The notes beneath the pieces are model-generated. The model worked only from the letters and a program-made list of their open reading frames with translations. It ran no database searches and was not told where the DNA came from. Shown here piece after piece: positions 1 through 64,000 of a DNA stretch of 64,000 bases (positions are counted from its first letter, which is position 1; every line of letters starts with the position of its first letter). The position numbers and the translations under genes were made by a program. Origin of the DNA: Limonium bicolor (taxonomy: Eukaryota > Streptophyta > Magnoliopsida > Caryophyllales > Plumbaginaceae); NCBI GenBank assembly GCA_023374045.1, contig CM041776.1, positions 141,673,296 through 141,737,295 on the forward strand, written 5' to 3'.

Positions 1-3000
1 CTCAGTTGCTATCGAATAACCCAAGTTTTGGAAGCTTCACATTGTGCCAAGAAGCAACCAAGGGAGACAGCTAAGATAAGAGGTGAGCCATCCTTAAATT
101 TAATACACCAACAAAAACGAAAGAAACCAATCTATCAAGTGTAACCTGATAACTTGTTTCAGTTTCTAAAACTTTGTGTTTCTGTTTATTAACTTCTCAG
201 AGTGCAGTCAGTGTTGTTGTGGGTTGCTTTCGAGAATGAAATCACATTAAACTAACTAGCTAATCAACTAAAGAACTCTGAAAGATAAGAAAAGAAACCT
301 AAACCATCTGATGTTGAAGAGTACCAGTCAAAACTGATAAACATGCCAAACCTGTAGCATGTAGTCTCAGTGTACTAAATGTCCCTGGGTAGTCTTGAGT
401 TGCTAATACATTTACAATATTATACATGCACCTGACTAAGTGTCTAAACGTGAGGGTGTTGGAAAAACAAGAAACAACTTCAAAGGATAGAAAAAAGATG
501 CACCAGTTACACCTCCTGTTCTATTTCAGTTTCAGTGGCCACACTATATTGTGTTGGGTTAATTCTGAGAGTATAAACTATACTAAGGTCTTAATTAAGC
601 AGCTAAACCATTTGAGGGAATTAGAAAACAAGAACCATGCACAAAACAAAAAGAAAAGATAACCTGATCATGTGGTAGTGTATGGCAGTTTCACAGTTGC
701 AGTTTTTCAGATTTTCATTTGTTGTTGGTTCTGTGTAATTAAGCACAGAAACTATACGGGTATCGACTTGGGTTGTTTGAGGTTGAAAACTTACTAAAAC
801 CCTTAACTCATTAACTAGACACGTTTGGGGAAAATAAAAACCCAGATCTGTGAATGAAAAGAACAACAGAAGAAGGAGAAGTTACCAGTTTTGCAGTTGC
901 AGTTCTTTTGGTTTCTTAATTCTGTTTTGGGGACTTCTCACCAGTTCTGACTTATTGTATTTCGTTACCTGAGGGCTAGAACAATAATAAAATACCTAAT
1001 TAAGTAACTAAAGCAGTTGAGGAAAACTTAGAAGTAGATTAGATAACAGAAGCAAAACAGAAATGAAATAGAAGAGGAAGAAGATATCAGTCTCAGTTTG
1101 TCAGCTTCTAAAATTCTTTATTTCAGTAAGGGTGAGTTTCTATAACTTTAATAACATTTGCCCTGGGTCTGTTTGGAAGTTGATGCAGAGGTAAACCACT
1201 TAACTAATGAGGGAAAACAACTTGGGAGGAACTGGAAACAGATTTAAAGAGCAACAAGGAAGAAAAAAATCGTTTTCTATATAACTCTGTTACAGAGGGT
1301 TGTAGTGGTGTGCTCAAGAGCTAAAGACTGTATTAAAACACATAAATGAGTCACTAAACAAGTAGGGGAGAATTGAAAACCATAGGGTAAACAAAGAACA
1401 GAAATCTGATGAGAGAAGGTTTATCAGTTTCTGTTTTTGCATTCTATCAGCTTCTGATTTCAAGGATTTTAGTTTGTGTAAGAAGTTGTGTGACTTTAGC
1501 TTACTGTCTAGGGTTGTCTTAAAAATGAAACAGTATTAAAACACACGCCTAAGTAGTTGAGCAAGTTGGGGGAAAACAGAAAAGAGACTAAAAGGACAGA
1601 AACCAACAATAGCAGAAAAGTTCACATCAGATTATCAGTTTTCAGATTTGTGTTCAGTTCTCTGTACAGAGAATTAAGTGAGTATTATTGGTAGTTTTGA
1701 GTTTAAAGAGGAGATTAAACACTTATCTGAGTAAGAAGTACATAGGGGTAAGGTTGAGAGACAGTTAGGTGAGTAACAGAATGGAATAAAAGAAAAGATA
1801 GCAGAGTTTAATGCTTCAGTTCTATGTTTTGTTTCTGGAAGTTGACTTTTGTATAACTATGTGACAGTGGACTGTTTGGGGTTGGTTTCAGTTTAAAATT
1901 GGGGTATAATACTCAACTAGATAGGTAAGCACCTTGAGAGAGATTTGAAAGAAAGAATTGTAATTAAACAGGAATGAATCAATGAGAACGCATCGGGTTT
2001 CATGGTTTTTCAGTTTTAGTTTCTAATTGCCTTTTTGTATCTGGTTCTGTGTAATTAATTACAGATGCTATGTGGGTGTTTTATGAGTATAGTCTTGAGT
2101 TTAAACCAAGGTTAACACCCATAACTAGTGGGTAAACGCTGCAGGAAAGAAACAAACATAAACTGAACTAACTAGCAACAAGAACCAAGAGGGAATGTGT
2201 AGCTTGTGCTTCAGTTTCATTGATGTTATAGCTCCTGTATAACTGTGTTACAAGGGTATTATAAGTGTGATTCTAGTTTAATAATGAACCTAAATAATAG
2301 CTAATAAATATAACTAGGTTAGCGAAACATGTGGAGAAGGTTAAACATCAACTACTACATTAAAAGTGAAGTTAGATAAGGTGTTACATGGGAATTGTGC
2401 TTCAGATTTGGAAACTTTTGGGCTTCTGTATAAATGGGTTTTAGGGGTATTCTACGGTCTATATTATCATGATACAAGGGTTAAAACATTGCTCACATAT
2501 TTAGCTAGGAGGGAATACACTTTAGACAAGCTAAATCTATCTTATTTAAACATGTTACATGGTTAACACTTAAAATGCTCTAAAACATTAGCTAGGAAAA
2601 AGGACTTAGTAACATGTAAAATAAGGGTGTGAATGCCCTAGAAGTAACATAAAGTTTAATACGTGGGAAGTCCTAAGGGCTAATAAAAGTTGAACATTCA
2701 ACAAAGATTCATCTAGGGAAATAACACACGATAAATAGTTTGATAAATTTGGGAAGTGTCACAAAGGTCGTCACATGAAATCATAAACTGACGCATTGTT
2801 TGTAATTAACGCTAGGGCCATAGCGAACTCCGACCGGGACCCCGTGAGTGAGACAAATCATACTTTCGAATAAGGTATGGATATGTGTGGTCCGTATGTT
2901 GCCGTGTTACACGGCTTGTTTGCTGTGTGCCTTGTGTGAAAATGACCATAAGATTAAAGCATGAAATTGGATTGCTTTCTTATCTTGCTTATATGATTGC

Positions 3001-4222
3001 TATATCATTGTCGCATATTATTTTGCGCGCACACAGTGGTTTAGTCCCTTTCTCGTTTATGGAACTTTGAGATGGAACCTGATGAACTAAGTAAACGAAA
3101 CAAGAGAATTATACAAAGAGAAAACTCCTCTCTAACTATAGAGGACTTCTAATGACACCCACTATGGTGTCAAGCTATTGATGATAATGATAAGTAAATA
3201 TCAGCTGGTGGAACACGAAGATAATCCAGGAAGATAACTTCTCGGGCCGTGCGGTAGGGACGCTCGGGAGTTGGTATCTGCATCAGATCCTTCGACCGAC
3301 TATTGGTGGAGCACATCTTGGGGTCTAGAGGTGACCCTCTTTCTCGACGCATGACACCGGGAATGGAGGATTAGTTATGGAGAAGACGTTCTCCATCTTG
3401 TGGTGATAAGAGATTCACACATAATCCTTAAGAGATAAGGAACAAATTGGCAACTACATGGTATGGTCACGGGAACTAAATTATATCCCAGACCTGGAGC
3501 AAGGAAGGAGCAAGGAAATATACACTATGGGAATAAAGGAAAAGAATCCAAAACACACGACGATTGAATGGTCCCACTGTGAGGACCATCAACACTTGTA
3601 TTCTTTGGCACGTCCTATTTGCATACATGTTTGATGTGCTAAGTTGCTATCCATGTGTTCTGCTTGTTTGGAGTCCTTATGTGATACTTCATGTTGTGTG
3701 TTACTGTTTTTTATAGCATGCAAATTGGACTTAATAATATTCGACCAAATAGTCGTGTAGCCCGGCAACATACGGGCTACACATATTCATACTCAGCATA
3801 GTTTTGCTGAGTCCTTTATTTTTACAGGTATGAAACTGGAAGCAGGCGGAGAGTAGGCAGGGTGACTACCATGGGGGTAGTCCATCTAGACAAGACTTTT
3901 AAGTAGTATGTTTTAATGAATGGGTTGTGACTATGTAACACTAAACCCTGGACGTACTTTTCGGTTTATGTTGTCTAATTAAGAACTTATGTTGTAGACT
4001 CTCGGTACTTGGTTTGTATTTCCTGTTGTACTTGGATGTGGTTAAGGTTTAAATTCAAGTCATTCAGACCGTAGCTTGGTGTTGATAGTGTTGTTGTGTC
4101 AACCACGTGGGTCGTTGGCGTCTGTGACACCCGGATGGAGTCGTAAATCCGTTGCTTAGACTTATCATGATATTATGTGGCACATTGGTCATACTGTGGT
4201 TTGGTTATTCGGGGGTGTTACA
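1..4222 (+). repeat. Element A 5' LTR, right-hand part
   Basis: This stretch matches 56379-60636 nearly base for base, with about 18 differences in the first 360 bases by eye. It ends GTTACA at 4222 and is followed by the PBS. The first roughly 1.8 kb of this LTR lies left of the window, judging from the 3' copy. It holds no credible gene: the short ORFs it contains recur in the other LTR only because the LTRs are copies. A conserved CCACGTGG palindrome lies near 4103, in the same place relative to the LTR end as in element F. Confidence 0.93.
150..2560 (+). repeat. Degenerate tandem repeat of about 190 bp inside the element A LTR
   Basis: A loose pattern recurs about twelve times. Each unit has a CAGTTTCTG-like block, a TGTGTAATTA or similar block, a GGTTGTTTGAGGTT-like block, then an AAACACxxAACTxAxTAACTA block followed by GGGGAAAA. 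Recognisable units lie near 250, 580, 805, 1000, 1190, 1340, 1550, 1720, 1920, 2110, 2300 and 2490. The same series is present in the 3' LTR from about 56530 to 58975. The units are too diverged for an exact period to be set by eye. Confidence 0.5.
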
Positions 4223-4227
4223 AAAAG

Positions 4228-4254
4228 TGGTTTCAGAGCGTAGTTGCGCTCTGA
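4228..4254 (+). other. Element A primer binding site with overlapping hairpin
   Basis: TGGTTTCAGAGC at 4228-4239 differs by one base from the usual initiator-methionine tRNA PBS TGGTATCAGAGC. It starts five bases after the LTR end at 4222. Its 3' part forms a perfect stem with the following bases (TCAGAGCG at 4233-4240 pairs with CGCTCTGA at 4247-4254, six-base loop). Element F has the same arrangement with a longer stem. Confidence 0.85.
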
Positions 4255-4419
4255 TGACTGGAACAGAGAAGTACCGAGAATAGACAAACCTAAATTTGGG
4301 AAACGGGGATAAGGGCTAGTAATGTGAGGCACGCCGTACTAATTTAAACCGCTAGCAAGGGAGATACTAACTTGCAGTAAGTTCTTATGGATGTTCTAAA
4401 CTAACAACGACATTTTCTG

Positions 4420-5065
4420 ATGTCTAGACGACGAGGTCGAGGATGAGGTCGTGGCCACATGGAGCAAGATAGCATTGCTGCAGGGCAGACCATAGCTGAG
4501 ATAGTAGCAGCAGCCCTAGGTCACATGGGTTTCCAGCCAGGCCCAGCAGGCACCACCGGCACCACAGCCTCACCCACCCAGGGAGACAAACTGGGTGAAG
4601 AGCTTAGCAGACCTTCGACCAGCTGAGTTCCGAGGAGAGTCAGACCCCACCTACTTAGAGAACTACATCAGTCTCCTTGAGACCGCCTTCGAGACTTTGA
4701 ATGTTTCGGCAGAGGCTAAGGTCAGACTCGCAGCCTACTACCTCAGAGAGTCAGCGAGCGATTGGTGGAAACTTGTGAAGAATGCTTACCTGGCCGACCC
4801 CATGTTCGGGTGGGATGCTTACACTGCACTGCTAAGAGCCAAGTACTACCCCGCCCATCTTCGGACGAAGAAGCAGGTTGAGCTAGACACCCTGAGACAG
4901 ACAGAGGGAATGACAGTAGATGACCACTATGCAGCTTTCACTTCTCTCCTCCGTGTACTACCAGGCTTGGGATATTCAGATGAGATCTTAGTGGAGCGTC
5001 TTTATGGTGGGCTGAGCCACCGCATCCGATATGGCATGGGGCCCAGCCGTTACGCCACGATCTAG
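4420..5065 (+). pseudogene. gag: Element A gag exon 1 (capsid/retrotrans_gag domain), broken
   Basis: The open part (4595-5065, 156 residues) carries a typical plant retrotransposon Gag capsid region, with WWKLV near residue 57, YTALLRAKYYP and YGMGP near the end. It aligns with the gag of element F at 45600-46061. The likely start is the ATG at 4420, which begins an arginine/glycine-rich leader. A TGA at 4444-4446 (CGA in origin) and a frameshift near 4530-4580 break it. The exon ends at 5065 with TAG where F has CAG, directly before a GT donor. Gag proteins build the cytoplasmic virus-like particle. No function is expected of this copy. Confidence 0.9.
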
Positions 5066-5136
5066 GTTGAACTTGAACTGTGAATTTGTATTGAATGTTA
5101 TATTGTGAAGAGTTTACTAAACCCTATTTTGCACAG
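5066..5136 (+). other. Element A gag intron 1 (GT-AG, 71 nt, phase 0)
   Basis: The sequence starts GTTGAAC and ends TTTTGCACAG, with a plausible branch site TTTACTAAA near 5114. The flanking coding sequences join in frame at exactly the position where element F has its own intron (46062-46156), and the two introns share no obvious sequence. Downstream both elements continue with codons for C-Y-H-A-A. Confidence 0.82.
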
Positions 5137-5360
5137 GACTGCTATCATGCAGCCTCCCAGGTCGAGATCACTGTCCAGATGCGGGATGAGGAATTCGCTA
5201 AGAAAAGGAAGGCTAAGGGCGGTGACTCAGAGGACCGTAAACAGAAGGGCGTGAGAAGGAACAAGTACTACCCGAGCAGGAAACGGGCGAGATTCCATGG
5301 GAGCAAGCCTACCGAGACACTACAGTTGAGCCGCCCGGCGATTGCAGCTAAGCCGCTACG
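5137..5360 (+). pseudogene. gag: Element A gag exon 2, first part
   Basis: The exon encodes a basic region beginning DCYHAA, then VEITVQMRDEEFAKKRKAK, and ending AAKPLR. This matches the start and end of exon 2 in element F (46157-46418). Element B is inserted right after the codons for KPLR. The exon continues for 17 bases at 15796, beyond B and the duplicated CTACG. Confidence 0.87.
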
Positions 5361-5940
5361 TGACAAGGATAAGAATATGACGAAGACAAGGGGGTCAAAG
5401 CGGTCTAGGCCACAGATCCCGGTCCAGACCCCGGGACCCCTTCAGGACCTTGTTCGGGCTCCAGTTTGGGCGCCAAACATCATTCTGGCCCGCATTCTAT
5501 AATCGGGTCCCGTATTCCGGCCCGCATTCCATAATCGGGTCCCGTATTCCGGCCCCGCACTCCATGATCGGGCCCCTTATTCCGGCCCCGTGCCCCGTGA
5601 CCGGATCCTGCATCTCACACTTTGGGAACGGAAGGCTTTACAAGGAGAGATGTACCAAAATTAAGGAGGTTGCTCTAATAAAGTGATAACACATGTACAA
5701 GGATTAAGAGAGAGACTTCACCACATAAAGTCTATAAATAGAGATGGGGGGCTCATTTGTAAGGGGACACATTATGAGAAGAGAGAGAAAATACTAGAAA
5801 GCTCTCTAAAGTTGTAATACCAAAGTAGGGAATAAAGATATTGTCTAGAAGTGGATGTAGGCCGGATTATTGGCCGAACCACTATAACTCTCGGTGTTCT
5901 GTACATTTGTGAGATTGGAGGGACCAATTATGTATTTTCA
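5361..5940 (+). repeat. Element B LTR 1 (5' LTR)
   Basis: This 580-bp LTR starts TGACAAGGATAAG and ends GTATTTTCA. It contains a GC-rich stretch of repeated CCCGTATTCCGGCCC units (5511-5600), a TATA box and an AATAAA signal near 5830. Three more copies are present in the element. Confidence 0.94.
5731..5743 (+). promoter_or_regulatory. TATA box of element B LTR
   Basis: TCTATAAATAGAG is a good plant TATA box. It recurs in every LTR copy (12367, 13979 and 15583). Transcription would be expected to start about 30 bases downstream. The AATAAA near 5830 could serve 3' end formation. Confidence 0.72.
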
Positions 5941-5942
5941 TT

Positions 5943-5960
5943 TGGCGCCGTCTGTGGGAA
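5943..5960 (+). other. Element B primer binding site
   Basis: TGGCGCCGTCTGTGGGAA lies two bases after the LTR end. It is the PBS type common in plant Tat/Ogre-group elements, where an arginine tRNA is the reported primer. The tRNA assignment comes from knowledge of that family and was not checked here. Confidence 0.78.
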
Positions 5961-7227
5961 TCGAACAGCTAGAGAAACAGCAACCACGATTTATCCACAG
6001 GCGAGAGTAATAGTTGGATCAAGGAGAAATGCCGGAGGAATTCGCAGAAAATTCATTCAAATTAACGCTTCGCAAGAGAATGAAAGAAAGGAATTCACAT
6101 CGAGCTTCGATTGAGAAAGGAGGGGATGAATCTGATCGACGTTCAGAAAATCAAGAGAGAACTACCTCATCTTACGAAGGATTAATTCTCGTACAACCAT
6201 GAAATTCGGGACGCGATTCTAAATCTGGACGCTTCGATGCCACTGAAATCCAAAGTTCATGAAGAGGAGTTTAACATTAATTCCTGATTCTAGCTAACGA
6301 TTCGCGTTACAACCAGAGTCAACTTTCGACTCAACATTAGCAGGCGCACTCAATGTTGGAAACATCGATCATAAAAAGAACGAGAGGCCAAGGAGCATCT
6401 TACAAGAAATTTGGGAGATGTCCCAGGCGATTCAGCGCGGAGCAATCAGTTAATTCACTGGAAGATTGGGAACAACATTCGAAGAGAATGGTTTCGTCCC
6501 TTCATCGAGGCATAATCGGCAAGATTATGCCTAAAGCAACAGTTCGGAGATCTGCTAATCGATCGCTACTCTCAATAGCGGAGAAAGAGCCTGCGGGGGA
6601 AGAACCTAGCGCCATATCATCAGAGAAGCAGCAATCAAAATTGCTCAACTGGAAGGGATGATTTTGGTTTAAAGCACAGAGGATTAAATGACTTTGGAAA
6701 GCAATTTCAGGAATCAGAAGGGAGAACCCTATCGATTAATGGGGAATGATAAAAAATCAGGAAGCAAAGCCAAATCGACGCTTAATTTCTCCCCTTACTA
6801 AAATATTCTTTAATCGTTCTTTTGTTTATACTTTAAGAACTTTTATCTCATTCTCAGATTAACTCAGGACCGCAAGTCTTCTTTCGCAAAGAAGGCATTG
6901 CTCGCGGCTATGGATTGAGCAAAAGATCCTTCCGGCTGTATACGTCCCGCTCAACTTCGGGAATGTGAAGTAAAAGAAGGGACAAGCATCTCAATTCGGC
7001 CGAATGGCATCAGTTGGAAAGCATGTCAACCAGACGATTATAGATCCAAAAACCAGACGGACAGATCGATGACGAATAAACATCACGGCTATGCACCGAC
7101 AACAATCAAAACAAAAAAAGAGAGATCCCAAAGCCACTGCGGCTAGAAGTTACTTCAACCAAGTCAGAGGTTAAGGAGTAGGAAATTGTACGCCAATCGA
7201 CATCAATTTGTTTGAGACCGGGAGATG

Positions 7228-7268
7228 ATGACCGGAAGCCCATGACCGGAAGCCCATGACCGGAAGAC
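7228..7268 (+). repeat. Short tandem repeat, about 16-bp unit, 2.5 copies
   Basis: The unit ATGACCGGAAGCCC occurs three times in succession, with the last copy diverging. It lies just upstream of the 83-bp array and shares its CCGGA-rich composition. Confidence 0.7.
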
Positions 7269-7501
7269 AGCTCGACTTCCTTGGCCGCATCTCAGTCCTT
7301 GGCCGCACCAACTTCCTTGCTGACAACGGCCAGAAGCTCCTTGACTGGAGGAAGGATGACAACGACCGGAGGCAAGTGAAAGGCCGGACGATGTCACCAA
7401 CTAGGAGCCACGCGGCATCTTCCTTCCAGGATGGGTCGAAATCTCAAAACCAAGCTAGAAACAACTCCAAGGCATTGATAATGGATAAAATAGCAATTTC
7501 T

Positions 7502-7830
7502 CGACCGCATCTCAGATGTTGGCCGCATCAGCTATTTGACCGCATGACTTCTTCGCCGCAGCAATTTCTTTGGCCGGATCTCCACGACCGCATCTCAGAT
7601 GTTGGCTGCATCAGCTATTTGACCGCATGACTTCTTCGCCGCAGTAATTTCTTTGGCCGGATCTCCACGACCGCATCTCAGATGTTGGCCGCATCAGCTA
7701 TTTGACCGCATGACTTCTTCGCCGCAGTAATTTCTTTGGCCGGATCTCCACGACCGCATCTCAGACGTCGGCCGGTATCTCAGATTTTGGCCGGACCGGA
7801 AGACAATTTGGCTTTTTTGACCGCATCCTC
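7502..7830 (+). repeat. 83-bp tandem repeat in element B, three full copies and a partial one
   Basis: Units begin CGACCGCATCTCAG at 7502, 7585, 7668 and 7751, a constant spacing of 83 bases. The first three are nearly identical. The fourth diverges after about 20 bases and fades into related GGCCGGA-containing sequence. The unit is GC-richer than its surroundings and has no open frame of note. Confidence 0.9.
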
Positions 7831-10800
7831 AAGTGCAAAATTAGATGATGTCTTCGACTCAACACAAGACGACGCACTGGGAGCCGAATGAAGCAAAGAA
7901 AAAAAAAGGGCTAGAAGTCGTAAAATCAACTAAGGACTACTAGCAGAGGAACGACATTCGAAGGCAATCACTAAAGATAAGTCCACCAATCCTAAAGGCT
8001 AACTCATATTTACGATCTGTTGAACATATCTATTGCCTCTCTTTGTGTTATAAGGCGTAAATTAAAAGTCTAAACACCTCTCAAATCTCAGAAGATCTGT
8101 TTGTATCTCGTCTTAAATGTTGGACCTGCATTTGAAAAACTTCACTTCCTTCTTGCAAAAGCTATTGTTTTGCTAAACAACGGGAATTCTTAGGCCTAGC
8201 CTAAAAATGATTTATTTTGGCATACAAAAATTTCTGCCTGATTCTTTCAGTCTGCTTGATTGTTTACCTCGTTTAAATTCAGTTGCACTACTCTTGTTTA
8301 TACTGCCCAGTTCGGTTGTACAAGCAAATGCTCACTTTTTAACCATATTATTTGGCTTCCAAAACCGTTATTTGATCAAGAGACCCATTCTAGCAAGCAC
8401 ATAGCTTCCAAAATCAAATGTTTTTGTTTTACTGATGCAAGCAAAAAGTTCTATATGTTTATGTTACTTCAGATTGTTTTTTAACACTTCCATGTCACCC
8501 TCCGCACAATTTCTAGTCGTTTTTGCTACAATGAGGTTTTTGTTTCAACACTTACGACTTGCATTTCTCTGCACCCTTGGAGTCTGGTGTTTCAAGTTCC
8601 CAAGGTCATGTACATATTTTTTCTGCTAGCAGATACCAGAGTTTGAGTAAATTTTACCCCTTGATTCACGGCCCGTTTTGAGCAACCCAACTAGTCCAAT
8701 TGCTTACTGTTGTTAACAACTAGCCTGCAAAATTGCAACCCAGGATTGTTCACAAAACCATAAACGGATATTTTTTACGGTCTAAAGATGTAAGGTGTAT
8801 ATCTGATTAACTTGACTTCTGCTTATACAGTAGCATGGGCACTCTGTTTACTCCTGTTTTCTGCTGCTCAAATTTTTAATAAAACGTCGCTTTCAACAAA
8901 TGATCCTGCTTAAGCACATTCTTGCTCCGTTTTGTCCTCGCCAAAAAGAACACCAGTCATGTGCATATATTTTTTAGCAGCAAAAGCACGAGTTATGTGT
9001 GTCATGTCTATTGGCTTAAAATACTCAGTTATAGTGTTGTAACATATGCTCTACTTCTGCTTTGATTTATTCACTATAGCCCGTTTATCTCTACCTAATA
9101 TGTGCTTTTGTTCAGTTTTTAACCGACATACTAGTTAGGATTCAGGAATAATGCTCATACCTTTGCTCCAGCTTTCCCGTTTGTGTTTACTTTTTGTTGG
9201 TTCTTATTTTGTTATTACTTACGCAAAAGACAAGCTTCTGTTACAGTAAACAATTAACCTGATATAATAAAGGCCTGTTACAGTCATTTTATTCTTTGCC
9301 TAGAATAATATAAGCCTTGTCTGTCACTATGATAGTACTTTCGGCCTGTCGGCAAGCCACATTAGGACTACACCATTTGGCAAAGCTGATTGCATGACTT
9401 GATTATAATTCACTACTATTGCTGTTTGTGCATATTGGTTAACAGTTTCTGAGTCTTCACGTCTTGAACATCATACAAACTCAAAACTGAATAGGTATTG
9501 CCGTATATTTCTTTGTATATTGCTTTCCTTCACAATAATTGGTTGTCATACAATAACAGTATAAGCTGTTTTGCTGCCTCTGTGTGCTTTAGTATGTTTA
9601 TCTGTACATTGGTGGGTGACTTCACTTGATTTTTTCTGGTCTGACTCAAATCTGTTTTAAATATCTTCTGAGGGGATTCAACCGATTACTCCAAGGTCAA
9701 AAAAAAGACCAAGTAGCAGAAGGAGAAGCCTAAAACTGAATAAAGCCAATTCCGCCAGAAGTGCTGACATCAGCATATTTCGCTTGACGCAATTGTGGGC
9801 GAGTCTGGGTGAACAATTTGGATTTTGCCGTCCCTAAGATAAAGTGGCCAGGGGGAAACAATTTGTTTTTGGGTAAAGGCTGTAATAGCAGAAGGGGCTC
9901 TGGGGTTTCCCATGTCGCCTTCAGACTGGATAATGCCATTCGGTAGATAGCATCAGGTGAAAGCAGAAAACCATAAGATATATGACGGTGGACTGTCAAG
10001 GAGAACTTCAAAGAAGTACGAAAATGAGAGATCTTCATCAATAAGAGCCGGCCGGAGGATAAAAGAAGAGAATCCTGGGGAATAGTGCTAATCGATCGGT
10101 TAACAGCCTAGGTGCTATCACGATCAAAGTATTATGTCCATATCATTACAGCCGGATAAAAGAAAGAATTCTCCTCTCCGGAGCATTGTTTTTTCAACCC
10201 AGAATTAACGTTATTGGCACGCTTAGTCACCGGTCCAGAATATCAACCAAACACTACCAAGAGGTGATTAATATTTTGCTATTAAGGGAGTAAAGGAGGT
10301 CCGGGCATACAAAAACAAAGCCCAGCTGGTGCCGCTCAGTTGCAAAGTGCTTGCATGACGTTCTAACAAAAGCAAGAGGAAAATTCCTGTTCTGATTCTG
10401 TGTTTCAAGATGTAAAAAGCGAGTGCTCACTTTAAAGAGTTCATCAGCAAACAGCTGGAGAAAGAAATCGAACACGCTTGGTGTTTCCGGACAAGCCTTT
10501 GGATTCCCGCAAGTGCATCAATAAAGTGAAGGAATGAGGAAATGGAGAGACAATCTCTGTCGCTAAATTTGGGTTAGGAGCTGCTATGTTCTACGACAAG
10601 AACACGGAAGTTTGGAAAAAGTGCAGCTTCAGCATTTTATGGGTGCCTATCGGTTACATCTCTACAAGCTAATTGCTTCGGCCACAGGTCCACTAGTGCC
10701 GCATCGGATGGAACTGTATGCTGATGACAGTTGGATCAAGAAGAGAGAATAGTTATGTTTGGCCTTATGGAGAGAACCCCAGCTCACTGTCTAGAAATGT

Positions 10801-11028
10801 CACCCTGGAGGAACATTTTTTATCTCCAGAGCAGCAGTGTGAAGGCTGAGATCAGTCAAGCAGAAGGCAGTGCCCAGGAGGGCCGCTCACTTGGTATCTT
10901 GTAAAAAATCTATCTCAACAAAATTTCAAAGGGTCTGCATCATTTCTGCACTATCATACTAATAAGTTTATAAAGAAAGTGCAGGTACCCTTTTTCCAGG
11001 GGACTGATCACCCCCTGAGGTAATAAAA

Positions 11029-11341
11029 GAAAGCACCGGCGAACGAGCCGCAGGCACTTGTGCCTTGAAAGTAAAAGAAAGCACCGGCCAACGAGCCGCA
11101 GGCACTCGTGCCTTGAAAGTAAAAGAAAGCACCGGCCAACGAGCCGCAGGCACTTGTGCCTTGAAAGTAAAAGAAAGCACCGGCCAACGAGCCGCAGGCT
11201 ATCATGCCTTGAGAGAAAGCACCGGCCAACGAGCCGCAGGCTATCATGCCTTGAAAGTAAGCACCGGCCAACGAGCCGCAGGCTATCATGCCTTGAAAGT
11301 AAGCACCGGCCAACGAGCCGCAGGCACTTGTGCCTTGAAAA
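11029..11341 (+). repeat. Palindromic tandem repeat array 1 of element B
   Basis: There are seven units of 43-48 bp, each AAAGCACCGGCCAACGAGCC followed by GCAGGC, a variable centre, GCCTTGAAAG and a spacer. In four units the centre makes a perfect 6-bp inverted repeat (AGGCAC, two bases, GTGCCT). In the middle three the centre is TATCAT, leaving only AGGC/GCCT paired. Long ORFs here in several frames on both strands result from a near-47-bp repeat free of stops and are not genes. Confidence 0.92.
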
Positions 11342-11997
11342 GTAACACTTTGGGTTGAAATGAAACCCGGCCATTGAGCCAACAAAAAAAAAACAAAAAA
11401 AAACCCATCTCTGGACCCATCAAGAGCTCTGGTCGCCTGTAATGGGTGCATTGTTAGGTGTGGGACGCCGCACCATACCTGAATCACAAGTACCATCCTT
11501 TGGCTAGCATAAGCAAAATTGGGAAAATATATTATCTTTATTCTCCCTTTAAGGGAATTATCATCCTTTGGCTAGTAAAAGCAAAGACTTAATCATCATA
11601 TTATTTCACCCTTTCAAAAAGGGAATGGTTCTTTTAGTAAGAACCATTGGTCTTTTTATGAAGATCTTATTATGGACTTCTGGATTTCTGGCCTTCTTAA
11701 ATATTATATATCAGAACATCAGGGATCCATCCATCAAGATATTACGGGCTCCACAAGATATATTGTCTCAAAGATTATGTCCCAGAATTTCCAATTTGTC
11801 AGAAGGAAGACACTTGTGGGACTTTGATTTTACTGTACCAACTTCTTTTTATAAGTTCATTTTTCTTTGTAAAAGCTAAAGAAAAAGAACTTGTAGGACT
11901 AGAAGATAGGAGAAGGGAAGAAAGAATGTAAATTTCAATTTTTCTTTGTAAGTTCCACTTTTTTTTAAGTAGGAAAAAGTAGAACTTGTGGGACTGA
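11342..11997 (+). other. Element B 3' spacer with A-tract and hairpin
   Basis: An A-rich tract lies at about 11382-11403, and a perfect inverted repeat lies at 11624-11648 (AATGGTTCTT, five-base loop, AAGAACCATT). A duplicated CATCCTTTGGCTAG motif occurs at about 11495 and 11562. The sequence before the LTR (GTGGGACTGA) is the only PPT candidate and is weak. I see no gene. The same spacer occurs twice more at 12949-13609 and 14557-15213. Confidence 0.7.
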
Positions 11998-12576
11998 TGA
12001 CAAGGATAAGAATATGACGAAGACAAGGGGGTCAAAGCGGTCTAGGCCACAGATCCCGGTCCAGACCCCGGGACCCCTTCAGGACCTTGTTCGGGCTCCA
12101 GTTTGGGCGCCAAACATCATTCCGGCCCGCATTCTATAATCGGGTCCCGTATTCCGGCCCAGATTCAATAATCGGGTCCCGTATTCCGGCCCCGCACTCC
12201 ATGATCGGGCCCTTATTCCGGCCCCGTGCCCCGTGACCAGATCCTGCATCTCACACTTTGGGAACGGAAGGCTTTACTAGGAGAGATGTACCAAAATTAA
12301 GGAGGTTGCTCTAATAAAGTGATAACACATGTACAAGGATTAAGAGAGAGACTTCACCATAGAAAGTCTATAAATAGAGATGGTGGGCTCATTTGTAAGG
12401 GGACACATTATGAGAAGAGAGAGAAAATACTAGAAAGCTCTCTAAAGTTGTAATACCAAAGTAGGGAATAAAGATATTGTCTAGAAGTGAATGTAGGCCG
12501 GATTATTGGCCGAACCACTACAACTCTCAGTGTTCTGTACATTTGTGAGATTGGAGGGACCAATTATGTATTTTCA
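11998..12576 (+). repeat. Element B LTR 2
   Basis: This is a complete LTR, TGACAAGG to TATTTTCA, with a TATA box at 12367. It is followed directly by TAAAGAAAGTGC, which is internal sequence from the 3' half of the element and not a PBS. Confidence 0.93.
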
Positions 12577-12634
12577 TAAAGAAAGTGCAGGTACCCTTTT
12601 TCCAGGGGACTGATCACCCCCTGAGGTAATAAAT

Positions 12635-12948
12635 GAAAGCACCGGCCAACGAGCCGCAGGCACTTGTGCCTTGAAAGTAAAAGAAAGCACCGCCAACGAG
12701 CCGCAGGCACTCGTGCCTTGAAAGTAAAAGAAAGCACCGGCCAACGAGCCGCAGGCACTTGTGCCTTGAAAGTAAAAGAAAGCACCGGCCAACGAGCCGA
12801 GGACTATCATGCCTTGAAAGAAAGCACCGGCCAACGAGCCGCAGGCTATCATGCCTTGAAAGTAAGCACCGGCCAACGAGCCGCAGGCTATCATGCCTTG
12901 AAAGTAAGCACCGGCCAACGAGCCGCAGGCACTTGTGCCTTGAAAAGT
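12635..12948 (+). repeat. Palindromic tandem repeat array 2 of element B
   Basis: The unit order and centre types match array 1. Small differences are one lost G in the second unit and a rearranged GAGCCGAGGAC in the fourth. Confidence 0.92.
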
Positions 12949-13609
12949 AACACTTTGGGTTGAAATGAAACCCGGCCATTGAGCCAACAAAAAAAAAAAA
13001 ACAAAAAAAAAACCCATCTCTGGACCCATTAGGAGCTCTGGTCGCCTGTAATGGGTGCATTGTTAGGTGTGGGACGCCGCACCATACCTGAATCACAAGT
13101 ACCATCCTTTGGCTAGCATAAGCAAAATTGGGAAAATATATTATCTTTATTCTCCCTTTAAGGGAATTATCTTCCTTTGGCTAGTAAAAGCAAAGACTTA
13201 ATCATCATATTATTTCACCCTTTCAAAAAGGGAATGGTTCTTTTAGTAAGAACCATTGGTCTTCTTTATGAAGATCTTATTATGGACTTCTGGATTTCTG
13301 GCCTTCTTAAATATTATATATCAGAACATCAGGGGATCCATCCATCAAGATATTACGGGATCCATCAAGATATATTGTCTCAAAGATTTATGTCCCAGAA
13401 TTTCCAATTTGTCAGAAGGAAGACACTTGTGGGACTTTGATTTTACTGTACCAACTTTCTTTTTATAAGTTCATTTTTCTTTGTAAAAGCTAAAGAAAAA
13501 GAACTTGTGGGACTAGAAGATAGGAGAAGGGAAGAAAGAATGTAAATTTCAATTTTTCTTTGTAAGTTCCACTTTTTTAAGTAGGAAAAAGTAGAACTTG
13601 TGGGACTGA

Positions 13610-14185
13610 TGACAAGAATAAGAATATGACGAAGACAAGGGGGTCAAAGCGGTCTAGGCCACAGATCCCGGTCCAGACCCCGGGACCCCTTCAGGACCTT
13701 GTTCGGGCTCCAGTTTGGGCGCCAAACATCATTCCGGCCCGCATTCTATATTGGGTCCCGTATTCCGGCCCAGATTCAATAATCGGGTCCCGTATTCCGG
13801 CCCCGCACTCCATGATCGGGCCCCTTATTCCGGCCCCGTGCCCCGTGACCAGATCCTGCATCTCACACTTTGGGAACGGAAGGCTTTACTAGGAGAGATG
13901 TACCAAAATTAAGGAGGTTGCTCTAATAAAGTGATAACACATGTACAAGGATTAAGAGAGAGACTTCACCATAGAAAGTCTATAAATAGAGATGGGGGGC
14001 TTTGTAAGGGGACACATTATGAGAAGAGAGAGAAAATACTAGAAAGCTCTCTAAAGTTGTAATACCAAAGTAGGGAATAAAAATATTGTCTAGAAGTGGA
14101 TGTAGGCCGGATTATTGGCCGAACCACTATAACTCTCGGTGTTCTGTACGTTTGTGAGATTGGAGGGACCAATTATGTATTTTCA
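13610..14185 (+). repeat. Element B LTR 3
   Basis: This is a complete LTR starting TGACAAGAATAAG with a TATA box at 13979. It is followed by TAAAGAAGTGCAGG, the same joint as after LTR 2 with one A lost. Confidence 0.93.
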
Positions 14186-14242
14186 TAAAGAAGTGCAGGT
14201 ACCCTTTTTCCAGGGGACTGATCACCCCCTGAGGTAATAAAT

Positions 14243-14556
14243 GAAAGCACCGGCCAACGAGCCGCAGGCACTTGTGCCTTGAAAGTAAAGAAAGCACCGG
14301 CCAACGAGCCGCAGGCACTCGTGCCTTGAAAGTAAAAGAAAGCACCGGCCAACGAGCCGCAGGCACTTGTGCCTTGAAAGTAAAAGAAAGCACCGGCCAA
14401 CGAGCCGCAGGCTATCATGCCTTGAAAGAAAGCACCGGCCAACGAGCCGCAGGCTATCATGCCTTGAAAGTAAGCACCGGCCAACGAGCCGCAGGCTATC
14501 ATGCCTTGAAAGTAAGCACCGGCCAACGAGCCGCAGGCACTTGTGCCTTGAAAAGT
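14243..14556 (+). repeat. Palindromic tandem repeat array 3 of element B
   Basis: Seven units occur in the same order as array 1, which shows that the unit-level pattern predates the 1.6-kb triplication. Confidence 0.92.
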
Positions 14557-15213
14557 AACACTTTGGGTTGAAATGAAACCCGGCCATTGAGCCAACAAAA
14601 AAAAACAAAAAAAAAACCATCTCTGGACCCATTAGGAGCTCTGGTCGCCTGTAATGGGTGCATTGTTAGGTGTGGGACGCCGCACCATACCTGAATCACA
14701 AGTACCATCCTTTGGCTAGCATAAGCAAAATTGGGAAAATATATTATCTTTATTCTCCCTTTAAGGGAATTATCATCCTTTGGCTAGTAAAAGCAAAGAC
14801 TTAATCATCATATTATTTCACCCTTTCAAAAAGGGAATGGTTCTTTTAGTAAGAACCATTGGTCTTCTTTATGAAGATCTTATTATGGACTTCTGGATTT
14901 CTGGCATTCTTAAATATTATATATCAGAACATCAGGGGATCCATCCATCAAGATATTACGGGATCCATCAAGATATATTGTCTCAAAGATTTATGTCCCA
15001 GAATTTCCAATTTGTCAGAAGGAAGACACTTGTGGGACTTTGATTTTACTGTACCAACTTTCTTTTTGTAAGTTCATTTTTCTTTGTAAAAGCTAAAAGA
15101 AAAAGAACTTGTGGGACTAGAAGATAGGAGAAGGGAAGAAAGAATGTAAATTTCAATTTTTCTTTGTAAGTTCCACTTTTTTAAGTAGGAAAAAGTAGAA
15201 CTTGTGGGACTGA

Positions 15214-15790
15214 TGACAAGGATAAGAATATGACGAAGACAAGGGGGTCAAAGCGGTCTAGGCCACAGATCCCGGTCCAGACCCCGGGACCCCTTCAGGA
15301 CCTTGTTCGGGCTCCAGTTTGGGCGCCAAACATCATTCCGGCCCGCATTCTATAATCGGGTCCCGTATTCCGGCCCAGATTCAATAATCGGGTCCCGTAT
15401 TCCGGCCCCGCACTCCATGATCGGGCCCCTTATTCCGGCCCCGTGCCCCGTGACCGGATCCTGCATCTCACACTTTGGGAACGGAAGGCTTTACAAGTAG
15501 AGATGTACCAAAATTAAGGAGGTTGCTCTAATAAAGTGATAACACATGTACAAGGATTAAGAGAGAGACTTCACCACAAAAGTCTATAAATAGAGATGGG
15601 GGGCTCATTTGTAAGGGGACACATTATGAGAAGAGAGAGAAATACTAGAAAGCTCTCTAAAGTTGTAATACCAAAGTAGGGAATAAGATATTGTCTAGAA
15701 ATGGATGTAGGCCGGATTATTGGCCGAACCACTATAACTCTCGGTGTTCTGTACGTTTGTGAGATTGGAGGGACCAATTATGTATTTTCA
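15214..15790 (+). repeat. Element B LTR 4 (outer 3' LTR)
   Basis: This complete LTR ends TATTTTCA at 15790 and is followed by the TSD CTACG. Element A gag then resumes. Confidence 0.94.
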
Positions 15791-15795
15791 CTACG

Positions 15796-15812
15796 CTCCT
15801 ACCCACTTTAGG
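15796..15812 (+). pseudogene. gag: Element A gag exon 2, last 17 bases
   Basis: After the duplicated CTACG the reading frame continues with codons for S-Y-P, as in element F (KPLRSYPPK). It has a TAG at 15809-15811 where F has AAG. The exon ends in phase 1 just before a GT donor. Confidence 0.82.
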
Positions 15813-15893
15813 GTAAAATGAAACAAACACTAATATCTACATACCTGCACCGTTGCCATGACCTGTTGTTGATTAACCAAATGATTTGTTCAG
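15813..15893 (+). other. Element A gag intron 2 (GT-AG, 81 nt, phase 1)
   Basis: It starts GTAAAATG and ends TTTGTTCAG. Element F has an 81-nt interval at the same place (46419-46499) with unrelated sequence. In both elements the interval is a multiple of three and free of in-frame stops, so retention would also keep the frame open. The conserved flanks with unconserved middle favour an intron. Confidence 0.7.
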
Positions 15894-16250
15894 GATTTCG
15901 AGCCGGCTCGAGCAAAGGGGCCGAGCGCCGATTTATTTGAAGACGATGCTCCAAGAACCACCCCGGAGTTGATTGCCAGGGTGAGCCAGTGCAATGCTTT
16001 TACTGCAAGAAGCTCGGGCACAGAGCCTTTGAGTGTTTTGCGAATCCCAAGAGCAAGAACTACAAGCCCAGCTATTGTGGGAAAGGTGACCAGAGATCGG
16101 GACCCGGAGGCCAGCGTGGAGCCTCGAACACCCAGCCTACGCACGGAGCGGGATCCCGAGACCCCCAGAAGGCTTCACCCTCGAGGCCAGGGAAAGCGGC
16201 CTTGCACATCATGGACTGCACCGAAGGACCGGACACCTCTACAGCTACAG
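15894..16250 (+). pseudogene. gag: Element A gag exon 3: nucleocapsid with two CCHC zinc knuckles
   Basis: The second knuckle is intact: CFYCKKLGHRAFEC fits C-X2-C-X4-H-X4-C (start near 15989). The first, of the type C-X2-C-X3-H-X4-C, has lost its first cysteine to TGA at 15938-15940, followed by RRCSKNHPGVDC. Zinc knuckles bind the genomic RNA during packaging. A proline/serine/glycine-rich tail follows. The exon ends at 16250 in phase 1 at ACAG before the donor GTAAAC. Confidence 0.9.
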
Positions 16251-16380
16251 GTAAACTTTGAAACCTTAGATGTTTGAAAAGCATGACCAAATCTTTGTGT
16301 GCCAAGTTGTATGACCATGCATGACACCTGGTAGGTTACTAGCACCGCTAAAAACCTAGATTACTATTTAAATGCAGCAG
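16251..16380 (+). other. Element A intron 3 (GT-AG, 130 nt, phase 1)
   Basis: It starts GTAAACTTTG and ends ATGCAGCAG, which offers two in-frame acceptors three bases apart (after 16377 or 16380). Element F has the matching intron at 46845-46989, also phase 1. The downstream exon is the AlkB exon. The same donor could instead join the protease exon at 17245, which has the same phase. Confidence 0.8.
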
Positions 16381-17107
16381 GAGCCTTCGATATATACTTC
16401 CCAATAAATCCAAACCTCGAACCCGACGAGTACAACCTTGAGAATCCCCATTACCCAATCAGGAAGTGTCAAGTTATCCAGCCCGGGATGATTCTACTAC
16501 CAGGATACCTAACACCTGAAGCTCAAGTAGCCATTATTCGAAGATGCCGTAAGTTCGGAGTGGGACAAGGCAGGTTCTACACACCGACATACCTCGGAGG
16601 AAAGATGATGAAACTAAGAATGATGTGCCTCGGTAAGATTTGGAACCCATATACGAAGAGCTATCACACCGACGGACCACATGCACCACCAATTCCTGAA
16701 GACTTTCTATCTCTAATTACGGCAACCCTACGCGTTGCACAGCAATGCGAAGTACAACCAGTACCCGACCTACAAGCCGATATCTACATCATCAACTTCT
16801 ACGAGAGGGAAGGCGACTTGGATTACACAAAGAAAAGGACGAGACGTAGGAGTCCCTAGACCAAGGGATACCCATAGTGTCTGTGTCCATGGGAGATGAT
16901 GCTGAGTTCCTCTATGGTGAAGAAAAGAGGATTGACTGAGCTATGATGATCTGGCTAAAATCCGGTGACGTGTTGATCATGGGCGGACCATCGAGAATGC
17001 TATACCACAGGATTAAGAGAATCAAGCCAAACACAGCACCCTCAACAGTGATAAATGCTACCCATATGAAGCCTGGATGCCTAAACCTAACCATTAGGAA
17101 ATATTAA
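16381..17107 (+). pseudogene. AlkB-type 2-oxoglutarate/Fe(II) dioxygenase exon in element A, broken
   Basis: The translation carries the signatures of plant ALKBH1-like proteins in order: CQVIQPGMILLPGYLTPEAQ, GRFYTP, LRMMCLGKIWNPYT, IPEDF, IYIINFY, then VSMGDDAEFLYG, SGDVLIMGGPSR, PNTAP and LNLTIRKY followed by TAA. AlkB enzymes oxidatively remove methyl groups from nucleic acids. A one-base loss near 16821 and stops at 16847-16849 and 16937-16939 break it. Of the iron ligands, the first histidine (16826) and the second (17006) remain. The aspartate of HxD reads as glutamate (H-K-E), and the first arginine of RxNxTxR is cysteine. The element F copy at 46990 shares the same layout. I cannot exclude that a related dioxygenase family fits better. 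Confidence 0.9.
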
Positions 17108-17244
17108 GCCATGTACCTTTTGTATTAAGTTATGTAATGGAATGAACTTGTAATGTTGGAAAGATGAATAAAGAAAGGTTGATTATTTACAACTCTTCTC
17201 GTACCATCACTAATTATAGTTGTAAACGTTATTTTTGGGAATAG
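17108..17244 (+). other. Spacer between AlkB exon and protease exon in element A, probable intron end
   Basis: This 137-nt AT-rich stretch has no reading frame and ends TTTGGGAATAG directly before the protease-coding sequence. Element F has a 177-nt equivalent ending CCAATGAATTAG. After this AG the two elements align again as coding sequence in phase 1, which marks a conserved acceptor. An AATAAA at about 17168 could polyadenylate a Gag-AlkB transcript. Confidence 0.65.
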
Positions 17245-18510
17245 GTGTCGAACCCTGTAGAGAGGGTACCCTGAGCATTCTCACACAAGCTCAGGCCGGT
17301 GACAACGGCCATATTATCACTGGTATTTTCCCGGTGAATGGAGTCCCAGCCTTAGTATTATTTGACTCCGGAGCCTTACACTCATTCGTATCCCTGGTAC
17401 TAGCCGAGCAGTTGCACCTTGAGCCCGTGGAGTTGGAAGATTTCAGTGTGACACTACCGTCTAAAGAAAGAATTCGTTGTACCCGGTATTTCTGAGGAGC
17501 CACCATCAGAATCCGAGAGAAGGATTTCCCGTTGGACCTGATAGAGTTCAGAGGCCTGGGTTTTGACGTCATTGTGGGCATGAATTGGTTAGAGAAACAC
17601 CGAGGTCGTATATTGTGTGTCGAGCATAGATTACTGCTAAAGAGCCCGTCCGGTGTAACCGTATCATACTGTCAGAACCCCCGACAGCCGTCCGTGGAAA
17701 TCATTTCAGCCATGACCATGGCCAAAGAGATCCAGAAGCAGCAGGAGGTGTACCTCTGTTATGTACAGCATACTCAGCAAGACCCAGAGTTTAATCCAGA
17801 TGTACCCGTGGTTGGGGAGTTTCCAGACCTCTTCCCTAAGGAGCTTCTCGGTATGCCACCGTCCCGAGAGGTCGAGTTCACTATAGACTTAGTACCCGTG
17901 ACAGGACCTATTGCCAAAGCCCCCTACAGAATGGCCCCGACAGAGATGTTAGAGTTGAAGGAGCAACTGAAGGAGTTGTTGGATAAGGGATTCATACGCC
18001 CGAGCGTATCCCCTTGGGGCGCACCCGTACTGTTTGTCAAGAAGAAAGACGGCAGTCTCCGGTTATGCATTGACTATCGAGAGCTGAATGCAGTGACAGT
18101 GAAGAACCGCTACCCTTTACCACGCACAGATGATCTGTTCGACCAGTTTAGAGGAGCGATAGTACTTTCGAAGATAGATCTCAGATCAGGTTACCATCAG
18201 ATCCCCGCGAAGGAGAACGACATCGAAAAGACCGCATTTCGGACCCGATACGGCCACTACAAATTCACAGTTATGCCGTTTGGACTAACTAATGCCCCAG
18301 CAAAATTTATGGACTTGATGCACCGAGTTTTCAGAGATCAGTTGGAGTAGACAGTTGTGGTATTTATTAATAATATACTAGTTTATTCGAGAACCAAGGA
18401 AGAGCATCGCCACCATCTCAGGCAGGTACTCGAGATTCTTAGAGCCAACCTATTGTACGCCAAATTTGTAAGTGCGAATTTTGGTTAGATCAGGTAGCAT
18501 TTCTTGGACA
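17245..18510 (+). pseudogene. pol: Element A pol: protease and reverse transcriptase, inactive
   Basis: The aspartic protease motif FDSGALHSF lies at about 17361. RT motifs follow: [36 protein letters not shown] and [14 protein letters not shown] at 17493 (from CGA) and a TAG at 18348 (from CAG) interrupt the frame. The catalytic F-I-D-D reads F-I-N-N at 18363-18374, so both metal-binding aspartates are lost by G-to-A changes. A one-base loss near 18470 shifts the frame. The protease would release Gag and Pol products and the RT would copy the RNA to cDNA. Confidence 0.93.
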
Positions 18511-19316
18511 TGTCATTTCTGTTGCCGGGATAGCAGTTGATCCTGCCAAAGTGGAGGCAATACGTAGATGGCCGAGACCAAAGTCCATGACAGATATACG
18601 AAGTTTCCTTGGTTTAGCAGGCTACTACCGACAGTTTGTTAAGGACTTCTCCCGCATCACAAAACCTATGACAAACCTCATCAAGAAAGATACCCCTTTC
18701 ACGTGGACAGAAGACTGTGAGGCAGCATTTCAGAAGTTGAAAGACGCATTGACCTCAGCTCATATCCTCACATTTCCCGAAGGTACTGATGGATATGAAG
18801 TCTACTGTGATGCATCCGGTATGGGTATGGGATGTGTCCTCATGCAGCACGGGAAGGTTGTCGCCTATGCCTCCCGTTAGCTAAAGAAGCATGAGGAGCA
18901 CTACCCCACACATGATCTTGAGCTAGGAGCAGTCGTGTTTGCACTCAAAATTTGGCGCCATTACCACTGCGGTGTCCAGATTACCATCTACTCCGACCAT
19001 AAAAGCTGAAGTATGTATTCACCCAAAAAGAACTGAATATGAGACAGCACAAATGGATGGAGTTCCTCAAAGACTATGATATTAACCTCCAGTATAAGGA
19101 AGGCAAAGTCAATGTAGTTGCCGATGCACTTAGCCGCCAAGCTCACACATTGCATACACTCATAGCAGGTACCAGCCTAGTTGAAGAAGTGCGTAATGCT
19201 CAGCAGAACGATAGAGTAATGGCTGATATTAAACGGAAGTTAGTCGATTGCACACTAGATAAGAAGAAATACGACTACCAGCTTCATAAGGATGGCCTGA
19301 TCCATGTTAATGGCTG
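18511..19316 (+). pseudogene. pol: Element A pol: RT connection and RNase H, broken
   Basis: Readable motifs are FLGLAGYYRQFVKDFS, VYCDASGMGMGCVLMQ (first RNase H aspartate), [18 protein letters not shown] and [14 protein letters not shown] at 18878 (CAG in origin) and a frameshift near 19005 in the SDHKS region break the gene. A TGA at about 19315 replaces the arginine codon seen in F. Confidence 0.9.
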
Positions 19317-20394
19317 ATTATGTATTCCCCATGAGAGCGTAGAACTCAAAGGAGCGCATCATGAGAGAGTCCCATTCTTCTACTACATCTATTCACCCTG
19401 GAGCTTCAAAAATGTACAAAGACATGAAACGATATTTTTGGTGGGTTAGCATGAAGAACGACGTCTTGAACTTCGTTATCAGATGCCTCACCTGTCACAA
19501 TATAAAATTTGAACACCGAAAACCTGGAGGCACAGTTCAGCCAATGCCTATCCTAGAGTGGAAATTCTATGATCTATCGATGGATTTTGTAGTTGGACTA
19601 CCACCGACATGAGGAAGATTAAATATGATATGGGTAATTGTTGACCGCCTTACTAAGGTAGCACGATTCATTCCAATGAAGGACACATGGAAGGTGTCGA
19701 AACTAGCTGAGCTTTTTGATAAAGAGATTTTAAGACACCATGGAGTGCCAAAGACCGTAGTGTCAGATAGGGACACGAGATTTCTTTAGAGATATTGGAG
19801 AGCTTCACGAGAAGCGTTAGGCACCGAGCTGAAGCTCAGCACTGCTTTTCACCCGCAGACTGATGGTCAGACGGAGAGAACCATTCAAACCCTAGAGGAC
19901 ATGCTTAGAGCATGTGCCTTAGATTTCCAGGGCAGTTGGTTGGAAAAGTTGCACCTCATTGAGTTTGCATATAATAACAGTTATCACGCCTCAATTAAGA
20001 AGCCACCTTTTCAGGCATTATATGGTAGACCTTGCCGTACGCGGTTGTGTTGGGATGATTCCAGTGAAGCTTTTATCATAGGCCCAGACTATTTGCAGCA
20101 GGTTTAGGCTGAGGTTCAGCAGATCATAAGAACATAAAGGCAGCACAGGATAGACAGAAAGCATACGCGGATAACAGACGTCGAGACCTGGAGTTCACCG
20201 TTGATGACCAGGTGTTCTTGCGAGTGTCGCCGATGAAAGGAATTTTTAGATTTGGGCAAAAGGGAAAGTTGAGCCCGATATTCGTAGGCCCCTACAGTAT
20301 TAGGGAGCGTGTGGGCCCAGTTGCTTATCGACATGATCTACCCTCAGAGTTAGGACGATTTCATGATATATCACGTCTCTCAGCTCAAGAAATA
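19317..20394 (+). pseudogene. pol: Element A pol: integrase, broken and cut by element C
   Basis: The HHCC zinc-binding part (TTSIHPGASKMYKDMKRYFW, RCLTCH) and the DDE core ([28 protein letters not shown]) are recognisable. Stops lie at about 19609 (CGA to TGA), 19786 and 20105 (CAG to TAG). The C-terminal part (FLRVSPMKGIFRFGQKGKLS, VGPVAYR) runs to SQLKKY, where element C is inserted. The reading resumes at 39730. Confidence 0.92.
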
Positions 20395-22165
20395 TGTTAT
20401 AACCCAAGGTTGAGGTCTGAAATTTTTCTTTGCATTATATTCGTCGCAAGTTAAATGTGTGGATTGTTTAATCCTTCAGGACATGGGAGTCCTTTTGATT
20501 AAAGACGAGGGCGAAGGAGTCTTTTTCCCTTTCTTATTCTATTCCTGGTGAGGATAATACCCTTAACCTTTTTTATTTCCACTTCCTCTTAATTACTCTC
20601 TTTTCTAATCACGTTCTCACGACTCGCCAGTACCTCCTCTCTTCATTGTTCTCTCCCTCTTCTCTCCCTCAAAGTTGCGTTCTGTTCTACCTCTCAAGCC
20701 CTACTAATTGTGGTTCTTCCTCGAGTTCTGCTGTGGGTTCTGCGCCGTTGCGAAGTACGGTTCGGAGTAAGGTAATCAGTGTTGATATGTTCTCCTTCGA
20801 TCCTGAATTTGGGATGTTTTTCCCTTTTCTAAGTTATTCTTTTGCAATCTTATTAGGAGTCAGATTCTATTCCGCCCTTGTCCTTCTACTATTGGTGTCC
20901 TCTGCGAGTTCATGGTCGAATTCAGGTAAGGATTGGGAATCTGTTGTCTTGACAGTTCTGATATTGTGTTTTTGATGTTCTGATTTGGGGGTTGTTCCTT
21001 CTCTAGGAATTACTCTGTGTTTCGGATTGTATCGTCGGTCAGCGTTTCGGGATTCTTCGTGGTTGAGCTCTGCTGTTTCTGATTCGAGATTCTTCTGCTG
21101 ATTAATTGAGGTAGGTGGCTGATGGATTCAATTAGTGTGTTCAGCCTTGGGGAGTTTCATTCCGGTTCTGAATTTTGGTTGTGTTCTATCTTTGCGTTGT
21201 GGTTGCGAACTGTGTATTTAATATCATTTTAATGCCTACAAACCCCCATGGTTGTTTTCTGCAAATTTCTTTTTTTTGTTATATTTAAACCTCTGTTTTG
21301 GTGTACAATTCGTTTCTTGAAATTGCACTTTTTGGTATGTCCGAACGTCTGTCCGAGCTTTGACGTTCGGACATGCCCTGTTGCGCCTTGAATTTCTGAA
21401 GTTTTTGCCGTGTCCAAACTTCCGTCCGAGCTTTGATGTTCGGATGGGGTGCGAAGACGAGTTCGACTTACATGTCTCGAATGGTGTCCGAACTTGTAAG
21501 TCCGGACAGAAGTTCGAACACCCCTTCTGCTTCTTCTGATTTTGCTTCGACTTGTGTCCGAACATTGACGTTCGGACACATGCTTGGACATTACGCGTAT
21601 TTATTTTCCGAAAGCGTCCGAACATTCGTCTGAGCTTTGATGTTCGGACACCCGTCTGTTTTCGATTTCTAAAGTCTCGACTTGTGTTCGAACATTGATG
21701 TCTGGACACAAGTTCGGACATGGTACTGTTTTGACCAGAACTTGCTCGTTTGAGCTCCGTTTTGACTTCCGTTTGCGGGGTTGGATTCCCCTCTGATTTC
21801 CAAGTAGTCTATTTGATTTGTGGTGCCATTGGTGGACATATGCTTATCTGTATTTAAGCCTCTGTTTTGGGACCTAGTTATCTCTGTGTCTGAACCTTTG
21901 GATGGCTGGTTTAGCTGTCTCGTAGCGCGCTATGTTGGATATCCTTCTGTTTCACGGGTGATGTTCCTCGTTCTGTTCACGAGTTGTTGCTCGTTCTGTC
22001 TATATGCTATAATCAACTAGGGTCCCCTTCTGTTTCTGCTTCTGTTGTTTTGAGCTCTGATTAGTCCTTTGGTATTTGGGACATCTGCTTCTGCTTTCTG
22101 TTTTGGAATGTGACCTCTTCTATCTATCTCTGATTTGTTAATATTCTATAAATGTTTTGAGCATG
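20395..22165 (+). repeat. Element C 5' LTR, left part
   Basis: It aligns with 37528-39350 with roughly one difference per 20-25 bases over the first 330 bases by eye. Element D is inserted after the GCATG at 22161-22165, and the LTR resumes at 29115. No gene is present. Confidence 0.92.
21338..21721 (+). repeat. Array of inverted GTCCGAAC/GTTCGGAC motifs in element C LTR
   Basis: Pairs such as TGTCCGAACGTCTGTCCGAG and TTGACGTTCGGACATG alternate about every 20-60 bases, giving many potential hairpins. The array recurs at 38474-38857 in the 3' LTR. ORFs predicted across it are by-products. Confidence 0.88.
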
Positions 22166-23660
22166 TGTTAGGTAAATACTATATATATATATATAGATTT
22201 ACAGCAAACTAAAAGCCAAGTGCACCTTAGTCGGAGTAGTACAACAAGTATCGTATCCACAGGGAAATTGTTCAATTATCCTATTATCGGTATTTAGTAA
22301 AAACAGTAAAAAGGGGGTTTAGCCGGAGGCAAGCTTGATTTGTTGTTGGATCAGTACAAAAATAATAAACACAGTAAAATAAGTTGAATTAATTGATGTG
22401 GATGGAAAAAGGTATCCTAGGATAGCGGGGGAATTACCTAAATTACTTAAACAGATTTATAACCATGTCTCAATTATTTATTGTCTATTGGAGTTAATAA
22501 TTGTCAGTTACGAACTCTTATTAATAGCCTCAGTATTTTCCTGCTCAATCCGGAGTGTAAATACCAAGGTTTATTCATTTGTGGTACTTTGACTATCTCA
22601 AAATCATATGTTGATAGTTACCATAAAAATGCAGTTGTTTGTCACGCAAAGCATTTAACAATATTTGTTGAAAGGAATTAAAACAAGTTTAAAAAGAGAG
22701 ACATGTGATAAATACTGATTTACGTAATATTAGAATCAAACCCCACACCTAGGATACAAAGGAAAATTACTCAAACATTAATGGAAATAAGAAGATAGCA
22801 CAGATAGATTTAGACATTATTTTAGAGAAAGAACGGGTCTGCACTCGCTCTCACTTCTACTGCCTCTCTTCTATTTCTTTTGTTTTGCTGAGTACGTGAG
22901 TAGTGTTGTGGTGTTACGGAGAAGATGAATGGAAGAGAATGATGGAGTGTGATGAGCGATGGTCTGTTGTGTTTTTTCTCTCGCACGTCTGTTTATTGTT
23001 GAAGGTGCTGGGTTTATATAGAAGCAGAGGATGATTGAAGATAGTGCTGGAGAGGAGACAGAGCTGAGTACGTGTGAGGCTTTTAAGGCAGGCGCCTGAT
23101 ATTACTGAAGTAGTAGATGGATATGTTTGCAGGCGCCGCAGAAGTTAGAGAAGCGTTTGTCGGTCGTAGTTGCAGCTCTATTTGTTGTCCGGTCTTATTT
23201 CCACGGACAGTTCTATTTCTTGTCCGTCCATATTCCACGGACACATTGTGTCCTTGCTTCTGTCCGCCCCTTGTCCGCCCTTATATCCGCGGACACAATT
23301 GCCCTGTCCGGCTCTATTGAGCGGACAAGACCCGGACGCTCCAAGCTCTGTCCGGCCTTTGTAATGCGGACAAGACACGGACGTAAGTCCCCTTGTCCGG
23401 TGTGGTTCGGACGAAAATTGGTTTTCTTCTAAAATGTTCGTTTTAGCTCCGATTTGAGATCCGTCTGCGCCTATGCGTTCGTCTCTTCTTCTACTTTGCT
23501 CCTATCTTAGTTTTCCTCATGTTTAACCAATAAATTTGTGAGATAATCAATAAAACATAAACTAGAGGAAAAATATACCTTAAGTGAAAAATGAGCAAGA
23601 AAAGTGCTAATATAATATATGAAATAAACCCATAAAACATGCTCATTTGGACACTTATCA
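22166..23660 (-). repeat. Element D 3' LTR (left copy, 1495 bp)
   Basis: In element orientation it starts TGATAAGTGTCCAAAT at 23660. It holds about 565 bases (roughly 22267-22831) missing from the right-hand copy and only one copy of the 45-bp repeat at about 23335-23384. A TATA box on the minus strand lies at 23012-23021. Confidence 0.9.
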
Positions 23661-24640
23661 CACCCCTACACTTACCTTTTGCTTGTCCTCAAGCAAATCC
23701 ATGTACCCAAGCAAGTAGGGAATGCTCAATACTAACAAATATTATTATGAAGGGTAGGATAAAGAGGTGAACGATACATGATCTTTAAACTTTTCGAGGA
23801 GTGTGATCCATCAACTGCTGGTGGCATAGGTGTACTCAGGGTAAAAATAAAAATTAGAGTTTCGAGGTATGATCCGGAGTACTTCAATGCTTCTTAGTTA
23901 AGGTGGCTTTGAGAACTTTTACCATGGCCAACTTCTCTCAAGAATGGGCATTGAGGAGAAATCAAAAGGAAAAATAGATTTATGCATTTGTTTCACTTTT
24001 GCATAAGAGATGAGAAGATAATATGTAGGCATCAAGCCTTTGTATTTAAGAACACTCAACTCTCCTTGTTGGTTACCAATGGTGTCTCGCAAGTCCCTTG
24101 TTTATTTTTATTTATTTATTTTTTTGACAGAGAGGAGCAGAGAGATTAAGCATTTAAAGCACAAAATGTCGCCAAAAAGGGCACACTCCCCACACTTAAA
24201 TTGAAGAATGTCCTCATTGTTCACCAGAAAAACAAGGGAAAGTTTCAGAAGACCTTTTCGGTAAGTAGATAAAATAGAGAGAACATAAAGGTCACAAATA
24301 AACATTTAAGCACAGAAACGCTCCTCTGCAGATTTTTTAAATAAAAGCATAATTAAAGAGACTGGTACTCCCCAGAGATTATTTTGCTTGCGTTATAGGA
24401 GTTCCCCCACACTTGAGCTTCAGCCTCAAGTAGCGTAGCTTGGTTGCGGTGTAGACATGACGTTGCACCTGCATAAGACACTAGAAGCAACCATACTGCA
24501 AACGGGGTTAAAAGTTAGCAAAAATAAAATGTAAAGAGAACCTAAAAATTAAAAGAGCATAAAAGCAAATAAAAGAAAAGTTCATCCGGGTTGCCTCCCG
24601 GAAAGCTGCCCTTCTTTAACGTCTTTGGCTAGACGCTTTG
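23661..24640 (-). other. Element D 3' untranslated region
   Basis: Next to the LTR the minus strand reads GGACAAGCAAAAGGTAAGTG followed by TAGGGGTG, the usual PPT region of Athila/Tat elements. Near 24585-24645 is the block that reads GGTTGCCTCCCGG on the plus strand, common to such elements and also present in element E at 31762. There is no pol gene and no other reading frame. Confidence 0.75.
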
Positions 24641-24643
24641 TTG

Positions 24644-25397
24644 TTAGATCAAACCTGGGGGGTGGTTATGAGGAGGAGATCCAAAGCATGGCTCGATGGT
24701 ATTTTTGAGTGTCCACCTGGGTGTATGTTTTCTTTTCTTATCCCGCTTTTCATCAGGTATTGGTGGTGGTATCTCTGTAATGGACATTCCGTCAGGAAGG
24801 GTGACAAAGAGAAGTGGAGATGATGGTGATTGAGTGTCCCTCACAAACTTGAGATCCTTGAATTTGTTATCTGGAGACCTTCCTGATGCAAACTCCAACT
24901 TTTCATCATAAGTTGAAGGGTGATTTCCCTTGGGCCACCCAAATGTGCACATTGGTTGTGGCAAGGAATGGTCGTCCAAGGATGAGAGATGTAGTGGAGT
25001 TCTCTTCGATGTCCAAAATGACAAAATCGCATGGGAAGTATAAGTGTTCCACTTTAATAATAACATCCTCCACCACTCCGCTTGGGTAAGCTACCGAACC
25101 ATCCGCCAGTTGAAGGGTCATCTTGGTCTTTTTCATTTCTCCAATTCCCAGCTTTTTGAAAGTGGAGAGGGGCATCAAATTTATGGAGGCACCCAGATCG
25201 CATAGGGAGTATGGAAATGAGGTGCTACCTATTGTGACTGGAATGGTGAAGCTGCCCGGATCATTGCATTTCGAAGGTAGTGGTTGTTTCAGAATAGTTG
25301 AGGAAACTACATTAAGTGGTACGGTACCGACTTCGGCTAATTTAGTTTTGTTGGAGATAAGGTGCTTGAGAAATTTGGTAGTTTGGCATTTTGGCAA
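24644..25397 (-). pseudogene. pro: Element D aspartic protease (Athila type), frameshifted
   Basis: The part 25397-24906 reads DPGSFTIPVTIG, then CDLGASINLMPLSTFKKLGI and VILGRPFLATT-like sequence (LILGRPFLATTNVHI). This is the standard Athila/Tat retropepsin with D-L-G-A as active site. The following ORF (25066-24644) overlaps it in another frame, so one frameshift lies near 24906-25066. Its C-terminal part is proline- and lysine-rich and ends where RT would normally begin. Confidence 0.85.
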
Positions 25398-25472
25398 TGA
25401 GGTCTACAAACTGTATGTTGACGTTTAGTTGTTTCAGCATTGCCAAAAACTTCCCATATTCATTCCCAATTT

Positions 25473-27388
25473 CTACTTTTGGAGTCGGTTTGGAAATGGT
25501 ATAGGCGGTTCTTGAGGAGAAGGTTTTGAAGCTGGTGGAATAGTGAGAATGCTGGGAGATGTCTTTTCTATTGGAGCCTCAACTCTTTCTTCACTATCCT
25601 CTTTGGATTCTTCTGACCTTTGCAGGATGTGAATCTCATTGGTTTTTCTACCGCTTCTCAAGGTTATCGCCTTAACCTTTTCTTCTTCTTCTTTCTTCAA
25701 AATCGAGCTTTTCATTTTCATAGCAGGCCACCAAGTCCTTAAGGTAGGTATTCTCGGACTGAATGCGATTTTTATAGACTGTGGCGGTGCTTTCCAGTTC
25801 AGCTACATTCCTTTTGGAAGTTTCGATTGCTACTACCCACTCTTGAAGGGAAGGGTGAAGTGTTGGAACCTTAACTGTTTTAGCCACCTCCATCTTTTCT
25901 TCATTGTGCTCCTTCACATAGATGCATTTGGCTTGCTCTCTTGGATTTGGCTCCGTTTGGCTTGGGAGAGTCCCAGGTGGTCTTCGAGCAAGTTGTTCTG
26001 CAATTTGATTGAATTTACCTTCGATTTTTTGGTTGAAAGCTTCTTGTGCATTAAGCTGGCTTTGAGTCATAGACATATATCCCTTCATCATCTCTTTGAG
26101 TTCCGCGTTTGGATCAACAGAGGATGAAGATGGTTGTTGTTGTTGGTGGAAACCTGGAGAGGCACCTTGTGCTCTATAACCCATATTAGAGTTTAGTTGG
26201 GGTCTGTTTCCCTGATAGGTATTGGAACTGTTGTTCTGCCCTCCTTGGTTTTGATCATTGTTTATCCATGAGAAATTCGGGTGATTTCTCCATGGGTAGT
26301 TGTTGTTGATGTTATTGTTGTAGGAATTACCGGGGCGGTTTCCTATGAATTGTACATCTTCGTACTGGTTTTTACCTTCGCATTGATGAGTTTCATGAGG
26401 ACCGGCGCATATGGCACATCCTTCTGTAGATGAGACTGGAGGTGAGGAAGCTATTGTCTTTACGATTTCGTTTTGAGATGTCGTTAGCTTTTCTACCATC
26501 TTTGCAAGGGACGAGATCTGGGCTGATAAATGATCCGTAGGCTCAACGTGGAGTAGGCCTGCTGCTCATGGCGCTCTTCCATTGGATCTCGTCCACTGTC
26601 TTGTATTGCTCGTCATGGTTTCGAGAAGGTTCATCCCTTCTTGAGGAGATTTCATCATGAAACTTCCTCCTGCAGAGGAATTTATGAGTAGTCGGTTCCC
26701 ATCATCTAGGCCATTGAAGAATGATAGGCAGAGGGATTGATCGTCGAGACCATGGTGGGAACACTTCATCAGCATATCTTTGAATCTGTCCCATGCGTCG
26801 TACAACGTTTCTCCCGGTTCCAGACAGAACGTGTTGATTTCTCCTATCAACTGCCTTGTTCTACTGTTGGGTAGTATTTGGCAAGGAACTTCTGAGCCAT
26901 TTGCAACCATGTATGGATTGATCGGGAGGGAAGACTTCGGTACCACCTGTTGCTGAATCTGACAACGAGTGAGGAAATAGTTGTAGACGGATTCTTTCCT
27001 TGACGTTGCCGGTTTAACCAAAGGAATTACAGAAGTCTAGGAAGAGACTTAAATGATTTGGGGCTTCATCTGGATTTTCTCCACTAAACTTGCCTAAATC
27101 CCGGACGGCGGTGATGTAGTGGGTTTTGAAAGCCCATCGTCCGGTTTCTTGCGGTGTTAGTTTGGGGAGAACTATGGCTGATGCCCTTCCTTCAGTATCC
27201 GGTTGGTGGTAATCAGAGAGGGCACGGTGTTCTGGTTGATCTGGTTGATTTTCATGGTCCATTTTTTCTATAACTTGGTTTTCGGCCATGTCTTGATTTC
27301 TCAGGTTTCTTCGTGCGTTAAATAAAGTGCGCTCGGGTTCGGGTCTCGGACTGATAGGTGGAGAACCTCGGGTTCGAGTATTTGGCAT
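25473..27388 (-). pseudogene. gag: Element D gag, two breaks
   Basis: The start is the ATG at 27388 (MPNTRTRGSPPISPRP). The capsid part contains LPKLTPQETGRWAFKTHYI and NHLSLFLDFCNSFG. The next frame (27021-26566) has TRQLIGEINTFCLEPGETLY and FNGLDDGNRLLINSSAGGSF. After a frame change near 26530, 26499-25672 has CAICAGPHETHQCEG (zinc-finger-like), NHPNFSWIN, a glutamine/asparagine-rich stretch and a coiled-coil-like tail. This layout is typical of Athila/Tat Gag. Breaks lie near 27018 and 26500-26566. Confidence 0.87.
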
Positions 27389-28053
27389 GCACAGAAGATC
27401 ATTTGTGGTTGTGAGGAACTGCGAAATTAATTAGTAAATAGATAAAGAAAAGCAAAGATATTGGTTAGGTTGATAAACTTTAATTTAACAACAATTATAT
27501 ATGTGTTTTTTTTCTATTTTTTTTTTTTAACAAGAGTAAAAAAATGAAAATAACTGAACAAAAAGAAACAAAAATAAATGCAGTTTAAGTAAACAATAAA
27601 ATTAAAGAAAAAGGACAGAATTAAATTGCGGGAATTAAAATGACAAGGGAAATTAAATAACAGAAATTAAATGTTAGTTAGTTAGAGTACTAGAATTTAA
27701 ATGTTAGAGACAAGGGAATTTAAAGAACAGGAATTTAAATGACAGAATTTAAATGTTAGTAATTAGTTGAAAGAAATTTAAATGACAGAAAATTTAAATG
27801 ACAGAAATTTAGAAGTTAGAATACTGAAATTTAAATGTTAGAAGTTAGATTGCTGAAATTTAAAGGACACTGGAAATTTAAATGACTGGGAATTTAAATG
27901 ACGGTAAAGTAAATGACTGAAAATTAAATAGTTGTAAGTAAATAACAGAAATTAATAGAAATAGAAATAAACAAACAAAAAAAATAATATAAACAAAATA
28001 TTATAGTATAGCAAGTAAGCTACCGAAAACTACGGAAATTGATGGAATCAATT
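27389..28053 (-). repeat. AT-rich leader of element D with short repeats
   Basis: This untranslated stretch between PBS and gag is built of degenerate units such as GAAATTTAAATGACAG and GAATTTAAATGTTAG, most regular at 27640-27960. I see no gene. Confidence 0.75.
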
Positions 28054-28071
28054 TCCCCGGCAACGGCGCCA
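28054..28071 (-). other. Element D primer binding site
   Basis: On the minus strand it reads TGGCGCCGTTGCCGGGGA, the PBS widely used by Athila-type elements and attributed to an aspartate tRNA. It lies five bases from the LTR at 28077 and fixes the orientation of the element. Confidence 0.88.
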
Positions 28072-28370
28072 AAACTTGTAGGGTAAATACTATACATATA
28101 TATATAGAGAGAGAGAGAGATTTACAGCAAACTAAAAGGCAAGTGCACCTTAGTCGGAGTAGTACAACAAGTGTCGTATACACAGGGAAAGAACGGGTCT
28201 TCACTCGCTCTCTTCTGCTGCCTCTCTTCTATTTCTTTTGTTTTGCTGAGTACGTGAGTAGTGTTGTGGTGTTACGGGAGAAGATGAATGGAAGAGAATG
28301 ATGGAGTGTGATGAGCGATGGTCTGTTGTGTTTTTTCTCTCGCACATCTGTTTATTGTTGAAGGTGCTGG

Positions 28371-28380
28371 GTTTATATAG
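28371..28380 (-). promoter_or_regulatory. TATA box of element D LTR
   Basis: The minus strand reads CTATATAAAC, at the same LTR position as in the left copy (23012-23021). A similar CTATAAAACC box occurs in element E near 33918-33927. Confidence 0.6.
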
Positions 28381-28694
28381 AAGCAGAGGATGATTGAAGA
28401 TAGAGCTGGAGAGGTGAGACAGAGCTGAGTACGCGTGAGGATTTAAGGCAGGCGCCTGATATTGCTGAAGTAGTAGATGGATATGTTTGCAGGCGCCGCA
28501 GAAAATTGGAGAGAGACGGTCGTGTGTAGTTGCAGCTCTATTTGTTGTCCGGTCTTATTTCACGGACAGTTCTATTTCTTGTCCGTCCATATTTCCACGG
28601 ACACATTGTGTCCTAGCTTCTGTCCGCCCCTTGTCCACCCTTATATCCGCGGACACAATTGCCCTGTCCGGCTCTAGTTGAGCGGACAAGACCC

Positions 28695-28829
28695 GGACGC
28701 TCCAAGCTCTGTCCGGCCTTTGTAATGCGGACAAGACACGGACGCTCCAAGCTCTGTCCGGCCTTTGTAATGCGGACAAGACACGGACGCTCCAAGCTCT
28801 GTCCGGCCTTTGTAATGCGGACAAAACAC
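28695..28829 (-). repeat. 45-bp tandem repeat, three copies, in element D right LTR
   Basis: Units start at 28695, 28740 and 28785 with GGACGCTCCAAGCTCTGTCC. The third has one changed base. The left LTR has a single copy. Each unit contains an inverted GTCCG/CGGAC pair. Confidence 0.94.
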
Positions 28830-29114
28830 GGACGCAAGTCCCCTTGTCCGGTGTGGTTCGGACGAAAATTGGTTTTATTCTAAAATGTTCGTTTTACCTC
28901 CGATTTGAGATCCGTCTGCGCCTATGCGTTCGTCTCTTCTTCTACTTTGCTCCTAGCTTGGTTTTCCTCATGTTTAACCAATAAATTTGTGAGATAATCA
29001 ATAAAACATAAACTAGAGGAAAAACATACGATAAGTGAGATGAGCAAGAAAAGTGCTAATATAATATATGAAATACACCCATAAAACTTGCTTATTTGGA
29101 CACTTATCAGCATG

Positions 29115-29496
29115 CTGGTTGATGAAGTTGGTCATCTACTGGGCATAGTTGTTTGCTCATTCCCCTACTTTATCTAACATTGCAGATTGATCAGCGAGGA
29201 TCACTTTGTTCAGCTTCTGGAGTTTAGCTTTTGTTATGCTTAGTTCGTTTGAGACATTGTATTTTGTCTTGTAGCCTTTGGGCCTCAGTTGTTAGTTTCC
29301 GCTTTTGATTACATTTGAGGATTGTATTAACGTTTTGTAATCTTTGACACTTTGTTGATACTTATGATATAAGTATTCGTTTTGGGCCTTTTCTCTGTTT
29401 GTTTATGCGCATTAGTTAGAGCCTTGCGTTATTAAGTAATAATACGCGGCGGTGTGTATACCCCTAACTCCTAGGCCAGTGTTTGAGGGTGTTACA
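29115..29496 (+). repeat. Element C 5' LTR, right part
   Basis: The LTR resumes after the duplicated GCATG and ends GTGTTACA at 29496, matching 39350-39729 of the 3' LTR. Confidence 0.92.
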
Positions 29497-29501
29497 TTTA
29501 G

Positions 29502-29513
29502 TGGTATCAGAGC
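29502..29513 (+). other. Element C primer binding site
   Basis: TGGTATCAGAGC is the initiator-methionine tRNA PBS, five bases after the LTR end. CAGAGCTCTG here is a 10-bp palindrome, a weak echo of the PBS hairpins of A and F. Confidence 0.9.
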
Positions 29514-29609
29514 TCTGGGTTCTAATCTGCTGGGATTTTAAGTTAGTCAGTCAGTCAGAAACGTCAGTACTGATGTTTGAGTCTAACTGCCTGCTGTTGG
29601 ACTTTCAGA

Positions 29610-30662
29610 ATGCCGCCAAGAAGAGCTCCAGGAAATGTTGCTGATGCTGTTCAGCAGTTCATGACGCAGCTCATGCAGACGATGGCTGCAGGGGGTGGAC
29701 AAGCTAGAGGAGGACCAGCTGGCAGACCTGGCCCAGCTGGGGCTGAGGCTAGAGGCCGGAATGTGAAGGCGCTCTAGGAATTTATGAATATGAAGCCCCC
29801 TTCCTTTGATGGGACTAGAGATCCTCTGGAGGACAATCATTGGTTGATTGAGGTGGAGGACTTCATACGAGTTATGGGCTCAGAGGAGGAGCAGAAGGTG
29901 GACTTTGCTACCTTCCTGTTCAAGGCCGAAGCCAAGGAGTGGTGGAGGTCTGTTATGGGGAAGTTCCCACAGCCATGGACGTGGGACCAATTTACAGGGG
30001 AGTTCAACAAACAGTTCTACCCTGATGTGTATAAGGACCAGCACATTCTGGAGTATAATAGGCTTCGCCAGGGGCGCGATATGAGTGTAGAGGAGTACGT
30101 CAGGAAGTTTATCAGTCTATCCAAGTTCGCGCCTGAGCCAGATGAGCATAGGAAGGCCACGAAGTTCGAGAGTGGCCTGAGACCAGATATCTGCTCTGCT
30201 GTGACGCCTCTGCGTCACAAGACCTTCAGGGACGTAGCTGACGTCGCCCTATTGGTAGAGGATGATTTGAGGGGCCGCCAGTCTGGTGGGAAGGACCAAA
30301 AGAGAAAGCAGAGGCCCGACGAGAGCGACATGAGGGATCAGTCTGCCTCTCAGAAGAAGCAGTCTACTGGGGACCGATTTGGGGATCGTCAGAGCTCAAG
30401 AGATAGAGGTGGTTCTTCGTCCTCAGCGTCTGCGCCGAAGTGCCAGGTCTGTGGCAAGTTTCATCGAGGCCAGGACTGCTACAAGAAGTCAGGAGCCTGC
30501 TTCAAGTGTGGATCCTTGGAGCACAGGATTGCTGAATGCCCTCAGACTGAGAGGAGCAGAGGTAGCTCAGGAGGTGGGACCGGAGGGTCCGTATCTGAGT
30601 CCAGAGATCGAGACCGGGCTGAGCAGAAGAAGAAGCCCAGGGCCAGGCCAGAGTGTATGTGA
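29610..30662 (+). pseudogene. gag: Element C gag, one in-frame stop
   Basis: The start ATG at 29610 gives MPPRRAPGN. A TAG at 29775-29777 interrupts the frame, which continues through the capsid domain (PPSFDGTRDPLEDNHWLIEV, WWRSV, FNKQFYPDVY) and two zinc knuckles, CQVCGKFHRGQDC and CFKCGSLEHRIAEC. A frameshift near 30645 separates it from the protease. It is intron-free, unlike gag of A and F. About 335 coding residues remain. Confidence 0.92.
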
Positions 30663-31395
30663 TGGCTGGAGGGAGGGAACGATCCACTAACAGAGTTGTC
30701 ACAGGTATTCTCCAGCTGTCTTCTCGTTCTGTTTTCTGCTTGTTTGACTCTAGAGCCACGCACTCTTTTATTTTTGCTGAGTTGGTGGGTGAGGTCGGTT
30801 TGCCTGTTGTGCCTCTGGGTGTTGAGTTGTGTGTGCATAGTCCATTGGTTAGGGACTCTTCTATGCTATTAAACTCTGTGTGTAAAGATAGTCCTATGCT
30901 AGTAAAGAATAGGGTTCTGTGTGCTGACCTCGTCCCGATGGAGATGACTACCTTTGATGTGATTTTGGGCATGGATTGGCTTGCTGCACACCATGCCCAT
31001 ATTGATTGTGCTGCGTCGAGGGTCACGTTCGAGGAGCCGGGCCAGCCCCGATTGACTGTAGCAGGGAATGGACTCCCGTGCTCGCCGCCAGTTATTTTAG
31101 CCATGCAGGCGTTCCGCCATTTGAGGAAAGGATGCCAGGGATATCTGTGCTACATCCCTAAGGTTCGTAAGGATGCGTTGCTAGAGGACATACCAGTGGT
31201 CAGAGACTTCCCAGATGCGTTTCAGGATGACGTACCTGGGCTTCCCCCTGTCAGAGAGGTGGAGTTCTCGATCGAGCTTGCACCTGAGCCTCAGCCGATT
31301 TCTAAGGCCCCATACCGGATGGCGCCTACTGAGCTTAAGGAGCTGAAGATCCAGTTACATGAGTTGTTGGATAAGGGCTTCATTCTCCCTAGTGT
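30651..31395 (+). pseudogene. pol: Element C pol: protease and start of RT
   Basis: The protease active site reads DSRATHSF in place of DSGATHSF (GGA to AGA), a likely loss of activity. GMDWLAAHHA and then [29 protein letters not shown] and LLDKGFILPSV follow. Element E cuts the frame at that point, and the RT resumes at 34775. Confidence 0.91.
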
Positions 31396-31396
31396 T

Positions 31397-31810
31397 AAGA
31401 CTGGAGCAATGTCCTCATTGCGTAGGAAGAATTAAATTAACGAGGTCATGCAATCTACCAGAGTACCTCACACAATTCAAAGCAGTAGGGAGTATGTAAA
31501 AATTGAAGTGCAAAGCAAAGAGAGTGTACTCCCCAGAGTTCGCAGAGTGTTTAGAGTAGCTCCCCTACACTTGAGAGCTCAGCTGTAGGAATGTGCATGA
31601 TGTTCCTGTAATGAATATTCTAAACAGCCAGAAGAACTCAAGTTAATTCTCCTCGTTCCCTCTCCTTTCTTTTTTATTTATATAAAACATATATATGAAT
31701 AATATGGAAAACAAAACATAGCAAAAATAGTAGGATAATAAAATTTAACTACTGGGTTGCCTCCCAGTAAGCTGCCCGTATTTATAGTCTGTGGCTAGAC
31801 TCCCGCTTCG
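31397..31810 (-). other. Element E 3' untranslated remnant
   Basis: The stretch contains the ACTGGGTTGCCTCCCAGTAA block (31758) and AT-rich sequence. No gene is visible. The PPT expected next to the end is missing. Confidence 0.6.
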
Positions 31811-32659
31811 TTATTCTGGATAAAAAATAAAAGTAGATAACAGCTTTGCCAGGAAAACAAAGTTAGCAGTAATTAAAAACAAACCACCTAGATCAAAACA
31901 AAACGTCACCTCGGCAAATAAAATAGGAAAGTAAATACTCCACAAAACTGTGTGTTTGAGGAGGTACTGCCGGTAATGTAGTTCTAACAGGAGACCAGGT
32001 GGTGATGACTTTTCTTCCTCAAATTGGAGGATGTAGACATCCTCCTCTTGTTGTTGAGGCTTATGGAGGCAGGGTGGAAGTTGATGAGAGACTGGTGGTA
32101 GCGGTGTTCCTTCCTCAGATTCGAGGATGTAAATTTCCTCTTCCGGTTGGTGAGGCTCAATAGGATAATCATCCTCTAGCTCACGGACTGGCTTAGACAA
32201 AATATCTTTAAATTTTAATTGCTCCTCTTGTGCTGGGATGGGATGGAGGAGAATTGTAACTTTCAGACATTTGCTCCAACTCAGCGTCGGAGAAAAATGT
32301 CCGGATAAGTTTCTTTATCTCCTCATCAGAATGTGTAGCTTCAATAATATCTGGCTCGAATCGATCTTCACTCTTGGAGTTACCACTGGAATCTCTTCTA
32401 GCGGCTTGACCTGACTCGGGAAAAATTCGTTTGGCCCTTGTGTAGATTGCTGTTCATTCTGATTGAAGTAGTCATATCCCAACTGAGCTTCTTTGTACTG
32501 TGTATTAGTCTGGTCGACTTCCCACCAGTACGGCTCTCGATTTGATTGCTGAGGTGGTTGATAATCCTTGACCAACCTTTGATAGGAGGACATCTTCTCT
32601 TGCATGTGCGTCCATTCCAAATCAATCAATAATCTCACCTCATCGTAGCCGCTCTCCAT
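31811..32659 (-). pseudogene. Element E reading frames of unknown function
   Basis: Two minus-strand ORFs follow the leader: 32659-32315 (MESGYDEVRLLIDLEWTH...) and 32200-31811 (acidic, with repeated YILESEE and YILQFEEE motifs). The second has two near-repeats of the pattern EEx-YIL-xEEE. I do not recognise a domain, and they show no capsid, zinc knuckle or protease motif. They occupy the place where related elements have gag. Confidence 0.5.
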
Positions 32660-32915
32660 TATCAGTAACTATCCTACAAAAACAAAAAAAAAATACCAAG
32701 TAGAATAGAACTAAAAATCGAAAAGAAACACAAAAACAAAATTAACTAAATAGAAAAACAAATAAGAAATAAAACAGAGATAAAAGAAAATTGCTAAAAT
32801 AAATAAAGAAAGTAAAATTAAATAAAATTAAATGAAGCGAGGAAAAATAAAATAATTGAAAAACTAAACAGAAATCTCAATAAAATTAAAAACCATCAAT
32901 TAACCGTGTCGGAGG
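32660..32915 (-). other. AT-rich leader of element E
   Basis: A-rich sequence on the plus strand lies between the PBS and the first ORF, with no gene. It parallels the leader of element D. Confidence 0.6.
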
Positions 32916-32933
32916 TCCCCGGCAACGGCGCCA
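32916..32933 (-). other. Element E primer binding site
   Basis: On the minus strand it reads TGGCGCCGTTGCCGGGGA, the same as in element D, and lies six bases from the LTR. Confidence 0.87.
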
Positions 32934-32939
32934 AAAACT

Positions 32940-34774
32940 TGTTGGAGAAATATGTGACTGCTTCTACAACTTAGGCAGTGTACCTATCGTTTTGTGGAAT
33001 AGTGGATTTGTGGGTTGTCGTACTCTTGGGGATCTCGCTGTGGATAACTGATAGTGTAGTAAATTGACTTAGACTTCTAGTAAACAGATTATATCATTTT
33101 GGAAGAGTAAGATTAAAAGCTAACTCATAAGAGAATAATAAAAACAATTAATCAAAACAGAATAAAAATAGAAATTGTAAATCTTTTTGTGTTTTTAAAG
33201 AAGCATCCTGGGATGTTCTGCTCACCTGTTTTATCCAATTATATCAATATGAACTTTCCCACTTTAACAATAAACTCAGGAATCTTAATTAGTTCATTGA
33301 CCGGTCCTTGTACAATAAACCTGACTAATTATAACAACAAGCCGCAATCCTTGCCCAAGTCATTATAAATTAATCGCTTTATTAACAATTCCTATTGGAG
33401 ACAGGTTAACCTATAGGCGAGCCACGCTTCTAGTCATTAACCCGTTTTGACTTCTTTGGTCTAGAACCTTGTCTCAGCACCGCATTTTGACAAAGAGATA
33501 CAAATATCACTTTAATAATTGTACAAGAAGATTAAAGCGCATTAAGGACAAGAATCAAAATATTGCATAGATAAATTATAGTGGAAAGCTTACATAACAC
33601 AATTATATAAAATAGGCTCGCTTCCAAACCCGGGAAGCTAAGTTTATTACTCAGACATTAACAAGGATGAAAATGAAATAAAGATAGAAATAGCCATTAT
33701 TTTGGAGACTGCCGGAGGAAACGGAACTGCGATTCGCTCCTGCTTCAGCTGCTTTTCTACTCTTCTTTTAATCCTGGTTCTGCCGAGTGGTGGAATGAAG
33801 GATGAAAATAAAATGGAGAAGTGGGGGATAAAAGGATGGAGTGGATCGTAGGTGTGGTTCGATTCTGTGAGCGATGATGAATGATGGAAAGGATGATTTA
33901 TTGAGCAAAAGGAGCGTGGGTTTTATAGAAGAAAGGAGGAGGAAGAAGACAGGCTGGAACACGCGTGAGGATTTTCAGGAGTGGGGGCAGCGCCTGATAT
34001 TGTTGTTGGAGTAGATGGATATGTCTGTAGGCGCCGTAAACGAAGAAGAAAATGGGGAAGACAGCGCCGAAGGAAATCACTCACGTCAATTTCTGGATCT
34101 GGTTGCAGACGTGTTTGTTTGTGTCCTTGGATATTTGGGCAGACGTCTCTATCTCTTGTCCGGCCTTTTTTCATCGGACATCTCTAGCGCAGTTATCTCA
34201 GTGTTGTCGGTCATTTATCCACGGACATGCCACGGTCTTCTCTACTCTGTCCGGCCTTAATTCCACGGACATGCTTGTCCCTTGTCCGCCCATTTTTCCA
34301 CGGACATGTTGTCCCTTGCTTTGCGTCCTGCCTTAATTCCATAAACGTAACACAGACCACTCAATTTGCCGCGTCCGAACCAGTGTCCGGACCAGACTGG
34401 TTCGGACGGTTCGGTTTTATGCGGAGAAATAAGTCCTTGTTTGTGTCTGCCCTTATTTACCTGGACATACCACAGACACATTTTTTGAACTGTCCGAACC
34501 ACCGTCCGGACCGACCAGGTTCGGATGAAACTTAGTTTGCTTCCAAAATGTTCGTTTTAGCTCCGATTAAAGATCTGTTTGCGCCTATGCCTTCGTCTCT
34601 TCGTCTACTTTGCTCCTAACTTGGTTTTCCTCATGTTTAACCAATAAATTTGTGAGATAACCAATACAACATAAACTAGAGGAAAAACATATGATAAGTG
34701 AGAAATGAGCAAGAAAAGTGCTAATATAATATATGAAATACACCCATAAAACATGCTCATTTGGACACTTATCA
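32940..34774 (-). repeat. Element E LTR (only copy)
   Basis: In element orientation it runs from TGATAAGTGTCCAAAT at 34774 to the TG/CA end at 32940, 1835 bp. A TATA-like CTATAAAACC lies near 33918-33927 on the minus strand. GTCCGG, CACGGACA and TTCGGAC motifs alternate at 34155-34530. Its right end, about 180 bp, is nearly the same as in element D. Confidence 0.85.
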
Positions 34775-35955
34775 GTGTGTCGCCTTGGGGTGCGCCTGTT
34801 CTGTTTGTCAAGAAGAAGGATGGTGGTAGTATGCGTTTGTGCATTGACTATAGAGAGCTCAATAAGGTTACCATTAAGAATAGGTATCCTCTCCCGTGCA
34901 TAGATGACTTGTTCGACCCGTTAGCAGGAACTAAGGTGTTCTCGAAGATCGATCTGAGGTCCGGTTATCATCAGCTGAGGATTAAGGCAGACAACGTGCC
35001 TAAGTCCGCCTTCAGGACTCGTTATGGACATTACGAGTTCTTAGTGATGCCATTCGGTCTGACGAATGCGCCTTCTGTGTTTATGGATATGATGAACAGA
35101 GTCTTCAAGCCGTTCTTGGACCAGTTAGTGGTGGTGTTTATTGATGATATCTTGGTGTACTCCAAGTGTGTTGAGGAGCACGAGGATCATTTGAGGACCG
35201 TTCTCCAGACTCTGAGGGAGAAGGAGCTGTACGCGAAGCTGAAGAAGTGTGAGTTTTGGTTGGACTAGGTAGTATTCTTGGGACATGTGGTCTCCAAGGA
35301 TGGTATCTCCATGGACCCGGAGAAGATTAGAGTGGTTACTGAGTGGCCCAGGCCTACTAATGTTGGAGAGATCCGTAACTTCCTTGGACTAGTGGGCTAC
35401 TATCGTAAGTTTGTGGAGGGCTTCTCCAAGTTAGTGATTCCGTTGACTCGTCTACTGCAGAAGGATGTGAAGTTCGAGTGGAGTGAGGTCTGTGAGCTGT
35501 GTTTCCAGGAGTTGAAGAAGAGGTTGACGTCTGTACCGATCTTGACTCTTCTAGAGGGGACCGAGGGTCTGGAGGTCTTCTGCGATGCGTCCCATAAGGG
35601 ACTTGGATGTATTCTGATGCAGCAGGGGAAGGTAGTAGCGTATGGCTCATGTCAGCTTAAGCCGTATGAGAGGAACTATCCGACCCATGACATGGAGTTA
35701 GCTGATGTGGTGTTTGCGTTGAAAATTTGGAGGCACTATTTGTATGGAGCAGCGTGCAAGGTGTATACGGACCACAAGAGTCTCAAGTATCTGTTCACTC
35801 AGAAGGAGTTGAACTTGAGGCTGAGAAGGTGGCTAGAGTTGCTGCATGATTACGATTTGGAGATCCTCTACCATCCTGGTAGAGCGAATGTGGTTGCTGA
35901 TGCGCTCAGTAGGAGGGGTCCGTCTGGAGCCGTTTGTGCTTTGTCTGTTGTGTAG
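34775..35955 (+). pseudogene. pol: Element C pol: RT (intact catalytic site) and RNase H
   Basis: The frame continues with [26 protein letters not shown] and the catalytic FIDDILVYS at about 35140. A TAG at 35266-35268 (CAG in origin) is the only stop before RNase H, whose [27 protein letters not shown] and [10 protein letters not shown] motifs are clear. Apart from the insertion of E this is the best preserved RT in the window. Confidence 0.93.
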
Positions 35956-37060
35956 AGGTCTGCTCTCGAGTTACAGCGTATGGGTATCTGGGTTGTCCAC
36001 CCATAGAGGCCTGGGATGTTAGCAGCGTTACAGATTCAGCCTACCTTGTTCGACCTGATCAAGGCCAGTCAGGAGCTCGACGTCGGGTTGAGTAAGATCA
36101 TAGAGGGTTCGTCTGCTGGTCAGGAGTCTGAGTTCCGGGTTTCAGAGGATGGCTGTCTGAGGTTCAGAGGCCGTGTTTGCTTGCCTGCAGACGACGCTTT
36201 GAGGCGAGAGATTATGCAGGAGGCTCATGGAGCCCCGTACTCGGTACACCCAGGAGGTGTAAAGATGTACCGGGACCTTCGAGAGACATTTTAGTGGAAC
36301 AATATGAAGAGAGATATTTCTGACTTTGTATCCAGATGTGACCTGTCAACAGGTCAAAGCCGTGCATCAGAGACCAGCTGGTTTGCTTCAGCCTCTTCCC
36401 GTTCCGGAGTGGAAGTGGGAGAGCGTTGGCATAGATTTTGTCATGGGTCTGCCTAAGACGCCGAGGGGTTTCGACGCCGTACGGGTTATTGTAGACCGAC
36501 TCACGAAGAGCGCTTATTTCTTGCCTATCAGGAAGACTATCAGTTTGCATCGCCTAGCGCAGCTGTACTTGGATGAGATTATGCGATTGCATGGGGTGCC
36601 CGCTCCGATTGTGTCTGACAGAGACCCGCGCTTCGTATCCAGATTCTGGCAGAGTTTGCATCAGGCTATGGGGACGAAGTTGTCGTTCAGCTCAGCGTAT
36701 CATCCTCAGTCAGATGGGCAGACAGAGAGGATGAATCAGGTCCTGCAGGACATGCTTAGAGCATGTGTGTTAGGCTTTGGAGGTAGCTGGGACCAGCACG
36801 TTGCCTGATAGAGTTCGCCTATAATAACAACTTCTACACTAGCATCGGGATGGCCCCGTTTGAGGCTTTGTATGGCTGGAGGTGCAGATCACCCATCTGT
36901 TTGGATGATTTGAGAGAGAGAGAGTAGTTGTCGGTCCGGACTTGGTTGAAGATGCGATGCTGTAGCTAAGATTCAGTCAATCAAAGAGCGTCTGCTAGTA
37001 GCTCAGAGTCGTCAGAAGAGTTACGCTGATCAGAGGAGGCGACCTCTAGAGTTTGAGGTA
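35956..37060 (+). pseudogene. pol: Element C pol: integrase, several breaks
   Basis: The HHCC region (EAHGAPYSVHPGGVKMYRDL) is followed by a TAG at 36292, then a frameshift near 36340. The DDE core at 36326-36808 has IDFVMGLPKTP, VSDRDPRFVSRFW and HPQSDGQTERMNQ. Further breaks lie near 36808 (LIEFAYNNN in another frame) and 36927. Confidence 0.9.
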
Positions 37061-37483
37061 GGAGACCACGTTTATCTAAAGGTTTCTCCCGTCTGTGGAG
37101 TAGTGCGGTTTGGGAAGAGAGAAAAGCTTAGCGCTCGCTTTGTGGGTCCTTTTGAGATCCTGGAGAGGATCGGACCGGTTGCCTACCGTTTGGCTCTGCC
37201 TCCGTCTTTAGTAGCAGTGCATAGTGTTTTTCATGTTTCTATGCTGAGGAAGTATGTTCCGGACCCGTCGCATGTGATGATTGACTTCAGCCCACTTCAG
37301 TTGAGGGAGGACTTCACGTTCGAGGCAGTTCCTTTGAGGATTTTAGCCCGAGATGTTCACAAGCTCAGGAGTAAGACCATGCCCTTGGTGAAGGTGCAGT
37401 GGTCGGGTCAGTCAGAGGAATAGGCGACCTGGGAGGTCGAAAGCGAAGTGCGTTCTAAGTTTCCCACCCTGTTCGAGCAGTAG
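37061..37483 (+). pseudogene. pol: Element C integrase C-terminus and chromodomain
   Basis: RFGKREKLSARFVGPFEIL and GPVAYRLALPP are the GPY/F module. FHVSMLRKYVPDPSHV and LVKVQWSGQSEE-stop-ATWEVE form the Tekay-type chromodomain, broken by a TAG at 37421-37423. The natural end is TAG at 37481-37483. Such chromodomains can guide integration to particular chromatin. Confidence 0.9.
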
Positions 37484-37510
37484 GTACGTTTAATTTCGAG
37501 GACGAAATTC

Positions 37511-37527
37511 TTTTAAGGGGGAGGTGA
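37511..37527 (+). other. Element C polypurine tract
   Basis: TTTTAAGGGGGAGGTGA sits directly before the 3' LTR. It follows the CGAGGACGAAATTC motif usual in Tekay elements. Confidence 0.87.
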
Positions 37528-39729
37528 TGTTATAACCCAAGGTTGAGGTCTGAAATTTTTCTTTGCATTTTATTTCATCGCAAGTTAATTGTGTGGATTG
37601 TTTAATCCTTCAGGACATGGGAGTCCTTCTGATTAAAGACGAGGGCGAAGAAGTCTTTTTCCTTTCTTATTCTATTCATGGTGAGGATAATACCCTTAAC
37701 CTATTTTATTTCCACTTCCTCTTAATTACTCTCTTTTCTAATCACGTTCTCACGACTCGCCAGTACGCTCCTCTCTTCATTGTTCTCTCCCTCTTCTCTC
37801 TCTCAAAGTTGCGTTCTGTTCTACCTCTCAAGCCTGCTAATTGTGGTCCTTCCTCGAGTTCTGCTGTGGATTCTGCGCCGTTGCAAAGTTCGGTTCGGAG
37901 TAAGGTAACCAGTGTTGATCCGTTCTCCTTCGATCCTGATTTTGGGATGTTTTTCCCCTGTCTAAGTTCTTCTCTTGCAATCTGATTAGGAGTCAGAATC
38001 TATTCTGCCCTTGTCCTTCTACTATTGGTGTCCTCTGCGAGTTCGTGGTCGAATTCAGGTAAGGATTGGGAATCCGTTGTCTTGACAGTTTTGATTTTGC
38101 GTTTTTGATGTTCTGATTTGGGGGCTGTTTCTTCTCTAGAAATTACTCAGTGTTTTGGATTGTATCGTCGGTCTGCGTTTCGGGATTCTTCGTGGTTGGG
38201 CTGTGCTATTTCTGATTCGGGATTCTTCTGCTGATTAATTGAGGTAGGTGGCTGATGGATTCAATTAGTGTGTTCAGCCTTGGGGAGTTTCATTCCGGTT
38301 CTGAATTTTGGTTGTGCTCTATCTTTGCGTTGTGGTTGCGAACTGTCTGTTTAATGTCGTTTTAATGCGTACAAACCCCCAAGGTTGTTTTCTGCAAATT
38401 GCTTTTGTTTTGGTTGTGTTTAAACCTCTGTTTTGGTGTGCAATTCGTTTCTGGAAGCTGCACTTTTTGGTATGTCCGAACGTCTGTCCGAGCTTTGACG
38501 TTTGGACATGCCCTGTTGCGCCTTGAATGTCTGAAGGTTTTGCCATGTCCGAACTTCTGTCCGAGCTTTGATGTTCTGAAGGGGTGCGAGGACGAGTTCG
38601 ACTTACAAGTCTCGAATGGTGTCTGAACTTGTATGTCCGGACAGAAGTTCGGACACACCCTTCTGCTTCTTCTGATTTTGCTTCGACTTGTGTCCAAACT
38701 ATGACGTTCGGACACATGCTCGGACATTACGCGTATTTATTTTCCGAAAGCGTCCGAACATCCGTCCGAGCTTTGATGTTCGGACACCCGTCTGTTTCGA
38801 TTTCTAAAGTCTCGACTTGTGTCCGAACATTGATGTACGGACACAAGTTCGGACATGGTACTGTTTTGACCAGTACTTGCTCGTTTGAGCTCCGTTTTGA
38901 CTTCCGTTTGGGGTTAGATTCCCCTATCATTTCCAAGCGGTCTATATGCTTTGTGGTGCCATTGGTGCACATATGCTTATCTGTATTTAAGCCTCTTTTT
39001 TGGGACCTAGTTATCTCTGTGTCTGAACCTTTGGATGGCTGGTTTAGCTGTCCCGTAGCGCGCTATATAGGATATCCTTCTGTTTCACGGGTGTTGTTCC
39101 CCATTCTGTTCATAGGTGTTCCACCTGTTCTTTTTACGAGTGAGGTTTCCTCGTTCTGGTCACGAGTTGTTGCTGGTTCTGTCTGTATGCTGTGATCAAC
39201 TAGGGTCCCCTTCTGTTTCTGCTTCTGTTGTTTTGAACTCTGATTAGTCCTTTGGTATTTGGGACTTCTGCTTCTGCTTTCTGTTTTGGAATGTGAACTC
39301 TTCTATCTATCTCTGATTTGATAATAATCTATAAATGTTTTGAGCATGCTGGTTGATGAAGTTGGTCATCTACTGGGCATAGTTGTTTGCTCATTCCCCT
39401 ACTTTATCTAACATTGCAGATTGATTAGCGAGGATCACTTTGTTCAGCTTCTGGAGTTTAGCTTTTGTTATGCTTAGTTCGTTTGAGACATTTGTATTTT
39501 GTCTTGTAGCCTTTGGGCCTCAGTTGCTAGCTTCCGCTTTTGATTACGTTTGAGGATTGTATTAACGTTTTGGAATCTTTGACACTTTGTTGATACTTAT
39601 GATATAAGTATTCGTTTTGGGCCTTTTCTCTGTTTGTTTATGCGCGTTAGTTAGAGCCTCGTGTTATTAAGTAATAATACGCGGCATGTAATACCCCTAA
39701 CTCCTAGGCCAGTGTTTGGGGGTGTTACA
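37528..39729 (+). repeat. Element C 3' LTR
   Basis: This uninterrupted LTR of 2202 bp runs from TGTTATAACCC to GTGTTACA and gives the reference for the split 5' copy. It holds the GTCCGAAC array at 38474-38857. No gene is visible. Confidence 0.93.
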
Positions 39730-39970
39730 AACAATACATGCCGATCCCTCACATATACTGCAGCCCGAGAGGCTAGTCTTAGAGCCCACATTGAGATCCG
39801 TGGACACCCCTCAAAGAATTCTAGACACTAAGACCCGGGAGACCCGGAACAAGTCAATTAGACTAGTGAAGGTGTTATGGTCAAACCAAGATATAGAGGA
39901 AGCCACATGAGAGCTGCAAGATAAGATGAGAGATATGTACCCCCATCTTTTCACCGATACTTCGGTTTAG
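39730..39970 (+). pseudogene. pol: Element A chromodomain and end of pol
   Basis: After element C, the frame of A resumes with ADPSHILQPERL, RILDTKTRETRNKSIRLVKV and LWSNQDIEEAT-stop-ELQDKM, ending YPHLF and TAG at 39968-39970. The TGA at 39908-39910 replaces the tryptophan codon found in F. This tail defines A as a chromovirus related to Tekay. Confidence 0.92.
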
Positions 39971-40418
39971 TGTAGGGTACGAGGGCGTACCCCATTTTTA
40001 AGGGGGGTAAGCGCGGTTCGTTTTGGATGTTTTTGCGCGTGCACTGTGTCGTAATCCTACAACCACACGTTGTGATGGTTGGTAGACTTGTGTGTGAGAA
40101 TGTTATGTACGTATATGTGCTCTGTATGAATGAATGTTGTGTGTCGTGGTTTGCACTTTGGCATGTTATATGCTCTGTATGAATGAATGTCGTGTGCCTT
40201 GGTTTGCACTTTAGCATGTTATATACATTGCTAGCATCTTGGTCTACTTTGAGAACTTGTGGGAAGCCACCGATGTGGCATGGTGCTTAGAAGCACTGAG
40301 AATTATAATTATGGACTTAATCCTTTGGGTTATCGTGAATGAATGCGGGACTGGATCCCTAAGATTACCAGGAGTGGAAAATATAAGTTAAGGAAGTAAG
40401 ACTCGGGATGAAGTCTCT
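39971..40418 (+). other. Element A 3' untranslated region with a 53-bp duplication
   Basis: Two adjacent 53-bp copies start TGCTCTGTATGAATGAATG at 40118 and 40171 and differ at a few positions. The rest holds no gene. Confidence 0.85.
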
Positions 40419-40433
40419 TTTAAGGGGGTAAGT
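40419..40433 (+). other. Element A polypurine tract
   Basis: TTTAAGGGGGTAAGT lies directly before the TG of the 3' LTR and matches the PPTs of F (51503) and C. Confidence 0.87.
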
Positions 40434-41272
40434 TGAAACACCCTGAACATTTAATCACATAAAATCATAAACGCGAGGAGATTATCCGAAAATAACGCGT
40501 TATATAAGTCGGACATAAAACAATGTATGAACAATTAAATTTAGTATATACGTGTCCGAAAGCAGGACGACGTTACATATTAATATAGTCACGTACTTAT
40601 ATGTACGAATACGAAAATACATGTACGTAAAATGTTACGATATTGTAACGGTTGTAATATAGTATAATAATAACGTCGCATAACTTCGTAACAAAAATAA
40701 CACGATATAATATATAGTCTTACATATATATAAATAAACATGTGTATAGCTTATACAAAAAAAAAGAAAAAGGAGCAAGGCACTCCGGCTAAGGTTCAAA
40801 CCCCGTACCTCTCGTATACCCCCTGAACGTCTTAACCAGTTGAGCTATGCTCGACTTCAGTACTAGACACTATTGAATTAAAACTAGTAGTACTAAAGTC
40901 ACTAGAAAAAAAAAAACCAACGACGTTCTTCCTATCAGGATTCGGTAATCATCGATAACTCAGGAAGAAAAACCCACCATGAATCACGCACGTTTCCTGG
41001 TTCTGTCTAATAGCAAAGAACAAAGTCCAAATAAGTACAGTATTGTTCTTCCTTGGTGTTATTCTGATTCAAAACAAATATTCAACAGCATAGGTATACT
41101 GTCGGTTGCTGAGCTGGGGGAAATAGACAGAGAGTGATGGCGCACCACCCCCATAGCTGCTAATTAGTAAACTATGATTAAGATACTCACAACCACTGCA
41201 ATTAATAAACCAAACTAGCCCATAATCTTCTTCCACTATCGGCACAGTCTGCGCAAATTCAGAAACAGAAAG
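40434..41272 (+). repeat. Element A 3' LTR, first 839 bases
   Basis: It starts TGAAACACCCTGAAC after the PPT and runs to the GAAAG at 41268-41272, where element F is inserted. The matching part of the 5' LTR is left of the window. It contains the tRNA-like sequence at 40773-40852. Confidence 0.9.
40773..40852 (-). ncRNA. tRNA-like sequence with internal pol III boxes and T-run
   Basis: The minus strand has a box A-like TAGCTCAACTGGTTAAGA (40830-40847) and a box B-like GGGGTTTGAACC (40793-40804). The ends GAGCA and TGCTC can pair like an acceptor stem. A T-rich run (40757-40770) follows, as expected for a pol III terminator. It could be a tRNA pseudogene or the head of a SINE carried in the LTR. 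The long region between box A and box B does not give an obvious anticodon arm, so a functional tRNA is unlikely. Confidence 0.55.
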
Positions 41273-44200
41273 TGAAATACCCCAAATCTTAGTATATTGT
41301 TTAAACAACTAAATATGGTGTATTAAGACTAAAAAGAGTCTTAGAAACATTAGTAAACAAATTTAAACAAAAGAAAACACAAAATGTGCTTTAAAGTCAA
41401 TAAGAGCCAAAATGTGCTCTAAGCTTGGGATAAGCTTGGTTAAGACCTAATGAACTTACCAAGACCTCATTTATATATTAATGAACATATTAAACCAATT
41501 ACCAAAGAAAACCAAGCTTGAAAACAAGTTTAAACACAAAATGTGCTTTAAGAAGTCTTAAAGCACATTTTTGAAAAATTGTCTTGTAAATGAGTTTTGA
41601 ATGGCTAAATGTCCATCATTACTCTTTAATTAACATGTGTACTATATAGTAACACATTTGGAAGTCTATCTAAATAGGAAATCAAAAATTTCACTTCTAT
41701 GTGCCTTGTTTTTATGAATAGTGATTTTTTATAAGCTAGTTTGTAACATATGTTGTATTAAGTAATTAAATTGACAAACAAAGACTAAAATACCCTCATT
41801 ATATTATAGGGGGCCGTTTTCTAAGTGTGGTGACTCACCACTCTCTAGTTAATATGATAAGTAAAAAAAGAAAACTAATTAAACTACTTTTACTTTATTA
41901 CTACAAATATCTTCTTAAAAGCAAATTCTATCTTCATTCTCATTTCTCTCCTTCATTTCCCACGGTTCTAAACACCTTCTTCAACCTCTCTTCTTCATTC
42001 TCTCACGGTTTGCAATAGTACACACCACCATCTCCATCTTTGATCTCTTGTAAAATCTAGCTCACTTGTCCAAATCAAAAACAAACACCACCAATCTCTT
42101 CCTCTCATCAAGCTCTTCATTCCTATCTTCTCAAAACTTCAAGAGCCCCATCGGTGCCAAGGAGTTCCACCATTGAAGGAGCTTGAGCTTGTATTTTTAC
42201 ATATTACTCTCCTCTGCTTCTAGGTAAGGAATCTCAAATAAAAACTACATTTCCTTTATGTTTTTGCCCTAAACCGAAAATGTACATTATGATGGAGCCC
42301 TTTGTGTGACTTTGTTCTAGCTTCATTCCAACTCTTCATGGACTAGGTGGAGTCCTCTCTTGATATATATTCAAACTCTCTTCAAAGATCAAGGTAAAAC
42401 AACTACATTAATGTTTTTGAAACAATGTAAAATTAGGGTTTACAATGAGATGAAGCTTATAGCTTGAATACTCATTATAATGTTTGTATATTGTTTAGAA
42501 CTTGACAAGGAATCAAATACCTTACCGGTTTTTATAAGGAAACAAGAAAGAAGTTGTTTGGAAAAGAGGTAAATCTACTAACCTAATGTTGTTTAATGCC
42601 TTAGGAGAAATGAGCTTATAATGCTTGTTAAAACTACCTAAAGAGCAAATGGAGATTGACTTAGTAAAGTGTTCTCAAGAGACTAGTAAAAGGCATATGT
42701 GTTGTTGAGTGTATTTGCAGGTCAAAGGCAAATATATTATGGAAATTCAGTGTTTAAGAATTATGCACTTTAAGGGCCTAAGAGCCATGCATTTTAAGGG
42801 CCTAAGTGCCATGCAATTTAAATTATGCACTATATTGTGATGTAGTGCTTTATGAGTGAAGTTTGTGTATAATAAAGTTCTTGGTGATTCTAGGTGTTCT
42901 TGTGTGTTTAATGGAGGAAACAAAAGTGTTTAGGCTTAGTAATGTTCGAGGGGAATCCATGTCAAAATCTAGGTAAGAAGCAAGAAGTTCTAAGTGTTTA
43001 CATAAGGTTTGGTGAATTAGAGGTGTTAGGAAATGACTAGTGTTTTACAAGAGAAGATATAATGTCTTAAGTGTTCTAGGTAAATAGAGGACTTAGACAT
43101 CAACTAGGGTTTAGGTTGGTAAGAAATAATGCTTAAGAGATGATGTTAAGATGAGGAGAAAGCATTTTGGGATAGTAGTTATCATAGGTGAGAAACACCA
43201 TTTAGAAACCTAGTATAAAATGTTATAAGTGTTAAGGAATTTTACAAGGAAATGAGTAAAGGCTTAAGGAATTAGAAAATGAGTTTCATGGATGTTGTAT
43301 ATGGATATAAGTGTACCAAGTGTTCTTAGGAAACATTAAGAGGCTTAAGGAGAAGTTTGGTAAAGATTTGACAAAGTTTGGGCAAGTTTAGAGGACGTCC
43401 GACCCAGGGGTCCGACCCAAGTTTGGGTCGGACAGCCTCTGTTAGACGTCAGGAAATTGTTCTGGAATGGTCCGACCCAGAAGGGTGGGGTCGGACATGG
43501 GTCGGACGGTCATGTTTCAAAGGAGGGAAAATGTTCTGGAATGGTCCGACCCAGTGGAGTGAGTCGGACGTGGGTCGGACGGGCATGTTTGTAAGGCGGA
43601 AAAGGTTCTGTAATGGTCCGACCCAGTCGAGTGAGTCGGACATGTATGTTCTGAGGTCGATGAAATTCTCTGGAATGGTCCGACCCAGAAGGTTGGGTCG
43701 GACATGGGTCGGACAAGTTAAATTTTCCAAACCCGAAAACCACTAGAAGGGTCCGACCCAGTTGTGGGTCGGACGGTGGGTCGGACATACCAAAACTTAA
43801 AAAAAAAACAGAAAAGAATGTGAAATATGTAGTTGACCCTAGGGTGTATAATGAAGGTAACCTAGGGTAAGATAGACATTAAAATATGTCATACAATCAT
43901 GTTAAACACTTAGTAAGTTTGAAGTTGAATAAATAATTAACCGACGTTATTAACTATGTATAGGAGTGACCTACGGAGGAAATCAATCGAGGCAAGGACC
44001 AAGGTATGGTTTTCTTGCAGTCTGTTGCCTACCGGTTTACACCGGCTTGTGTGTTGTTTGTCTTTCTGTGTGTTTATGACTTTGTAAGATTAAACCATGT
44101 AAAGAGTTACAGTTGTTAAATACTATTATGTGTTAAGTATGACTCTCTCTTCCCTTGTGTGTGTCTAACAAGACTTGACCTATTATTGTGAATTGTATTG

Positions 44201-45163
44201 AGTTCAATGATGAACTACTAACAAGTGCTAACGGGGGGAAAGTGAGGAGTCCGTCGTCTGTTCCGGCCACGCGTGTGAGTATGGGAGTCGATGTCATAAC
44301 CGGTCCGATTCTCTCTGTATGTTATGGTTGTTTTCCAATTTGGTTTCCAACCTTCCCTTTAGCTTAACCAAGGCTATTTTACTGACTCACGTCGGGCCAC
44401 AGGGGCATACTATGTGTTATTTCGGTGGGCTTGGATCACTATATCCGAGGCACCTTGTGTTAAGTTATCCGTTCAATCTAACAGGACGGTAACGAGTTAT
44501 GTAACGAGCTTAGCATGAGCGTGGCAACATTCTCTAGGCTCTCAATGGGGACTAACTGTGTTGGTTCTCTTCCTAAAAGGAATTGTATGTGTGTGATATG
44601 TGTGATGATGTGTACAATACCCATGTTATGTTATATAAGTATAAGTTGTGTAATATAAAATGAATGCCATGCCATCATGACAAATAGTTTGCGCGCATCC
44701 CGGTAGCCGATGGGCTGTGCGTTAACCATACCAGCCAAGGGTTGCTGACCCCCTCGGGGGATCCATATTTCTTTTACTGCAGGATGAGGATCGAAGAAGC
44801 GGAGTGGCTCTAGATCCTAGGATGTAGTTTACTTTTGAGTACTTTTGGATGTTTGCCCGGGATGCGCCTGTGCTCCCGTGGCGTGATGTATATTTGGTTA
44901 TGACGGTTTATAGTGACGGTTAACAGTAATGTGTTAAAGCGAAGGATATATGTAAACACTCGGTATTTTGTTGATGTATATATGTGGTTGTTAGTTCTAT
45001 GCTCGGAAGTCTGATCATCAGACCGGTACACTTGTATTTGTTCAGCCTTGTTAACCACGTGGGTGGTTGACGGCGTTGTAGCACCATTCGTTTAGTTACT
45101 GTTTAGTTGTTTATATTCCGCTGCGATTTCAAGTATTGTGATGTGCGTAGTAGGGGTGTTACA
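41273..45163 (+). repeat. Element F 5' LTR (3891 bp)
   Basis: It runs from TGAAATACCCC to GTGTTACA. It carries a TCGGAC array at 43397-43789, several GGTAAG-like possible donors in its transcribed half (for example near 42223 and 42390) and the CCACGTGG palindrome near 45055. There is no gene. Confidence 0.95.
43397..43789 (+). repeat. About 72-bp tandem repeat of inverted GTCCGACC/GGTCGGAC motifs
   Basis: Units beginning GGTCCGACCCAG start at 43469, 43543, 43615, 43677 and 43749, with a related lead-in from 43397. Each holds one GGTCCGACCC and one or two GGGTCGGAC motifs, able to form hairpins. The 3' LTR copy is at 53642-54043, where one unit is 11 bp longer. Predicted ORFs here are by-products. 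Confidence 0.92.
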
Positions 45164-45168
45164 AAAAT

Positions 45169-45196
45169 TGGTATCAGAGCGAAGTATCGCTCTGAT
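45169..45196 (+). other. Element F primer binding site with overlapping 10-bp hairpin
   Basis: TGGTATCAGAGC (45169-45180) is the initiator-methionine tRNA PBS. ATCAGAGCGA at 45173-45182 pairs perfectly with TCGCTCTGAT at 45187-45196 around the loop AGTA, so most of the PBS lies in the stem. Confidence 0.88.
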
Positions 45197-45379
45197 GACT
45201 AGAATACCGAGCTTGGGGATTACCGAGTTAGGAAACCTAACTACAATTACCTAAGTGAACAGTTATGGAAAGGTTAACCACTAACTAAGTGTGGAGATAC
45301 CTTATTATCGGGAAGCGTTACAACCGTTGGACCAATAAGTGTGCAAGCATATTGCTAATGAATATTCATGTGAATTCAG

Positions 45380-46061
45380 ATGGCAGGTAGACCCGCGAGG
45401 TAGAGGCGCGGAAGTGGTACTGGTAATGTGGGTGACCAGGGGTGCGAGAAACACTACGGCCCAGGTTATGGCTGAGGCAGTAGCAGCCGCCGTAGCCCAA
45501 ATGGTACCCCAGCTAGTAGCTGCGATTCAGCAGGGGCAGACGCCCGGAGTTCAACTACCACCACCACCACCGCCACGAGAAACCAACTGGGTCAAGGCGT
45601 TGGCTGATTTGAGGCCACCCTCATTCAGGGGGGAGACCGATCCCCGTAAGCTCGAGGCGTACATCTCCGAAATGGAGACCGCCTTCGAAACCTTAGCAGT
45701 ACCTGAGCAGGTCAAGGTTCGACTTGCTGCATATTACTTGAAGGGCTCGGCACAGAGCTGGTGGAAGCTTGTGCGAGAGGGCAGAGTTGCCGACCCGACT
45801 TTTCTGTGGAGGGAGTACACGGCTCTGCTGCGAGCCAAGTACTACCCAATACATGTGCAAGAGGCCAAGCGCCTGGAGCTGGACAGTTTGAGGCAAGGGG
45901 ATAAGATGACGGTAGATGAGTACTACTCAGCCTTCATCGGACTTATCCACCTGCTACCGGATCTGGGTTACTCAGACCGGATCCTTGTGAACCGTTTCTA
46001 CAACGGACTGAACTATCGCCTACGCTACGGCATGGGGCCTACTGGATATACCACTTTGCAG
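45380..46061 (+). pseudogene. gag: Element F gag exon 1 (capsid domain)
   Basis: The capsid frame is open from 45339 to the donor at 46061, with METAFETLAVPEQVKVRLAA, SWWKLV, YTALLRAKYYP and YGMGPTGYTTLQ. A proline run (PPPPPP) precedes it. The likely start ATG at 45380 lies in another frame and meets a TAG at once, so an early frameshift is present; a later methionine may alternatively be used. The exon ends CAG before GTAATG, phase 0. Confidence 0.88.
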
Positions 46062-46156
46062 GTAATGGGACTACAGTGTAATGGGAATAAGTGTGTACAA
46101 TGTGTTAATGTGTTGTGAATTTGTTTGGCGGGGCATAACTGACACCCTAAATATAG
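46062..46156 (+). other. Element F gag intron 1 (GT-AG, 95 nt, phase 0)
   Basis: It starts GTAATGGG and ends CTAAATATAG. It lies at the same codon as intron 1 of A, and the downstream exon starts with codons for E-C-Y-H-A-A. It contains in-frame stops, so removal is needed for continuous Gag. Confidence 0.85.
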
Positions 46157-46418
46157 GAGTGCTATCATGCCGCTGCAATTGTGGAGATCACCGTCCGTCT
46201 GAGGGACGAGGAGAGTGCGCTCAAGCGCAAGGCTATGAACGAGGGCCAAGGCACGCAAGGGCAGTGGGGAGGAGGAAAGAAGAAGAAGTCATACCCCCAG
46301 TCCCAGAAAGGACAGCAACAGGGTGGCAAGGGCCAGACCCAGACCACCACTGCTGAGGAGCCTCTGCAGCTCACCTATGCGTATGCGGCCAAGCCCCTAC
46401 GTTCTTACCCACCTAAGG
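46157..46418 (+). pseudogene. gag: Element F gag exon 2 (basic linker)
   Basis: It encodes ECYHAAAIVEITVRLRDEES, then lysine/glutamine-rich sequence, then YAYAAKPLRSYPPK, and it is open throughout. This matches exon 2 of A, which is split by element B. It ends in phase 1 before GTAATT. Confidence 0.86.
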
Positions 46419-46499
46419 GTAATTATCTAATCCTGTGTGATAAGTCGAAGTGTATGTTGATAAGTTGTGAGACAAGTATTGATTGTGTGTGTGTGATAG
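46419..46499 (+). other. Element F gag intron 2 (GT-AG, 81 nt, phase 1, frame-open)
   Basis: It starts GTAATTATC and ends GTGTGATAG. Its length equals that of intron 2 in A, but the sequence does not match. It is a multiple of three and free of in-frame stops. Confidence 0.68.
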
Positions 46500-46844
46500 C
46501 AGCTACCACGGGCTCTGGACCGGAGCGCCACTATTACTGCAAGTGGTGCAACGGAGACCACCCCGGCAAGGACTGCAAGGGTAACGATGTGCAGTGCCGA
46601 TACTGTAAGAAGATGGGTCACCGCGATCATGAATGCTGGCAGAACCCAAACAGTAGGAGATACAGGCCCAAGGGGCAATGGAAGGGTAAGGCCACTGCGA
46701 CCACCGATGGCCAGAAGACGGCGAACCAGCCACCCCCAGATCAGAGGTACACAGAGTCCCAAAAGGGGAAGGGGTCGGGGTCCAACAAGGCCACCCTGAA
46801 TGTGGTGGACCGGTCTGAGGCGCCAGGGCCCTCTTCTAGACCAG
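46500..46844 (+). pseudogene. gag: Element F gag exon 3: two zinc knuckles, open
   Basis: CKWCNGDHPGKDC (C-X2-C-X3-H-X4-C) and CRYCKKMGHRDHEC (C-X2-C-X4-H-X4-C) are both complete. A basic and proline-rich tail runs to SSRPG. The exon ends CCAG before GTACCG in phase 1. This exon appears undamaged. Confidence 0.9.
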
Positions 46845-46989
46845 GTACCGCCTAAACTGTTGAATGTAATAAGTGATTGCATACCGCATTTCATGCATGT
46901 GTGTGCTAGTGAGTCCAATGTGTCATTATGTGAGTAAAGGTTAAAGTATAGTATGAAAGTCACCTAATTAGAGTACTCTAAACTTAAAG
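46845..46989 (+). other. Element F intron 3 (GT-AG, 145 nt, phase 1)
   Basis: It starts GTACCGCC and ends AACTTAAAG. The AlkB exon follows. An alternative acceptor of the same phase lies at the protease exon (after 47886). Confidence 0.78.
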
Positions 46990-47709
46990 GAACCTTCAAT
47001 ATATGTTATCCAATCCCACCCTCACCAAACCCTGAAGAAACCACCATCAACATCACCGGCTTTCCATTGGAGCAATGTCAGGTTATCCAGCCAGGTATGA
47101 TACTCTTAAACGGATACCTGACACCGGAAGCACAAATCCATATCATCAGACGATGCTGACGAACTTGGAGCAAAACCAGGAGGTTTTCTACACACCCCGA
47201 AACCCGAACGGATCAAGAATGCAATTAATAAGATGTGCATGGGTAATGGATTGGAACCCTTACACAAACTATCAAGAATGCGACCTGAAGATGAGCACGG
47301 TACCAAGTATACCTGAGGTGTTTCCTGGCGGTCGTTAACCACGCCGTGGGAATTGCTAACAAGTTGAAACGGAATCAATTCAAGTGTTGAAAGCAGATCT
47401 ATGCATTGTGAACTTCTACCAAAGAGGTGGACGGTTAGGTATACACCAAGACAGGACGAGTCACCGATCTCTAATAAGAGAGTACCCGGGTGTCTTGGTC
47501 CATTGGTGATACCGCAGTGTGTGTACGGCGAGCAGAAGCTACTGACCTCGCAAAGAAGCTACTGTTGAAATCGGGAGATGTTTAATCATGGGTGGGCAAC
47601 AAGGATGCTATACCTGCATCAGGAAGATCAAATAAATACCCACCTCGGCAGTGTCAATGCCACCCACATGAAACCCGGACGTTTGAATTTGACCTTCAGA
47701 CAGTTTTAA
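46990..47709 (+). pseudogene. AlkB-type dioxygenase exon in element F, frameshifted but with all catalytic motifs
   Basis: Across several frames the order is CQVIQPGMILLNGYLTPEAQ, GGFYTP, DWNPYT, LCIVNFYQRGGRLGIHQD, then MLYLH and HMKPGRLNLTFRQF before TAA. The HxD iron ligands (HQD), a later histidine and the RxNxTxR arginines for 2-oxoglutarate are all still encoded. These are hallmarks of AlkB-family Fe(II) oxygenases. The first break is a TGA at about 47157, and many one-base indels follow. About 240 residues equals a typical AlkB catalytic domain. The position between zinc knuckles and protease is the same as in A. Confidence 0.9.
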
Positions 47710-47886
47710 CCTTGTATGATTATGTGATGTGATAAACCAGTGTGTATTAAGGATGTTGTAAGTGTTAATCATGGTGACAGTATAAGCCAATGAAGGTTGA
47801 AAAGAGTGTGTTAATGATAAAGTGGAGTTGTTTGAAGCATATAACCATGTTGTTACCCAGTACTTATTAGTTTGCCAATGAATTAG
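47710..47886 (+). other. Spacer between AlkB exon and protease exon in element F
   Basis: This AT-rich sequence is without a reading frame and ends CCAATGAATTAG. Beyond this AG, coding similarity with A restarts in phase 1. Confidence 0.62.
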
Positions 47887-48440
47887 GTTGTGCACTCGGA
47901 ACGGGAGGTATACTGAGTTCTGCAACAGAGCAGAGCCGGCACGAAGCGGCATAATCCTCACGGTAACCTTTCACTAGTGATGGCGTGGACGCTTTCGATC
48001 TTGTTCGACTCCGGAGCCTCACACACATTATTTCGCTATCTTTGTGCGAAGAGGCTGGGGTTGGATGGTGATGAATGCCATACTTCTTGTCACTCTCCCA
48101 TCGAAAGAGCGGATCAGGTTTACCGCTACCCACGAGATGTTATTGTGAGAATCAGAGTGAAGAGTTTTCCGATCGACTTGATAAGTTCGACGCTTGGCTT
48201 GATGTGATTGTCTGAATGGGACTGTTGGAGCGGTACAAGGGCAGATCCTGTGTGCCGAGCATCGACTGCTTCTTCGAGTCCATCTGGGTTACTATGTCAT
48301 ACCGCTAGAGGCCAGGGAGTCTCGACTCAGATCATCACCGCCATGGCTATGTATCGTGAGTTACGACGAGGATGTCATGTATACCTCTGCTATGTCCAGG
48401 ACATAGAGAGAGATCCAGAGTTTAGCCCAATGTGCCGGTA
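47887..48440 (+). pseudogene. pol: Element F pol: protease, frameshifted
   Basis: The active site LFDSGASHT is readable at about 48001-48027. Upstream and downstream parts lie in shifted frames. VYLCYVQDIERDPEFSP at about 48380 matches the linker to RT in A. Confidence 0.87.
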
Positions 48441-49250
48441 GTGTCGGATTTCCTGATGTATTTCCTAAGGAACTGCCGGCATGCCGCCCAGCACGAGAGG
48501 TTAGGTTTGAGATTGACTTAGTTCCGTGCACCGGACCCATTGCGAAAACCTATCGTAATGGCTCCGTCAGAGATGACAGAGCTCAAGGAGCAGCTGAGAG
48601 ACCTACTCGACAAGGCTTTAATCCGCCCTAGTGTTCACCATGGAGCGGCCGGTCCTCTTCGTGAAGAAGAAGGACGGTAGCCTCCGCCTGTGTATTGATT
48701 ATCGGGAGCTGAATGCCGTACGGTGAAGAACCGTTAACCCTTTACCACGCATCGACGTCTATTTGATCAGCTGAGGGGAGCATCAGTATTCTCCAAGATA
48801 GACCTACGTTCCGGATACCATCAGATTGCCATCCGTGACAGTGATATCGAAAAGACAGCGTTCATAACTAGGTATGAGCACTAGGATTCAACAGTTATGC
48901 CGTTTGGCTTATCAAATGCACCAGCAAAGTTCATGGACTTAATGAACCGCTTGTTTCCAAAGATCAGTTGGACAAGTAGTGGTAGCTTCATCGAATACAT
49001 ACGTGTATTCGAAATCGAGAGGTGAGCACGAAAGCCACCTGAAGATGTGTTGCAAACGTTTTGGAAGAATCAGCTGTATGCTAAATTTTCTAAATGTGAT
49101 TTTGGTTTGGAATGAACCAAGTATCCTTTCTTGGACATGTGATTTCTGAGGCCGGGATCGCTGTTGATCCGGCAAAGATATGCAGTGCGCACCTGGCCTA
49201 GGCCGAAGACAGTTACCGAACATCAGGAGCTTCCTCGGTCTGGCAAGTTA
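48441..49250 (+). pseudogene. pol: Element F pol: reverse transcriptase, heavily frameshifted
   Basis: Short motifs remain in changing frames: [50 protein letters not shown] and FLGHVISEAGIAVDPAK. The catalytic FIDD region near 48989 reads TTCATCGAATACATACG, so the aspartate pair is destroyed. Single-base losses and gains recur every 30-100 bases. Confidence 0.88.
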
Positions 49251-49850
49251 TTATAGGAGGTTTTGAAGGACTTCTCCAGTGTCTCAAGCCGATGACTTCC
49301 TTGATGAAGAAGGATGCACCATTCGAGTGGACAGTCGACTGTGAGAGTTCTTTCACGAGTCTCAAGGATGCTCTGACATCTGCACCTCTGACACTACAGA
49401 CGGTCCAGATGGGTTGAGGTCTATTGCGACGCATCAGGAAGGGTATGGGTTGTGTGTTGATGCAACACGGAAGGTCGTAGCTTACGCCTCCCGACAGCTG
49501 AAAAGCATGAGGAGACTACCCTACCCACGACTTAGAATTGGGGGCCATTGTCTTCGCACTGAAGATATGGCGACATCACTTGTATGGGGTAAGTGTGACG
49601 ATTTATTCTGACCACAAGAGTTTAAAGTACTTGTTCACTCGTAAGGAGTTGAACATGAGGCAAAGAAGGTGGGTTGAATTTCTGAATGACTACGATATTA
49701 ATCTACAATATAAGGAGGGTAAGGCAAATGTGGTAGCTGACGCATTGAGTCACCAAGCACACTCTCTCCATTCGCTAGTCTCTCATACTGGCTTGGTTGA
49801 AGAGGTGCGGAGTGCTCAGATGACGGATCAGTATATGCTGGAGATCCGGT
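49251..49850 (+). pseudogene. pol: Element F pol: RNase H
   Basis: VYCDAS near 49421 is followed by a shift. From 49538 the frame is open: [34 protein letters not shown] and [10 protein letters not shown], ending with TAG at about 49850. Confidence 0.88.
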
Positions 49851-50805
49851 AGAAGCTTATTGATGGCACATTCGAGGGTCAGAAGTACGACTTCAGACTC
49901 CACGATGATGACCTGATTAGGCTCAATGGCCGACTGTGTATACCTAGGAGTAGCGCTGAGTTGAAAGAGCGCATATTGAGTGAATCCCATTGTTCTACTA
50001 CTTCGATTCACCCCGGAGCTTCAAAGATGTATAAAGGTATGAAAAGATATTTTTGGTGGACTGGAATGAAAAAGGATGTGAATGACTATGTGTTGAGGTG
50101 TCTCACTTGTCAAAAGGTCAAGTTTGAGCACCGACGGCCTGGTGGTATGGTACAGCCAATGCCAGTGCCTGAGTGGAAGTTCCATGACATATCTATGGAC
50201 TTCGTAGTAGGGCTTCCGCCTGCAAGGGGAGGTCTGAATATGATTTGGGTTGTAGTTGACCGACTGACCAAGGTGGCCCGATTCATTCCGATGAAGGACA
50301 CCTGGAAAGTGGCAAAACTGGCAGAACTCTTTGATAAAGAAATTGTAAGACATCATGGTGTACCAAAGACGATTGTATCTGACAGAGATACCAGGTTCTT
50401 ATCCAGATATTGGAAGTCTACACGAGAGGCATTGGGTACCGAACTGAAATTGAGTACAGCGTTTCACCCACAGACCGATGGTCAGAGTGAGCACACCATT
50501 CAGACACTTGAGGATATGCTACGTGCATGTGCACTTGACTTTCAGACCAGCTGGATTGACAAGTTACATCTGATCGAGTTTAGCTACAACAACAGTTACC
50601 ATGCTTTGATCAAGATGTCTCCCTTCCAGGCCTTGTACGGTAGACCATGCCGCACGCCATTATGCTGGGATGAGTCGAGTGAGACGGTCACTATAGGACC
50701 AGAGTATCTTGAGCAAGTTCAGGCAGAAGTTCGCCAGATCCGGGCTAACATGAAAGTAGCTCAGGATAGACAGAAGTCGTACGCAGACGTGACCTGGAGT
50801 TCGCC
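49851..50805 (+). pseudogene. pol: Element F pol: integrase core, open
   Basis: From 49961 the frame is uninterrupted for 288 codons. HHCC (TTSIHPGASKMYKGMKRYFW, RCLTCQ) and DDE ([39 protein letters not shown]) are present. A one- or two-base loss near 50788 shifts the frame before the C-terminal part. The upstream link (49851-49960) has a stop at its start. Confidence 0.92.
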
Positions 50806-51228
50806 GTGGGCGATCAGGTATTTTTGAGAGTATCCCCCATGAAGGGAGTATTTCGTTTTGGCCAGAAAGGCAAGTTGAGCCCAAAATATGTGGGGCCTTA
50901 TGTTGTGACGGAGCGGATCGGCCCGGTAGCTTATAGACTTGATTTACCCGCCGAGCTGGGCAAGGTACATGATGTATTTCATGTGTCCCAGTTGAAGAAG
51001 TATATGTCTCATCCGTCTCATGTGCTTCAGCCTGAAAGGCTAACCTGTGAGCCGACCATGCGATCAGTGGAGACTCCCGTACAGATTCTGGATACTAAGA
51101 CTCGAGACACTCGCCATAAGTCCGTGAGACTGGTGAAGGTCCTCTGGTCTAACCAGGACGTCGAGGAGGCCACTTGGGAGCTGGAAGATAAGATGAAGGT
51201 GAAGTACCCGTCATTGTTTACTTCTTAG
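50806..51228 (+). pseudogene. pol: Element F integrase C-terminus and chromodomain, open
   Basis: VFLRVSPMKGVFRFGQKGKL, GPVAYRLDLPAELGKVHDVF, SQLKKYMSHPSHVLQPERLT and VKVLWSNQDVEEATWELEDK are intact, ending at TAG 51226-51228. It is a Tekay-type chromodomain. It is separated from the integrase core by a frameshift only. Confidence 0.92.
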
Positions 51229-51502
51229 TGTTTGTATGTATAGGGTACGGGGCGTACCCCTATTTAAGGGGGGTAGAGCCGTTTCGGTTATGGTTGTGTG
51301 TGACATGTATATGTATACATTGTCTATGATTATGTTACAGACCGCTGAGTCTGAATGATGTTGTGATGTTTTGTTGTTTGGACCATGTGTCCGATGTGAT
51401 GTAAAGATGTTGTTAATGTGATATGGAAGTGTTGTTGATATGTGTTCTCATGTTCTAATATTTAGGATATGTGGAAGTATGAACTTTGGGGACAAAGTTC
51501 TT
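51229..51502 (+). other. Element F 3' untranslated region
   Basis: No gene is visible. CTTTGGGGACAAAGTTC just before the PPT is the motif typical of Tekay elements. Confidence 0.75.
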
Positions 51503-51517
51503 TTAAGGGGGGTAGAT
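51503..51517 (+). other. Element F polypurine tract
   Basis: TTAAGGGGGGTAGAT lies directly before the 3' LTR TG at 51518. Confidence 0.88.
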
Positions 51518-54500
51518 TGAAATACCCCAAACCTTAGTATATTGTTTAAACACCTAAATATGGTGTATTAAGACTAAAAAGAGTCTTAGAAACATTAGTA
51601 AACAAATTTAAACAAAAGAAAACACAAAATGTGCTTTAAAGTCAATAAGAGCCAAAATGTGCTCTAAGCTTGGGATATGCTTGGTTAAGACCTAATGAAC
51701 TTACCAAGACCTCATTTATATATTAATGAACATATTAAACCAATTACCAAAGAAAACCAAGCTTGAAAACAAGTTTAAACACAAAATGTGCTTTAAGAAG
51801 TCTCAAAGCACATTTTTGAAAAATTGTCTTGTAAATGAGTTATGAATGGCTAAATGTCCATCATTACTCTTTAATTAACATGTGTACTATATAGTAACAC
51901 ATTTGGAAGTCTATCAATAGGAAATCAAAAATTTCACTTCTATGTGCCTTGTTTTTATGAATAGTGATTTTTATAAGCTAGTTTGTAACATATGTTGTAT
52001 TAAGTAATTAAATTGACAAACAAAGACAAAAATACCCTCATTATATTATAGGGGGCCGGTTTACTAAGTGTGGTGACTCACCACTCTCTAGTTAATATGA
52101 TAAGTAAATAAAGAAAACTAATTAAACTACTTTTACTTTATTACTACAAATATCTTCTTAAAAGCAAATTCTATCTTCATTCTCATTTCTCTCCTTCATT
52201 TCCCACGGTTCTAAACACCTTCTTCAACCTCTCTTCTTCATTCTCTCACGGTTTGCAATAGTACACACCACCATCTCCATCTTTGATCTCTTGTAAAATC
52301 TAGCTCACTTGTCCAAATCAAAAACAAACACCACCAATCTCTTCCTCTCATCAAGCTCTTCATTCCTATCTTCTCAAAACTTCAAGAGCCCCATTTCGGT
52401 GCCAAGGAGTTCCACCATTGAAGGAGCTTGAGCTTGTATTTTTACATATTATTACTCTCCTTTGCTTCTAGGTAAGGAATCTCAAATAAAAACTACATTT
52501 CCTTTATGTTTTTGCCTTAACCGAAAATGTACATTGATGGAGCCCTTTGTGTGACTTTGTTCTAGCTTCATTCCAACTCTTCATGGACTAGGTGGAGTCC
52601 TCTCTTGATATATATTCAAACTCTCTTCAAAGATCAAGGTAAAACAACTACATTAATGTTTTTGAAACAATGTAAAATTAGGGTTTACAATGAGATGAAG
52701 CTTATAGCTTGAATACTCATTATAATGTTTGTATATTGTTTAGAACTTGACAAGGAATCAAATACCTTACCGGTTTTTATAAGGAAACAAGAAAGAAGTT
52801 GTTTGGAAAAGAGGTAAATCTACTAACCTAATGTTGTTTAATGCCTTAGGAGAAATGAGCTTATAATGCTTGTTAAAACTACCTAAAGAGCAAATGGAGA
52901 ATGACTTAATAAAGTGTTCTCAAGTGACTAGTAAAAGGCATATGTGTTGTTGAGTGTATTTGCAGGTCAAAGGCAAATATATTGTGGAAATTCAGTGTTT
53001 AAGAATTATGCACTTTAAGGGCCTAAGAGCCATGCATTTTAAGGGCCTAAGTGCCATGCAATTTAAATTATGCACTATATTGTGATGTAGTGCTTTATGA
53101 GTGAAGTTTGTGTATAATAAAGTTCTTGGTGATTCTAGGTGTTCTTGTGTGTTTAATGGAGGAAACAAAGTGTTTAGGCTTAGTAATGTTCTAGGGGAAT
53201 ACATGTCAAAATCTAGGTAAGAAGCAAGAAGTTCTAAGTGTTTACATAAGGTTTGGTGAATTAGAGGTGTTAGGAAATGACTAGGTGTTTTACAAGAGAA
53301 GATATAATGTCTTAAGTGTTCTAGGTAAAAAGAGGACTTGGACATCAACTAGGGTTTAGGTTGGTAAGAAATAATGCTTAAGAGATGATGTTAAGATGAG
53401 GAGAAAGCATTTTGGGATAGTAGTTATCATAGGTGAGAAACACCATTTAGAAACCTAGTATAAAATGTTATAAGTGTTAAGGAATTTTACAAGGAAATGA
53501 GTAAAGGCTTAAGGAATTAGAAAATGAGTTTCATGGATGTTGTATATGGATATAAGTGTACCAAGTGTTCTTAGGAAACATTAAGAGGCTTAAGGAGAAG
53601 TTTGGTAAAGATTTGACAAAGTTTGGGCAAGTTTAGAGGACGTCCGACCCAGGGGTCCGACCCAAGTTTGGGTCGGACAGCCTCTGTTAGACGTCAGGAA
53701 ATTGTTCTGGAACGGTCCGACCCAGAAGGGTGGGTCGGACATGGGTCGGACGGTCATGTTTCAAAGGAGGGAAAATGTTCTGGAATGGTCCGACCCAGTC
53801 GAGTGAGTCGGACGTGGGTCGGACGGGCATGTTTGTAAGGCGGAAAAGGTTCTGTAATGGTCCGACCCAGTCGAGTGAGTCGGACGTGGGTCGGACATGT
53901 ATGTTCTGAGGTCGATGAAATTCTCTGGAATGGTCCGACCCAGAAGGTTGGGTCGGACATGGGTCGGACAAGTTAAATTTTTCCAAACCCGAAAACCACT
54001 AGAAGGGTCCGACCCAGTTGTGGGTCGGACGGTGGGTCGGACATACCAAAACTTAAAAAAAAACAGAAAAGAATGTGACATATGTAGTTGACCCTAGGGT
54101 GTATAATGAAGGTAACCTAGGGTAAGATAGACATTAAAACATGTCATACAATCATGTTAAACACTTAGTAAGTATGAAGTTGAATAAATAATTAACCGAC
54201 GTTATTAACTATGTATAGGAGTGACCTACGGAGGAAATCAATCGAGGCAAGGACCAAGGTATGGTTTTCTTGCAGTCTGTTGCCTACCGGTTTACACCGG
54301 CTTGTGTGTTGTTTGTCTTTCTGTATGTTTATGACTTTGTAAGATTAAACCATGTAAAGAGTTTACAGTTGTTAAATACTATTATATTGTTAAGTATGAC
54401 TCTCTCTTCCCTTGTGTGTGTCTAACAAGACTTGACCTATTATTGTGAATTGTTTATTGAGTTCAATGATGAACTACTAACAAGTGCTAACGGGGGGAAA

Positions 54501-55420
54501 GTGAGGAGTCCGGTCTGTTCCGGCCACGCGTGTGAGTATGGGAGTCGATGTCATAACCGGTTCGATTCTCTCTGTATGTTATGGTTGTTTTCCAATTTGG
54601 TTTCCAACCTTCCCTTTAGCTTAACCAAGGCTATTTTACTGACTCACGTCGGGCCACAGGGGCATACTATGTGTTATTTCGGTGGGCTTGGATCACTATA
54701 TCCGAGGCACCTTGTGTTAAGTTATCCGTTCAATCTAACAGGACGGTAACGAGTTATGTAACGAGCTTAGCATGAGCGTGGCAACATTCTCTAGGCTCTC
54801 AATGGGGACTAACTGTGTTGGTTCTCTTCCTAAAAGGAATTGTATGTGTGTGATGTGTGTGATGATGTGTACAATACCCATGTTATGTTATATAAGTATA
54901 AGTTGTGTAATATAAAATGAATGCCATGCCATCATGACAAATAGTTTGCGCGCATCCCGGTAGCCGATGGGCTGCACGTTAACCATACCAGCCAAGGGTT
55001 GCTGACCCCCTCGGGGGATCCATATTTCTTTTACTGCAGGATGAGGATCGAAGAAGTGGAGTGGCTCTAGATCCTAGGATGTAGTTTACTTTTGAGTACT
55101 TTTGGATGTTTGCCCGGGATGCGCCTGTGCTCCCGTGGCGTGATGTATATTTGGTTATGACAGTTTATAGTGACGGTTAACAGTAATGTGTTACAGCGAA
55201 GGATATATGTAAACACTCGGTATTTTGTTGATGTATATATGTGGTTGTTAGTTCTATGCTCGGAAGTCTGATCATCAGACCAGTACACTTGTATTTATTC
55301 AGCCTTGTTAACCACGTGGGTGGTTGACGGCATTGTAGCACCATTCGTTTAGTTACTGTTTAGTTGTTTATATTCCGCTGCGATTTCAAGTATTGTGATG
55401 TGCGTAGTAGGGGTGTTACA
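51518..55420 (+). repeat. Element F 3' LTR (3903 bp)
   Basis: It is nearly the same as 41273-45163 and ends GTGTTACA before the TSD GAAAG. The TCGGAC array lies at 53642-54043. No gene is present. Confidence 0.95.
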
Positions 55421-58400
55421 GAAAGTGCCGCTCCTCTGATTCCCACACAACTCTTTAAACTTCCAGGTCGTTTCTAGTTGAAGTTGCTCAACCGATCCTC
55501 CACTAAAGCCTGTGCCTTGCTGATTCCGGTAAAGACAGTCCAGAGGACAGAAAAGTATGCATTAGAGTTGTTGTTTTCCAAACTCCCACGCCTGCCTCAT
55601 GGGAGTCAGTGAACACCTACCACTCAACCGATAAACTCACAGATAACCTCTTCTCTTCTCGGGCATGCACCAGTCCTTGCAAGATTCAGAGACTCCCTTC
55701 ACTCCTCTCTAATTCTTGCATCCAAGGAAATGCTGTTGGATTGCATCGCCCTCCTCCTGTTTTCTTTTCTTCTGTTCAATCAATAAACTGTCAACTTACT
55801 CTATCACTTTCCTTGTTTTATCAGTGAACTAAGCCTTCCACTCTTCCTGTCTGTCTGATCGAGCTGGTGCCCAAGCTCTTTGAAATCTGAAACAATAAAC
55901 TCAAGGAGCTAGCGAGGTAAGGAGACTGCAACAAGTCCCTTTCTTTTCTCTGTTTAGTTTTGCCTGAAATCCCTTGCACCAATCTCCCTAACCTTCTTAC
56001 AGTCTCACGTAATAGCCATACATGCTAGGAAGGAGTGGAGCACTGGAAATCTTGAAACCTGTACTCTACTAGGACGTAATCAGAAGGTAAAAGAAAACCT
56101 CCATTAGTACAAAGCTAAATTCCTCCAGCTCCTCATCTATTTTCCCTTCTGGTTTGCTAAAGATTAACACATGAGAAATCTTTCTAGTGGAGTCGTGAGT
56201 TCAAGTGTCTTGGTCTCTTCCTCTAACTGTCTGCATTCTTCTCTCAAAGAGAAACCGCCAAGAACCCACCACATCCTGGTGAATATCAGTCCAAGGTGAG
56301 AACAAAAAAAAAAGAAAAGGAAAACTTTCTGTGTAATGATCATTCTCTGTTTATCAGTTCTAACACCTGGGTAAATGCCTCAGTTGCTGTTGAATAACCC
56401 AAGTTTCGGAAGATTCACATTGTGCCAAGAATCAACCAAGGGATACAGCTAAGATAAGAGGTGAGCCATCCTTAAATTTAATACACCAGCAAAAACAAAA
56501 GAAACCAATTTGTCAAGTGTAACCTGATAACTTGTTTCAGTTTCTGAAACTTTGTGTTTCTGTTTATTAACTTCTCAGAGTGCAGTCAGTGTTGTTGTGG
56601 GTTGCTTTCGAGAATAAAATCACATTAAACTAACTAGCTAAGCAACTAAAGAACTCTGAAAGAAAAGAAAAGTAACCTAAACCATATGATGTTGAAGAGT
56701 ACCTGTCAAAACTGATAAGCATGCCAAACCTGTAGCATGTAGTCTCAGTGTACTAAATGTCCCTGGGTATTCTTGAGTTGCTAATACATTTACAATATTA
56801 TACATGCACCTGACTAAGTGTCTAAACGTGAGGGTGTTGGAAAAACAAGAAACAACTTCAAAGGATAGAAAACAGATGCACCAGTTACACCTCCTATTCT
56901 ATTTCAGTTTTAGTGGCCACACTATATTGTGTTGGGTTAATTCTGAGAGTATAAACTATACTAAGGTCTTAATTAAGCAGCTAAACCATTTGAGGGAATT
57001 AGAAAACAAGAACCATGCACAAAACAAAAAGAAAAGATAACCTGATCATGTGGTAGTGTATGGCAGTTTCACAGTTGCAGTTTTTCAGATTTTCATTTGT
57101 AGTTGGTTCTGTGTAATTAAGCACAGAAACTATACGGGTATCGACTTGGGTTGTTTGAGGTTGAAAACTTACTAAAACCCTTAACTCATTAACTAGACAC
57201 GTTTGGGGAAAATAAAAACCCAGATCTGTGAATGAAAAGAACAACAAAAGAAGGAGAAGTTACCAGTTTTGCAGTTGCAGTTCTTTTGGTTTCTTAATTC
57301 AGTTTTGGGGACTTCTCACTTGGCTTGGGTTACCTGAGGGCCATAACAATAATAAAATACCTAATTAAGTAACTAAAGCAGTTGAGGAAAACTAAGAAGT
57401 AGATTAGATAACAGAAGCAAAACAGAAATGAAATAGAAGAGGAAGAAGATATCAGTCTCAGTTTGCCAGCATCTGAAATTCTTTATTTCACTAAGGGTGA
57501 GTTTCTATAACATTAATAACATTTGCCCTGGGTCTGTTTGGAAGTTGATGTCAAGGTAAGAAACTTAACTAATGAGGGAAAACAACTTGGGAGGAACAGG
57601 AAACAGATTTAAGGAGCAACAAGGAAGAAAAAAAAACTGAAGACAGAAATGCTTCAGTTCTGGTTTTTTTCTGAAAAATCGTTTTCTATATAACTCTGTT
57701 ACAGGGGGTTGTAATGGTGTGATCGAGAGCTTAAGACTGCATTAAAACACATAAATGAGTCACTAAACAAGTTGGGGAGAATTGAAAACCAGAGGGTAAA
57801 CAAAGAACAGAAATCTGATGAGAGAAGGTTTATCAGTTTCTGTTTTTGCATTCTATCAGCTTCTGATTTCAAGGATTTTAGTTTGTGTAAGAAGTTCTGT
57901 GATTTTAGCTTACTGCCTGGGGTTGTCTTAAAAATGAAACGGTATTAAAACACACGCCTAAGTAGTTGAGCAACTTGGGGGAAAACAAAAAAAAAGACTA
58001 AAAGGACAGAAACCAACAATAGTAGAAAAGTTCACATCAGATTATCAGTTTTCAGATTTGTGTTCAGTTCTCTGTACAGAGAATTAAGTGAGTATTATTG
58101 GAGTAGTTTTGAGTTTAAAGAGGAGATTAAACACTTAGCTGAGTAAGAAGTACATAGGGGTAAGATTGAGAGACAGTTAGGTGAGTAACATAATGGAATA
58201 AAAGAAAAGATAGTAGAGTTTAATGCTTCAGTTCTTTGTTTTGTTTCTGGAAGTTGTCTTATGTATAAATATGTGACAGTGGACTGGTTGGGGTTGGTTT
58301 CGAGTTTAAAATTGTGGTATAATACTCAACTAGATAGGTAAGCACCTTGGGTGAGATTTGAAAGAAAGAATTGTAATTAAACAGGAAATAATCAAGGAGA

Positions 58401-60636
58401 AGGCATCGGGTTTCATGGTTTTTTAGTTTCAGTTTCTGGTTGCCTTTTTGTATCTGGTTCTGTGTAATTAATTACAGATGCTATGTGGGTGTTTTATGAG
58501 TATAGTCTTGAGTTTAAACCAAGGTTAACACCCATAACTAGTGGGTAAATACTGCAGGAAAGAAACAAACATAAACTGAACTAACTAGCAATAAGAACCA
58601 AGAGGGAATGTGTAGCTTGTGCTTCAGTTTCATTGATGTTATAGCTCCTGTATAACTGTGTTACAAGGGTATTATAAGTGTGATTCTATTTTAATAATGT
58701 ACCCAAATAATAGCTAATAAATATAACTAGGTTAGTGAAACATGTGGAGAAGGTTAAACATCAACTACTACATTAAAAGTGAAGTTAGATAAGGTATTAC
58801 GTGGGACTTGTGCTTCAGATTTGGAAACTTTTGGGCTTCTGTATAAATGGGTTTTAGGGGTATTCTATGGTCTATATTATCATGATACACGGGTTAAAAC
58901 ATTGCTCACCTATTTAGCTAGGAGGGAATACACTTTAGCCAAGCTAAATCTATCTTATATAAACATGTTACATGGTTAACACTTAAAATGCTCTAAAACA
59001 TTAGCTAGGAAAAAGGACTTAGTAACATGTAAAACAAGGGTGTGAATGCCCTAGGAGTAACATAAAGTTTAATACGTGGGAAGTCCTAAGGGCTAATAAA
59101 AGTTGAACATTCAACGAAGATTCATCTAGGGAAATAACACCCGATAAATAGTTTGATAAATTCGAGAAGTGTCAGAAAGGTCATCACATGAAATCATAAA
59201 CTGACGCATTGTTTGTAATTAACGCTAGGGCCGTAGCGAACTCCGACCCGGACCCCGTGAGTGAGACAACTCGTACTTTCGAATAAGGTATGGATATGTG
59301 TGGTCCGTATGTTGCCGTGTTACACGGCTTGTTTGCTGTGTGCCTTGTGTGAAAATGACCATAAGATTAAAGCATGAAATTGGATTGCTTGCTTATCTTG
59401 CTTATATGATTGCTATATCATTGTCGTATATTATTTTGCGCGCACACAGTAGTTTAGTCCCTTTCTCGTTTAAGGAACTTTGAGATGGAACCTGACGAAC
59501 TAAGTAAACGAAACAAGAGAACTATACAAAGAGAAAACTCGTCTCTAACTATAGATGACTTCTAATGACACCCACTATGGTGTGAAGCTATTGATGATAA
59601 TGATAAGTAAATATCAGCTGGTGGAACACGAAGATAATCCGGGAAGATGAATTCTCGGGCCACGCGGTAGGGACGCTCGGGAGTTGGTATCTTTATCAGA
59701 TCCTTTGACCGACTATTGGTGGAGCACATCTTGGGGTCTAGATGTGGCCCCTCTTTCTCGATGCATGACGCCGGGAATGGAGGATTAGTAATGGAGAAGA
59801 CGTTCTCCATCTTGTGGTGATAAGAGATTCACACACAGTCCTGAAGAGATAAGGAACAAATTGGCAACTACATGGTAAGGTCACGGGAACTAAATTATAT
59901 CCCAGACCTGGAGCAAGGAAGGAGCAAGGAAATATACACTAAGGGAATAAAGGAAAAGAATCTAAAACACACGACAATCGAATGGTCCCACTGTGAGGAC
60001 CATCAACACTTGTATTCTCTAGCACGTCCTATTTGCATACATGTTTGATGTGCTAAGTTCCTATCCTTGTGTTCTGCTTGTTTGAAGTCCTTATGTGATA
60101 CTTCATGTTGTGGGTTACTGTTTTCTATAGCATGCAAATTGGACTTAATAATATTTGACCAAATAGTCATGTAGCCCGGCAACATACGGGCTACACATAT
60201 TCATACTCAGCATAGTTTTGCTGAGTCCTTTATTTTTACAGCTATGAAACTGGAAGCAGGCGGAGAGTAGGCATGGTGACTACCATGGGGGTAGTCCATC
60301 TGGACAAGACTTTTAAGTAGTATGTTTTAATGAATGGGTTGTGACTATGTAACACTAAACCCTGGATGTACGTTTCGGTTTATGTTATCTAATTAAGAAC
60401 TTATGTTGTAGACTCTCGGTACTTGGTTTGTATTTCCTGTTGTACTTTGATGTGGTTAAGGTTTAAATTCTAGTCATTCAGACTGTAGCTTGGTGTTGAT
60501 AGTGTTGTTGTGTCAACCACGTGGGTGGTTGGAGTATGTGACACCCGGATGGAGTCGTAAATCCGCTGCATAAACTTATCATGATATTATGTGGCGCATT
60601 GGTCATACTGTGGTTTGGTTATTCGGGGGTGTTACA
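55421..60636 (+). repeat. Element A 3' LTR, remainder
   Basis: After the duplicated GAAAG the LTR of A resumes. 55426-56378 has no counterpart in the window because the 5' copy is cut off; 56379-60636 matches 1-4222. The degenerate repeats of about 190 bp lie at about 56530-58975. It ends GTTACA at 60636. Short ORFs (for example 56804-57040) are LTR by-products. Confidence 0.92.
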
Positions 60637-62809
60637 AAAACCATATTATAATATAAGGTAAGCATTTTTCACCTAGCCTTTGATTTTCCAAGCTACCAAG
60701 AACTCCAAACAGCCTTTGAACCTCTCCAAATGCATTAGCTTAGTTAGCATATCATTTAATGGTGGATTTTTCCTTACTTTGTTAGGTATATCCTTAAGCT
60801 TCCTCTCTTCATTTTTGTTGTAGAATTTCCCCATGGTAACAGCACCATGCGGCAGCATTTTGTCCATGCAAAAGAACACATATCAGCCATGTAAGATAAT
60901 GATCATTAAGGGTAGTTTTATGCTTAGTAAAAGGCATGGTATATACCTTAATATGGGCTGACCTTAGAGGCTATTCACGCCTGTTTTTTTCAAGGAAAGG
61001 AAAACTATTAAAACACCATGTAAAACATAATATATAACCGGTAAATATCAGTGAGGAATGGTGGTAATTTTTGTTACCGAAACTCACCAACAAAAGCAGT
61101 CCTTGCTGGGATCTTTTTCCTTCACTAGGTGCTGGGAACTTCCTCTGGTTTTGTACGTGAAGGAAGCAAACGATTAAGTAAGGAGAACTGGAAGTGTTTT
61201 ACTGGTAATAAAAGAAGGGAATGGGCATGGTAGTCCTTACCGAAATGGATGAAGATGGAGCTCCTAGTATGGATATGGCTACTGCATGAAGCATGGGTGT
61301 TTTCCCTCTATTTTTATACGTCGTGAAGGCAGTGAATAAGCTGGGGAATCACTGGAAGAAGACCGGTAATATAGCAGGGATAGAGTAAGGTTTTTCCCTT
61401 ACCGAAAAAGGCTAGCAATGGACCTTCTTGCCTGGATTTTTTTTTCCTTCACAATGATGGGTGTTCTCCTCTGTTTTTTTACACGTAAAGAAGCAAGGAA
61501 AAGAGCTTAAAGAGCTGGGAAAGAAAACTGAGAGAAAACCGGTAATGGAGAAAGGAAAGAATGAGCTAGTTGCGCATTGTTTTTACCTTAAGAAAATGAG
61601 TTAAGTTGCTTCCATTTCTTCTCCTTATTATCATCCGAGAACTGCTCTACTTTAGCCCCCAACTCAGTCCTAGTTGCTGGATGAAAATGAGCATGGTTTA
61701 GCTCTTTGAAGAGAGGAGAGTAAGAGGAAGAAAATGGGCATTTTTGAGTCAAAAATACTTACCTATATCTGGAGCTAGCAGCCATGGAAGATTGAGTGTT
61801 ATTCTCGGTTTGGAGCAGCAAAGAAAGCTGGGAACCTTACGTAGAAGAAGATGGTACCGAAAGAAGAAGAGCATTGAATGGAAGAAAAAGAAATCGGTTG
61901 ATGATGTAGTAGGTATAGGCTTGGCCAAATAAGTCAAGTGGGAAGTTTCCTATGTCTAAATAATTGGTTACACTGCAGGGGTTGTCGGATATATAAGTAG
62001 TTGTAGTACGGTAGAAGAAGCTTGATTGATTTAGTTTTATATATAATATGTATATATATGTCATTATGCTCATATCTGATGTATGGTGTTCGGTGGTTTG
62101 CAGGTTCTACAAGTGGTTAAGGTGGGCTAAAGGGATAGGCGGCAATGAGTATACAAGTGGGTGAGATAGGGTTGTTTAACTTTTAAATGGTAAAAATGTA
62201 CCAATGTTACTTTAATAGAGCATATGTGGCGAATCAGATTTAATTGCAAATGAGGCGGTAACTAGCTGGGTTATAAGCCTTATATTGGCGGAATAATATA
62301 GCCAAGGTCAAGGGAACATATTGACCCTAGACATGATAAAGTGATTAAATGTTATTTTTGCACTATTTGGTTATTATTCACAAAACAATGCACATATTTT
62401 TGGTTATTTTGAAAAACTTGATTTATACATTTTAATGTGGTACATTATGTCACATTAGTATTTTTAAGGGTATTCGAGACCCAAAAATCAAATAAAACTC
62501 ATTTTGGAGACAATCTCATAAAAATGTATTTTAAGGAAGCTTAGTGCACTTTTTGTGTCCTAGTGAGTTCCTGAGCTTGGTTTCCCTTGGAAATGGTTTT
62601 AATATGTTCATTTATGAGTTATAAGGCTCCGGTCAAAATTGTGGGTCAAACGAAGTTCGTTTGGATATTTAATCACTCTAAAAGGTCAAAGGGTGCAATT
62701 CTTGCTTCCTGTTAAACATTGTTGTGTTTTATTTATTTTTAAGGCTTGTTTAGGCCTTAATTTAATTTATTATATGTTAAATCAATATTTATTAGTTAGG
62801 GGTATTTCA
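60637..62809 (-). repeat. Divergent LTR related to that of element F, minus strand, entered by element A
   Basis: Read on the minus strand, the sequence starts TGAAATACCCCTAACTAA at 62809. It then gives blocks matching the first kilobase of the F LTR: near 62530-62620 it reads like AACATATTAAAACC, CCAAGCTCAGG and CACAAAAAGTGCAC in F order. Further left the similarity weakens. Imperfect repeats of about 160-190 bp, each with a TTACC(G)AA block, lie at 61074, 61237, 61399 and 61585. No PPT lies to the right, so 62809 should be the outer end of a 5' LTR. No gene is supported in this stretch. Confidence 0.62.
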
Positions 62810-63465
62810 CATGTAGTTACTACATAAAATAATGGGCTGTTAAACTACCTCGAACCACTGTTAAATAACAGGGAGAAATAAAGAACATATGGGGTTAATA
62901 TACTACGGGTGTTAGTTCTTATCAATAGTAATGTAATAGTTAGTGCTAGTTGTATTAACGTTACCCGGTATTTCCATGTACGTATAACAGCATTACGGGG
63001 AGAAACTACTGAGCGTGAACTGTCAAGCTAGCAAATTTTCACGGTGAACGGTATGTTAATTGTGTGGTCTAAATGTCCTAAGGATTTTCCTGAGGTCCAG
63101 ACGTTGTGTGTTTAATTGCTAAGAGCTATATCTGTGATTTATGTATATGATCTTGTATACTGTATTGCCCGACACCATTGCGTTTTATTTTACGCGATCG
63201 TCTTATGACTGGAAGTTTATACATCTAAACTCGAACAAGACTAGATGACCTTTAGGTATTACAAGAACCTAACTGACAGTCAATTGTCATAGTCTTAACT
63301 CAAGGATTTGATCTTGTGACATTGATTAAAGGGCTAACTTAGAAAGAGAGGAATCCAGTTAGTTTCGACTATCTGGTTGCGCAGCGTGATCACTACGAGG
63401 GACTACTATCAAGAGTCACTCAAGGGAATCCATGCATCCACATTTGATGATGGCAGAGGGCACTT
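62810..63465. other. Unassigned sequence
   Basis: AT-rich sequence without a reading frame, repeat or RNA gene that I can recognise. It may be old transposon or intergenic DNA. Confidence 0.4.
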
Positions 63466-64000
63466 TTAATACCCCGGATCTAAAAATCGTTATTAAATTA
63501 CTCTAATATGATTATTAAAGGCCTAATGGTGCCTAAAGAGTATTCGTAAGGGAAAATAAAACCAAAAGAAAAGAGAAAATGCGTAAAACGCAAAAAACGT
63601 TAAAACACGCATTAAATGAATAAAGGAGATACATGATCTCGTTAGGGTCCGAGATGGATTCCTAAGGCTTAGTTAGGCCTAATTAGTATACGGGAGTGAT
63701 TCCCGAAGAAAACGGATCCAAATAATGGATTAAAAATACTAACGGAGTTTAAAAGCACGTTTTTCAGAAAACCCGAAAACGTGACTTTAAGTGGTCAAAC
63801 AGACCCATAAAAATTATAGTTGACTAAATAACTATAAACAAATATTAATGGAAGCTTAATAACCATTAAAAAATAAAGAAACGAGAAAATTCCGGAAAAC
63901 GGACCCGGTAAGTGAATAGTGTCGAAACCGGGAGACGAAACGCGTTTAATTCGAAAAGATGAAAAACGACCCGGGCTACTAACAGTATGTGGCCGGTTTT
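63466..64000 (+). repeat. Possible start of another Tekay-type LTR, running off the window
   Basis: GGCACTTTTAATACCCCGG looks like a damaged end of a PPT region fused to an LTR start of the AATACCCC type. A GGCCGGTTTT block lies about 528 bases on (63991), and a similar GGGCCGTTTT lies about 540 bases into the F LTR. No second copy is in the window, so this is tentative. Confidence 0.33.

What the first reader, a model, noticed from the sequence alone, without database searches (positions are those of the whole stretch)
16381..17107. AlkB-family nucleic-acid dioxygenase built into a Ty3/gypsy retrotransposon (copy in element A)
Seen: between the Gag zinc knuckle and the protease lies about 240 codons with AlkB signatures in the right order (MMCLGKIWNPYT, IYIINFY, GDDAEFLYG, SGDVLIMGG, LNLTIRKY). 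Known: AlkB enzymes demethylate nucleic acids, and such domains occur in some plant RNA viruses; the host demethylase ALKBH9B has been reported to favour a heat-activated LTR element in Arabidopsis. Inference: the element captured a host ALKBH1-type gene to erase methyl marks on its RNA or cDNA. I do not know of a described retrotransposon family with this layout.
Basis: partly seen in the sequence, partly recalled or inferred. Interest (0 to 1): 0.97.

Follow-up and report, generated by a model that had tools for sequence, protein, structure and literature searches.

The report
Retrotransposon with a spliced-in demethylase exon
Plant jumping genes found at likely more than two hundred places in this genome carry an AlkB-type enzyme, likely captured from a cellular gene, as an exon that splicing either joins to the particle-protein message or skips, and they likely use it to strip methyl marks from their own RNA or DNA copies.

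Summary
The AlkB domain is real (PF13532; rice ALKBH1 5XEG is the best solved relative), sits between the Gag zinc knuckle and the protease, and is not a late insertion. The window copy is decayed (frame change, two stops, HxD changed to HxE), but in the host genome the exon is open to one shared stop in 13 of 20 sister copies and is under purifying selection in subfamily A. A second, nested element in the window (B) carries it too; two more subfamilies (C, D) were found. Layout: CCHC - AlkB exon with its own stop - protease, with introns on both sides of AlkB traced in A, B and C. Junction probes found integrated copies of spliced RNA: in B, Gag joined to AlkB at 14 places and Gag joined to pol past AlkB at 14 (controls 0). 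So AlkB is an alternatively included exon, likely giving Gag-AlkB beside Gag-Pol. Precedent: orchid Ty3/gypsy elements with an ALKBH5-type m6A demethylase (PMC9289625), as a separate ORF in a Tat/Ogre-type element. This looks like an independent capture with a new splicing layout. Activity, substrate and packaging are inferred.

The parts
1..4222 (+). Element A, 5' LTR (its start lies upstream of the window, L029:6538, with target duplication AAAAC)
   Evidence: pieces 94.6-95.9% identical to 40434-41272 and to 55426-60636; TG...CA ends and AAAAC on both sides
4228..4239 (+). Element A primer-binding site, altered form of TGGTATCAGAGC
   Evidence: sequence; TGGTATCAGAGC stands upstream of gag in 15 of 20 sister copies; that it is of tRNA-Met type is recalled
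4520..5360 (+). Element A gag exon 1 and the first part of exon 2, with intron 1 at about 5066-5136
   Evidence: translation; intron 1 is 69-72 nt in the 17 sister copies where both ends were found
5361..15790 (.). Other LTR element nested in element A (target duplication CTACG), interrupts gag exon 2; not part of the system
15791..15812 (+). End of element A gag exon 2 (its first five bases are the target duplication); intron 2 15813-15893 follows
   Evidence: sequence and codon phase; intron 2 is absent in two subfamily B copies
15894..16250 (+). Element A gag exon 3, CCHC zinc knuckle (CFYCKKLGHRAFEC)
   Evidence: donor GT in 20 of 20 copies, CAG|GTAAAC in 17
16251..16380 (+). Intron 3; ends at the AlkB acceptor
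   Evidence: 127-130 nt in 20 copies, stop in Gag frame in 20 of 20; AT 64%
16381..17107 (+). AlkB exon of element A (decayed copy), own stop codon 17105-17107
   Evidence: PF13532; 5xeg
17108..17244 (+). Intron 4 (AlkB 3' untranslated part plus intron); ends at the pol acceptor (ATAG|GTGT)
   Evidence: acceptor AG in 20 of 20 copies; AT 69%
17245..20394 (+). Element A pol: protease, RT, RNase H, integrase (decayed)
   Evidence: RVP_2, RVT_1, RT_RNaseH_2; integrase part by similarity to B
39733..40433 (+). Element A, rest of the internal region to the polypurine tract
   Evidence: contiguous with 20394 in 3 of 3 sister copies compared; AAGGGGG tract
40434..41272 (+). Element A 3' LTR, first part (goes on at 55426-60636 after element B; AAAAC follows at 60637)
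41273..55420 (+). Element B, nested in A's 3' LTR, target duplication GAAAG; LTRs 41273-45164 and 51519-55420, PBS TGGTATCAGAGC 45170-45181
   Evidence: LTRs 98.2% identical, K2P 0.0093
45339..46844 (+). Element B gag: exon 1 to 46061, intron 1 46062-46156, exon 2 46157-46418, intron 2 46419-46502, exon 3 (CCHC) 46503-46844
   Evidence: Retrotrans_gag 1.2e-17; CCHC motif read from the sequence (zf-CCHC_3 only 0.019); both introns absent in copy L055
46990..47709 (+). AlkB exon of element B (decayed; HQD readable)
   Evidence: donor 46844/46845 and acceptor 46989/46990 match the junction copies. Its own pieces gave no PF13532 match; sister copies align with A's exon at 62%
47887..51228 (+). Element B pol, from the acceptor at 47886/47887; integrase with C-terminal SH3_Tf2-1 and a weak chromodomain match
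   Evidence: junction copies

Best explanation
Four related subfamilies of Ty3/gypsy element in this genome carry an ALKBH1-type AlkB exon between the Gag zinc knuckle and the protease, and in subfamily B integrated spliced copies show Gag joined either to AlkB or past it to pol, so the element likely makes a Gag-AlkB protein that would enter its particles and would demethylate its own RNA or cDNA. Shown: the domain, the exon borders in A, B and C, both splice choices in B, purifying selection in A and between A and B. Follows from codon phase: Gag reads on in frame into AlkB, which ends at its own stop, or into pol. Inferred: that the proteins are made, that AlkB is active, that Gag carries it into particles, and that the substrate is methylated adenine on the element's RNA or single-stranded cDNA (rice ALKBH1 prefers single-stranded or unpaired DNA, PMC10469495 abstract). 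Also inferred: that a spliced host ALKBH1 mRNA was captured once, before the subfamilies split.
For: Domain: PF13532 at 1.6e-45 to 3.8e-48 in 4 of 4 sister copies tried; best PDB match of copy L018 is rice ALKBH1 5.1e-68, then E. coli AlkB and human ALKBH1, no ALKBH5 among 21 hits at E<=1. Open to the same stop at codon 241 in 13 of 20 A copies (L009 and L010 identical in the exon) and at codon 245 in 5 of 15 B copies. Of 12 distinct open A copies HxD is kept in 11 and the distal His in 11; both in 5 of 5 B. Selection in A: variants shared by copies pN/pS 0.13 against 0.51 for singletons, Fisher p 3e-4; A against B 62% amino-acid identity while synonymous sites are saturated. Splicing: donor GT 20 of 20, pol acceptor AG 20 of 20, AlkB acceptor AG at one or both of two tandem sites 20 of 20; introns AT 64-72% against exons 40-53%; codon phases agree for both acceptors (read). 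Junction probes, up to 2 mismatches, reversed control 0 each: B Gag|pol 14 places, 6 exact; B Gag|AlkB 14, 10 exact; A Gag|pol 2; C Gag|AlkB 1. Of 4 B junction copies read (of 28), L055 has lost introns 1 and 2 and the whole AlkB cassette; L054 the cassette only; L056 and L057 have lost intron 3 but keep AlkB and intron 4. Capture: the host ALKBH1 gene has introns inside the domain; cellular and element sequences separate at 100/99.
Against: No RNA or protein data. For subfamily A no Gag|AlkB junction was found with either acceptor (0 places each). In B the shared/singleton test shows nothing (5 S, 4 N against 16 S, 13 N; 5 copies). Only 3 of 19 A copies have a branch-point-like YTNAY before the AlkB acceptor, against 19 of 19 before the pol acceptor. 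With E. coli AlkB as root the best tree does not hold the element sequences together, though one clade is not rejected (p-AU 0.155). Copies were picked by AlkB similarity, which favours an intact AlkB. Both window copies are decayed. One open A copy lacks HxD and another the distal His.
Confidence: 0.6

Rival explanations
1. Repair, not mark erasure: Gag-AlkB reverses alkylation damage (m1A, m3C) in packaged RNA or single-stranded cDNA, as proposed for AlkB domains of plant RNA viruses.
For: E. coli AlkB chains are the second-best group of solved relatives; the repair role proposed for viral AlkB is mentioned in the discussion of PMC9289625.
Against: The closest solved relative is rice ALKBH1, described as a 6mA demethylase (PMC10469495 abstract; PMC8118384 passages). 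Sequence cannot separate the two.
Confidence: 0.25
2. AlkB acts on host transcripts or host chromatin rather than in the particle: the Gag-AlkB product changes host RNA or gene marks to weaken silencing.
For: Rice ALKBH1 affects chromatin state (PMC10469495 abstract); action on cellular RNA is one option raised for the orchid enzyme.
Against: The splice layout fuses AlkB to Gag, which points to particles; this is inference.
Confidence: 0.15
3. Passenger or regulator: the AlkB exon is an inert insert kept because its stop and splice sites set the ratio of Gag to Gag-Pol.
For: Splicing past it is needed to reach pol.
Against: Any stop would do, yet the protein is conserved at 62% identity between A and B over saturated synonymous divergence, with catalytic residues kept, and shared changes in A are mostly silent.
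Confidence: 0.07
4. Deletion, not splicing, made the junction copies, or they come from an older AlkB-free element.
For: Only 4 of 28 B junction copies were read, over 0.9-1.95 kb each; A yielded 2 places and C 1, none of them read.
Against: L055 lost three separate segments, each at GT...AG; the probes match at 21 or more of 23 bases, with 6 and 10 exact hits.
Confidence: 0.03

Closest known systems
Gypsy_Pa_2799 lineage of Phalaenopsis orchids (PMC9289625)
   Same: Ty3/gypsy LTR element of a plant with large LTRs that carries an AlkB (2-ODD) domain with the cofactor residues kept, in many copies
   Different: There: sister to Ogre within Tat, tRNA-Arg primer, Gag-Pol in one ORF, AlkB at the end of a separate 565-aa ORF2, ALKBH5/9-type with shown in vitro m6A activity. 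Here: TGGTATCAGAGC primer site, chromovirus-like integrase end, AlkB exon between Gag and protease, ALKBH1-type, alternatively spliced; activity not tested
Plant ALKBH1 (rice OsALKBH1, PDB 5xeg)
   Same: Same domain, HxD...H...R residues; 47.6-49.1% identity in 5 A and B copies, 51.6-55.6% in 5 C and D copies
   Different: Cellular gene; the host's own copy has introns in the domain. Here one intronless exon joined by splicing to Gag
Ogre, EVADE and BARE1 elements with spliced transcripts (PMC6317226, PMC12786077, passages)
   Same: Splicing of part of the transcripts decides between products of an LTR element
   Different: In the passages read no captured enzyme is switched; here the choice is Gag-AlkB against Gag-Pol
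AlkB domains of plant RNA viruses (mentioned in PMC9289625)
   Same: AlkB domain carried by a parasite's genome
   Different: RNA viruses, domain inside the replicase (recalled); no splicing (recalled)

Membership tests
Orchid AlkB-bearing Ty3/gypsy lineage (Gypsy_Pa_2799) | AlkB in a separate ORF outside a single Gag-Pol ORF | tested here: not met
   AlkB exon lies between gag and pol exons
Orchid AlkB-bearing Ty3/gypsy lineage (Gypsy_Pa_2799) | AlkB of ALKBH5/9 type | tested here: not met
   Rice ALKBH1 best, no ALKBH5 among 21 PDB hits; no tree with ALKBH5 was made
Orchid AlkB-bearing Ty3/gypsy lineage (Gypsy_Pa_2799) | Primer site for tRNA-Arg | tested here: not met
   PBS TGGTATCAGAGC in 15 of 20 A copies and in B (tRNA-Met type recalled)
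Orchid AlkB-bearing Ty3/gypsy lineage (Gypsy_Pa_2799) | Second RNase H domain (Tat) | not tested
   not searched for
Orchid AlkB-bearing Ty3/gypsy lineage (Gypsy_Pa_2799) | Shown m6A demethylase activity | not testable with these tools
   needs protein
Ty3/gypsy LTR retrotransposon | LTRs, 5-bp target duplication, PBS, PPT, order gag-PR-RT-RH-INT | tested here: met
Plant chromovirus (Tekay-like) | Chromodomain at the integrase end | tested here: inconclusive
   Chromo E 5e-4, 20.4 bits under the 25.1 cut-off; SH3_Tf2-1 1.7e-27
Plant chromovirus (Tekay-like) | RT phylogeny within the clade | not tested
   no reference RTs at hand; the name Tekay is a recalled resemblance
AlkB / ALKBH1 dioxygenase | PF13532 match with HxD, distal His and Arg | tested here: met
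   sister copies; the window's copy A has HxE instead
AlkB / ALKBH1 dioxygenase | Oxidative demethylation of nucleic acid | not testable with these tools
   needs an assay
LTR element with regulated splicing | Introns removed from part of the transcripts, changing the product | tested here: met
   copies with and without the introns, and both junctions, coexist in B; RNA itself not seen

The most novel reading that the evidence does not exclude
A retrotransposon clade has turned a captured nucleic-acid demethylase into a splice-controlled capsid module: one splice choice loads the particle with a Gag-linked 6mA/m6A eraser, the other with polymerase, making it a reverse-transcribing parasite that carries its own adenine-mark eraser into the compartment where its cDNA is made.
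Probability: 0.4. Interest if true: 0.93.

Novelty: new variant of a known kind. Interest (0 to 1): 0.82.

Why it matters
It is a second, likely independent capture of an AlkB demethylase by a plant Ty3/gypsy lineage, from a different AlkB subfamily, at a different place and with a different mode of expression. Two captures would strengthen the case that adenine methylation of transposon RNA or cDNA is a real control point. The layout gives a concrete test (is AlkB in the particle, and what does it demethylate?), and the spliced copies in the genome record which isoforms were made without any RNA data.

Tried and rejected
Separate late insertion of AlkB: rejected, same place in the 20 A copies read, and the same order in the B, C and D copies read. 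Chance match: rejected. Relatives outside this genome: the protein database search found none at E<=0.001; IMG/VR scans with AlkB and RT pieces found none; no plant collection is at hand, so spread among plants and the species' name stay open. ARAGORN: no tRNA gene in the window. Papers: eight searches, of which five asked for AlkB together with retrotransposons, over an open-licence library gave one AlkB-bearing plant retrotransposon family, the orchid one; most subscription journals and all bioRxiv preprints are not held. RT as a selection control failed: only 2 of 19 copies had an open, gap-free 284-codon stretch. A subfamily C Gag|pol probe did not complete. Subfamily D junctions were not probed.

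Full report
What is there. Much of the window is nested LTR elements. Element A runs from upstream of the window (5' LTR start at L029:6538, target duplication AAAAC) to 60636. It is cut by one element at 5361-15790 (target duplication CTACG), by inserted elements at 20395-39732, and by element B (41273-55420, target duplication GAAAG), which sits in A's 3' LTR. LTR pairs differ by K2P 0.0385 (A) and 0.0093 (B), so A is the older, as the nesting demands; at an assumed (recalled) 1.3e-8 per site per year that is about 1.5 and 0.4 million years.

The AlkB stretch. It lies at 16381-17107 between the CCHC of gag and the protease. The window copy is decayed: the domain changes frame near 16.8 kb, two stops follow, and HxD reads H-K-E. 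Pfam and PDB searches still find it. Element B has the same exon at 46990-47709, so decayed that its own pieces gave no PF13532 match.

Copies in the genome. DNA searches scored 40 places each for A (of 3853 first-look candidates; the 39 others 92-94% identical) and B (of 5102; the 39 others 90-93%). A search with the rice ALKBH1 piece scored 150 places of 37,376 loose candidates, all below E 3e-35; two are the host gene and 148 have the span of element copies (366-375 nt), of which I read five. By eye none of these 148 coincides with the A and B lists, so likely at least 228 places carry the exon. The five are L049-L052, subfamily D, and L053, subfamily C. A search with C scored 40 places of 4923; the 39 others are all 98% identical, so C spread recently. 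All five have the CCHC stretch upstream; four of five show the protease downstream by tblastn, L051 does not in the 1.4 kb held. The introns of C were read from L053; those of D were not traced.

Intact enzyme and selection. Of 20 A copies (of the 39 others), 13 are open from the acceptor to one stop at codon 241; L009 and L010 are identical in the exon, leaving 12 distinct. Of 15 B copies (of 39 others), 5 are open to codon 245. HxD stands in 11 of 12 and 5 of 5, the distal His in 11 of 12 and 5 of 5, the C-terminal Arg motif in 12 of 12 and 5 of 5. In A, variants shared by two or more copies are mostly silent (29 S, 13 N; pN/pS 0.13), singletons are not (46 S, 80 N; 0.51), Fisher p 3e-4 (with 13 copies gave 0.16 and 0.52). 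In B the same test shows no difference (5 S, 4 N; 16 S, 13 N). Mean dN/dS is 0.27 within A and 0.23 within B; between A and B, 60 pairs, proteins are 62% identical while synonymous sites are saturated. In A the exon varies less (0.047) than intron 3 (0.061), intron 4 (0.074), exon 3 (0.085) and the protease (0.086). The copies were picked by AlkB similarity, which biases this last comparison and the open fraction.

Introns. Borders were first read from the sequence and then checked in copies. In 20 A copies GT of the intron 3 donor is present in 20, the pol acceptor AG in 20, and an AG at one or both of two tandem AlkB acceptors (3 nt apart, so in frame either way) in 20. Codon phase fits both acceptors: exon 3 ends after one base of a codon, and AlkB and pol each start at the second. 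Without splicing the Gag frame meets a stop in intron 3 in 20 of 20. Introns are AT-rich: 72, 64 and 69% for introns 1, 3 and 4, against 40-53% in exon stretches. A branch-point-like motif stands before the pol acceptor in 19 of 19 copies but before the AlkB acceptor in only 3 of 19, which may mean that AlkB inclusion is the weaker choice.

Spliced copies in DNA. If such RNAs were made, some should have been reverse transcribed and inserted. Short junction probes with up to 2 mismatches, each with its reversed form as control (0 in every answered search), found: B Gag|pol, AlkB skipped, 14 places, 6 exact; B Gag|AlkB, 14 places, 10 exact; A Gag|pol, 2 places; A Gag|AlkB, 0 with either acceptor; C Gag|AlkB, 1 place; C Gag|pol, never answered. 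I read 4 of the 28 B places. L055 has lost intron 1, intron 2 and the whole intron 3-AlkB-intron 4 stretch. L054 has lost that stretch only. L056 has lost intron 3 and keeps AlkB, intron 4 and the gag introns. L057 has lost introns 2 and 3 and keeps intron 1, AlkB and intron 4. Three separate losses at GT...AG in one copy are hard to explain except by splicing. Both splice choices are thus recorded in the DNA of subfamily B, and in the two AlkB-included copies read the stop after AlkB is followed by an unspliced intron 4, as expected for a Gag-AlkB message. Such copies are a minority: among the 148 element-type hits the longest open frame is 286 aa, and the 15 B copies all keep the intron 3 donor and acceptor.

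Origin. The host's own ALKBH1 gene was found as two copies, 99.4% identical, both on C3 (L047, L048); its AlkB domain is split into exons. The element exon is not split, which fits capture of a spliced mRNA. Element sequences are 58-75% identical across subfamilies and 49-59% to the rice and host enzymes; rice and host are 60% identical. Without an outgroup, cellular and element sequences part at 100/99 support. With distant E. coli AlkB as outgroup the best tree breaks the element group, but one clade is not rejected (p-AU 0.155). One old capture is the simplest reading; it is not proven.

What it likely does. 5xeg is rice ALKBH1 (PMC8118384, passages). [quoted passage not shown] Reverse transcription makes such DNA inside Gag particles (established knowledge of LTR elements). 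The likely mechanism is therefore Gag-AlkB in the particle, acting on methylated adenine of the genomic RNA or of cDNA. Alternatives are alkylation repair and action on host nucleic acid. Activity, packaging and benefit are untested.

Literature. PMC9289625 (read: abstract, introduction, methods, results, discussion) reports Phalaenopsis elements with an ALKBH5-type m6A demethylase and found no 2-ODD domain in the other angiosperm genomes of its 121-genome screen. That makes AlkB in a plant Ty3/gypsy element known in kind. The present element differs in AlkB subfamily, position, primer site and splicing. Plant LTR elements generally lack introns, with Ogre and EVADE as exceptions and spliced short Gag messages in EVADE and BARE1 (PMC12786077 passages; Ogre also PMC6317226 passages). 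Of eight paper searches five asked for AlkB with retrotransposons; their listings showed no other AlkB-bearing plant retrotransposon. Subscription journals are mostly, and preprints wholly, outside that library.

A control in the window. A gypsy element at 29109-39729 has gag, CCHC and protease almost adjoining, with no AlkB between them, so the AlkB layout is not general even among the gypsy elements here.

Noticed in passing
41273-55420: Element B has nearly identical LTRs (K2P 0.0093) but its AlkB, protease and RT are full of frameshifts while gag and integrase read well; it may have been copied by proteins supplied in trans, or the stretch holds sequencing errors.
   Followed up: partly
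10967-15790: A 1.6-kb unit with inner 48-nt repeats stands three times in tandem, with its right end again at 5361-5941: apparently LTRs of the element nested in A.
   Followed up: partly
G000:C1:497429250-497470362: Five B-type AlkB exons spaced about 10.1 kb apart, as expected for a tandem array of internal region plus one LTR.
   Followed up: no
L047 and L048: The host ALKBH1 gene is present twice on C3, 133 Mb apart and 99.4% identical: recent duplication or an assembly effect.
   Followed up: no
29109-39729: Gypsy element without AlkB, gag read as one open frame with its CCHC, LTR pieces 96.4% identical.
   Followed up: partly
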